From: Slackia sp.
GTDB lineage: Bacteria; Actinomycetota; Coriobacteriia; Coriobacteriales; Eggerthellaceae
NCBI GenBank assembly: GCA_030532315.1
Contig: JAUNLI010000001.1
Coordinates: forward strand, 1 to 44,910
Direction: 5' to 3'
Length of the DNA: 44,910 bases
In this document: positions 1 through 44,910 of the stretch, piece by piece
Position numbering within the stretch: the stretch's first letter is position 1
How the letters are laid out: every line of letters begins with the position of its first letter
Made by a program: the position numbers and the translations under genes
The notes under the pieces: generated by a model
What the model was told of the DNA's origin: nothing
Databases searched by the model: none
Seen by the model: only the letters and a program-made list of their open reading frames with translations

Positions 1-1871
1 AGCACGCGATCGAGCAGGTAAGACCCTGCTGCTTCGCCGCCGTGCCCCAGGTTGTAAATCATCGAGGCGCGAGCCGCTTCGATAGATGCGCGCCAGCGTT
101 CAGGATTTGCGACCATCTCATCGACCACATCGCCCAAGCCATCCAGTGCATCGACGCAAAGCGACACGCCGATGACGTTGCGCAGGGAAATGTCAGTCGG
201 CTCGATGCCAAGCTCTTCCCAATGCGGATTGCACGTCTTCATGGGAGTGTCCACGAAAACGCAGGGTTTCAGCGTGGCGAACGCGAACTCGCACGAAATC
301 GAAGACCAATCGGTGATCAGCACGTCGGCATCGAAGATCGAATCGGACGTGCTGAAGTCTTGCTCGAAATACAGCTCGTCGGCCGAAAAGGCAGCAAAGC
401 GCTTCTGCAAGGCCTCCCAACGCGCGCGGTAGCGTTTGGTGTATTCAGGGTGCGGGCGCACGATTACACGGTAGCCGCGTCCGAGCAAAGGCGTTATCAC
501 CTGATCGGCGCAAATGTCTAGAATGCAGTCTTCCTGCCACGAAGGAGCAAGCAGCACCACCGGACGTTTATAGGCCGGCTTCTCGCGCTTCGCATATGCC
601 GCGATCTGACGATCGAGCAGGTCGTATCCGCACTCCACGAGCGTGCGCGGGCGAATCTCGCGCAGCTCTTCCATGCGTTCGTATTCGCGTTTCTGGTGAG
701 GGCCCACGCACAGAATCGCATCGTAGTGGTCGAGCGATTCGCGCGAGGCAACCAAATGCGCCGAAGTCATATGGTGGAACATATAGACGTATTCGACATC
801 TTTGCGAACGTAGGAGCGCTTGATATAGAAGTTCTCCAGATCGTCGAGCGTGGTCACCACCACGTCGCAGTCGAGCTTCATCATGAGCGTGATCAGGCGC
901 CGCTCGCCGATGTAGTACGGCATAAGGCGCGGATGGGTTTCGTGCAACGCGAACACCTGGTCGGACGGGTCATTCGTAATGTAGTGAATCGTCATGTCCG
1001 AATTGGCAAGCAGCCACTGAATGGCGCCTTCGAAATACTTGTAAAAGCCGCTGCGCTCGGAATAGAACACGATATGTTTACCCACCACGTTCATGAAACG
1101 CTTGTAATCCTGCTTTTCGCGCTTGGCAAGCGGATCGCGTTTGTACCACGGAGCCTTACGCGCGGCGAAGGCATTGAGGGCCTCCAGCTCGACGCGGCTT
1201 TGCGCAAGCTCGGTGTAGTCGATGTGCTTGGCAGGCTTGATGCACACGTTGCACAGCGCCTGTACGACGATAGACATCAAGTTCGAACAAATCCAGTAAA
1301 ACGCCATGCCTGCGGCAACATAGACGCCCAAAACGAGCGAAAGCACGATGGAAAGCCCGTTGGTGGTGTTCTTCTCCATCTTGGACTGTTCGCGCTGCAG
1401 CGGGTTGATGCGGTTTTGCGCGAACCCCATAATCACGGCGGAAAGAGCCGCCAAAACGGGCATGACCCACGATGCGCCGCCGTCTTCGATAGGCACCATG
1501 CCTAAAAACTCGGTGCCGGGCGCGCCGTTGCCGGTAATATCGCGCACCACCTCCACCAGGCCGAACAGCACCAGAATTTGCACCGCCAACGGAACAAGCG
1601 AGAGCAGCGGATGGTAGTGGTGCTTCTTATTGAGCTCGGTCTGTTTCTCGCCGATGGTTTCGGCGTCGCCGAAATACTTCACCTTGATGCGGTTGAGTTC
1701 GGGCAGAAGCTTCACCATGACGATGCTATTCCACTGGCACCACAGCGCCAGCGGCATAAGCAAGACTTTGATGATGACGGTGAACAGCAGAATGGCCATC
1801 CACCAATTGCCCGTCAAATCGTAGCAAGGTTGAACGATATACGAAAACAGCTGTGCAAGCGCCTCTAACAT
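1..1871 (-). CDS. YidC/Oxa1 domain fused to CDP-glycerol glycerophosphotransferase (partial, runs off left edge)
   Basis: The frame is open from the ATG at 1871 to the window edge (about 623 codons, 3' end missing). Residues 1-211 look like a Gram-positive YidC/Oxa1 insertase: a first membrane segment ending in TVIIK, an amphipathic linker (LLPELNRIKVKYFGD), then PLLSLVPLAVQ and hydrophobic segments to about 208. Lys35 sits where SpoIIIJ-type YidC proteins carry the groove arginine. From about residue 250 the protein is TagB/TagF-like: FYSERSGFYKYFEGA, a VRPHPEY motif, and LITDWSSISCEFAF near residue 520. Such enzymes transfer glycerol- or ribitol-phosphate from CDP-alditols in teichoic acid synthesis. 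The last visible residues resemble a family C-terminus, so little is probably missing. The ATG overlaps the upstream acyltransferase stop by 7 nt, so the two are translationally coupled. Fusion order is seen; substrate is inferred. Confidence 0.85.
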   Translation of the reverse strand, partial: MLEALAQLFSYIVQPCYDLTGNWWMAILLFTVIIKVLLMPLALWCQWNSIVMVKLLPELNRIKVKYFGDAETIGEKQTELNKKHHYHPLLSLVPLAVQILVLFGLVEVVRDITGNGAPGTEFLGMVPIEDGGASWVMPVLAALSAVIMGFAQNRINPLQREQSKMEKNTTNGLSIVLSLVLGVYVAAGMAFYWICSNLMSIVVQALCNVCIKPAKHIDYTELAQSRVELEALNAFAARKAPWYKRDPLAKREKQDYKRFMNVVGKHIVFYSERSGFYKYFEGAIQWLLANSDMTIHYITNDPSDQVFALHETHPRLMPYYIGERRLITLMMKLDCDVVVTTLDDLENFYIKRSYVRKDVEYVYMFHHMTSAHLVASRESLDHYDAILCVGPHQKREYERMEELREIRPRTLVECGYDLLDRQIAAYAKREKPAYKRPVVLLAPSWQEDCILDICADQVITPLLGRGYRVIVRPHPEYTKRYRARWEALQKRFAAFSADELYFEQDFSTSDSIFDADVLITDWSSISCEFAFATLKPCVFVDTPMKTCNPHWEELGIEPTDISLRNVIGVSLCVDALDGLGDVVDEMVANPERWRASIEAARASMIYNLGHGGEAAGSYLLDRV

Positions 1872-2908
1872 AGGTCAGCTTCCTTCTTCTTGTCGAACCA
1901 GCCGAAAGCTGCATCGAACACGGCCTTCGCGCCCTTAACCGCGGTGGAATCAATCAACCACGCCGCCGCAAGCGAAAGCGCAAAAGCGACGACAGACAAA
2001 AGAACATGAACACCCATGGTGGAAAGCCCCTGGTCGAACATGAAAAACTTCTGAATGGCAAGCAGTACCATCATATGGCACAGATAGATACCGAACGAAT
2101 GCTTCGCCACAAACGATACGAACGAGAACTTCGGCAGCTTTTCGCCCCAGTCGAGCAAGGCGAGATAAAGCCCCACCGCCATGATCGTGTAAAGCGGAGA
2201 GGTTTCGTAAGCGTACAGCGAGAAGCCCGCATACTGTACGGCCACGTTGAGCACAAAGCACACAAGCACCGCCCACTTCAGCGCACGACGCACCTTCGGA
2301 TCCGAAGCGAAACGTTCTATGAGCACACCGAGACAGAACGCGAAGCCGAATCCGCTGAAAAGATATCCCCAGGAAAACCCGATGCCGGCGTTGTCGAGCA
2401 CGGTCAGCACCGTGTTGAACCCGATGCCGATGCCGATGAACACCTTCACCTCGAAATCGGACATGCCGTCGAACGCGCGAGCGAGAAACGGCGCCACGAG
2501 CAGAAAACCGACCAGCGTGAAAACGAACCAGTATTCGATGCTCGCAAAATCGGAAAGCGAACCTTTCACGAAATAGGCGGCGGCATGACCCATGCCTTGC
2601 CAGTTGCCCCACAGGTCGTACACGGTGCGGATGAGGAAATAGACCAGCACGGGAACAATGATATTGCGCGCCTTGCTGCGATAGAACTTCTTCAAGGCAG
2701 CATCGCCTTCACGCACGCGCAGGTTGAACTTGCCCGACATCATGAAAAACAGCGCGTTGCCCGCGAAAAACAGCGTTCCGCACGCCAAAAACCACAGATT
2801 CCCAATCGTGGAACCCGTATCGACCACCACGCGGCAATGCACCGCGACCACGAAAAAGATTGCTACGGCCCTTACCAGGTCGTAGCCGAAAATGCGCGCC
2901 TGCGCCAT
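1865..2908 (-). CDS. Acyltransferase-3 family membrane protein (OafA/WecH-like)
   Basis: This 347-residue polytopic protein begins MAQARIFGYDLVRAVAIFF and has the hallmark first segment with a conserved histidine (VVAVHCR) followed by about ten hydrophobic segments. Acyltransferase-3 proteins O-acetylate or O-acylate surface polysaccharides at the membrane, so it probably modifies the glycan made by the neighbouring glycosyltransferases. The ATG at 2908 was chosen over longer in-frame starts because AAGGGGG lies about 7 nt upstream and the conserved family start follows at once. The gene ends overlapping the start of the YidC-glycerophosphotransferase gene. Donor and acceptor cannot be told from sequence. 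Confidence 0.85.
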   Translation of the reverse strand: MAQARIFGYDLVRAVAIFFVVAVHCRVVVDTGSTIGNLWFLACGTLFFAGNALFFMMSGKFNLRVREGDAALKKFYRSKARNIIVPVLVYFLIRTVYDLWGNWQGMGHAAAYFVKGSLSDFASIEYWFVFTLVGFLLVAPFLARAFDGMSDFEVKVFIGIGIGFNTVLTVLDNAGIGFSWGYLFSGFGFAFCLGVLIERFASDPKVRRALKWAVLVCFVLNVAVQYAGFSLYAYETSPLYTIMAVGLYLALLDWGEKLPKFSFVSFVAKHSFGIYLCHMMVLLAIQKFFMFDQGLSTMGVHVLLSVVAFALSLAAAWLIDSTAVKGAKAVFDAAFGWFDKKKEADLC

Positions 2909-3043
2909 GGAGCATCCCCCTTGCAATGTAAAACCCACCATGCAGTCGAAAGCCGCCGACAAAGCGGCGGCCCTTCTCGAAAACGCGAAACGAAACACCG
3001 CCGCGCATCGTCAAGCACGAAACTCGTCAGAACGCGAGCCTCG

Positions 3044-4225
3044 TCACAAATTCGAAAGAAGCAGTCCTTCGAGCGATTCGGCCAGTCGCCTATCGCACGC
3101 CGCACGCTCCTTCTCTGCATCAAGCCAGCCCGCAAGTTCTTTTTTCGACGGCCCAAGGCGGCGGCGCAACGCATCTCTCGCTTTATTGACAGGTCGCATG
3201 AACAGGCCTTTCACGTAGGCTTTGCGCCCCATGCGAAACGCCACATAGCGCCACAACGCCATACGCGGCAGCCCTTCGACCGTTCCGTTCACGATGCGGC
3301 GATACACTTCGGCAGGCGCTTCGGCCATATGATCGACCACGTCGCCGTGGCCTTCCAGGTATGCATCGTAAAGCGCCTTCAAACGTGCAAAGGCGGCCGT
3401 CCGATCGCGCTCTCCCAAAGCACGCATGTCCAAAAACAGAAAATCGAGCGACCAGTCAGCCAGCTGAGCAGGCCCCAGTTCGATCAGATCGCGCCTTTCC
3501 CACGTCTTGAAGACGGCCTCCGCAATATCGAGGTGCTTTCCCATGCGGCCCGCAAGATCGTCGAACAAGACACGCATGGCCGAGCCTTCGCGCACAACCC
3601 GGTAGTCGTAGAGTTTGTCGGAAAGAAGCGCGGTCTTTTTCGCAAGCGGATAGACCTCGAAATGAAACGCCTGGTCTTCGCCGAGCGGCAAAGATTCATC
3701 GTATTCAATGCCGTTATCGACAAGAAACGCCCTCGTGGTTGCCGTGCGCCATGCGAACGGCCGCGATTTCTCTTCGAGCAGAAGTTTCCAGTCGAAGCCC
3801 TCATAGACCGCATCGCGCGGGCTCAGGCAATCCACCAGCCACGGATAGCCATCACAGGATGGAACGCAATTCGCACCGAACGTCACTACGTCGGCGCTCG
3901 TCTCTTGAAATGCGCGCACGATGCGCTCGCATGCGTGAGGCTGCAAGGCGTCGTCGGCATCGACGCACAAAACGTAATCGCCCGTCGCAGCGCGCAGACC
4001 TGCGTTTTTCGCCGACGACACGCCGCCGTTTTCCTTATGGATCACACGGATGCGCGCATCGCAGGCCGCATGCAGCTCGGCGATGCGTGCAGAATGGTCG
4101 GTCGCACCGTCATCGACGCAGATGACCTCGATGTCTTCGTAAGTCTGGGCGCGCACCGAATCGAGGCAGTGTGACAGGTATTGCTCGACGTTGTAGACAG
4201 GAATGATGATGGAAAACTTCGCCAC
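3044..4225 (-). CDS. GT2-family glycosyltransferase with long C-terminal region
   Basis: A 393-residue GT-A fold enzyme. It starts VAKFSIIIPVYN (GTG start), has the nucleotide-sugar residues VDDG at 37-40 and a DADD metal site at 89-92, then about 280 residues of family-specific C-terminus. It likely adds a sugar to a surface polymer at the cytoplasmic face. The GTG at 4225 lies 7 nt after the stop of the upstream GT2 gene, so translation is coupled; earlier in-frame ATGs lie inside that gene. It is a clear paralogue of the enzyme at 27635-28690: both share a YEGF motif, a LPL.EDQ.FHF/YFG-type motif and the same length of tail. No membrane segment is obvious. Confidence 0.85.
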   Translation of the reverse strand: MAKFSIIIPVYNVEQYLSHCLDSVRAQTYEDIEVICVDDGATDHSARIAELHAACDARIRVIHKENGGVSSAKNAGLRAATGDYVLCVDADDALQPHACERIVRAFQETSADVVTFGANCVPSCDGYPWLVDCLSPRDAVYEGFDWKLLLEEKSRPFAWRTATTRAFLVDNGIEYDESLPLGEDQAFHFEVYPLAKKTALLSDKLYDYRVVREGSAMRVLFDDLAGRMGKHLDIAEAVFKTWERRDLIELGPAQLADWSLDFLFLDMRALGERDRTAAFARLKALYDAYLEGHGDVVDHMAEAPAEVYRRIVNGTVEGLPRMALWRYVAFRMGRKAYVKGLFMRPVNKARDALRRRLGPSKKELAGWLDAEKERAACDRRLAESLEGLLLSNL

Positions 4226-4232
4226 GGCGAAT

Positions 4233-5303
4233 CTACCGACCTTTCGTCTTGCGCGCAAGGCCGCGAACCAGCAAAGAAATGCCGCCCTCTTGCACATAAC
4301 AACGCGCCTTGGACAGCGCACCCTTCGCGGCGCTCGAAGCGCGACCCGCCTTGAACAGTTCCGGCGATTCGCAAATGATAAGGAAATCTTCCTTCTTCCA
4401 CGGCTCGAACACATCGAAATCGACGCGGCCCGCCTCGAGGTCTGCTTTGAATTCCTCCTGCATCCTCTGCAGGAATTCCTCGTTGAGCGGGCTTGCCAAG
4501 CGCTCGTAGTTCCACAGGTAGTTATCGAGCTTGACCTTTTCCTTCACGCCCCACAGCACGCTTTTCTCGGGGTGCGCTTCCAGGAAGCGGTCCATTTCCG
4601 CATGCTCGTCGCAGATGCAATACACCTTGGAGGGCGAATTCACCGAAGACGCCTCGTTGTCTTGACGGTAGTGCAGAACGGCATCGCGTACAAACACGAC
4701 GCGATCGGCGCTCGCCCATACTTTAAAATTGAAGGCAGAGTCCTGAAACGACGCCCCGGGGGTTTCAAGAAAATCGATCCCGTGCTGCTCAAGAAAATCG
4801 CGACGATAGACCGCCGACCAGATCGAAGGCTTCGCATAGAAGATGTCGGGCTCTTCGGTCGGGTTCACCGGACGGTCCGTCATCTTTTTCGGCACCACTT
4901 CGAACAGCTCGTTTTTCTCCTGCGGCACCGACCAGTAGAACCAGAAATTCGCCTTGGCAACCTGGGCATCGTGCTTTTCGGCAGCGTTCACAAGAAGCTC
5001 GAGCGCGTTCGGCTCGAAGAAATCGTCCGATTCGAGAATGCCGATATAACGGCCGCGCGCCTCGGCAAGGCCCCTATTCATCGAGGAGCCATAGCCCGAA
5101 TTGGCCTTGTCCACCATGCGCACGCGTTCATCACGCTGCATGTATTCGCGGATGATGTCGGGGGAAGAATCGGTCGATCCGTCGTTGAGGCAGATGATTT
5201 CGATATCGCGAAGCGTCTGCGCACATGCGGAATCGAGACATTCACGCAGATATCGCTCGACGTTATAGATGGGAACCAGCAAGGAAACCACAGGTTCGGA
5301 CAT
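4233..5303 (-). CDS. GT2-family glycosyltransferase
   Basis: A 356-residue enzyme with PIYNVERYL at the N-terminus, NDGSTD at 40-45 and the metal-binding ESDD at 91-94. Distinctive downstream motifs are KPSIWSAVYRRDFL, FLETPGASFQD and HYRQDNE, which recur almost unchanged in the protein at 26374-27471, so the two are paralogues. The ATG at 5303 has GAGAGG about 8 nt upstream, whereas an ATG five codons earlier has none. It is the first GT of a two-GT cassette on the minus strand. A role in building a surface polysaccharide repeat or linker is inferred from the neighbours; donor sugar unknown. Confidence 0.87.
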   Translation of the reverse strand: MSEPVVSLLVPIYNVERYLRECLDSACAQTLRDIEIICLNDGSTDSSPDIIREYMQRDERVRMVDKANSGYGSSMNRGLAEARGRYIGILESDDFFEPNALELLVNAAEKHDAQVAKANFWFYWSVPQEKNELFEVVPKKMTDRPVNPTEEPDIFYAKPSIWSAVYRRDFLEQHGIDFLETPGASFQDSAFNFKVWASADRVVFVRDAVLHYRQDNEASSVNSPSKVYCICDEHAEMDRFLEAHPEKSVLWGVKEKVKLDNYLWNYERLASPLNEEFLQRMQEEFKADLEAGRVDFDVFEPWKKEDFLIICESPELFKAGRASSAAKGALSKARCYVQEGGISLLVRGLARKTKGR

Positions 5304-5365
5304 GACATATCCTCTCAATGGGTCGATTAATCGGACAACAGGGTAACACGCGTAAAGACGCGCTC

Positions 5366-7468
5366 CTAGGCAACGATGCGATACAGGCGCATGTCGCCTT
5401 CGCTCAAGACGACTTCAAAGCCGGGCGTTTCGTCAGTGATGTCGACGATGCCCTGCCAGGCTTCTTTGCTCACGCCATGAACGGGAAGGAAGCGTCGCGC
5501 CTCGCCGTTAGGGCCGCGCGGCTCGACTTCTCCCTGGTCAAGCACAAGCACATATTCCGCACCAAGGCGCTCGATTGCTTCTTTCACCTCAGCATTCGTC
5601 GCAATTTCATCAAGATGCCCGCGAATCAAGAAGCTGTCTTCGCTTTCCCCCGACTCAAGGCCGTACCCGGTGAAATAGCGGTAATAGGTGCGCATGCCGT
5701 CAAGACCGTACAAGAAGATGCTGCCGTCGTCGGGCTCGTTGATGATCAGTTCGTCTTCGCCAACCACCTTCTGCACCTCGTCGACGAAGCGACGCTCGTC
5801 ATCGCCCAACATGTTCAGGGGAACCTCGGCGTTTTGTTTTTCAACCCGATCGCCCACCACGCTCGATGCGCTTTCGACGCGATGGACGCCCGCGAAATCG
5901 AACGCAGGAAACGCCACCGCAGTCGCCAGCACCAACGGCACTGCGGCCAAGGCCGCACGGCCGTAGCGCAACGCGTCGTCGCCCGGTGCGGCAATGCGCA
6001 TGACCAAGGCCCTCATCCCCCGCGCAATCGTGGCCGCGCCCAGGGCAGCAAGCGGCACAGCGAACAACGCCGCCATAGCAGCCGTACGCCACTGGTCGGT
6101 ATACCAAAAGCCCGACAGCAAATGCTTCAAAAAGCCGTTCGTCGCCATGTCGAAAAAGTAGATGACGCAGGCGAATGCATAGGAGAACACGATCCAGCGC
6201 CTAGAACGATCGACGAGCGCCGCCACGACGCCCGTCGCAACGACAAGTGCCAGAATCGGCTGGGCGGGCGTGTCCATAAACGACAGCAGCCCGATGTTGG
6301 CAAGCGCCTGGACGGGTTCGGCTTTCGCAGGCCAGTCGAAGCCGACCACGGCGCGCAGAAACGGCATCTTATACATAACGCACCAGATGCCCGCAATCAC
6401 GACAATGGCAAGAAGAGCAAACGCGACCTTCGCCCACGGGCGAGCGGAATCAGGGATGCGTTTCGCGCCGGCAAGACGCATGGCCAAGACAACGCAGTAC
6501 GGAGCAAGGAACACACCCAGACTGAACACGGCATTAGGCTGCGAAAGGGCCAATGCGACAAGCGACGAAACGAAAACGAACCCAAGCACGGCGCGCTGCC
6601 AAACAACAAGCCCGCGTGCGAACATTTTGACGAACACCGCAGCGGCCGCAGGAATGAGCACATAGGAAAGCAGATTGGGATAAAGCGGGCCGAATGTAAG
6701 AAAACCCCAGGGAAAAGCAGCAAAAAGAACCGAAACGAATGCGCCGGCATAAACAACGGCGCGCCTGCCTGCAAAAAGAGTGCGCAGCAAGACGAACATG
6801 CTCGCGGGCAGCACCATCGCGGACAGGAAGGCGTTCACCGCGTTGGCGGCCGTCGCGCACGTCGCGCCCGAGAAGGTCATAGCCATGGCGACAAGGCAGT
6901 GCCAAGCAGAGGGATAAAATGCCGAATCGTTGGCAAACGGATCGATGGCCTTGTCTTCAGGAAGAGGATAGGAGGTCGTGGTAAACGACGAATAATTCCC
7001 CGCCTCGACAAACGCCTGCACCGAACTTAAGTGGTGAACGTTATCCCAGGTTTGCAAAAACGAGTCGGGCGACGAAAGGTTGGCGACGAACACCGTGGAT
7101 ACTGCAACGAAACCGACGGCAATGTACAGAACGAGAATCGTCCAATCGGCGGACAAGCGGCCCGAGAAAAACGACCCGCACGAATCGATTCGCGCGAAAC
7201 GCGGCTTCGACGAGCGAAAAAGCACGAATGAGACAAGCCACGCCGCGACGCCGACCGCCAGACACGGCACAAAAAGCGTGCTCCACGACGCAAAAACCCC
7301 CAAAGACGGGTACAGGGCGGAAAGCACGATGTAAAGAGGAATGGTCACAAGCGGCGCGCAACAAAATGCAACGACCGATTCTGCACGCAAGGCTTTCAAA
7401 ACAAAGAAACCGGGCGCATATAAAAACACCGCGGCTGCAAGCATCGTAAGGAAAAAACCCGTCCACAT
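5366..7468 (-). CDS. Large polytopic membrane protein, DUF6541-like
   Basis: A 700-residue integral membrane protein. About 500 residues of hydrophobic helices are followed by a soluble C-terminal domain of about 150 residues (for example EDELIINEPDDGSIFLYG). This matches the DUF6541 family, which is common in actinobacterial polysaccharide clusters and resembles GT-C glycosyltransferases in layout; no GT-C catalytic motif could be assigned with confidence. It is the first gene of the minus-strand run toward position 1 and has its own promoter candidate at 7578-7607. The ATG at 7468 is preceded by GAGGTAGG. Possible roles are a lipid-linked-sugar glycosyltransferase or a ligase; this is inference. 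Confidence 0.75.
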   Translation of the reverse strand: MWTGFFLTMLAAAVFLYAPGFFVLKALRAESVVAFCCAPLVTIPLYIVLSALYPSLGVFASWSTLFVPCLAVGVAAWLVSFVLFRSSKPRFARIDSCGSFFSGRLSADWTILVLYIAVGFVAVSTVFVANLSSPDSFLQTWDNVHHLSSVQAFVEAGNYSSFTTTSYPLPEDKAIDPFANDSAFYPSAWHCLVAMAMTFSGATCATAANAVNAFLSAMVLPASMFVLLRTLFAGRRAVVYAGAFVSVLFAAFPWGFLTFGPLYPNLLSYVLIPAAAAVFVKMFARGLVVWQRAVLGFVFVSSLVALALSQPNAVFSLGVFLAPYCVVLAMRLAGAKRIPDSARPWAKVAFALLAIVVIAGIWCVMYKMPFLRAVVGFDWPAKAEPVQALANIGLLSFMDTPAQPILALVVATGVVAALVDRSRRWIVFSYAFACVIYFFDMATNGFLKHLLSGFWYTDQWRTAAMAALFAVPLAALGAATIARGMRALVMRIAAPGDDALRYGRAALAAVPLVLATAVAFPAFDFAGVHRVESASSVVGDRVEKQNAEVPLNMLGDDERRFVDEVQKVVGEDELIINEPDDGSIFLYGLDGMRTYYRYFTGYGLESGESEDSFLIRGHLDEIATNAEVKEAIERLGAEYVLVLDQGEVEPRGPNGEARRFLPVHGVSKEAWQGIVDITDETPGFEVVLSEGDMRLYRIVA

Positions 7469-7577
7469 AAGGGAAACCTACCTCGGATCAATGCCGCTCA
7501 CCGATGGCCGAAAGACGAAAGACGACGCCAGCGCAAGCAATCGGACGCGAGCGAAAAAGCAAAACATGAACCGTCCA

Positions 7578-7607
7578 AATATACACTATGCCCGTCGTGC
7601 TTGTCCT
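7578..7607 (-). promoter_or_regulatory. Candidate sigma-70 promoter for the 7468-to-1 gene run
   Basis: On the minus strand AGGACA (7602-7607) is followed after 18 nt by TATATT (7578-7583). Its -35 overlaps the -35 of the divergent plus-strand promoter, so the two may compete or share control. Confidence 0.45.
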
Positions 7608-7629
7608 TATATGCACGCTTCGCTATATT
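7601..7629 (+). promoter_or_regulatory. Candidate sigma-70 promoter for the GT2/DUF2304 pair
   Basis: TTGTCC (7601-7606), a 17-nt spacer and TATATT (7624-7629) form a good sigma-70 match about 50 nt before the ATG at 7682. It lies back to back with the minus-strand promoter. Confidence 0.55.
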
Positions 7630-7681
7630 CATAACACGTGATACCATGGGTATTTCTGAATTCAACCGAGAAAATGGACCT

Positions 7682-8365
7682 ATGAAACTTCTTGTCATCA
7701 TTCCCGCATACAACGAGCAGGACTGCATCGTCCAAACCGTCGAAGAGCTGAGGCAGACCGCCCCTCAGTACGATTACGTCGTCGTCAACGACGGATCGAA
7801 AGACGCCACCAAGAGCCTGTGCATCGAGCACGGCTTCAACCTGCTCGACTTGCCCGTCAACATCGGCTTGACCGGCGGCTTTCAAGCCGGCATGAAATAC
7901 GCCCTACGTAACGGCTACGATGCAGCCGTGCAGTTCGATGCCGACGGACAGCATATGCCCGCCTACATCGAAAAGCTTGCCGAAGAAATGCAGCGCACGA
8001 ACGCCGACATCGTAATCGGGTCGCGCTTTGTCACCGAGAAGAAATCGGCCTCGATGCGCATGGTCGGATCACGCCTGATTTCGGCCATCATCAAAATCAC
8101 CACCGGCACCTCGATCTGCGACCCCACGTCGGGCATGCGTTTGTACAATCGCGCCATGATCGAACGCTTCAGCAGCAAATCCGATTTCGGCCCCGAACCC
8201 GATTCGATCGCCTACCTTGCACGCAAAGGCGCCGTCGTGCGCGAAGTGCAGGTGAGCATGCGCGAGCGCCAAGCGGGCGAAAGCTACCTCACCTTCACCC
8301 GCTCTATCGAATACATGATGCGCACCTGCATCTCCATCCTGTTCGTCCAGTGGTTTAGGAGCTAG
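7682..8365 (+). CDS. GT2 glycosyltransferase, dolichyl-phosphate-mannose-synthase-like
   Basis: A 227-residue enzyme starting MKLLVIIPAYNEQD, with NDGS at 36-39 and the metal/sugar site FDADGQH at 85-91. The short single-domain layout matches polyprenyl-phosphate sugar synthases (DPM1/GtrB type), which load a sugar onto undecaprenyl phosphate for use outside the membrane. It lacks the C-terminal membrane anchor often found in that family; the co-transcribed DUF2304 membrane protein 3 nt downstream probably supplies it. The ATG at 7682 is the family start; the Shine-Dalgarno is weak (GGA). A lipid-linked donor from this enzyme could feed the DUF6541 protein encoded divergently. Confidence 0.88.
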   Translation: MKLLVIIPAYNEQDCIVQTVEELRQTAPQYDYVVVNDGSKDATKSLCIEHGFNLLDLPVNIGLTGGFQAGMKYALRNGYDAAVQFDADGQHMPAYIEKLAEEMQRTNADIVIGSRFVTEKKSASMRMVGSRLISAIIKITTGTSICDPTSGMRLYNRAMIERFSSKSDFGPEPDSIAYLARKGAVVREVQVSMRERQAGESYLTFTRSIEYMMRTCISILFVQWFRS

Positions 8366-8368
8366 CCC

Positions 8369-8725
8369 ATGAACATCACCTTGCGCGTGTTTTTGGTCGT
8401 CAGCGCCGTCGCGGTTCTTTATTTCGTGGTACGCAAGATCAAAAAGTCGAAATTCGAAGCCTCCGATTCGATCTTCTGGCTCTTTTTCATCGCCGTGCTC
8501 GTGGTTCTGGGCGCATTTCCCCAGGTTTCCTACGGACTGGCAAACATTCTGGGGTTCGAATCGCCTTCGAACTTCATCTTCTTATGCGTCATCGCAATCT
8601 TGCTGATCCGTGTGTTCTCGCTCACGGCCAAGGTGTCGCTTCTGCGCACCAAGCTCGATTCGCTTGTCCAGGAAGTCGCGCTCGACAGAAACGAGCGTGC
8701 GAAAAACAACGGGGATGCATCGTAA
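8369..8725 (+). CDS. DUF2304 small membrane protein
   Basis: A 118-residue protein with three predicted membrane segments (residues about 4-20, 33-55 and 65-83) and a charged, probably coiled C-terminal tail. DUF2304 proteins typically sit directly after a DPM-like GT2 gene, as here (3-nt gap). The Shine-Dalgarno AGGAG lies inside the end of the upstream gene, so the two are translationally coupled. It likely anchors or partners the GT2 enzyme; biochemical role unproven. Confidence 0.85.
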   Translation: MNITLRVFLVVSAVAVLYFVVRKIKKSKFEASDSIFWLFFIAVLVVLGAFPQVSYGLANILGFESPSNFIFLCVIAILLIRVFSLTAKVSLLRTKLDSLVQEVALDRNERAKNNGDAS

Positions 8726-8752
8726 GCATCGCAAACCCGAACGATGCGACAA

Positions 8753-8797
8753 AAGGCCTCCGTTTCCTTTCGGTTTTACCAAGGAAACGGAGGCCTT
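8753..8797. terminator. Bidirectional rho-independent terminator
   Basis: A perfect 17-bp stem (8753-8769 with 8781-8797) closes an 11-nt loop, with T-rich sequence on both sides. It separates the convergent DUF2304 and GT4 genes. Confidence 0.9.
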
Positions 8798-8865
8798 CGT
8801 GTTTTAGACGAAACCGTTGCAAACCGTGGGCGAGCAGGCAGCGCTTCGACGCTTTACCTGTCGTT

Positions 8866-10023
8866 TTAGCCGCGGGCCTTCTCGAATGCGGCCACGGCAT
8901 CACAAGCCGTGCGTTTCCACGAATAACGTTCGCGTACGCGATCGTAGCATCGCCTGCCCTGCTCAACGAGGCGCTCCTTGTCGAGCGCAGCCTTTGCAAG
9001 CGCCGCGGCAATCGTCTCAGGGCGCGCGTCGTCAAGCACGGTTCCAAACGACGCATCGGGGATCATCTCGGCAACACCGCCCACGTCGGTAATCGCAGCA
9101 GGGGTGCCAAGCGCCGAAGCCTCCAAAAGCGACGTCGAAAAACCCTCGGAGCGCGTGGGCAGGCAGAACAGGTCGGACTCGCCCATCAACGCAGCCACAT
9201 CGCTCGCATCAAGCTTGCCCGCCACGACGATGTTTGCGAGCCTTGCTTCGCGAATGCGGCCCTCGAGCGGTCCGGTTCCTGCCATGACCAGCTTCGCCGC
9301 GACGTTTTGCGCCTCGAGCATACGCATGGCTTCGATTAAAGCATCCACGCCCTTCTCGGGAATGAAGCGCCCGACGAACGACACGAGCAGCGCATCGTCT
9401 GCCACGCCGTATTCCGCGCGAAACGAACGACCCGATGCCTTGGCGCAAAACGCGTCAGCATCGATCGCATTGCTCAACACGCCACATCCTTCAATATGAA
9501 ACGTCTTAAGCCAAGCAAGGCCTTTACTCGAAACCGCATAGAAGTCGGGGCGATAATGCTTGACGCGCGCCGTGATCAGATGCTCATAGGCAACCACCGC
9601 CTTGTCGAGCAAGGCGTTGCCGAACGTCAGATAGGCCGAACCGTGCTCGCACAGCACCGCACGCATTCCCTGGCGTTTCGCAAACTTCAAACCGAGCAGC
9701 GAATGCAGATAGAAACGTGTGTTCACCAACACGCCGTCGAAAGAACGCGCTTCCACTTCGCTCAGCAAACGCCTGAATTCGGCGTTTTTGCGCGGGACGG
9801 GCATACGGCCGCCGATTAAGGGAAAACACGGAAGGCGCACCACCTCGACGCCCGGAGCCGCCTGCTCGACGCCCGCAGGCGCCGAAGCGTCGGTCGTCAC
9901 CACGACGACCTCGTGACCAAGCCGCGCAAGTTCTCGCGCCAAGTTGTCGGTATATTTCTCCGCCCCGCCGACATTAGGAAGGAACTGGGCTGAAAATATC
10001 GCGAAGCGTTTCGGGGAGCCCAT
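8866..10023 (-). CDS. GT4-family glycosyltransferase
   Basis: A 385-residue GT-B enzyme. The N-terminal acceptor-domain motif PNVGGAEKYT is followed by a Rossmann-type donor domain with SFVGRFIPEKG and the E-x7-E site in EGFSTSLLEASALGTP. GT4 enzymes are retaining transferases using nucleotide sugars at the cytoplasmic face. The ATG at 10023 shares its first base with the stop of the upstream licD gene (TAATG), so the pair is translationally coupled. This suggests that the sugar added here and the LicD modification belong to the same repeat unit; inference. Confidence 0.88.
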   Translation of the reverse strand: MGSPKRFAIFSAQFLPNVGGAEKYTDNLARELARLGHEVVVVTTDASAPAGVEQAAPGVEVVRLPCFPLIGGRMPVPRKNAEFRRLLSEVEARSFDGVLVNTRFYLHSLLGLKFAKRQGMRAVLCEHGSAYLTFGNALLDKAVVAYEHLITARVKHYRPDFYAVSSKGLAWLKTFHIEGCGVLSNAIDADAFCAKASGRSFRAEYGVADDALLVSFVGRFIPEKGVDALIEAMRMLEAQNVAAKLVMAGTGPLEGRIREARLANIVVAGKLDASDVAALMGESDLFCLPTRSEGFSTSLLEASALGTPAAITDVGGVAEMIPDASFGTVLDDARPETIAAALAKAALDKERLVEQGRRCYDRVRERYSWKRTACDAVAAFEKARG

Positions 10024-10877
10024 TACGCAACACCGCCCGCATGCCATACGGTTCCGTCGCCGAAATCGAGGAATTCGGGAAGGTGCGTGCGACGGTCTTC
10101 AGGCGCAGGAATCTGCCGCCAGTCGCCGTACATGTTCTCGAGATACTGTTCGGGTTTCGCGGCGATCGGAAGAGTATGCCCGCAGAATGACACGCGCGCA
10201 GGGGGAACCATGTCCTGCTTGCGACAAGGCTTCATGGAAGGCCACGAGAGCAGCATGTATTCGTCGGACGCGGGCCCTTCGAACGAACGAGACGCATCGA
10301 AACGACGTTCGATGGCCGCTCGGCTCGTGAACGCGCGTACAAAATAATGCGCCATGCGGCAGCCGAAACGCTCGATCGCGCCCATGACGCCCTTGTGCGG
10401 AACCGTGATCGTCTTGGCATGATACAGATAGGAAACCGACTGCCACGTGCGCGCCGTCTTCAACTGACGGGCGCGCTGGGCGGCATCGGCGGCAAGCACG
10501 TCATAGGGAAAGATGTCGACGAAAATTCCCTGGTCGCAGTCGGCCTCAATGGTTTCCTTCGTATGAAACGCCGTGCCGTTCTTGTACACCTTGGCAAACA
10601 GTCCCGCGAACGATTCGTTGTTTTCGAAGGTCTGCAAGGAATAACCCTCGGGCAAGCCGTCCTGGGCAAGCTCGACGAAGTGCTCGTAATGCTCGCGCAT
10701 CATGCCGATGTCGATGTCGTCGTCCCACGGAATGAACCCGCCGTGCCGCATGGCTCCAAGCGCCGTGCCTGAATCCATGAACCATTCGATTCCGTGCTCT
10801 TCGCAAAACCCGTCGATCGCAAGAAGAATATCGAGCTCTGTCTCTTGCAGCTTCTTCAACGCCTCGGCGTCATTCAT
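10023..10877 (-). CDS. licD: LicD-family phosphotransferase
   Basis: A 284-residue LicD protein with the family block DSGTALGAMRHGGFIPWDDDID (given here only by its parts: SGTALGA at 36-42, RHGGFIPWDDDID at 44-56), containing the acidic metal-binding WDDDID. LicD proteins transfer phosphocholine (or other phospho-groups) from CDP-choline to sugars of wall or lipoglycan polymers. The lic operon at 21575-23356 in this window would supply CDP-choline. GGAG lies 8 nt before the ATG. It is paralogous to, and divergent from, the gene at 11188. Phosphocholine as the substrate is inferred from context. Confidence 0.9.
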   Translation of the reverse strand: MNDAEALKKLQETELDILLAIDGFCEEHGIEWFMDSGTALGAMRHGGFIPWDDDIDIGMMREHYEHFVELAQDGLPEGYSLQTFENNESFAGLFAKVYKNGTAFHTKETIEADCDQGIFVDIFPYDVLAADAAQRARQLKTARTWQSVSYLYHAKTITVPHKGVMGAIERFGCRMAHYFVRAFTSRAAIERRFDASRSFEGPASDEYMLLSWPSMKPCRKQDMVPPARVSFCGHTLPIAAKPEQYLENMYGDWRQIPAPEDRRTHLPEFLDFGDGTVWHAGGVA

Positions 10878-11187
10878 AATTCAACTCCATCGCTCGTGAA
10901 CGCGCATGCTGTCAGCGCGTAATACGCTTCTTTTAGGCGACGAGGCGGAAAGCCCCACACCCCGTTCTTTCATCGATGCATTATAGGCAAATTGACGGAA
11001 TGACATCTGCCGCAAAAGCCGCCTCCGTAACCACAGAAAAGCGTCGGACGCGCGTCTCCATGCGATCTTGCACCGATACACTCCCAACGATGCTGTTGTT
11101 TTTGTTCGTATCCGCCATTTCTGCGCCGTTGCCCTATCATTGATGATTTGCAGAAAGCATATTCACCTTTGCATCACAGGAGGCTTC
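10878..11187. other. Divergent intergenic region between the two licD genes
   Basis: About 310 nt with no convincing gene. A minus-strand TATAAT (10980-10985) about 100 nt before the licD start is the best -10 candidate, but no good -35 precedes it. AGGAGG at 11178-11183 is the ribosome-binding site of the plus-strand licD. Confidence 0.5.
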
Positions 11188-12024
11188 GTGAAAAGACGGC
11201 TATCCTCGGCTGAAATAAAGAAAATCGAACTGGACATTCTCCTCGAGCTCGATCGCATTTGCACAGAGAACGGACTGACGTACCTTCTTGCCTACGGGAC
11301 CTGCCTGGGCGCCGTCAGGCACGGCGGCTTCATCCCTTGGGACGACGACATTGACGTGTTCATGCCGCGCGACGACTACGAAAAGCTCTACAACCTGTTC
11401 CGCGAGGGAATGGAAACCCCTTACAAGCTGGTGTCCTATCGCGACGAAAGCTCGATTTACCAGTTCTTCAAGCTCGTAGACCCCGCCACCGAATCATACG
11501 AGACATTCGTCGGGAAAAGCCACCCTATCGGCCTTTGGGTGGATATCTTCCCGCTTGAACGCGTAAATCCCTCTTCGGAAAAGCAACTTCGCACCCTGAT
11601 GAAAAAACACGAGCGCATTGGCCTTGCGCGCAGTTTCGCCGTGGCGGATTCCTCCGTCGCCTCGACGCCTGCGATCAAACTGGTGAAAAAAATCGTCTGC
11701 CCGATCGCACGCACGCTCTTTAACGTGACGAAGCTCAACCGACGCCTCGAGGAAAACGCGCTGGCTTTGCCGAAAGCCACCGAAGCCGACATGTCTGCCC
11801 CGACTGAAGAGGGGTATGTATGCGACCTGCTCGGCGACGCCCACGTCATCGACGCGTCGATTCTCTTCCCCGTACGCAAGGCCCCCTTCGAAGGACACGA
11901 GCTGCCCATTCCAGGACGCGCCGAAACGTATCTCGACATCAACTACGGCGATTGGAAGGCACTGCCGCCCGAAGAGGAGCGCCATCTGCACTTCCCCGAG
12001 GCATACGCCGTCGAAAAGGAGTAG
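11188..12024 (+). CDS. licD: LicD-family phosphotransferase (second copy)
   Basis: A 278-residue LicD protein with YGTCLGAVRHGGFIPW and WDDDID at 51-56, the same residue numbers as in the divergent copy. The GTG at 11188 was preferred because AGGAGG lies 4 nt upstream and the alignment with the paralogue starts there; an ATG 15 codons earlier has no ribosome-binding site. The stop is 3 nt before the flippase start. C-terminal regions differ from the other LicD, which suggests different acceptor sugars, so one repeat unit could carry two phospho-substituents (inference). Confidence 0.9.
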   Translation: MKRRLSSAEIKKIELDILLELDRICTENGLTYLLAYGTCLGAVRHGGFIPWDDDIDVFMPRDDYEKLYNLFREGMETPYKLVSYRDESSIYQFFKLVDPATESYETFVGKSHPIGLWVDIFPLERVNPSSEKQLRTLMKKHERIGLARSFAVADSSVASTPAIKLVKKIVCPIARTLFNVTKLNRRLEENALALPKATEADMSAPTEEGYVCDLLGDAHVIDASILFPVRKAPFEGHELPIPGRAETYLDINYGDWKALPPEEERHLHFPEAYAVEKE

Positions 12025-12027
12025 CAC

Positions 12028-13311
12028 GTGGGCGTGTCGCAAAACGAAAAACCCCGGGAGCTTTCCCTGAAGGCGAACGTGTTGTGGAATTCCATTGGAT
12101 CGATGTTCTATCTGGGGTGTCAGTGGCTGATCACGGTGCTCGTGGTTCGCCTTTCCTCGGGCTTCGACGCGGCGGGCCTGCTTTCGCTCGCCATGTCGGT
12201 CGTGGGAATCTTCGGAACATTCGCCAACTACAAAATGGGAACTTACCAGATTTCCGACATCCACCGTGAAAACACGCTCGCCGAATATCTCGCATTCCGT
12301 TGCGTCACGCTTGCGTTGTCATTTTTCGCTTGCATCGCGTATGCCCTTATCACCTGCCCGCCGCACGCCATCGTAACCGTGGCGCTGTTCTTCGTCTATA
12401 AAGGCGTCGGGCTGCTGATCGACATCCTGCACGGCACCGACCAGCAGCACCGCCGCATGGATTACATCGGTAAATCGTTCATGCTGCAAGGCATCGTGTC
12501 TATCGGCGCTTTTGCCGCAGTGTTCTATCCGACGCAAGACCTTAATCTGGCGATCGTAGCCATGACCCTCGGCGTCAGCCTGGTCTTCGTCGCCTTCGAC
12601 ATGCGCAAAACGCGCCAGTTCGAACCCATCAAGCTGCATCTTACGCGCGAAAAAGCGTTCTTCTTCCTGAAGACGTCGCTTCCTGCCGTCATCGCCTCGG
12701 TTGCCGCAAGCGCGATTTTCACCATCCCGAAGCAATATCTCGCGCTTGTCGGCGGAGATGCCGCGCTGGGCATTTACTCCTCGGTGGCCGCGCCGGCGCT
12801 CGTCGTTCAGATGGGCGCGATGTATTTGTACGGGCCTTTGCTCGACATCTTCCCCAAGCATTTCTTCGACGGCGATATGAAAGACTTCGTCAAGCTGCTC
12901 GCCCGCACCGTCGCCTCGATCGTGGCCGTCACCGTCGCCTGTTGGATCGTGCTGCTGTTCATCGGCGAACCCGTGCTCGTGCTATTGTTCGGCGAGGCCA
13001 TCGCCGAACATGTCTATCTGCTCTATCCGGTGCTCATCGCCACGTCGGCCACGGCGTTTCTGTGGTTCTTCGGCGATCTGCTCATCGCTCTGCGCGATTT
13101 CAAAGCGAATTTCATCGGCAACGTAGTGGCGCTTGTCGCTGTTTTGCCATTAAGCGTGGTTTGCGTGAACGTCTGGAACATGAACGGCGTGAGCTTCGCA
13201 GGCATCGGAGCATGCATCGCCGGCGTCGCTTATCTGTCCTTTGCGCTTGCATCCGCCATTCGCAAACAATCCGCGCGCAAGCAGAACGAGGAGGCCCCTC
13301 ATGAACACTAA
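12028..13311 (+). CDS. Oligosaccharide flippase (MOP/Wzx-like)
   Basis: A 427-residue protein of about 12 hydrophobic helices with the layout of MOP-superfamily polysaccharide flippases (N-terminal LSLKANVLWNSIG then a QWLITVLVVRL helix). These move undecaprenyl-diphosphate-linked repeat units to the outer face. The GTG at 12028 has AAGGAG about 7 nt upstream, inside the end of licD. The gene overlaps the following GT4 gene by 11 nt. Its presence beside a separate TagGH-type exporter implies either two polymers or two export steps. Confidence 0.85.
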   Translation: MGVSQNEKPRELSLKANVLWNSIGSMFYLGCQWLITVLVVRLSSGFDAAGLLSLAMSVVGIFGTFANYKMGTYQISDIHRENTLAEYLAFRCVTLALSFFACIAYALITCPPHAIVTVALFFVYKGVGLLIDILHGTDQQHRRMDYIGKSFMLQGIVSIGAFAAVFYPTQDLNLAIVAMTLGVSLVFVAFDMRKTRQFEPIKLHLTREKAFFFLKTSLPAVIASVAASAIFTIPKQYLALVGGDAALGIYSSVAAPALVVQMGAMYLYGPLLDIFPKHFFDGDMKDFVKLLARTVASIVAVTVACWIVLLFIGEPVLVLLFGEAIAEHVYLLYPVLIATSATAFLWFFGDLLIALRDFKANFIGNVVALVAVLPLSVVCVNVWNMNGVSFAGIGACIAGVAYLSFALASAIRKQSARKQNEEAPHEH

Positions 13312-14428
13312 CCCCGTTCGCGTCCTGCATGTGATCGGGGCCATGAACCGCGCAGGCGCCGAAAGCATGATCATGAACCTGTATCGTGCATGCGACACCA
13401 GGCGCGTGCAGTTTGACTTCCTCGTCAATGAGACCGGTGATTACGACGGCGAAATCATCGAACGCGGCGGACGAATTTATCGTATCCCCCGTTTCACGCT
13501 GGCCAACTATGCGTCATATCGCAAAGCGTGCGCCGAGTTTTTCGCCGAACATGACGAATTCGCGATCGTCCATGGACATATCGGATTGCCGGCTGCCATC
13601 TATTTGCGCATCGCTCGCGAAAACGGCATGGTCGCGATTGCCCACAGCCATGCGCAAAATTACCCGCTCTCCCCCCAGGAGCTGGCATTTCGCATCGCAT
13701 CGCGCCCCGTGCGTCATAACGCCGATTACTTCATGGCCTGCTCGATGCAGGCGGGAATAGACCGCTTCGGCACAAACATCGCGCATGACGAATCGCGCTT
13801 TCATGTGCTCAATAACGGCATCGATCTTGCCTCTTATCGTTTCGACGAAAACACACGTCACAGCGTGCGCAAAGAGCTCGGCATCGACGCGGAAACGCCC
13901 GTATTCGGACACGTAGGGCGTTTCGACCCCGTGAAAAACCACCGCTTCCTGCTTGAGGTGTTCGCCTGCATCTTGAATGACATGCCAAACGCAAGGCTCG
14001 TCTTGGCGGGACGCCCTGATGAAGACGGATCCGTTCGCGCCTACTCCCACGAGCTCGGTATCGAAGACCGCATCATGTTTTTGGGAGTGAGAAGCGACGT
14101 CGCCCGCATCTTGAGCGCTTTCGACGTATTCGTGTTCACGTCGTTTAAAGAAGGGCTCGGAATGGCAGTCGTAGAAGCACAGGCAACAGGCCTTCCCTGC
14201 GTCGTATCAACCGGCGTTCCCGAAATTGCCCGCGTAAGCGACCTGGTTTCATTTCTCGATCTTGACGCCGGCGCGCAAGCATGGGCGGATGAAGCGCTGC
14301 GCTGCTATCGAAATCGCAACACGCATCGCGCGAGCGCAATCGACGATGTGCGCCGGGCCGGGTTCGATATCAACGAGTCGGCCGCATGGCTGCAGGACTT
14401 CTACCTCGAACACGCATGCCGTCAATAA
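13301..14428 (+). CDS. GT4-family glycosyltransferase
   Basis: A 375-residue GT-B enzyme with HVIGAMNRAGAE at the start, GHVGRFDPVKNH at the donor domain and the E-x7-E motif in KEGLGMAVVEAQATGLP. The ATG at 13301 has GAGGAGG just upstream and overlaps the flippase stop (ATGAACACTAA), so it is the third gene of a licD-flippase-GT4 operon. It probably adds one sugar of the repeat unit; donor unknown. Confidence 0.88.
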   Translation: MNTNPVRVLHVIGAMNRAGAESMIMNLYRACDTRRVQFDFLVNETGDYDGEIIERGGRIYRIPRFTLANYASYRKACAEFFAEHDEFAIVHGHIGLPAAIYLRIARENGMVAIAHSHAQNYPLSPQELAFRIASRPVRHNADYFMACSMQAGIDRFGTNIAHDESRFHVLNNGIDLASYRFDENTRHSVRKELGIDAETPVFGHVGRFDPVKNHRFLLEVFACILNDMPNARLVLAGRPDEDGSVRAYSHELGIEDRIMFLGVRSDVARILSAFDVFVFTSFKEGLGMAVVEAQATGLPCVVSTGVPEIARVSDLVSFLDLDAGAQAWADEALRCYRNRNTHRASAIDDVRRAGFDINESAAWLQDFYLEHACRQ

Positions 14429-14465
14429 ACACCGAACGTCACGCGATGCAACTTCCCAGTTCAGC

Positions 14466-14492
14466 AAAAGGGCCTCATGACGAGGCCCTTTT
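14466..14492. terminator. Bidirectional rho-independent terminator
   Basis: A perfect 11-bp stem AAAAGGGCCTC / GAGGCCCTTTT with loop ATGAC, ending in T-rich sequence both ways. It lies between the convergent GT4 and repeat-protein genes. Confidence 0.9.
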
Positions 14493-14500
14493 CTCTTTAG

Positions 14501-16657
14501 CTACCAGCAACCCTTGATTAGGACGGTTTGCTGGTAGAGCTCGGCTTTGTTTGCGTTGTTGAAACAAGCCGAAATGCAATTCTGCGGATAAATCTGGTGC
14601 CACATCCTGTTCTCGTACGGGGTGTTGCCCCAGAAGAATCCGATATGGCAATCGATTGCGCCATTGGTTTTGAAGAAGATGATGTCGCCCTTGTCGGCCT
14701 TGCCGCTGGCAAGCATACTCGCCACGCTGTCGAACGTATACATCTCCGCACCGTGTTCGATAGCGTATCCATACCAGCGCCATGCGTTGATATAGCTTCC
14801 GCCGCCAGGGCCGGTCGGCCACGGAGAATAGCTCTGCGTCCAGCCGATGGCGTCAAGATCGCCCGCGCCACCCGTCATGGAATAGGCATGGGCAACAAAC
14901 CCCGTGCAGTTCATGCCCGCAAAACCGTCCCAGCGCGGCGCTCCGTTCGGATACAAACACGTGTTCAGGCTGAACCCGCTCGAATACGGCGTGCCCAGAT
15001 AATACCAATCGTCCTCATGCGACCATAGCCATTCGACAAGCCTCGTACGCGACACGCCGAGCACCGAACCAGTGTTTTCAACCCAACGTCCGCTCAGATC
15101 AAGCTTGTAAGCCGATCCGCCGATATTGATCCAGCCCGTAGCCATGGCACCCGAGCCGGAAAGCCAATACCAGCCGTCATCAAGCTGCAGCCATCCGGTT
15201 GCCATGATGCCCGTCTCAAGATCAAGCCAATACCACGCGCCGCCCACATACTGCCAGCCCGTTGCCATCGATCCGTCATCGCGGCAGTAATACCACGATC
15301 CCGATTCGTTAATCCAGCCCGTCTGCATGAAGCCCGCGCTGTCGAACTTGTACCAGACGCCGTCGACCTCCGTCCAGCCGATGGCCATGGCACGCGTTTC
15401 CTCATCGAACCAGAACCACCAGCCTCCGATATGCTGCCAGCCTGATTTCGCTACGCCGTCTGAACCGAGCCAATACCACACGCCTTCGTCAAACAGCCAG
15501 CCTTCGCCTAAAGCCCCGTGCTCATCGAAGAAATAGCGCGTGCCGTCATGCTCGAACCAGCCGGTGGCAAGAATTCCGCCTTTGCCGACATAGTAGGTCT
15601 TGCCCGCAACGCTTTGCCATCCCATCTCCTCGAAACAGATCGCTCCGGTCGAATCCGCGAAATGCAGTTCGCCATCGAGCAGAACCGACCCTTTCGCCAA
15701 CGCGCCCGATTCATCGAACCAATACTTCTTCCCATCGAGCTCGACAAGCCCCGTGGCCATCGCGTTGGTGGCGGGGTCGAGCCAATACGTTCGGCCCGCA
15801 ACATCAAGCCAACCGCTTGCAAGCGCGCCCGACCCGTCGGCGTAATACCAGGCGCCATCGAACGAACACCATCCGTCGATTGCAACCGCACCTTGCGAGG
15901 GTGCGCAGTATTTGAAGCCATCGACTTCGAAAAGCCCCGTGGCCATGAGGCCTTCATGCGCGGGATCGAGCCAATACCAGACGCCGTCGATATACGCCCA
16001 ACCGTATTGCAAAGCGCCCGTGCCATCGATCAGATACCAGCCGCCCTCAACGAACACCCAGCCGGTCTCCATGACACCGTCAGCACCAAGATAGAAACGC
16101 ACCTCGTTCACATCGACCCACGAATCGTGCGCCATGGCTCCCGTTTTCGGGTCGAGCCAATACCAGTCTCCCCCTGCGAACAGCCACCCCGCATACAAGC
16201 TTCCCGAAGGATTCGCGTAATACCATATGCCCTCGTAAAGCGCCCAGCCATCCTGGACAAGAGCACCCGACGTGGAGCTTACATAGCGAACGCCGTCAAC
16301 CTCGAAAGGACCCGTGGCCATCGCGCCACCGTTTGCAGGATCGAGCCAATAGCGCGAATCGCCGACATACAGCCAACCCGTCGAGGCCGGGGCGCCGTCG
16401 GCTTCGGCCCAATACCACAAACCGTCGCGATAGTTCCAACCACGCACGAGCGCAACGGAAGAATCGCTTTGGTCGCTCTCGACGCCTTCTCCCCCTTCGC
16501 CGCCAAGCGCCGCGGCGGTTTCGCCCGACGCCTCGAGCACCGCCCTGTTTTCGAAGTCGCCGAACCCTTCGTCGGCATATGCGCTTTGCGCAACCAGCAA
16601 TGTCATCGCAAAAAACAACACACCGGCCATGTGTCGTATCGGCAAAACCCTGCGCAT
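14501..16657 (-). CDS. Secreted choline-binding-repeat protein with C-terminal NlpC/P60-like cysteine peptidase
   Basis: A 718-residue exported protein. Residues 1-28 form a signal peptide ending AQSAYA. An acidic linker leads to about 22 tandem repeats of about 20 residues (GW...G.WYY/WLD...G.MATG type, from about residue 73 to 520), as in choline-binding (CW_binding) modules. The last 190 residues look like an NlpC/P60/CHAP-type peptidase: NCTGFVAHAY gives a candidate catalytic Cys584 and CHIGFFWG gives His671. It probably cleaves peptidoglycan peptides while held on a choline-decorated polymer. The ATG at 16657 was chosen for its signal peptide; a GTG two codons upstream (16663) with AAAGGGG 6 nt away is an equally good start. 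Confidence 0.85.
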   Translation of the reverse strand: MRRVLPIRHMAGVLFFAMTLLVAQSAYADEGFGDFENRAVLEASGETAAALGGEGGEGVESDQSDSSVALVRGWNYRDGLWYWAEADGAPASTGWLYVGDSRYWLDPANGGAMATGPFEVDGVRYVSSTSGALVQDGWALYEGIWYYANPSGSLYAGWLFAGGDWYWLDPKTGAMAHDSWVDVNEVRFYLGADGVMETGWVFVEGGWYLIDGTGALQYGWAYIDGVWYWLDPAHEGLMATGLFEVDGFKYCAPSQGAVAIDGWCSFDGAWYYADGSGALASGWLDVAGRTYWLDPATNAMATGLVELDGKKYWFDESGALAKGSVLLDGELHFADSTGAICFEEMGWQSVAGKTYYVGKGGILATGWFEHDGTRYFFDEHGALGEGWLFDEGVWYWLGSDGVAKSGWQHIGGWWFWFDEETRAMAIGWTEVDGVWYKFDSAGFMQTGWINESGSWYYCRDDGSMATGWQYVGGAWYWLDLETGIMATGWLQLDDGWYWLSGSGAMATGWINIGGSAYKLDLSGRWVENTGSVLGVSRTRLVEWLWSHEDDWYYLGTPYSSGFSLNTCLYPNGAPRWDGFAGMNCTGFVAHAYSMTGGAGDLDAIGWTQSYSPWPTGPGGGSYINAWRWYGYAIEHGAEMYTFDSVASMLASGKADKGDIIFFKTNGAIDCHIGFFWGNTPYENRMWHQIYPQNCISACFNNANKAELYQQTVLIKGCW
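15085..16441 (-). repeat. About 22 tandem GW/choline-binding-type protein repeats
   Basis: Coding repeats of about 60 nt; each encodes GW, a short turn, an aromatic pair such as WYW or WYY, and an acidic-Gly turn. Several have decayed first residues (GPF, GLF, DSW). Confidence 0.85.
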
Positions 16658-16846
16658 GTCCACAGCTTTCCCCTTTCTCCTCTTTTCTGCCATGGTATCG
16701 AAAACGGTTGCAACCGCAAGCTCAACGTATTCGCAATCCGTTCGATAATGCCAGGTCAACAGCGAACGGCAGTAAAAAGAACGCGCCTTCGATGCGCACC
16801 GCACAAGCGCACGTCGAAGACGCGTTGTTCGAGCCCCTATAAACGT

Positions 16847-19786
16847 CTAGGCGAAATAATCGTCGATCATGGCAGCAAGGTCGTATCCGTAGCCTTTAGC
16901 GGCAGCCCATCCGCCGCCGTAAGGATTATCGGGAATGCCGAGCCATTCGACGTACGGAGCAGTGTTGCGCTTCACGTAGGAGAAACGCCCGTCAACGCAC
17001 GGTTGCGCCAAAGGCGCGTTCGAGCCGTATGCCTTCAAATGCTGCGTTTGGGCAAGCAGCCCCTGGGCAACGTTCGAGAAGCGCTCGCCCGCCACACCGC
17101 CGCCCGTCGCCCCCAGGCCGCCGAAATTGAACTGGTCGATCTTCACATCGCCGCCGAAACCCAGCCATCCTGTTTCCTTCATGACCTGGCAGAACAAAAC
17201 CTCAGGCCGCACGCCCTCCGATAATGCCTGGTCATAGAGGGTCGAACAGAAATCGCGCAGAGTTGTCGCGCCGCCGCGGCCCAGGTCGCCTGCGGGATAC
17301 GTTGCGCCAGAGCGCCCGTACGCGGCGACCATGGAATCCACGAGCGCTGCTTTCGAGGCAGACGGAGCACCCATCACCGACTCCAGGCTTTCAATCGCAT
17401 CGGGAACGAAGCGGCCCGACGCATCGAAATAGCAAGGCGCGCCGTCGACGATAGCCCAGCCCGTCACCATGGCTCCCGATGCGGAGAGGTAATACCTGTC
17501 TGCGCCGATTTCAAGCCAGCCCGTTTCCATGACGCCATCGGAGGCCAGGTAATACCATGCACCTCCCACATACAGCCACCCCGTATAAAGCGAACCGTCG
17601 GCGTTGAGGTAAAACCACTTGTCGCCGTCCAAACGCCAGCCGGAAGCGCCCTCGAGCAAACGGCCCGAATCGTCCGCAAGCCACAGCCTGCCTGCGAAAT
17701 CATGGAAGCTGCCCGTCGCCATGGCACCCGAGGCATCGAACCAATACCACGACCCGTCGATCAAGCGCCAGTCTATCGCCATGACGCCCGATCCATCCAG
17801 CCAAAACCACACATCGGAAAGCTTGAGCCAGCCGGTATGCATAGCACCCGAATCGCCGGAGTAGTACCACAGCCCGTCGATGCAATACCAGCCCGTGACC
17901 ATAGCGCATGAATACGGGGCGAAGTAGTACCAGGATCCCCCCAAATACCGCCAGCCCTGAGCGGCACAGCCGTCTTCGAAGTAATACCAAACGCCGTCGA
18001 TCAGCGCCCAACCCGAAACGATATTGCGACCGCTCGGGTCGGCATAGTGCCATTCGCCCGCCTCGTCGAGAATCCACCCCGTGACCATGGCTCCCGAAGA
18101 ATCCAGATAATACCGGTCGCCGCCTGCGGTGATGAAGCCCGTCGCCATAGCGCCCAGCTTGTCGAACCAATACCATGAACCGCCGAGGAATCGCCAGCCT
18201 GTGGCCGCATACGGCCCGTAGTAATGCCAAGTTCCGTCTTCGCATTGCCAACCCGACAAAAGCGCGCCCGATCCGTCGGCCACATAGCGCGCGCCATCTA
18301 CCGTAAACCATCCGACGCTCATGGCGCCCGAATAGGAAAGACGGTATATCGCACCGTTTTGCTCGAGCCATTCGGCGCTATACATCGAGCACGAATCGGG
18401 GTCGAAATAATACCAGGCGCCGTTGATGAACTGCCAGCCCGTCACGGCATGGCCGCGCCCGTCCATCCAATACCACGACCCGTTTGAATACAGCCACTCA
18501 TCGACCACCGGCGCGCCGTCGATCAGATACTGATATGAGTTGCCGTCGGCCACCCAAGAACCGTTCGTGCGCAAACCGTACGATTCGACGATTCCTTGAG
18601 CGTCGGCGCGGCCCATACGCTCAAGCGCCGCCTCGTCGGCGAGCATCGCAGCGTCTTCCTCGTTCGTGATGAAAGCATGCTCGACGATAATGCCCGGAAT
18701 CCCCGCTTTACGCGCATGGCGAATCACGCCGTAATAATCGGCCGTCGAACCGTTTTCATACGAAGATCCCGCCCAATCGCGCACCTTCGTCCCGCGGTCG
18801 GTCAAGCCGAGCGCAACCAGCTCATCGAGAATATTGCGCGCAAGTTCGCCACCTTCTTCATGCGCCTGTTCGTATTTCCAGCTGCTGGCGTTGGGATACC
18901 ACACCTCGGCGCCATGAGCGGAAGGAGATGCCGAATTGATGTGGATGCTCACGAACACGCGCGCGCCGGCCGCAACGGCCCTGTCGACGCGCCCGATCAA
19001 CGAATTGAGCGTCTCGTTGCGACCGCGCGTCATCACCACCTCGACGCCAGCGTATTTCTCCAGTTCGTCTTTGCAATATTGCGCAATCTTCCAATTCAGC
19101 TCGGATTCTTTCAGGCCGTTCGCAACGGCACCCGGATCGCTTCCTCCGTGGCCAGGGTCGAGCGCGATGACGATCTTGCCGCTTTCCGCATGCGCACGTG
19201 ACAGCAAGCTTGCTGTCTGCGTACCGGAATCTGCGCCGTCAAACGACACCGACGCCGCCCCGGCAATCGACGAAGCGCTCTTCAGAGCACCTTCATCGGA
19301 AATCGCATAGACGGAAACAGATTCGCTTTGCGCGCTTCGCCCCAAAGCCTCGATGCCGCTTACTTCAAACGAACACGGACGACCGCCGTCGGCAGAAAAA
19401 TCGACGATACGCTCGTCGACACCGCCCTCGAGAACATAACGCATGCCGTCGAGTACATACGTACCCGATTCTTCGACGGGAAATTCAAACAAGACACCGT
19501 TGCCGCTGCATACGGCCGCCTCGTACGAGAACGCCACGCCGTCTTCGACCCTGGTAAAAGCGGCCGAGGCCGAAGCGATGCATGCCGATTCATCCGACAA
19601 GACCACGACAACGGCCTGGGTTTCGCCGACGTCGAGGTCAGCCTCATCGGCGTATACGAATTCCACCGCCTGAGCACCCTGCTCCGGTTCTGCGGCATAA
19701 GCGCTCGAAAACGAAACACCCGCAGCAAACAGGCATGCAGATATGACCATGAACGAAGCGATGGCAAACGATTTGAAATGCGTCAC
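16847..19786 (-). CDS. Bifunctional autolysin: N-acetylmuramoyl-L-alanine amidase, choline-binding repeats, glucosaminidase
   Basis: A 979-residue exported protein. The signal peptide is 1-31. Residues about 32-200 are an all-beta-like region of unknown type. Residues 205-405 form an Amidase_3 domain: DPGHGGSDPG with His213, Glu227, IHINSA with His282, and VEHAF with the catalytic Glu369. About 18 choline-binding-type repeats follow (about 420-800). The last 150 residues are a glucosaminidase-like domain with the QVMKETGW motif and NFGGLGATGG. It would cut both the stem-peptide amide and the glycan strand. The GTG at 19786 follows GGGAGG by 4 nt; longer in-frame starts lack a signal peptide. 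A promoter candidate lies just upstream. Confidence 0.88.
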   Translation of the reverse strand: MTHFKSFAIASFMVISACLFAAGVSFSSAYAAEPEQGAQAVEFVYADEADLDVGETQAVVVVLSDESACIASASAAFTRVEDGVAFSYEAAVCSGNGVLFEFPVEESGTYVLDGMRYVLEGGVDERIVDFSADGGRPCSFEVSGIEALGRSAQSESVSVYAISDEGALKSASSIAGAASVSFDGADSGTQTASLLSRAHAESGKIVIALDPGHGGSDPGAVANGLKESELNWKIAQYCKDELEKYAGVEVVMTRGRNETLNSLIGRVDRAVAAGARVFVSIHINSASPSAHGAEVWYPNASSWKYEQAHEEGGELARNILDELVALGLTDRGTKVRDWAGSSYENGSTADYYGVIRHARKAGIPGIIVEHAFITNEEDAAMLADEAALERMGRADAQGIVESYGLRTNGSWVADGNSYQYLIDGAPVVDEWLYSNGSWYWMDGRGHAVTGWQFINGAWYYFDPDSCSMYSAEWLEQNGAIYRLSYSGAMSVGWFTVDGARYVADGSGALLSGWQCEDGTWHYYGPYAATGWRFLGGSWYWFDKLGAMATGFITAGGDRYYLDSSGAMVTGWILDEAGEWHYADPSGRNIVSGWALIDGVWYYFEDGCAAQGWRYLGGSWYYFAPYSCAMVTGWYCIDGLWYYSGDSGAMHTGWLKLSDVWFWLDGSGVMAIDWRLIDGSWYWFDASGAMATGSFHDFAGRLWLADDSGRLLEGASGWRLDGDKWFYLNADGSLYTGWLYVGGAWYYLASDGVMETGWLEIGADRYYLSASGAMVTGWAIVDGAPCYFDASGRFVPDAIESLESVMGAPSASKAALVDSMVAAYGRSGATYPAGDLGRGGATTLRDFCSTLYDQALSEGVRPEVLFCQVMKETGWLGFGGDVKIDQFNFGGLGATGGGVAGERFSNVAQGLLAQTQHLKAYGSNAPLAQPCVDGRFSYVKRNTAPYVEWLGIPDNPYGGGWAAAKGYGYDLAAMIDDYFA
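17400..18520 (-). repeat. About 18 tandem GW/choline-binding-type protein repeats
   Basis: About 60-nt coding units between the amidase and glucosaminidase domains, with the same consensus as the neighbouring gene. Some units have DW, GF or GS in place of GW. Confidence 0.85.
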
Positions 19787-19817
19787 GATGCCTCCCGATA
19801 AACGAGAACAGAAAAGC

Positions 19818-19839
19818 GTTCGGATATTGTAGCCCGAAC
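19818..19839 (-). promoter_or_regulatory. Inverted repeat around a candidate -10 of the autolysin gene
   Basis: GTTCGG (19818-19823) and CCGAAC (19834-19839) flank 10 nt containing TACAAT on the minus strand (19826-19831), about 40 nt before the GTG. The arrangement fits a repressor operator over a -10 box. The -35 match (TGCAGA) is poor. Confidence 0.45.
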
Positions 19840-19868
19840 AAGCGCTGCTCTGCACTCCAGAAACAAAG

Positions 19869-19914
19869 CAGGCCCTTCGGTCGGGCAAAGTAATGCCGCA
19901 AACCGTAGGGCCTG
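19869..19914 (-). terminator. Candidate terminator of the lic operon
   Basis: CAGGCCCT pairs with AGGGCCTG, extended by CGG/CCG across one mismatch, with a long loop; the minus-strand downstream side is T-rich (TGCTTTGTTT). It lies after the last lic-operon gene and before the autolysin promoter. Confidence 0.5.
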
Positions 19915-20045
19915 AACAAAAAACAGAAACCGTCCGTCGATCGAAACCAGCCTATCAATATAAGGTCCGCCAGGCAAAAATCCGAATCCGCAAAGTAAAA
20001 CATCATGGACAAACAGGCCGAAAGGCCGATTCTCACCTGTCCCGA

Positions 20046-20321
20046 CTAGCCCAGATAACGTTTCACCATGCCTTTGCCGAAATCGTTCATGCGATAGAAA
20101 ACAACCAGTTCGCCAGCATCATCGAGGGCACATCGCGTCTCATCGAGGATGCCGTTTTCTTTCGCGGTGGCAAGAGCTTCTTCAACATCGCGCCGCGTGA
20201 GCATCTTGTAATCGCCGTAATCAGGCGCAAGCGCAGACACGACACCTTCCGCGCAATCCTCGCGGCCGTCGACGAAATGCTCGATGATCGCGTAATGCAA
20301 AGGAACCAATGCGTTGCCCAT
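20046..20321 (-). CDS. Small conserved-looking protein of the lic operon
   Basis: A 91-residue soluble protein (MGNALVPLHYAIIEHF...) with alternating helical stretches and a DYKMLTRRDVEEALATAKE segment that could be a winged-helix-like fold. I do not recognise a family. It starts 3 nt after the transporter stop with GAGGG upstream, so it is translationally coupled to the candidate choline transporter, which supports it being a real gene. It could be a regulator of the operon or an accessory of the transporter; both are guesses. Confidence 0.7.
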   Translation of the reverse strand: MGNALVPLHYAIIEHFVDGREDCAEGVVSALAPDYGDYKMLTRRDVEEALATAKENGILDETRCALDDAGELVVFYRMNDFGKGMVKRYLG

Positions 20322-20324
20322 GAC

Positions 20325-21434
20325 CTAGCCCTCTTTCTTGTTCGAGCGAAGCAACTGCACAGGATTCACCGCGATGCAGAAAATGCCCGCAACCATAATC
20401 AGCGCGCCGACCCACTGCACGACAGACAGCGGCGGATAATCGGCCGCCATGCCGCCGATATTGCACAGGCCCATAAGAACCCAGATGAAGAACGGCCCCC
20501 AGAATGCATACATGCCGTTGCATGCCATGCCGAGCGCCGTTCCGCACATCGAATTGCCCTTGTACCAGAAGGAAAACGCCGGCATGGCGAAAAAGCCCGA
20601 TATCAAAAAGAACAGAAGCGCCGGACTCGTAGCTGCAGCGCCCGCGACGGCAGGCAACACGTCGATGCCGCCGCCAAAGGCCATAAGCAGGGGAAACACC
20701 ACGAAAAGCTCGAGGACGCCCGCCGTAACCTGGCGGATGGCAATGCCGATGCGATAATCAATCAGAATGGTGCCGAAGCCGGCCACACACCCTTCGAAAC
20801 CCCAACCGAACGCCGCGAGAAACGCGAAGAAGCAGCCCAGAAGCGCCTCGGGGCCCATGGCCGCAAAACTCGTGCCGCCGATAAGCGCCGCCGCGAACAG
20901 GCATATTGCAATGCCCGCAACCTTATGGGGTTCAAGGCCCTGCTTGAACAGAACGCGCCCCAAGACGGCGCCGATCGCGCAGTTCAAGGCGGCGATGGGA
21001 ACGATGACGCCGGGATTGCCCGCGGCAGCGGCCGAATTGAGCGCAACCACATAAGCAATCGTGGCAAACGGCCCGCCGATCGCCGCGCACAGCATCATGA
21101 CAAGGCCGGGCCTTGTTTTCACCGTCTTCAGCAAATCGCCCATCTGGCGGTTTTTCGCGCACACGGCCATCGACCAGACGCCGCTGATAAGGTCGTTGAT
21201 GCCCGCAGCAAGCGCAGCCAAAGCGAACGTGACGACAAACGCGCTCAGCGCCGCCTGCCCCTCGCCCCATTCAAGACCCGCAAACCACGAACCCCACACG
21301 CCCTGCGTCTGCGCAAGGGTCAGAAAGCCCGTATACAACCCGTAGCACACGCCCGAAGCCATCGCGAATGCCAAACCGCGCATGAAATACGTTTTCCTGC
21401 GCTGTTCGCGAAGCTGCATAACACGCTGTTCCAC
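20325..21434 (-). CDS. DMT-superfamily transporter, candidate choline permease (LicB-like)
   Basis: A 369-residue membrane protein with about ten helices and the internal duplication expected of drug/metabolite transporters (for example FAMASGVCYGLYTGF in the first half and GTALGMACNGMYAFWG in the second). LicB choline permeases belong to this superfamily, and the gene follows the LicC/LicA fusion in the same direction, so choline uptake is the likely role (inference). The GTG at 21434 is preceded by GCGGGGA; an ATG at 21419 is possible. The open frame continues far upstream but the added residues are non-hydrophobic and overlap the upstream gene. Confidence 0.75.
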   Translation of the reverse strand: MEQRVMQLREQRRKTYFMRGLAFAMASGVCYGLYTGFLTLAQTQGVWGSWFAGLEWGEGQAALSAFVVTFALAALAAGINDLISGVWSMAVCAKNRQMGDLLKTVKTRPGLVMMLCAAIGGPFATIAYVVALNSAAAAGNPGVIVPIAALNCAIGAVLGRVLFKQGLEPHKVAGIAICLFAAALIGGTSFAAMGPEALLGCFFAFLAAFGWGFEGCVAGFGTILIDYRIGIAIRQVTAGVLELFVVFPLLMAFGGGIDVLPAVAGAAATSPALLFFLISGFFAMPAFSFWYKGNSMCGTALGMACNGMYAFWGPFFIWVLMGLCNIGGMAADYPPLSVVQWVGALIMVAGIFCIAVNPVQLLRSNKKEG

Positions 21435-21574
21435 AATTCCCCGCTTTCCTTCGTTTTCCCACGCCCTGACGGCTCTCGCGCCCCAGCCGCACGCCGCCGC
21501 AAAACACACTGGGCCAAAGGTGTCGTTGCAACGCAAAAGACCTGTTCGCAACAACCGAAACGCCCCGCGCCGTC

Positions 21575-23356
21575 CTACGCCTCCGACACGCCCGTTTCGT
21601 ACCACGCAAGCGTCTTTTCGAGATACTCCGCCGCATACCGGTAATAGATATAGAGCCATTCGCCCACGCATTCGCCCTGCGCCTCTTTCAGCAACGACCA
21701 CACATACCAGCACCAACCCGCAAGCGCCACATAGGCGAAGTTGTGACGAAGCTCCTCAAACGTCGGCGTGCGACCGAAATAAAACGCCAGCGCCTCTTTC
21801 GCCTGCTCGAAACTCAGCTCGCAGCACACCGTGAACGTACCGAAGTCGCTCGCGTAATCGGCCATGCCCGAATATTCCCAGTCGATCAGATACATCTTGT
21901 CGTGCTCATCGATCAGGAAATTGAGCGAGAAGAAATCATTATGCGTCAGGCAGCGACGCGCCTGATCGGCATCGGCGAAACGCTTCAAACGCGCTGCAGC
22001 ATCGGCCATTTCGGCAAAGCCCGCAATGTCGATCCTGCCTTTGATTTCCTTCAGATAGGACGTGTATTTCTGCGATTCTTCGTAGAAATCGAACGTGCGC
22101 TGCGTTTTCATCGGAGACGCATGCAGCGTATGCGCCATCTCCATCGCACGCCTGAGCTGGCCGGGATCGTTCGGGTCGAGCTGGCGCGCATGAGCGACGA
22201 AACGCGAAATCTTCCACCCCTGCGCGGGGTCTTCGAAAATATAGGTATCGTCAAGCCCGAGGTCTTTCGCCAGCGACTGCGCCACCAATTCGGCCTCGCG
22301 ATCGATAATCAAATCGGTGCCAACGCCCGGATGACGATAGACGTATTCGTCGTCGCCCACGGCGAAATGGCACGACAGATTCGTCAGGCCCTGCTTCAAC
22401 GGGTAGACGTCATGGATATCGTCGACATCACAACCCAGGACGGCAACGATGTTGTCGAAAACCTCGGAATCGACGTTGCGCAGGAAATACGGATCGAAGT
22501 CGCGCAGCTCGTCGAGCGAGTCGAATTCGTTGATCACTCCGCTTTCGTAAGCACGCACCACCATGTCGAACTCTTTGATATGGTCGACATAGATTTCCTC
22601 CCAGAGCTTTCCCGCCGTGGCAGGAAGGTCGTATTCCTCTTCCAGAATTTCGACGAACCTATGCGAGAAGGCGCGATCGAAATATACATGGCCCAGCATG
22701 ATCTGCGCATCATGCCCGCCGACGCTCACCGCTTCGATGCATCCGCCCGCACCCTGCTTGATGCACCATTCCTCGGTTTCGCCCTCCACGAAAACGGATG
22801 CATAAAACGCCTTGTAGACATAGGGTTCGAAGGGGTTGACCGTGAAATAGTCGTCCGACGAGCAGACGTACGTGTTGCCGAGCTTCTCGCGCACGGCCAT
22901 CAGCGACGAATTGTTGTTGCGCGATGCGTATTCGTCGTTGACCACGATTTTCACGCCGAATTGGCGTTCAAGGTAGAAGAAATGCTCTTTTTTGTAACCC
23001 ACCACCACGGTGATGTCGGTTATGCCCGCCTCTTGCAGCTGGCGGATCTGGCGCTCGATCAAAACCTCGCCTCGAACGACGAGCAGGCCTTTGGGCTTCT
23101 CATAGGAAATAGGCGCGAAGCGCGACGAGAGACCCGCGGCCATAATCACGGCGTTTTCCACCTTGTACGCGCCAAGCTCTTGCAAGCCATGCGGCGTCGG
23201 CGCATAGCCCTCGACCAGACCCTTGTCTGCGAGGCTTTTCAGCGCACCGTTCACGCTTCCCAAAGAAATTCCCGTCGCGGCTGCCAGCGCGCGCTGATTT
23301 TCGCAAGGCTTCAGTACAAGCGTCTTGAGCGCCTTGAATTCGTTTTCCGTCAGCAA
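21575..23356 (-). CDS. Winged-helix / phosphocholine cytidylyltransferase / choline kinase fusion (LicC-LicA)
   Basis: A 593-residue three-part protein. Residues 1-60 look like a MarR-type winged helix (NQRALAAATGISLGSVNGAL). Residues 68-300 are a nucleotidyltransferase: MAAGLSSRFAP at 72-82 and KPKGLL at 87-92 match LicC, which makes CDP-choline. Residues 310-590 are a choline/ethanolamine kinase: HNDFFSLN with His472, Asp474 and Asn479, then IDWEYS with Asp492, as in LicA. It would phosphorylate choline and activate it for LicD. A TTG at 23356, 4 nt after GGGGAGGGG, is the best start; ATG/GTG codons up to 23416 lack such a site. The N-terminal DNA-binding fold suggests self-regulation through the upstream inverted repeat. 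Confidence 0.9.
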   Translation of the reverse strand: MLTENEFKALKTLVLKPCENQRALAAATGISLGSVNGALKSLADKGLVEGYAPTPHGLQELGAYKVENAVIMAAGLSSRFAPISYEKPKGLLVVRGEVLIERQIRQLQEAGITDITVVVGYKKEHFFYLERQFGVKIVVNDEYASRNNNSSLMAVREKLGNTYVCSSDDYFTVNPFEPYVYKAFYASVFVEGETEEWCIKQGAGGCIEAVSVGGHDAQIMLGHVYFDRAFSHRFVEILEEEYDLPATAGKLWEEIYVDHIKEFDMVVRAYESGVINEFDSLDELRDFDPYFLRNVDSEVFDNIVAVLGCDVDDIHDVYPLKQGLTNLSCHFAVGDDEYVYRHPGVGTDLIIDREAELVAQSLAKDLGLDDTYIFEDPAQGWKISRFVAHARQLDPNDPGQLRRAMEMAHTLHASPMKTQRTFDFYEESQKYTSYLKEIKGRIDIAGFAEMADAAARLKRFADADQARRCLTHNDFFSLNFLIDEHDKMYLIDWEYSGMADYASDFGTFTVCCELSFEQAKEALAFYFGRTPTFEELRHNFAYVALAGWCWYVWSLLKEAQGECVGEWLYIYYRYAAEYLEKTLAWYETGVSEA

Positions 23357-23408
23357 GAAACCCCTCCCCGTATTCACCATCACAACGGTCCGCCTGATTC
23401 GAACCATT

Positions 23409-23447
23409 ATGTTCAATTTTTCTTGAAGATATCATTACTTTGAACAT
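23409..23447. promoter_or_regulatory. Inverted repeat in the lic/tag divergent region
   Basis: ATGTTCAA (23409-23416) and TTGAACAT (23440-23447) form a perfect 8-nt inverted repeat separated by 23 AT-rich nt, about 50 nt upstream of the LicC-LicA start. CATAAT on the minus strand (23406-23411) overlaps one arm as a possible -10. It is a candidate operator, perhaps for the winged helix of the fusion protein. Confidence 0.5.
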
Positions 23448-23580
23448 ACGTAAATATGACGCGGATTTTGCACACAAGCAACCCCGAAATCAGCGCCCAG
23501 GCGGCAACGGACAATCGGCCGAGGGGTGCAGGAAGGCGAAGCTCTTTCGATGGAGAACACGGGCCTTGCGCGCCATGAGG

Positions 23581-23586
23581 TATAAT
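23581..23586 (+). promoter_or_regulatory. Candidate -10 box for the TagGH export operon
   Basis: A perfect TATAAT lies about 50 nt before the exporter permease ATG. No matching -35 at 16-18 nt, so an activator may be needed or the call is wrong. Confidence 0.35.
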
Positions 23587-23636
23587 TTCGGTTCGTTTGT
23601 ATTCCGACGGACTATCAAGAAAGTCACAGGTACGCC

Positions 23637-24419
23637 ATGTCCCACGCGATAAACAAGGCAACCTTGAAACGCAACTGGTTCACCATTTCCTCGCTCGTCT
23701 CGAAAGACTTCAAGCTCAAATACCGCCGAAGCGCCCTGGGCGTGGTATGGTCGGTGCTCAATCCCCTGCTCATGATGATCGTCTTGAGCGCGGTGTTCAG
23801 CACGTTCTTCCGATTCGACATTCCTAACTATCCGCTCTACATCATCCTGGGAAACACCTTGTTCGCCCTGATGTCGGAGTCCACGACGGGCGCCATGTGG
23901 TCTATCCTCGACTCGTCGTCGTTGATTAAAAAGGTGCGCATCGAAAAGCTCATCTTCCCGATCGAAAAGGTACTCTTCCAGCTGGTCAACTTCTGCATTT
24001 CGCTGATCGCGGTGGCCATCGTCATGGTGTATTTCCAGGTTGCCCCCAGCTTGAGCCTGCTTATGCTTCCTGTGCTGCTTTTGTTCGTGGTGCTGTTCAG
24101 CGCAGGTCTCGGCATGGCGCTTTCTGCCCTGGCAGTATTCTTCCGCGACGTGTGCCATCTGTGGAGCGTGGTGATCACCGCATGGACTTACGCCACACCG
24201 CTGTTCTATCCGGTCGTGGTGCTGCCCGATTGGATGATGCCCATCATGGAGCTTAACCCCATGTATCACTATGTGTCGTATTTCCGCCAGCTTCTGCTTG
24301 ACGGCACGGTGCCAGGCCTCCAGGAAAACCTGCTGTGCCTCGGCATGGCCGTGGTCACCTTCGCCATCGGCCTGCTCATTTTCAAGAAGAGCGAAAAGAA
24401 GTTCATCCTCTACGTTTAG
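23637..24419 (+). CDS. tagG: ABC-2 polysaccharide/teichoic acid export permease (TagG/Wzm-like)
   Basis: A 260-residue permease with the typical cytoplasmic start (LVSKDFKLKYRRSALGVVWSVLNPLL) and six hydrophobic segments, ending KKSEKKFILYV. This is the TagG/Wzm/RfbA family, which exports complete undecaprenyl-linked polymers with a cognate ATPase, encoded 8 nt downstream. The ATG at 23637 has ACAGG upstream. Its substrate is inferred to be the polymer made by the surrounding glycosyltransferases and glycerophosphotransferase. Confidence 0.92.
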   Translation: MSHAINKATLKRNWFTISSLVSKDFKLKYRRSALGVVWSVLNPLLMMIVLSAVFSTFFRFDIPNYPLYIILGNTLFALMSESTTGAMWSILDSSSLIKKVRIEKLIFPIEKVLFQLVNFCISLIAVAIVMVYFQVAPSLSLLMLPVLLLFVVLFSAGLGMALSALAVFFRDVCHLWSVVITAWTYATPLFYPVVVLPDWMMPIMELNPMYHYVSYFRQLLLDGTVPGLQENLLCLGMAVVTFAIGLLIFKKSEKKFILYV

Positions 24420-24427
24420 GAGAAGCC

Positions 24428-26263
24428 ATGCCTGAAGTTGTCAATACCACGCCGCTTTCCGGCTTCTCCGCGCTTCCTGACGAATCCGGCCGTGCAACCG
24501 CGATTTCGGTCGAAGACGTATCCATGATTTTCAACATGGCCAACGAACAGCTCAACAGCCTGAAGGAATACGCCATCGCGCTTGCACGCAAGGAGCTTCG
24601 CTTCAAGGAGTTCCGCGCGCTCGACCATATCACGCTCGACATCAAAAAAGGCGACGTCTTCGGCATCCTGGGCACCAACGGCTCGGGCAAATCCACTTTG
24701 CTCAAAATCATCGCCGGCGTGCTCGAGCCCACGAAGGGATCATGCACGATTCACGGCAACATCGCGCCGTTGATCGAACTGGGTGCCGGCTTCGACATGG
24801 AGCTGACCGCACGCGAAAACATCTTCCTGAACGGCGCACTGCTTGGATACTCGAAGAAATTCATCCAGGACAATTTCGACGACATCGTGGAATTCGCTGA
24901 AATCAAGCCGTTTCTGGACATGCCGTTGAAGAACTATTCGTCGGGCATGGTGGCGCGCATCGCGTTCGCCATCGCAACGGTAATCGTGCCCGACATCCTG
25001 ATCGTCGACGAAGTGCTTTCCGTGGGCGATTTCATGTTCCAGAAGAAATGCGAAGAACGCATCCAGTCGCTGATCAAAGAGCACAACGTCACCGTCTTAA
25101 TCGTCTCGCACAACAACGACCAGATCGAACGTCTGTGCAACAAAGCCGTCTGGATCGAGAAGGGTCACATGCGCATGCTGGGCAGCGCGCACGACGTGTG
25201 CCAGACCTATCGCGTGCTGGGAGGCCATACCGGCAGCAAGGCGGCCGAAGACCGCGTGTTCTCTATGCTGACCTCGCCCGTTCAGGCCGATGAATCTTTG
25301 ATCAAGCCGCTTGAAGCCGACACCCCCTACGCCATGGCGGCGCGCCTGAGCAGCAGCTGCCGCGAAGAAGCGACCGACACCGTCGTGGTTGCCTATGGCG
25401 AATACGAGATGGACGGGTTTTTGGGCGCAGGACTTGCAAGCGCCCTCGATGCGCCGGTGCTGCTCACCAAAACGGACGGCATTCCCGACGCCACCTCGCA
25501 GGAAATCAAGCGCCTCAAAGCAAAACGCATCATCCTCGTGGGCAAAACTCCCTACTGCGATTCCGCCGCCTTCGCTGCCGCACTCGAGGCGGCAACCGAG
25601 CTGCACTGCGAAGTCGAAGCGCTTTCGGCCGATACCTACGAAGGCCTTTCACTTGCCGTGTTCGATTACGGCGCGCAACGCGGCCTGTGGCACGGCCCTG
25701 TCGTGCTGACGCACATCGGATGCATGGGCGACATGATTTCCCTTTCGCCCCACATCAGCGAGCAGCGATGCCCGCTGTTGATCAAATCGCCCGGCAAACC
25801 GCTCAGCAATGCCATTGCCGAGCGCATCCTCGCCCACAACAACGACACGGTTCTTGTGCTTGACAGCGAGGAAGGATGCCCCGACGCACAGCTTGCCCCC
25901 TTGCGCGAGCACGAAAAGGGCATCGTCCGATTCTGCGAAGACGACGCCTATCAAGCGAACACCGTCATTCGCGACTGGATCGAACAGCAACGCGGAGAAG
26001 GCCATCGCGTGCGCTCGTTTATCGCGGCGCCGTCGTGGCAGCCTGCCTATTCCTACACGATCGGCCCCTACGCAGCCAAAACCGGATCGCTTGTCGTGCT
26101 CGACGATCCACAAGACCTCGACTGCGTCGCCCGTGCCATCGATCTGTTCGAAAGCCGCCGCGGCGAAATCGACCAGATCGTCTTCGTGGGCAGCCGCACG
26201 CAGTTCAGCCCGCTCGACAAAACAATGCTCGCAAAAGCGGCCACGGTCGAAACGCAAGCTTAA
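24428..26263 (+). CDS. tagH: Polymer-export ABC ATPase (TagH/Wzt-like) with three C-terminal CWB2-like modules
   Basis: A 611-residue protein. Residues 25-265 are a TagH/Wzt-type ATPase: GTNGSGKST at 82-90, signature YSSGM at 170-174, Walker B LIVDEV at 191-196 and the switch His228. After a short linker, about 300-611 contains three units resembling cell-wall-binding repeat 2 (CWB2, Pfam PF04122). The first is clearest: ATDTVVVAYGEYEMDGFLGA, DAPVLLTKTD and RIILVGK (about 300-390). The second (about 395-490) has GPVVLTHIGCMGDMISLSP, the third (about 510-605) SLVVLDDP and IVFVGSR. CWB2 modules normally bind anionic wall polymers outside the cell in sets of three; here there is no signal peptide. 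By analogy with the Wzt carbohydrate-binding domain they may recognise the polymer before export (inference). AGGAG precedes the ATG. Confidence 0.88.
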   Translation: MPEVVNTTPLSGFSALPDESGRATAISVEDVSMIFNMANEQLNSLKEYAIALARKELRFKEFRALDHITLDIKKGDVFGILGTNGSGKSTLLKIIAGVLEPTKGSCTIHGNIAPLIELGAGFDMELTARENIFLNGALLGYSKKFIQDNFDDIVEFAEIKPFLDMPLKNYSSGMVARIAFAIATVIVPDILIVDEVLSVGDFMFQKKCEERIQSLIKEHNVTVLIVSHNNDQIERLCNKAVWIEKGHMRMLGSAHDVCQTYRVLGGHTGSKAAEDRVFSMLTSPVQADESLIKPLEADTPYAMAARLSSSCREEATDTVVVAYGEYEMDGFLGAGLASALDAPVLLTKTDGIPDATSQEIKRLKAKRIILVGKTPYCDSAAFAAALEAATELHCEVEALSADTYEGLSLAVFDYGAQRGLWHGPVVLTHIGCMGDMISLSPHISEQRCPLLIKSPGKPLSNAIAERILAHNNDTVLVLDSEEGCPDAQLAPLREHEKGIVRFCEDDAYQANTVIRDWIEQQRGEGHRVRSFIAAPSWQPAYSYTIGPYAAKTGSLVVLDDPQDLDCVARAIDLFESRRGEIDQIVFVGSRTQFSPLDKTMLAKAATVETQA

Positions 26264-26302
26264 GGGCTTCGCTCAACCGCCCGCACACCTTGCGCGAATG
26301 CA

Positions 26303-26330
26303 CGACCGCCTGCCCCGTTGCAGGCGGTCG
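26303..26330. other. Perfect hairpin between tagH and the GT2 genes
   Basis: CGACCGCCTGC (26303-26313) pairs fully with GCAGGCGGTCG (26320-26330) around a 6-nt loop, 44 nt before the next ATG. No T-run follows, so it is probably not a standard terminator; it could stabilise or process the exporter mRNA. Confidence 0.7.
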
Positions 26331-26373
26331 CGTCAAAAGCGCTTCCGTCCGCAACGAAGATCGGAGACACGCC

Positions 26374-27471
26374 ATGGCCTCGCAAGCCGTTCCGGAAACG
26401 AACCAGCCCGCGATTTCGGTTCTCATCCCCATCTACAACGTGGAAAAATACCTTCGCCAGTGTCTTGATTCGCTGCGCGACCAGACGTTTTCCAACTTCG
26501 AAGCAATTTGTCTCAACGACGGCTCGACCGATTCATCCTCTGCGATCGCACACGAATACGCCGAGCAAGACGAACGCTTCCGCGTGATCGACAAGCCCAA
26601 TTCGGGCTATGGCGCCACCATGAACGTCGGGCTCGACAATGCCTGCGGCACGTTCGTGGCCGTGCTTGAATCGGACGATTTCTTCTATCCCGACGCACTT
26701 GAAACCTTGCACGCTGCCGCTCTTGCCCACAATGCCCAAGCGGTCAAAGGCAACTTCACGTTCTACTGGACCGAAGGAAACCGCGACGAGCTGCACCGCA
26801 TGGTGGAACCCGACATGTGCGCGCACGTCGTGGATACGCGCGAAGACACGCGCATCCTCTTCCAGAAGCCTTCCATCTGGAGCGGGTTGTATCGCCGCGA
26901 TTTTCTTGCCGCAAACGACATCCGCTTCCTCGAAACGCCCGGCGCGTCATATCAGGACACCTCGTTCGCCTTCAAGGTATGGGCAAGCGCCGCGCGCGCG
27001 ACGTTCGTCGAAAACCCCATCGTGCACTATCGCCAAGACAACGAATCCTCCTCGGTCAATTCCAAAGGCAAAGTGTTTTGCGTCTGCGAAGAATATACCG
27101 AAATCAACCGCTGGCTCGATGCCCATGCGGATGCAGCGCACGAACACGACCTGCGCCTTATGGCTCAGATTTCGCAGTACAACGCCTATCTGTGGAACCT
27201 CGACCGTCTTGCCCCCGAGTTCAAACTTGAATTCCTCACGCATATGGGAAAAGAGTTCCGAGCATACGAGGCAAACGGCACGCTTTGCTGGGACGAATGG
27301 AACGGCTGGCGTGCCCTCAATCTGCGCACGTTGATGGACGATCCTGAGAAATACCTACGCGTACGCAACCGTTCCAACGATAGCAGATCGGTGGCCAAGG
27401 CGCTATTCGCCCTGCGACTTGGCGGGCCGAAAGCGCTCGTTCAGGCAGTCGCGGGACGCGCGAAGCAGTAA
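26374..27471 (+). CDS. GT2-family glycosyltransferase (paralogue of 4233-5303)
   Basis: A 365-residue enzyme with ISVLIPIYNVEKYL, NDGSTD at 48-53 and ESDD at 99-102. Later motifs KPSIWSGLYRRDFL, FLETPGASYQD and HYRQDNESSSVNS match the protein at 4233-5303 throughout, so they arose by duplication. The ATG at 26374 has GGAG 8 nt upstream; the frame is open much further back, but those residues overlap tagH and are arginine/proline-rich shadow sequence. It probably acts on the polymer exported by TagGH. Confidence 0.9.
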   Translation: MASQAVPETNQPAISVLIPIYNVEKYLRQCLDSLRDQTFSNFEAICLNDGSTDSSSAIAHEYAEQDERFRVIDKPNSGYGATMNVGLDNACGTFVAVLESDDFFYPDALETLHAAALAHNAQAVKGNFTFYWTEGNRDELHRMVEPDMCAHVVDTREDTRILFQKPSIWSGLYRRDFLAANDIRFLETPGASYQDTSFAFKVWASAARATFVENPIVHYRQDNESSSVNSKGKVFCVCEEYTEINRWLDAHADAAHEHDLRLMAQISQYNAYLWNLDRLAPEFKLEFLTHMGKEFRAYEANGTLCWDEWNGWRALNLRTLMDDPEKYLRVRNRSNDSRSVAKALFALRLGGPKALVQAVAGRAKQ

Positions 27472-27634
27472 GTCGAACCCCGCGCCGAAAGGCGGATGCC
27501 TAACCGGCTTTCCCAGGAGCGACCAAGAAGATTTTCGCGCGACGCGCGACTTTGCTTCGCCAAAGCACGCCATGGCTCCGAAAACACACGCTTCGCCGCC
27601 ACAAAAGCCGACGTTTTGCGTCAGGAGGAATACC

Positions 27635-28690
27635 GTGAAGATATCCATCATCGTTCCTGTGTACAAGGCCGAAAAACACCTGGGTGCAACGCTTGATTCG
27701 CTCATCGGCCAGACGCACGCCGACCTGGAGATTATCTGCGTCAACGACGGATCGCCCGACGGATGCGCCCATATACTGGAAACGTATGCCGCCCGTGATG
27801 CGCGCATTGTCGTGTTCGACCAGGAAAACCAAGGCGTTTCCGCAGCGCGTAATACGGGCATAGCGCACGCAACGGGCGATATCCTCATGTTCGTCGACGC
27901 CGACGACACGCTTGTCGCCTGCGCCTGCGCGCGCGTGAACGAAGTGTTCGAAACCCAACAACCCGATGTGTTCACCTTCGGTCTGGAATGCGATCCGCCC
28001 GAAGCCGCCCCTGCAAGCCTGCGCCGCGAACTTGCGCCGAAAGACATGGTCTACGAAGGATTCGAGCCCGCACTGCTTTTCAAAGACCATGCCCGCCCCT
28101 ACGCCTGCCGCACCGCCATCGCACACGATTTCGCGCAACGCGAGCAGGTGCGCTTCGAAGAAGGGCTGCCGCTTGCCGAAGACCAGGTGTTCTATTTCGG
28201 TGTCTATCCGTTTTCGAAGCGCACCGTGCTCTCTTCCGAAAAGCTTTATATCTATCGAATGAACGACGAATCGGTGACTCACGAGGCAATTTGCGGACGT
28301 GACGCACTGCTCAAGAAACTCGACAGCCACCTAACGGCGATCGAGGCGATCTGTCGAATCTGGACCGAACGCGGCATGCACGACTTCTGCGCGGCCGAGC
28401 TTTTGGAATGGTGCCTCGATTTCACGATGCTCGACATCGGCAAGCTTCCCGCAGCCGACCAGCACGCGTGCTATGCGCGGCTCATGGAGTGTCTTGATGC
28501 GCATTTCGGCAAACCGTGCGAAAACTTCGCCCGTCGTCGCCCGACGAAGGCATGCCTGGCCGACATCCGAGGCGCACGCGAAAACGACCCCGTCATCGCG
28601 CCTTCGCATAAAGTGCGCTATTACCTTATGCGGCGCGGGCTTTTGCGATGCGCCGAACGTGTGCTCATGAAGCTCGGAATTGTTAAGTAA
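27635..28690 (+). CDS. GT2-family glycosyltransferase (paralogue of 3044-4225)
   Basis: A 351-residue enzyme beginning VKISIIVPVYKAEKHL, with NDGS at 37-40 and DADD at 88-91. The long C-terminal region follows that of the enzyme at 3044-4225 (MVYEGF, LPLAEDQVFYFG, WCLDF). The GTG at 27635 has AGGAGG about 7 nt upstream. With the gene before it, this repeats the two-GT order of the minus-strand cassette at 3044-5303. The 163-nt gap before it holds no gene. Confidence 0.88.
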   Translation: MKISIIVPVYKAEKHLGATLDSLIGQTHADLEIICVNDGSPDGCAHILETYAARDARIVVFDQENQGVSAARNTGIAHATGDILMFVDADDTLVACACARVNEVFETQQPDVFTFGLECDPPEAAPASLRRELAPKDMVYEGFEPALLFKDHARPYACRTAIAHDFAQREQVRFEEGLPLAEDQVFYFGVYPFSKRTVLSSEKLYIYRMNDESVTHEAICGRDALLKKLDSHLTAIEAICRIWTERGMHDFCAAELLEWCLDFTMLDIGKLPAADQHACYARLMECLDAHFGKPCENFARRRPTKACLADIRGARENDPVIAPSHKVRYYLMRRGLLRCAERVLMKLGIVK

Positions 28691-28841
28691 GTGCGCCCCA
28701 GGCCTGTTTTTCGCCGATACGGCATGAATCGCAATGCCAAACGCATCGATATCGTAGCGAATTTCGCGACGCAAGAGCGTTTCCCCCGTTCCTAAAATCA
28801 AGAGCGGGTCGCGGGAATGAAAAACGAGCCATACCGGCGAA

Positions 28842-28917
28842 AAAAGGCCTCGTTCAAAAAAATGAACCGCGTCCCAAATCTGCAGAAATGGGAGGCGGTT
28901 CAAAAACGAGGCCTTTT
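28842..28917. terminator. Large nested bidirectional terminator
   Basis: A perfect 13-bp outer stem (28842-28854 with 28905-28917, AAAAGGCCTCGTT type) encloses a second stem (GAACCGC 28864-28870 with GCGGTTC 28895-28901). A-rich and T-rich flanks suit termination in both directions between convergent genes. Confidence 0.85.
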
Positions 28918-28943
28918 GTGTGGTTACGTTTTCGGTCAAGCCC

Positions 28944-30065
28944 CTACAGCTCGACGCCGAGCTCCGCTTTCACCAAATCGAACGCGGCGGCGATGCACTT
29001 GTCCATGTCGTAGTATTTGTAACCGCCCAAACGGCCCGCAAACACCACAGAACCCTCCTGCTCGGCAAGCTCTTTGTACTGCGCGTACAAGGCTTCGTTC
29101 TTGGCGTCGTTCAGAGGATAATACGGCTCGTCGCCCGGCTGCCAATCGGCGGGATATTCACGCGTAATCACCGTTTTCGGCTGCGTACCATATTCAAAAT
29201 GCTTGTGCTCGATGATACGCGTCCACGGCACGTCGCGCTCGGTATAGTTCACCACAGCAACACCCTGATGGTTCTCTTCGTCAAGAATTTCGCTTTCGAA
29301 ACGCAGCGAGCGATACTCGAGCGTTCCGAGCTTGAAATCATAGAACGCATCCACCGGACCGCAGTAGATGGTACGCTGCGCGATATCCGGCTGCTCGGCA
29401 ATAAGGTCGCGGTATTCTACGCCCAGACGCACCTCAACGCCTTCGAGCATGCGCTGCACCATCTTGGTGTAGCCACCCATCGGAATGCCCTGATAGCGAT
29501 CGTTGAAATAGTTGTTGTCATAGGTGAAGCGGCACGGAAGGCGCTTGATAATCGAAGCAGGAAGGTCTTTGCAATCGCGACCCCACTGTTTTTCGGTATA
29601 GCCCTTTACCAGTGCTTCGAAAATATCGCGGCCCACCAGGGACAATGCCTGCTCTTCGAGGTTCGCGGGCTCACCGATGCCTTCGGCAGCGATCTGCTCG
29701 GCGATCTTCGCCTTGGCCTGAGCAGGGGTGACCACGCCTTCCCACATCTTGGAAAACGTGTTCATATTGAACGGCATGTTGTACGTCTTGCCCTTATAGA
29801 GCGCCACGGGGGAATTCACATAGTTGTTGAACTCGGCGAAACGGTTCACGTATTCCCATACATTGGCAAGCGACGTATGGAGGATATGCGCACCGTATTT
29901 GTGCACGTTGATGCCTTCCACCTCTTCGGTGTACACATTGCCGGCAATGTGGTCGCGACGGTCGATGACCAGGCACTTCTTGCCAAGTTTCGCGGCTTCG
30001 TGGGCGAAAACGGCACCGGTAAGGCCGGCGCCGACGATGAGGTAATCGTAACGAGAATCAGACAT
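28944..30065 (-). CDS. glf: UDP-galactopyranose mutase
   Basis: A 373-residue flavoenzyme that converts UDP-galactopyranose to UDP-galactofuranose in the cytoplasm. The FAD-binding GAGLTG is at 12-17, followed by GNVYTEEVEGINVHKYGAHI (a substrate/flavin segment), NMPFNM, KGYTEKQWG and the C-terminal GRLGGYKYYDMD, all diagnostic. Length is normal. The ATG at 30065 has GGAG 4 nt upstream. It is monocistronic and sits beside the glycosyltransferase genes, so the surface polymer probably contains galactofuranose. Confidence 0.97.
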   Translation of the reverse strand: MSDSRYDYLIVGAGLTGAVFAHEAAKLGKKCLVIDRRDHIAGNVYTEEVEGINVHKYGAHILHTSLANVWEYVNRFAEFNNYVNSPVALYKGKTYNMPFNMNTFSKMWEGVVTPAQAKAKIAEQIAAEGIGEPANLEEQALSLVGRDIFEALVKGYTEKQWGRDCKDLPASIIKRLPCRFTYDNNYFNDRYQGIPMGGYTKMVQRMLEGVEVRLGVEYRDLIAEQPDIAQRTIYCGPVDAFYDFKLGTLEYRSLRFESEILDEENHQGVAVVNYTERDVPWTRIIEHKHFEYGTQPKTVITREYPADWQPGDEPYYPLNDAKNEALYAQYKELAEQEGSVVFAGRLGGYKYYDMDKCIAAAFDLVKAELGVEL

Positions 30066-30178
30066 GATGCTCCATTCATGAAAACAGGACAGACGCAAAG
30101 CGCCTTGCTTCTAACGAACCATTATCGCAAAAGCAAGGCGCGCAAGCAGACGCCGCATGCAAAAAACGCGACTGCCGC

Positions 30179-30880
30179 CTAGAGCTCCTTTTTGCGATAC
30201 ATTGCGATCGCCGCCACGCAGCTTGCCGCATACACCGCCAGCACGACCACGATAAATATCATCGACGCGAGTGCAACGTGCTGGTCGATCCAAAGCGATA
30301 CATCTGCAGCCAACCGAGCCACGTCAGGAAGCTGCTGTATGAAAAAAATCGACACGGGAATCAGCATCATGGCGAACACAGGGATGATACGGATGGATTT
30401 CGTCATTCCAAAACGCATGGCGAATGGAAGCACGAACGCCGCTACTGCGAGCACGATGCCCGATCCCGACATGCCGGCAAATAAAAACACCGCAGGGTCA
30501 GATGCTTCCTGCGCAAACGCCGCGGAAACCTCCCAGTCGGGGAAAAGCGCAGGAAGCGCGATTGAAAGAATCATGCCGATACACCATGCCGTCAAAACCA
30601 TTACGACCGTTGCAATCAGGATGTTGGCATACCGGCTCACCACGATCGCCGCACGGGACACGGGCAGCGTGGCACGAAAGCGTTCCCAACCGTTTATGCC
30701 GTCAAGAGCGCAAAAGGTAAACGTCATCAAGAACGGCGTCATCGCCCCGATACAGGCCACCATGGCAATGGGGCTCTGCATGGAAATGCCGATAACAAGC
30801 GACACCGCGGCATAGATGGCAAACGATTGAATGAGCACGTTTTTCGATGTGATGAGTTCGGAGAGCAGGGCGGTTTTCAT
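30179..30880 (-). CDS. ABC-2-type transporter permease
   Basis: A 233-residue membrane protein with six hydrophobic segments, similar to the ABC-2 permeases found with YtrA-type regulators. The ATG at 30880 overlaps the stop of the ATPase gene (ATGA) and has GGGGAGA upstream; more upstream in-frame codons lie in the ATPase gene. Substrate unknown; such systems often handle cell-envelope stress or antimicrobial peptides. Confidence 0.87.
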   Translation of the reverse strand: MKTALLSELITSKNVLIQSFAIYAAVSLVIGISMQSPIAMVACIGAMTPFLMTFTFCALDGINGWERFRATLPVSRAAIVVSRYANILIATVVMVLTAWCIGMILSIALPALFPDWEVSAAFAQEASDPAVFLFAGMSGSGIVLAVAAFVLPFAMRFGMTKSIRIIPVFAMMLIPVSIFFIQQLPDVARLAADVSLWIDQHVALASMIFIVVVLAVYAASCVAAIAMYRKKEL

Positions 30881-31773
30881 CGGGTCTCCCCTTTCAGGAC
30901 AAGCTGCATATAGTCGTCGATCGTCGCCTTGTCGCAAGCAACATCGGGAAAACGACGCATGAACGCAAAACGGTCGGGAACGAGCGCATCGATCCCGTAC
31001 GCATGGCGCAAAAAGCGCAGCGCACCGGCATCGACGAGGCCGCTTGCCGCCACCTGTTCGAACTCGGATGCGCGACATCGCGCAATGCCTGCCATATCGC
31101 AGATTTCGTCCTTGTCGCAGTCAAAGACGATACGTCCCGCGTCGATGCACACCACACGATCGGCTATCTTGTCCAAGTCGGAGGTGATATGGCTCGAAAG
31201 CAGCATCGAGCGGCGTTCGTCGGCGGCAAGGTATTCGCGCAGGATATCGAGCACTTCGTCGCGCGCAAGCGGATCGAGACCTGCCGTTGCCTCGTCGAGA
31301 ATCAGCAGCTCAGGCTCGTGAGAAAGCGCGCATGCCAGCTGCAGCTTCATACCCATGCCGCGCGAAAGATCTTTCACCTTCTTTTTCGGCGTCAAAGAAA
31401 ACCGACGCAGGTATTCTTCGAAAAGCCCCGCGCGCCACGACGGATACGCCGCCGCCATGACGGCGCCAACCGTCTTGACGGTAAGATCACCTACATACGG
31501 GCAGGTGTCGAACACCACACCGATGCGCTGCTTCACGCAAGCGCATGCTGCGGCATCGGCATGAAGCCCGAACGGCTCGCCGAGCACTTCCACCGTTCCG
31601 GCGTCGGCATCCATCAGCCCGAGAATCGCACGGATCGTGGTGGTTTTGCCCGCGCCGTTGGCGCCGACGAACCCCACAACGCTGCCCTGCGGCACAGACA
31701 AAGACACATCCTGCAAAGAAAAATCATCGCCATAGCGCTTATTCAGCCCTGAGACGAAAATGGAATCGGCCAT
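30877..31773 (-). CDS. ABC transporter ATP-binding protein
   Basis: A 298-residue ATPase: Walker A GANGAGKT at 37-44, signature LSRGM (a variant of LSGGQ), Walker B LLILDEATAGLD and a switch histidine in LLSSHITSD. The C-terminal 80 residues are family-specific. It pairs with the permease (4-nt overlap) and lies 29 nt after the GntR regulator in the same operon. Confidence 0.93.
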   Translation of the reverse strand: MADSIFVSGLNKRYGDDFSLQDVSLSVPQGSVVGFVGANGAGKTTTIRAILGLMDADAGTVEVLGEPFGLHADAAACACVKQRIGVVFDTCPYVGDLTVKTVGAVMAAAYPSWRAGLFEEYLRRFSLTPKKKVKDLSRGMGMKLQLACALSHEPELLILDEATAGLDPLARDEVLDILREYLAADERRSMLLSSHITSDLDKIADRVVCIDAGRIVFDCDKDEICDMAGIARCRASEFEQVAASGLVDAGALRFLRHAYGIDALVPDRFAFMRRFPDVACDKATIDDYMQLVLKGETR

Positions 31774-31802
31774 GACAGCCCCCTTCGATAAGTGCAGCCG
31801 AT

Positions 31803-32177
31803 TTAAACGTCATCGAAAAGCATGTCGAGCATGCCATGCAGCTCAGCCTTCTCCACCCCGACGCCGCGTGCCTCGCGCACTGCCTGGTCGAGCAGCGATT
31901 CCACATGGCGAAGACGCTCTTCGCGCAGCAATTCCTTATTGCCGCCTGCCACGAAGCTGCCTTTGCCCTGCACGGTTTCGACGAAGCCCTGGGCCTCGAG
32001 TTCGGCATAGGCGCGCTTGGTGGTGATCACGCTGATGCGCAAATCGGCCGCCAACGCCCTAATGGAGGGAAGCATGGCCCCTTCTTCAAGCTCGCCCGAC
32101 AAAATAGCGTCTTTCAGTTGGGCTACGATTTGTTCGTAAATCGGCTTGTTGCTTGCATTCGAAATAACGATATCCAA
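31803..32177 (-). CDS. GntR-family regulator, YtrA subfamily
   Basis: A 124-residue repressor-type protein. It starts LDIVISNASNKPIYEQIV, has the GntR winged helix with LPSIRALAADLRISVITTKRAYAELE and GKGSFVAG, and a short helical tail as in YtrA proteins. The TTG at 32177 has AAGGGG 6 nt upstream and begins exactly where the family does; longer in-frame starts add arginine-rich non-homologous sequence. It leads the ABC operon and probably represses it at the GTATATAC sites upstream. Confidence 0.9.
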   Translation of the reverse strand: MDIVISNASNKPIYEQIVAQLKDAILSGELEEGAMLPSIRALAADLRISVITTKRAYAELEAQGFVETVQGKGSFVAGGNKELLREERLRHVESLLDQAVREARGVGVEKAELHGMLDMLFDDV

Positions 32178-32410
32178 GGAAAACCCCTTATCGCGAACGC
32201 CCCGATGCGCATCGGGGCGCGTCTGAAACGTTCGACGGGCACGACCGTCGCCGCATTCGTCGAACATCCTGCCCGCCATGTAGCGCCGCAAACGCCTTCG
32301 AGGCAACCGCATGACAAGGACGCGCTGCGTTGCACGCCGCAATTTCAAGCAGGACCGCTGTCGAGCGCCCCCGACAGCGGCGATTCGCAGATGCGTCGCC
32401 TACGAACCAA

Positions 32411-32442
32411 GTGTATATACCCTACAAGCACAGTATATACAC
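32411..32442. promoter_or_regulatory. Inverted-repeat operator candidate for the GntR protein
   Basis: GTGTATATAC (32411-32420) and GTATATACAC (32433-32442) are exact reverse complements 12 nt apart. The second overlaps the -10 of the promoter and a related CTATATAC follows. GntR proteins bind GT...AC-type palindromes. Confidence 0.6.
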
Positions 32443-32460
32443 GCTATATACAGTTTGCAA
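32432..32460 (-). promoter_or_regulatory. Sigma-70 promoter candidate of the GntR-ABC operon
   Basis: On the minus strand TTGCAA (32455-32460), 17 nt, then TATACT (32432-32437). It implies a leader of about 250 nt before the TTG start. Confidence 0.55.
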
Positions 32461-32557
32461 GAAAAAAGAAGCGCACTGCCCGTGCGATCGCACGCGAGCC
32501 GTCCCGCCCACACCTTGCGCTACACTGCTGCGCGAGACGAAACGAAAGAAGGAAACG

Positions 32558-32926
32558 ATGGGAGAGTTCTCCGATAAGGTATTCGATCGGGTACGCCGCA
32601 TTCCATGCGGCAAAGTGTCGACCTACGGCCAGATAGCACGCCTGATCGGCAGCCCGCGCTCGGCCCGCTACGTCGGATGGGTACTGCGCGGCAACGATGA
32701 GCCGGTGAAAACCCCGTGCCACCGCGTCGTATTCAAAGACGGCAGCCTTGCACAAGGCTACGCCTTCGGCGGCGACGGCGTGCAACGGGAGCTGCTCGAA
32801 AAAGAAGGGGTGGCATTCGTCGACGCCGACCAAGTGGATATGGACACATGCCTGTGGAACCCCGAAGAAGACATGCAAGGGCGCCCCGCCGATATCGACT
32901 GGAAACGCGAAATGGCCGAAGAGTAA
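32558..32926 (+). CDS. Single-domain MGMT/Ogt-like protein with active-site PCHR motif
   Basis: A 122-residue protein equal to the DNA-binding/active-site domain of O6-alkylguanine-DNA alkyltransferases, without the usual N-terminal domain. VSTYGQIA and SARYVGWVLRGN are the helix-turn-helix and recognition parts; PCHRVV carries Cys54. Alkyltransferase-like (ATL) proteins of the same length have Trp or another residue there, so keeping the cysteine is notable. It could repair alkylated DNA directly or flag lesions. AGAAGGAAA precedes the ATG. It converges on rnhA with a 4-nt gap. Confidence 0.9.
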   Translation: MGEFSDKVFDRVRRIPCGKVSTYGQIARLIGSPRSARYVGWVLRGNDEPVKTPCHRVVFKDGSLAQGYAFGGDGVQRELLEKEGVAFVDADQVDMDTCLWNPEEDMQGRPADIDWKREMAEE

Positions 32927-32930
32927 GAAG

Positions 32931-33422
32931 CTAGAAAAGCCCGTCCGTCTTCTCGAAGCCTTCGTCGACAAGAAGCGGGCCTTCGTCGGCCGACGTGGTG
33001 GCCAGCTCGTCGCACCGCTCGTTCTCGGGGTGGCCAGCGTGCCCCTTCACCCAATGAAATACAACGTTGTGCGGCTGCTTCGCCGTCAAAAGACGCTTCC
33101 ACAAATCGGTGTTTTTCACCGGCTCCTTCTTGGCGTTTTTCCATCCGCGCTTAAGCCAGCCGTCCACCCAATGCTGGTTGAAGGCATCCACCACGTATTT
33201 CGAATCGGAATACAAATCGATATCGCACGGACGGCGCAGGCTTTCGAGCGCCACGATCACGCCGAGCAACTCCATACGATTATTGGTCGTACGACGAAAG
33301 CCCTGCGTGAGTTCCTTGACGTGCAGCTTGCCGGCAGGATCGACATAGTGCATAACCGCGCCATAGCCGCCAGGTCCCGGATTTCCACGAGCCGCCCCGT
33401 CGGTATAGATGGTCACACGCAT
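32931..33422 (-). CDS. rnhA: Ribonuclease HI
   Basis: A 163-residue enzyme that cuts RNA in RNA-DNA hybrids. The catalytic set is visible: Asp8 in [11 protein letters not shown], Glu51 in NRMELL, Asp73 in YSDSKYV, His128 in KGHAGH and Asp138. The basic handle region ([16 protein letters not shown]) is present. AAGGA lies 8 nt before the ATG. Standard length and no oddity. Confidence 0.97.
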
Positions 33423-33672
33423 ACAATCGTCCTTTCGCCGCCATTGGGCCTCATTTCAAGCGCCCTATGGTATCACAGCCGCGCAATCCCCAGAACGCGC
33501 GACGATCAGCTCTCGCAGCATCCGCTTGAAACGCCTCGCACGCGAAAGTGTATCCACAGCTTGGCCCAAGTTCGACAGCACGCTCCCGCCAACCGCCCTT
33601 GACCTCAAGCGCTGCTCGAAACGACACGCCTTAAGAGAAAGCGAGCAGACAAAACGCCTCGAATATACGAAA

Positions 33673-33698
33673 ACGCCGACGCACTATGGCGTCGGCGT
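33673..33698 (-). terminator. Rho-independent terminator after the zinc-ribbon gene
   Basis: ACGCCGACGC / GCGTCGGCGT perfect 10-bp stem with a 6-nt loop and TTTT on the minus-strand 3' side. The rest of the gap to rnhA (33423-33672) shows no gene. Confidence 0.8.
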
Positions 33699-33719
33699 AA
33701 GACAGCATTTAGAAAAAGC

Positions 33720-34238
33720 CTACTGCTGCGGAGCCACGGGCGCTTCGTAGCTTTGAGGCGCAAAGGGCTGGTCAACCGCCGCAAACGGCGATGCGGCATC
33801 GGCCTGCGAAACGGTGACGGTGGGTTCGTCCTGGAAGGGGTCCTGAGGCGCCGCCTGCACAGGAGCCAAAGCAACACCGCAGGCATGGCAGAAACGGGCG
33901 CCAGGCGAAAGGGTCGCCCCGCACGAAGGACACGAATACGTCACCGCCGCCGCCTTGGAAGCTTCCGCTTTGCGCGCTATGGCTTCAATATCCGCTTTAA
34001 TCTGCGCGATTTCCTCGTCGCATGCCTTCATAGCCGCGATGGTCTCTTCGCAGCCTTCAGGCAGCGCGGAATCGGAAGAAACCGCTTCGTAGAACTTCTC
34101 GCCCAAATCGCAGGCAAGATCGCGCTTTCTGCGCTCCACCTCGCCGAGTTTGAACTTTAAGCTCGTCACGTCGGCAAAACGCCCCGCGCCCTCGACGCCC
34201 TTGTTCAATGCGCCGCTGATATCGTCCCAGATTCCCAT
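33720..34238 (-). CDS. Zinc-ribbon protein with helical N-terminus
   Basis: A 172-residue protein. Residues 1-98 are helical and charged, probably coiled coil (GEVERRKRDLACDLGEKF). CPSCG and CHACG (Cys103, 106, 117, 120) make a zinc ribbon, followed by a Pro/Gln/Ala-rich disordered tail. The second of two close ATGs (34238) was chosen because GAGAGG is properly spaced only from it. Function unknown; similar proteins occur as stress or envelope-associated factors. Confidence 0.85.
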   Translation of the reverse strand: MGIWDDISGALNKGVEGAGRFADVTSLKFKLGEVERRKRDLACDLGEKFYEAVSSDSALPEGCEETIAAMKACDEEIAQIKADIEAIARKAEASKAAAVTYSCPSCGATLSPGARFCHACGVALAPVQAAPQDPFQDEPTVTVSQADAASPFAAVDQPFAPQSYEAPVAPQQ

Positions 34239-34427
34239 CGCCATTCCTCTCTCGCGCTTCGTCTTGCTCAGGCACATGCATGACGTTCATTATCGTACGG
34301 ACGACGAAAGCTCCGAGCATCCGTTGCCGAACCGCCATGTCGAATCCAGGCAACGGCCATGCCCGCGACAACCGTCCGAAACGCACCTCGCATCTTCGTA
34401 GGGCGAAGACGCCCCTTGCGAAAAGCA

Positions 34428-35105
34428 TCAATCCTCTTTGCGGCCCGACTCCCATGCCTTCTTGCCCACCATAAGTTCGCGATAGGCCTTGTATACGGCA
34501 GCATGCGGCGAAAGCGCGATCTGGCTTTCGTAGCCGTCTTCGAAACGACGCTTGAAAACAGCAAGCTCCCTTACCGCCGCAGCCGCAAGGGCGCACCCCA
34601 AAGCGCAACCTGCAACGCTTGAAACGGTGCGTGAAACCGTGACGAGGAAATCAGGCTCGGAACCGCCAAGCGCCGAAGCCAGCATGCTGCACGCCGTCGC
34701 AAGCAACAGCCCCGCAAACGCCACCAGAATGTACACGGAAAACTTCTGCGACGGCTTCGGAAGACGCAGGATGCATTCGCCGGCAAGCAGAACCACCGGC
34801 ACGCCCGACATCAACACATCGACGATAACCACGCCCGTCACGACGCCGTTCGCCTCCATGACAAGCCCCGCAGCGGCAACAAGCAGCGCAATAATCGAGG
34901 TGATCACCGGCACGCGCTTCAAAAGGCGGTGGCGATAGAGCGATTCTTCAGGCATGCTGTCGCAATGCACTGCAACAAGCCTTCCGTGCGGATGACGAAA
35001 CGAGCCGCGCACCACCTTGCGCCCCATTCCCGACATTTCGTCGCTTTTCACAATCGCCCACGAAAGCACGCCGACAATAGCGACGATCCCGAACAGAACA
35101 GCCAT
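34428..35105 (-). CDS. Hypothetical membrane protein
   Basis: A 225-residue protein with an N-terminal hydrophobic helix (MAVLFGIVAIVGVLSWAIV), a charged segment, then four more helices and a basic C-terminus. No family recognised. The ATG at 35105 has AAAAGGGG 5 nt upstream; the frame extends another 93 codons but that part is cysteine/arginine-rich and lacks a ribosome-binding site. It precedes the zinc-ribbon gene in the same direction with a 190-nt gap, so a joint role is possible but not shown. Confidence 0.75.
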   Translation of the reverse strand: MAVLFGIVAIVGVLSWAIVKSDEMSGMGRKVVRGSFRHPHGRLVAVHCDSMPEESLYRHRLLKRVPVITSIIALLVAAAGLVMEANGVVTGVVIVDVLMSGVPVVLLAGECILRLPKPSQKFSVYILVAFAGLLLATACSMLASALGGSEPDFLVTVSRTVSSVAGCALGCALAAAAVRELAVFKRRFEDGYESQIALSPHAAVYKAYRELMVGKKAWESGRKED

Positions 35106-35446
35106 CGAAACCCCTTTTCTTTCCCCGTGCGACCCGCAGCGGACGCATACGCTTTCATGCCGCACGCAACAAACGGAACCTCGCGCGGACACATTCTTCG
35201 ACAGGCACGCATACACCTCGGCCCGTCTTGAAACGAGCACTTTGCCGAGCTCTTCGCAACGCCAGCCGCCCGCATAGCGAGCAGCATCCATCGCCGAAGC
35301 GCCAAGCCCGATGCTGCAGACAAGGCGTTCGCCGCGAAATCGGCGACAGCGCCTTATCTTACCAAGGAGCATGATATGCTTCATCCGACAAAGAAGCGTG
35401 TATCCGAACCGATACCGTTTCGCCGCATCGTCATGCGAGGAGAGCC
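35106..35446. other. Divergent intergenic region
   Basis: About 340 nt between the membrane protein and the AIM24 gene. Frames here are antisense to each other and lack ribosome-binding sites; no convincing promoter pair or hairpin was found. Confidence 0.5.
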
Positions 35447-36208
35447 ATGTATCAGATTTCCAATTTCACCGACAACGACGACGTCAACGTCCTCACCGAA
35501 TTCGGCGCCTTCAAGGTCATCGAATGGAAACGCGACCTCAGCGTTACCGCAATGACAGCCGCAACGGCCTATTTCTCAAGCGAGATGAACGTGCGTCGCC
35601 GCCAGGTAATCTGCGACCTTTCCCAGGCGCCGGTCACCGTACAGGCGGGCGCTATGCAGTGGTCGATCGGCCAGGTGAACTGCACTACGGGCGTCAAAGG
35701 TGTCGGCGACTTGTTCGGCAAGGCCCTGCGCGGCGCAGTCACCAACGAATCGGCCATCAAGCCCGAGTACCAGGGCACGGGCATGCTTGTGCTGGAGCCC
35801 ACCTACAGCTACATCATCGTGCTCGACGTGGCAGACTGGGGTAACAATATCGTGCTCGACGACGGGCTGTTTTTGGCCTGCTATTCCAGCCTCGAACACA
35901 AGGCCGTCATGCGCACCAACATGTCGTCGGCCGTCGCAGGCAACGAAGGATTGTTCAACCTGGGCATCCAGGGATACGGTGCACTGTGCCTTGAATCACC
36001 CTGCCCCAAAGAAGAGCTCATCGAGATCACGCTCGAAAACGACGAGCTGAAGGTCGACGGCAACATGGCGCTCGCCTGGAGCGGATCGCTCAACTTCACC
36101 GTGGAGCGTTCGGGCAAATCGCTTGTGGGCTCCGCCGCATCGGGCGAAGGCCTCGTCAACGTCTACCGCGGAACGGGCAAGGTGCTGCTTGCTCCCACCA
36201 CCTACTAG
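35447..36208 (+). CDS. AIM24-family protein (TIGR00266-like)
   Basis: A 253-residue beta-rich protein. The internal TVQAGAMQWSIGQVNCTTGVKG-type block (given in part: AGAMQWSIGQV), GTGMLVLEPTY and the glycine-rich C-terminus GEGLVNVYRGTGKVLLAPT are hallmarks of the AIM24 family. The cellular role in bacteria is not settled. GAGGAGAGCC precedes the ATG. Single-gene unit ended by a strong terminator. Confidence 0.9.
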   Translation: MYQISNFTDNDDVNVLTEFGAFKVIEWKRDLSVTAMTAATAYFSSEMNVRRRQVICDLSQAPVTVQAGAMQWSIGQVNCTTGVKGVGDLFGKALRGAVTNESAIKPEYQGTGMLVLEPTYSYIIVLDVADWGNNIVLDDGLFLACYSSLEHKAVMRTNMSSAVAGNEGLFNLGIQGYGALCLESPCPKEELIEITLENDELKVDGNMALAWSGSLNFTVERSGKSLVGSAASGEGLVNVYRGTGKVLLAPTTY

Positions 36209-36246
36209 AAACCAAGCCGCCATATCGGGCTCAGCCCGCACAACAC

Positions 36247-36282
36247 GAAAGGCCGCGCTTCAGAACCGAAGCGCGGCCTTTC
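36247..36282. terminator. Bidirectional rho-independent terminator
   Basis: A perfect 15-bp stem (36247-36261 with 36268-36282), 6-nt loop, between the convergent AIM24 and AI-2E-type genes. Confidence 0.9.
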
Positions 36283-36305
36283 CGCATCAGGCAACAAGCC
36301 GGAAA

Positions 36306-37586
36306 CTAGCAGCCGTCATCAGAATTTTTTGCAATTTCGCCATCCAAGGCACCAACGGATCTTTGGACACGCGACTTTTCCGCACAAGCTTGCTCGTCGC
36401 GTTCGTGCTCTTGCTCTGCCGCACGCGCCCTGCGCTCACGTACCTTCGCCGCACGATCCATCGCAAGCGTACGCAACGTGGCAACCGTAGGAACGCCCAG
36501 GAACATGCCCAGCACGCCGAAAAGCGCGCCGCCCACAAGCACTGCGCCGAACACCCAGATGCCCGGCAGGCCCACCGAAGCACCCACCACGTTGGGATAG
36601 ATCAAATGCGATTCAAGCTGCTGAAGCACCACCAAAAACACGATGAACCAGACGGCCTGCATCGGATTGACGGTCAGGATCATCAAAAAGCCGATCGCGC
36701 CGCCAAGCCATGCACCGAAAACCGGGACAAGAGCCGTCAGGCCGACGGTAGCACCCACCGCCACGGCATACGGCATGCCGAAGATGCCCATGCCGATAGC
36801 GCACAGCGTTCCCAGAATGACCGCTTCAATGCACTGGCCCGTGATGAAACGGGAAAATGCCTGGTTCGCAACGCGCCCGGCATGGCGGATCGAGGAAGCG
36901 AAACGCGCCGGAACAGCCAGGTCGAGCAGCGTGTTGAGACCTTTGAACACACGGTCTTTGTCAAGCAGGAGATACAGCGAGAATACGATCGCCACAATGA
37001 AGGAGAACACGTTGTGCGCAATCGAAGTTGCCGTTGAAAAAACGGACTTGAGCATGTTCATGACGCTCGACGAATCGCCGCTTGAAACGCCTGCCATGAA
37101 ATCGGCGATGCTGCGTTCGAGATTCTCGAGGCTTGCGCTGTCAAGGGAAGCGAGCACTAGACTCAAGTCGTCTTGCGCCCAACGATACAGATCCTGCAGC
37201 ACCAGCGCGACGCCCTGCTGGATGACGCCCGCCGACGCTTTAAGTTCGGGAAGGATCAAATTCACGATGATGGCGATGACGGCGGCGATGATGGCAAACG
37301 ATGCGGCCATGCACACCGGGCGCCGAGACGATGCGATCGGACCGAGTTTCGCCGAAGGAAAGTACACGCGCTCGAGCCGCCCCATAATCAAATTGACCAG
37401 AAACGCGATCACGCATCCGAGCACGAGCGGGAAAAACGCCGCCCACACCGCAGAAGCGCCTGCGAAAAGCTGGCGAGAATACATTACGCCGATAGCCGCC
37501 AGAAACGCGAAAAACGCTGCTGTGGCCAAAAGAAAAACCGAGCGCCTCACGCTCGCGTTTTTTTCATCGATATCGCCGAAAGGCAT
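36306..37586 (-). CDS. AI-2E family transporter (PerM/TqsA-like)
   Basis: A 426-residue permease with paired N-terminal helices, a soluble middle region, and a C-terminal helix block with GMPYAVAVGATVGLTALVPVFGAWLG and a PNVVGASVGLPG motif typical of the family. Substrates vary (autoinducer-2, ions, unknown). The C-terminus is long and charged. The ATG at 37586 follows GGTGG; ten further in-frame codons upstream look non-coding. Confidence 0.9.
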   Translation of the reverse strand: MPFGDIDEKNASVRRSVFLLATAAFFAFLAAIGVMYSRQLFAGASAVWAAFFPLVLGCVIAFLVNLIMGRLERVYFPSAKLGPIASSRRPVCMAASFAIIAAVIAIIVNLILPELKASAGVIQQGVALVLQDLYRWAQDDLSLVLASLDSASLENLERSIADFMAGVSSGDSSSVMNMLKSVFSTATSIAHNVFSFIVAIVFSLYLLLDKDRVFKGLNTLLDLAVPARFASSIRHAGRVANQAFSRFITGQCIEAVILGTLCAIGMGIFGMPYAVAVGATVGLTALVPVFGAWLGGAIGFLMILTVNPMQAVWFIVFLVVLQQLESHLIYPNVVGASVGLPGIWVFGAVLVGGALFGVLGMFLGVPTVATLRTLAMDRAAKVRERRARAAEQEHERDEQACAEKSRVQRSVGALDGEIAKNSDDGC

Positions 37587-39256
<1,670 letters not shown>

Positions 39257-39333
39257 GCGCCACGCGCTCAGGCGCAATGCGGCATTCGTGCCGTCGAAAG
39301 CATCCTCGCCACATGGGGAAATATATCTGTTTT

Positions 39334-39373
39334 GCAGCCTCCGCTCCCACGTAGAACAACGAGCGGAGGCTGC
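39334..39373 (+). terminator. Rho-independent terminator of gdhA
   Basis: GCAGCCTCCGCTC / GAGCGGAGGCTGC, a perfect 13-bp stem with a 14-nt loop, followed by TTTT. Confidence 0.9.
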
Positions 39374-39621
39374 TTTTGCATTCAAGTCAAAATCGTTAGA
39401 CACAATGCTCGCTTTGCGCGAAATTGCACGCTGGGCACCCCTGCGGACCGACACGATTCCGCCGCGCCTTCTTGCCCCACGCTTTTCTGCTTGGCTCGAA
39501 AAGAATGTCTGGACAACCGATACGGGCTGCCACGCCGCAAAAGAGTTCGCGCTCCGTGGGGCCGCTGCCCTGCTCCGTAAAACCATGTTCAAGGGTGGAG
39601 TTTTCGCCCTGCAACCAAAAA
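39374..39621. other. Gene-free stretch beyond the gdhA terminator
   Basis: About 250 nt. Frames exist on both strands, including a 79-codon minus-strand frame ending at 39396 with a CPAC motif, but none has a ribosome-binding site. Nothing else is supported. Confidence 0.4.
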
Positions 39622-39647
39622 ACGGCCCCGCACATTCGCGAGGCCGT
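39622..39647 (-). terminator. Minus-strand terminator of the small-peptide transcript
   Basis: ACGGCC and CGC pair with GCG and GGCCGT across one mismatch, and six T residues follow on the minus strand. Confidence 0.75.
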
Positions 39648-39674
39648 AAGGGAATCGATTCGAAGCGGCGGCTC

Positions 39675-39777
39675 TACGAACCCTTCGTCTCCCTCTCAAG
39701 AAGACGAATGCGACACAGGGGGTTCGTAAGCGTTCTATGCGGAATTACGTATATCGGCAGAATTATCGGCAATTCCG
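39675..39777 (-). other. Two further hairpins in the 3' region of the small-peptide transcript
   Basis: TACGAACCC (39675-39683) pairs with GGGTTCGTA (39720-39728) and encloses CGTCT/AGACG (39686-39690 with 39702-39706). CGGAATT (39740-39746) pairs with AATTCCG (39771-39777), and its loop holds a near-tandem ATCGGCA repeat. With the terminator, this may be a structured untranslated or small RNA. Confidence 0.5.
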
Positions 39778-39814
39778 AAAGAGGACGAACGCGGCGCTGC
39801 TGTCCGCAAAAACC

Positions 39815-39934
39815 CTAAAGTGCTCCTGTCATCACAAGCGCAGCAACGCTGAGACACGCAATGCCGCAGATGGAAGAGATGGCGTAAACCACAGGCGCAC
39901 AGGCGGATCGAAGAGACAGCTCGCGTTCGGTCAT
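39815..39934 (-). CDS. Small membrane peptide, 39 residues
   Basis: ATG at 39934, TAG at 39817-39815. The peptide has a short charged start (MTERELSLRS) and one hydrophobic segment (residues about 13-37, VVYAISSICGIACLSVAALV), so it is probably a single-pass membrane peptide. A textbook AAGGAG (39943-39948) lies 8 nt before the ATG, and a terminator closes the transcript 170 nt downstream, both of which support a real gene. A weak promoter (TCGAAA, 17 nt, TATTAT) can be drawn just upstream. No family recognised. It lies after the hydrogenase genes but behind their terminator. Confidence 0.6.
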   Translation of the reverse strand: MTERELSLRSACAPVVYAISSICGIACLSVAALVMTGAL

Positions 39935-39948
39935 TGATATCACTCCTT

Positions 39949-40253
39949 ATCAGGTTCGGTTCTTACCCTGCCGACGCCGCCATAATACTCCCCATGAACA
40001 TTAATTTCGAGGGATATTTCGTATGTTTTTCGCTTATATATCCACCATTTTGCATAGGCTGTGCATATAGGAGGAACCCTTCGAGAAAAAAGCGCATAAC
40101 ACCTGGTCATGCGCTCATTCGATATATGCATGTATGCCCATGCCATGCATATCCTCGCTTTATATTCTGCGAAATAAAAGTTTTCCGCCATCCGTTTCCA
40201 TTCACCGCCGAAAACACGCCGCCTGTCTGAAACAGTTTGGAAACAAAGTAAAC
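39949..40253. other. AT-richer intergenic region upstream of the small peptide
   Basis: About 300 nt, clearly lower in GC than the surroundings, between the hydrogenase terminator and the peptide gene. An 83-codon minus-strand frame (40191-39940) ends at the Shine-Dalgarno but has no ribosome-binding site of its own. It probably holds promoter/leader sequence. Confidence 0.45.
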
Positions 40254-40283
40254 TGCGCGTCGGAACCGCTTTTCCGACGCGCA
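40254..40283 (-). terminator. Terminator of the hydrogenase operon
   Basis: TGCGCGTCGGAA / TTCCGACGCGCA, a perfect 12-bp stem with a 6-nt loop, T-rich on the minus-strand 3' side. Confidence 0.8.
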
Positions 40284-40329
40284 GGCAAAGCAGTCGAAAA
40301 TCAGGCGCATGGCTCGCCTTCGCTAGAAA

Positions 40330-42093
40330 TTAGCCAACAGGGCCGTCAACGCCTACCGCGCACGGCATAGACCAGTCGGCATGGTCGCTATGCAAAAGAC
40401 GCTCGGCAAGTTCGGAAAGAGGCTCGCCAAGATAGTCGTCATAGCAGGCTTTCACGGAGGGGTTCTCGTGACTGAAGCGCAGCACGCTTTTCTCATCGAT
40501 TCCCCGCAAGACCAAACCACGTCGTTCGGCCAGCTCTTCGCCCTCGCTGATAGGCTGGCCTCCGCCGCCCACACATCCGCCAGGACATGCCATGACCTCG
40601 ACGAAATCGTAAGACGCCTCTCCCCGCTCGATCGCCGAGCACAACGCATCGGCATTCGCCAAGCCGCTTGCCGCCGCAATACGCAGCGTCCGGCCCGCCA
40701 AATCGAAGGTCTTCTCGCGCCAGCCGCGCTCGATTCCGTCATAGCGAACTTCCGCAAATGCATCCGGGTCGGGGTTTTCGCCCGTTGCAAGATAGAACGC
40801 AGAGCGTAATGCAGCCTCCATGACGCCGCCCGTCACGCCGAAAATATGCCCCGCCCCCGTGGCGGTTCCAAGCGGCGCATCGAAATCCTCTTCGGCAAGC
40901 AACGATACGTCAAGAAAGCGCGATTTAATCTGACGCTGCAGTTCGCGCACGCTCAACACTGCATCCACATCGGAAATGCCCTCGTGAGAATTCATGCCAG
41001 GGTATGCCCTTTCGGCTTTCTTGGCGATACAGGGCATATAAGAAACAACGAACAGCTTTGCGGGATCGATGTCGAGAAGCTTCGCATAATAGGTTTTCGC
41101 CAGCGCTCCGAAAATCTGCTGAGGCGACTTCGTCGTGGACAGCTTGTCGGCAAGACCAGGATGACGCGCCTTCAAAAAGCGCACCCAGCCAGGACAGCAA
41201 GAGGTGAACATAGGACCCTGTACACCTTCGTTCAAGCGATGCAAAAGCTCGCTTCCCTCTTCCATGATGGTCATATCCGCCGCGAAATCGGTATCGAAAA
41301 CGTAATCGAAGCCGAGCTTGCGCACCGCCGCAACAAGACGTCCGGTCGTCACCATATCAGGCGAAAGCCCCAGACCCTCGTGCCACGACGTTCGCACCGA
41401 CGGCGCAATCTGCGCAATAACCACCGTATCAGGGTCCGAAATCGCATCGAACACCGGGGCGATATCGCTTCGCTCGTGCAACGCTCCCACCGGACAATGC
41501 GTGATGCACTGGCCGCAATATGAACAATCGTCTTTCGCCACCGCATCCACACGGCTACGCGAACCGGAATCGACAAGCGCCCATACCGACAGCGCCTGGT
41601 TTTTTTCGCACACCGACACACACCGCAAACATGAGATGCACTTCGCAGGCTCTTTGACGAGCGGAAAACGCTTATCCACCGGATCGGTGTCGAAGCGCGT
41701 CGGAAATGGCACGTCGTGAATCGCCATACGCTCAGCGAGCATCTGAAGACGGCAGCTCCCGTTGCGAAAGCATGTCGGACAGCGCCTATCATGGCGTGAG
41801 AGGATAAGCTGCACATTGGTTCTGCGCGCAAACCTTACGCGCTGGGTGTCGGTATGCACCACCATGCCGCCGAACACAGGGCTGTTGCATGCGGCAACCA
41901 GACGATCGATGCCTTCGACTTCCACCAAACAAACGCGGCAGGCTCCGATTTCGTTAAGTTCGCGCAAATAGCAAAGCGTGGGGATGTCGATGCCTGCGCT
42001 CCGAGCGGCCTCAAGCACCGTTGCCGTACGCGGCGCCTCAATCATCACGCCGTCGATGCACACGCGAACGACGTCGCAATTCGCCTCTACCAT
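40330..42093 (-). CDS. hydA: [FeFe] hydrogenase catalytic subunit, CpI-like
   Basis: A 587-residue iron-sulfur enzyme that makes or oxidises H2. Clusters in order: [2Fe-2S] Cys41/52/55/69; His101-Cys105/108/114 [4Fe-4S]; two ferredoxin-type [4Fe-4S] with Cys152/155/158/162 and 190/193/196/200. H-cluster motifs are intact: TSCCPGW (Cys299 proton relay, Cys300 ligand), MPCIAKKAE (Cys355) and MACPGGCVGGGGQP (Cys503, Cys507). Glu279, Glu282, Arg286 and Ser319 match the CpI proton path. This is the M3-type domain layout. The ATG overlaps the upstream partner gene by 7 nt. No HydE/F/G maturation genes lie in the window. Confidence 0.96.
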   Translation of the reverse strand: MVEANCDVVRVCIDGVMIEAPRTATVLEAARSAGIDIPTLCYLRELNEIGACRVCLVEVEGIDRLVAACNSPVFGGMVVHTDTQRVRFARRTNVQLILSRHDRRCPTCFRNGSCRLQMLAERMAIHDVPFPTRFDTDPVDKRFPLVKEPAKCISCLRCVSVCEKNQALSVWALVDSGSRSRVDAVAKDDCSYCGQCITHCPVGALHERSDIAPVFDAISDPDTVVIAQIAPSVRTSWHEGLGLSPDMVTTGRLVAAVRKLGFDYVFDTDFAADMTIMEEGSELLHRLNEGVQGPMFTSCCPGWVRFLKARHPGLADKLSTTKSPQQIFGALAKTYYAKLLDIDPAKLFVVSYMPCIAKKAERAYPGMNSHEGISDVDAVLSVRELQRQIKSRFLDVSLLAEEDFDAPLGTATGAGHIFGVTGGVMEAALRSAFYLATGENPDPDAFAEVRYDGIERGWREKTFDLAGRTLRIAAASGLANADALCSAIERGEASYDFVEVMACPGGCVGGGGQPISEGEELAERRGLVLRGIDEKSVLRFSHENPSVKACYDDYLGEPLSELAERLLHSDHADWSMPCAVGVDGPVG

Positions 42094-43952
42094 GCAAGCC
42101 TTCCTTCCTTATGCAAAATACCGCATCCGAAATGGTCACAGTTCAGGCAGCGAGCCGCCTCCTGACGCATCTCCTGCTCTGAAAAACCCTGTTCGACCAA
42201 TTCGAAATCATGGCGGCGGGCCTCCGCCGGACGCTCGCCGAGCACTGCACGTCCCCAAGGCTTGCGGTCTTCAAGACGCACCGGGTCGAATTCGATATCG
42301 AGACGAAGATCGCGATGGTATCCCAGATCGGCATCGATGGAGCGCGCCGCCTGCTTGCCATCGGCGATGGCGGCGATGGCCGAAGCGGGACCACGCATGC
42401 AATCGCCGCCCGCATACGAACCCGGCATGTCGAGACAGCGCAGGGCATCGTCTGTCATAAACGTCTTGCGTTCGCACGCAAACCCCGCCTGCTCGAAACG
42501 ATTCGAGCACACCTCCTGGCCGATTGCGACCACCACCACCTGGCACGCAAGCTTTACAGGCTGGCACTGCGCAGGCACGGGCGACGGACGCCCGTTGCGC
42601 ACGGGGCCGGTGACCTGAGGCTGAACGCGCAAAGCGCAGACATTGCCGGAATCGTCGGACTCGATGGAAAGCGGCGCCATGAGGTCTTCGATGCGACACC
42701 CGTCGCTGAGCGCCCCTTCAATTTCTTCGGAAAGCGCCGTCATGTCGGCCACGCGACGTCGGTAGACGACCGTGACGCTTTCAGCGCCCAGACGCACAGC
42801 CGTACGAGCCGCGTCCATGGCAACATTGCCGCCGCCGACGACGCAGACGCTTTTGCCCTCCCAGCAAGGAAGGACACCCAATCCCACGTTACGCAGCATT
42901 TCGACGGCGGACACCACGCCGTGAGCATCTTCCCCTTCGATGCCGATGCGCTTGTCGCCATGGGCACCGATTGCAAGGTAGAATGCATCGTATTCGTCCC
43001 GAAGCCTTTCAACCGGAATATCCACACCCACCTCGACTCCGCATACGATGCTCACGCCCGTCGCTTCGATCGAAGCGATTTCGGCGTCGAGGATGTCTTT
43101 AGGAAGGCGATAGCTCGGAATACCGTAGCGCAGCATGCCGCCCGCCTTTTCAAGGCGCTCGAACACCGTGACGTCGTGTCCGAGACGAGCAAGGTAATAG
43201 GCCGCGGAAAGCCCCGATGGACCCGCCCCCGCAATGGCGATCTTCTTGCCCGTCGCCTGCAGGCGCGAAGCAGCGCGCGAACGCGTTTCGTGATCGACCG
43301 CATAGCGTTTCAAGCCGCGAATATTGACCGCATCGTCCACCAAGGCACGGCGGCAGGTCTGCTCGCATGGATGTTCGCATACATACGCACACGCCGAGGG
43401 AAACGGGTTGTCTTTCCTAATCAGCTCGACTGCTTCGTCATAGCGCGCAGCCGCCGTAAGCGCGATATATCCCGGCACATCCACGTGCGCAGGGCACGAC
43501 ACCGTGCATGGAACGCCCTGGGAAGAACTGCGCAGACAACTTCCATGCGCCATGTGCTGTTCGAAATCGTCTCGAAAGGCCGCGATGCTGATCAAGACCT
43601 GTTCGGCAGCCTGATATCCTATGGCGCAATCGGAGGTGCCCCTGATATGCTCGGCGAGAAAGCGCAGGCGAGACAATGCCCTTTCGTCAGCTTTGCCGTC
43701 GATGATTTCCTCAAGCATGGCCGACACGCTTGCAAGACCGATGCGACAGGGCACGCATTTACCGCAGCTTTGCGCATGCGCCACCCCCACCAGCGCTCTC
43801 GTCATATCGACCGGGCACGTTCCGCGCGCAGTCGCGCCAAGGCGACGTGCCGTATTTCCGCATTGCGCAGCGAGCCTTTCATGAAGCGATGCCTGCGTGC
43901 ATCCTCCTGCAATACCCATAGGGCCCCTTCCGACGAAGCCGCTCGAATCCAT
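42087..43952 (-). CDS. NuoF-type Fe-S domain fused to GltD-like FAD/NAD(P) oxidoreductase, hydrogenase partner
   Basis: A 621-residue protein (from the ATG at 43952). Residues 60-135 match the C-terminal Fe-S region of NuoF/HydB: SCGKCVPCR with Cys63/66/69 and GTSDC with Cys109. Residues 145-210 form the GltD-type two-cluster domain (Cys149, 153, 188, 192, 196, 200). Two Rossmann folds follow: FAD at GAGPSG (242-247) and NAD(P) at VVGGGNVAMDAAR. A C-terminal CLNCDHFGCG may bind another cluster. It lacks the FMN/NADH domain of true NuoF. It likely passes electrons between NAD(P)H and the hydrogenase encoded next (7-nt overlap). Starts at 43997 (GTG) or 43919 (ATG with AAGGGG) are also possible. 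Confidence 0.87.
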   Translation of the reverse strand: MDSSGFVGRGPMGIAGGCTQASLHERLAAQCGNTARRLGATARGTCPVDMTRALVGVAHAQSCGKCVPCRIGLASVSAMLEEIIDGKADERALSRLRFLAEHIRGTSDCAIGYQAAEQVLISIAAFRDDFEQHMAHGSCLRSSSQGVPCTVSCPAHVDVPGYIALTAAARYDEAVELIRKDNPFPSACAYVCEHPCEQTCRRALVDDAVNIRGLKRYAVDHETRSRAASRLQATGKKIAIAGAGPSGLSAAYYLARLGHDVTVFERLEKAGGMLRYGIPSYRLPKDILDAEIASIEATGVSIVCGVEVGVDIPVERLRDEYDAFYLAIGAHGDKRIGIEGEDAHGVVSAVEMLRNVGLGVLPCWEGKSVCVVGGGNVAMDAARTAVRLGAESVTVVYRRRVADMTALSEEIEGALSDGCRIEDLMAPLSIESDDSGNVCALRVQPQVTGPVRNGRPSPVPAQCQPVKLACQVVVVAIGQEVCSNRFEQAGFACERKTFMTDDALRCLDMPGSYAGGDCMRGPASAIAAIADGKQAARSIDADLGYHRDLRLDIEFDPVRLEDRKPWGRAVLGERPAEARRHDFELVEQGFSEQEMRQEAARCLNCDHFGCGILHKEGRLAW

Positions 43953-44182
43953 CTCGGTCTCTTCCGCATATGACGCGGTCTGCGTTTCTGCGTTCACGCA
44001 GCGAACAGGCGGGCCGCATGGCGAATTCGCCCGGCGCTATTGCAGCTTGTCTGCAAATGCGTGCGAGATGCACCATGTTACCATCGCCTTCGCCCATACG
44101 ACGCAAAAGAAAAGCCGAAGACACCAGGCGGAAACAAACGACGACGAAAAACGGAAACAAACCCTTCGTCTTTTTACAGAAA

Positions 44183-44212
44183 GGCCGGCTCCGAAAAACT
44201 TCGAAACCGGCC
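44183..44212 (-). terminator. Candidate terminator of the right-edge gene
   Basis: GGCCGG pairs with CCGGCC, with partial inner pairing; minus-strand downstream sequence is TTTCTGTAAAAAG. It separates the right-edge gene from the hydrogenase genes. Confidence 0.6.
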
Positions 44213-44316
44213 CGAAAAACCAGTAACCCCATCGGTCGAGCCTCCATTCGTCAATGCGGCTGGATTCAATCGGCTCATGACAAGAATTGCCAGAAAGGGG
44301 TGCCGCGCCCATCGAC

Positions 44317-44910
44317 TTATTGTTCGGTGAGAACCTTTGTGGAAGCAACGTTGCCGGGCGCGATCATCAGCACGCCGACGCTTCCCTTTTCCGGAGCGTC
44401 GAAATACAACGTGCCGCCGATGACTTCGCTCATCGAGAAACGATCGCGCGTCTTGAACGTAATAACCGCGTCGACCCCTTCCACCGCCGAAAACGGCGTT
44501 GGGTCGGACGTGAACGCAACTACGGTGTCGACCTGAGCCGCCTCGAAGCGATCGAGCACATCTTCGATATGCTTGAGCAGCGTCGGGTCGATTGATTCAG
44601 GGTCGGTTGCCGCAAAAAGCTCGGAAACGCTGTCGTAGGCGCTTTTCACGCGCCTGGTGGTTTTCTCGTCGACCGAACCCGAAGTTCCCAACGGCGTCTG
44701 CGTCGTGGTCGTAGTGATCTTCGTCGTCGTGGTCAAGGGCATAGAAGACTCGGGCACCATGTCGGGCGGCAGACTGAAGATGCCGTAAGTGTGGCCGTCC
44801 TTCATGACGATGCGGCCGCTGACGTAATCGCGCAGCGATTCGGGGTCGACCTCGATAACCGAAGCCTTCTTGCCCTCGTATATCGCACGGGCTTCATCCG
44901 CCGTCATGAC
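44317..44910 (-). CDS. C-terminal part of an unknown protein (runs off right edge)
   Basis: The frame is open to the window edge, so the true start probably lies outside; the visible part is about 197 residues. It holds an N-terminal alpha/beta stretch (TADEARAIYEG, RIVMKDGHTYGIFSLPPD), a threonine-rich linker (TTTTKITTTTTQTPLGT), then a domain with EDVLDRFEAAQVDTVVAF and GVLMIAPGNVASTKVL. No family recognised. The Thr-rich linker is often seen in exported or multi-domain proteins, but no export signal is visible here. Confidence 0.7.
   Translation of the reverse strand, partial: VMTADEARAIYEGKKASVIEVDPESLRDYVSGRIVMKDGHTYGIFSLPPDMVPESSMPLTTTTKITTTTTQTPLGTSGSVDEKTTRRVKSAYDSVSELFAATDPESIDPTLLKHIEDVLDRFEAAQVDTVVAFTSDPTPFSAVEGVDAVITFKTRDRFSMSEVIGGTLYFDAPEKGSVGVLMIAPGNVASTKVLTEQ

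Follow-up and report, generated by a model that had tools for sequence, protein, structure and literature searches.

The first gene of the window analyzed here, a 44,910-nucleotide stretch of DNA from Slackia sp., encodes a YidC/Oxa1-like membrane domain and a TagF-like transferase in a single protein. We propose, with a probability of roughly 40%, that this fusion forms the inner half of a three-module machine acting on both faces of the membrane, which would build a surface polymer or decorate it. The three modules, a YidC-like domain, a TagF-like transferase, and a membrane-anchored LtaS/YejM-like phosphotransferase, recombine yet stay together as a recurrent set, and the fused YidC domain represents a distinct accessory lineage, apart from the housekeeping insertase, that is strongly constrained.

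Domain architecture of the fusion gene

The minus-strand frame starts with an ATG at position 1871 and is stop-free down to position 3. As the window begins with base 1 of the contig (C99 of genome G000), the gene is truncated there and, judged from its homologues, lacks only the final ~15 residues. Its features are as follows.

3..1871, minus strand: YidC-TagF-like fusion gene, 623 codons, with the C-terminal ~15 residues past the contig edge
1242..1871, minus strand: YidC/Oxa1-like membrane domain, residues 1 to 210 (60KD_IMP, AF2 model, Foldseek match to 6al2, hydropathy)
1086..1241, minus strand: linker between the domains, residues 211 to 262, with low pLDDT at 235 to 241
3..1085, minus strand: TagF/TarL-like GT-B transferase domain, residues 263 to 623 (Glyphos_transf, VIA-align, family profile)
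1767..1769, minus strand: Lys35 codon, at the conserved groove Arg position of YidC (alignment)
774..776, minus strand: His366 codon, invariant in both fusion types
450..452, minus strand: His474 codon, in the invariant RPHP motif (alignment)

Both Pfam domains exceed their cut-offs, 60KD_IMP with 99.6 bits at residues 23 to 208 (cut-off, 35) and Glyphos_transf with 32.9 bits at residues 379 to 539 (cut-off, 22.1), and the NCBIfam model yidC_oxa1_cterm is also above its cut-off (89.4 versus 84.3). This bears out the preliminary description, which had recognized YidC-like and TagF-like parts in one uninterrupted frame. Its estimate of ~210 residues for the YidC part also stands, although the transferase starts only at about residue 263, after the linker. 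The closest named relative of the fusion is found in Slackia faecicanis (86%).

Phyletic distribution

The fusion is present in 47 of 149 relatives, and a strong match to it was detected in 79 of the 398 genomes of the class, a count in which a few weaker matches are stand-alone transferases. The fusion is thus conserved among relatives. An assembly join or a frameshift between the domains, which had been named as a potential source of the fusion, is ruled out by the same 79 genomes, where the frames are mostly full-length and open and several of the genomes consist of one contig; many fusions are uninterrupted frames in one- or two-contig genomes. Within the window's genus, the distribution is patchy, with the fusion in only 3 of 12 genomes (G000, G001, and G006).

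Outside the class, the fusion was found in 2 of 395 genomes of the class of G149 (Bacilli) and in 1 of 392 genomes of the phylum sample of G149. One of the two outside-class carriers is an Erysipelotrichaceae MAG (locus L046). At locus L110, on the same contig, the fusion is flanked by an Acyl_transf_3 gene and a gene for a choline-binding-repeat protein. The Erysipelotrichaceae fusion at L110 suggests transfer between phyla. Searches of plasmids and viral contigs gave no fusion match.

The LtaS/YejM-like outer enzyme

In the 20-kb neighborhoods of the fusion, only one gene family regularly recurs directly beside it. Its members are proteins of ~700 residues that start with an N-terminal hairpin, AYVDPSVMTYTIQALAGVAVALSA, followed by more membrane segments (hydropathy indicates about seven hydrophobic segments) and then by a sulfatase-superfamily domain. 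PF00884 is above its cut-off in the partner at L048:11309-13384, and the best Foldseek matches of the partner model are YejM/PbgA, with LtaS also found among other members of the superfamily. True sulfatases have a Cys or Ser nucleophile; in the partner, the likely nucleophile, to judge by the motif alone, is the invariant T363 of an (M)IPT motif.

We read 30 loci with the YidC-transferase fusion (referred to as type A); 3 of them, including the window, are at a contig edge, and 27 were counted. The partner gene immediately follows the fusion gene on the same strand, in most cases overlapping it, in 18 loci, is fused with it into a single protein of 1,357 to 1,401 residues in 6, lies upstream in 1 (L059), and is absent from beside the fusion in 2 (L056 and L110). 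With these counts, the notion that the partner is always downstream is rejected. At the genome level, the partner is found in 45 of the 47 genomes with the fusion versus 0 of the 102 others (raw counts that ignore shared ancestry and joint transfer), and in the two exceptions, G000 and G115, the fusion gene lies at the edge of a contig. In the window, the partner gene would lie just beyond base 1 of the contig. In Slackia faecicanis, the fusion is encoded at L033:10001-11917 and its outer partner at L033:11907-13979.

In L052 and L053, three partners are found in tandem after one fusion. The fragmented genome G123 (contigs C143, C162, and C169) has seven matches to the outer enzyme and a single match to the fusion. 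Together, the tandem partners and the seven matches in G123 suggest that a single inner unit serves several outer enzymes.

Module exchange and the YxDP hairpin

The three modules occur in three layouts: a YidC-transferase fusion with a separate outer enzyme, a single protein of ~1,400 residues, and a fusion of YidC with the outer enzyme accompanied by a separate transferase. This last layout, type B, consists of a YidC-sulfatase fusion of ~900 to 1,100 residues, in some of which the sulfatase match is under its cut-off, and an adjoining separate Glyphos_transf gene. The following type-B fusions, with Asn or Ser at the groove position, were recorded.

L118:5519-8455, YidC-sulfatase fusion
L119:5816-8803, YidC-sulfatase fusion
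L121:1574-4339, YidC-sulfatase fusion
L122:4765-7773, YidC-sulfatase fusion
L123:8437-11616, YidC-sulfatase fusion
L124:9111-14618, YidC-sulfatase fusion
L127:8854-11601, YidC-sulfatase fusion
L128:7002-9791, YidC-sulfatase fusion
L129:8932-15482, YidC-sulfatase fusion

The TagF-like genes adjoining type-B fusions carry a YIDPGTGS hairpin, and in L128 a triple fusion adjoins the type-B pair. In each type, the Y[IV]DP hairpin marks the unfused enzyme: type A carries it on the outer enzyme and type B on the separate transferase. It occurs in 42 of 490 neighborhood proteins, every one of them a module of the system. As the simplest reading, we infer that the unfused enzyme uses it to dock on the YidC domain. 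In 246 genomes from other parts of the phylum, a search for type B yielded only short housekeeping-type YidCs.

Some type-B loci also contain nucleotidyltransferase and aminotransferase genes, an arrangement reminiscent of the aminoethylphosphonate loci found in related bacteria (PMC6697681). Beside the type-B pair of L122, the region L122:9050-15144 encodes a nucleotidyltransferase-aminotransferase fusion, an octopine-dehydrogenase-like protein, an amidohydrolase, and a LicC-LicA-like protein, possibly an aminoethylphosphonate or related donor pathway.

The YidC-like domain

YidC is an essential protein insertase. The fused domain has five hydrophobic segments, as judged by hydropathy, and a C1 cytoplasmic helical hairpin, and its part of the AF2 model of the window protein (mean pLDDT of 82.7, with 12 sequences) matches 6al2 over 213 columns with 21% identity and an rmsd of 4.1 (Foldseek). 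Lys35 is aligned with the groove Arg of the E. coli YidC structures and of the housekeeping YidC of the same genome. The replacement of this Arg by Lys35, already noted in the preliminary description, holds throughout types A and A2: Lys is found at this position in 43 of 43 fusions (32 of type A and 11 of the long-loop type A2) versus Arg in 19 of 19 housekeeping YidCs. Type-B domains have Asn or Ser there in 11 of 11 cases and have lost the positive charge. The change from Arg to Lys is conservative; E. coli YidC still works with R366K in a sensitized background, and the positive charge is not always essential (PMC8920935). K35, Q98, and other polar residues are invariant in the fused domain, and the Pro residue of the QxP motif is lost in type A and kept in housekeeping and type-B domains. 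The basic C-terminal tail, which contacts the ribosome, is present in the housekeeping copy and absent from the fusion, where the transferase domain takes its place.

The expectation that a housekeeping YidC would be encoded elsewhere in the genome proved correct, as the gene was found on another contig in an rnpA-yidD-yidC-jag-rsmG locus in which the neighbors were named by resemblance.

L001:1387-2157: housekeeping yidC of the same genome, beside yidD and rnpA, with jag- and rsmG-like genes on the opposite side

A separate housekeeping-type YidC is encoded in nearly all of the 36 fusion genomes examined. In the phylogenetic tree, the YidC domains of types A and A2 form one clade (support values of 100/99) and those of type B a second one (100/100), and neither groups with the housekeeping YidCs of the class. 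As to whether the fusion types arose independently, a joint A/A2/B clade is not rejected by the AU test (p = 0.72) in this tree with its long branches.

Within the same type-A gene, the mean pairwise identity is 0.73 for the YidC domain versus 0.61 for the transferase part. The fused YidC also exceeds the housekeeping YidC in identity (0.72 versus 0.53) in 53 of 55 same-genome pairs, a comparison that is open to distortion by horizontal transfer, whereas the within-gene one is not. The higher conservation of the YidC domain relative to the enzyme in the same gene argues against a passive anchor and disfavors the version of the preliminary description in which the YidC part was merely a membrane platform.

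Proposed mechanism and alternative roles of the YidC domain

From the established topology of the respective families, the TagF-like domain would be cytoplasmic and the alkaline-phosphatase-superfamily domain would be outside. The TagF-like domain would take a phospho-alcohol or a similar group from a nucleotide-activated donor and load it onto an acceptor that is a lipid or is linked to one. The YidC-like groove, acting as a dedicated scramblase or flippase, would then let the loaded product cross the bilayer, and the outer enzyme, docked on the YidC domain via its YxDP hairpin, would move the group to surface glycans. More tentatively, the YidC fold may have been turned from an insertase into a dedicated translocator of lipids or lipid-linked products, with the YxDP hairpin as a docking tag. 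In vitro, lipid scrambling has been found with purified insertases, YidC and Oxa1 among them, which makes translocation by the YidC groove physically plausible; scrambling being a general property of insertases, this does not single out the fused YidC (PMC10491306). The earlier suggestion that the YidC part handles a lipid-linked polymer instead of inserting proteins is a plausible prediction that fits the wider module pattern.

The main rival to translocation is that the YidC domain serves as a dedicated insertase or chaperone, which inserts and folds the multi-spanning outer enzyme and then stays bound to it. This reading, which we consider rather unlikely, is consistent with the retention of the YidC core, the C1 hairpin, the groove Gln98, and a positively charged groove residue, with the activity of the R366K variant in the sensitized E. 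coli background (PMC8920935), and with the tight linkage of the fusion to an enzyme that has about seven hydrophobic segments. However, a catalyst tied in a 1:1 ratio to an enzyme or to its own client would be wasteful, the basic C-terminal tail of the housekeeping YidC is missing, and all 11 type-B domains (N or S) are without the positive charge, even though that charge is not always essential.

A less likely possibility, to which we give a low probability, is that the YidC domain is a mere membrane anchor or lipid-interface platform for the TagF-like transferase. The fusion does set the active site at the inner leaflet, and TagF-family enzymes act on membrane-linked substrates, which counts in favor of an anchor. 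But conservation is higher in the membrane domain than in the catalytic one, with K35 and Q98 invariant; it is retained where the fused enzyme is the outer one; and type-B transferases carry a simple YxDP hydrophobic segment instead, so that the YidC fold is unneeded for anchoring.

The TagF-like transferase and its donor

In VIA-align comparisons, the transferase model matches TagF (Z score of 21.8, 328 residues, rmsd of 4.9) and TarL (Z score of 20.7). UDP-GlcNAc 2-epimerases score nearly as high as TagF and other GT-B enzymes are within 1 Z unit, so that the match at the level of the GT-B fold is not specific. A profile of type-A and type-B transferases finds Cps3D, a TagF-like capsule polymerase (E value of 4.7e-9), and TarL (5.8e-5), whereas a sequence search of the PDB with the L046 transferase alone gave no convincing match; the Glyphos_transf score in L046 is 60.9 bits. 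His366, the RPHP motif (residues 472 to 475), Asp521, and Ser523 are invariant in type-A and type-B transferases. TagF presumably uses two catalytic histidines, and His366 and His474 are, by their invariance, candidate counterparts.

TagD makes CDP-glycerol. It is above the cut-off in just 3 of 24 fusion genomes tested, with no match in the window's own genome (83.5% complete) or in several fusion genomes of one or two contigs. Given its absence from most of the fusion genomes tested, the donor is probably not TagD-made CDP-glycerol and may be another activated phospho-alcohol. Thus, of the name "teichoic-acid glycerophosphotransferase" given in the preliminary description, the TagF/TarL-like fold stands and the glycerol-phosphate donor is not supported.

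The same TagD counts, including the one- and two-contig genomes, make it quite improbable that the protein is a genuine teichoic-acid polymerase or primase using CDP-glycerol, joined to its YidC domain by chance and disseminated through horizontal transfer. TagF is indeed the best match among solved structures, the locus is a surface-polymer cluster (LicD, flippase, and glycosyltransferases), and the occurrence within the genus is patchy, but a chance fusion leaves the recurring three-module pattern unexplained. Finally, an artefact of assembly or annotation, for which one could cite the cut at the contig edge and the 83.5% completeness of the genome bin, has been refuted by the genome surveys (79 of 398 class genomes, one-contig genomes among them), and this or an ordinary YidC paralogue with no special role, given that the fused YidC domains form one well-supported lineage in the tree, has a negligible probability.

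Genomic surroundings

The fusion gene lies in a cluster of surface-polymer genes, of which the following are relevant here.

1865..2908, minus strand: Acyl_transf_3 membrane acyltransferase, directly upstream, with a 7-base overlap with the fusion start
10023..10877, minus strand: LicD-family protein of the same surface-polymer cluster
11068..12024, plus strand: second LicD-family protein
21575..23416, minus strand: fusion of a LicC-like nucleotidyltransferase with a LicA-like choline kinase (Pfam NTP_transf_3, APH, and Choline_kinase)

An acyltransferase gene is also found directly upstream of the fusion in L048 (same BLAST cluster) and in L110 (by Pfam). The LicC-LicA-like protein, which has an N-terminal winged-helix region, is a possible source of a CDP-activated donor, and its gene and the two LicD genes look like a phosphocholine-decoration locus. 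As an obligate partner, LicA/LicC is a weak candidate, being present in 42 of the 47 fusion genomes but also in 50 genomes without the fusion. Two large choline-binding-repeat proteins are encoded between the LicD and LicA/LicC genes (14501-16804 and 16847-19888), one of them with Amidase_3 and glucosaminidase domains. At 5366-8725, adjacent genes for a DUF6541 membrane protein, a GT2 enzyme, and a DUF2304 protein resemble a three-component glycosylation set.

Comparison with known systems

The fusion shares with YidC/Oxa1/Alb3 insertases the Pfam domain, the five-segment core, the C1 hairpin, the groove Gln, and a basic groove residue. It differs from them in having Lys for Arg and a fused enzyme, in lacking the basic C-terminal tail and, in type A, the Pro of QxP, and in occurring in genomes that keep an extra housekeeping copy. 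With TagF/TarL/Cps3D (PF04464), it has in common the fold, and the invariant His366, RPHP, and D521/S523 are candidate shared residues, but its membrane domain is a YidC fold and TagD is mostly absent from the genomes tested. The partner, like LtaS, EptA/MCR, and YejM/PbgA, has several membrane helices followed by an alkaline-phosphatase-superfamily domain; unlike them (12 to 19% identity), it has an extra N-terminal YxDP hairpin and is near-obligately associated with a YidC-TagF protein.

Three-component lipid-linked glycosylation combines an inner glycosyltransferase, a small flippase, and an outer GT-C enzyme. The likeness to the system proposed here would be in logic only (an inner loading enzyme, a translocator, and an outer transferase), as the modules come from other families and the translocator would be a YidC fold. 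The window also resembles the pneumococcal licABCD/tacF locus in having LicA/LicC-like, LicD, Polysacc_synt flippase-like, and choline-binding proteins, but LicA-LicC is also found in 50 relatives without the fusion, and we know of no YidC fusion in the pneumococcal phosphocholine teichoic-acid locus.

Implications

At the title and abstract level of the open-access literature, we found no description of a YidC-enzyme fusion system, and a three-module envelope system with a recruited YidC lineage in Coriobacteriia is apparently undescribed. To our knowledge, no bacterial process is known to exploit the lipid scrambling of insertases. A YidC fold fused to enzymes that are predicted on both membrane faces makes the use of its groove for moving lipids or polymers testable. 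The matches to individual domains are insufficient for naming such fusion genes insertases or glycerophosphotransferases, which should be kept in mind in genome annotation. The module set would also constitute an envelope-decoration system of common gut Coriobacteriia (Slackia, Eggerthella, and Adlercreutzia), in which the YxDP transmembrane motif may have a role. If the proposed mechanism is true, the YidC fold would be a natural bacterial lipid flippase, and other YidC paralogues encoded near polymer genes may be flippases too.
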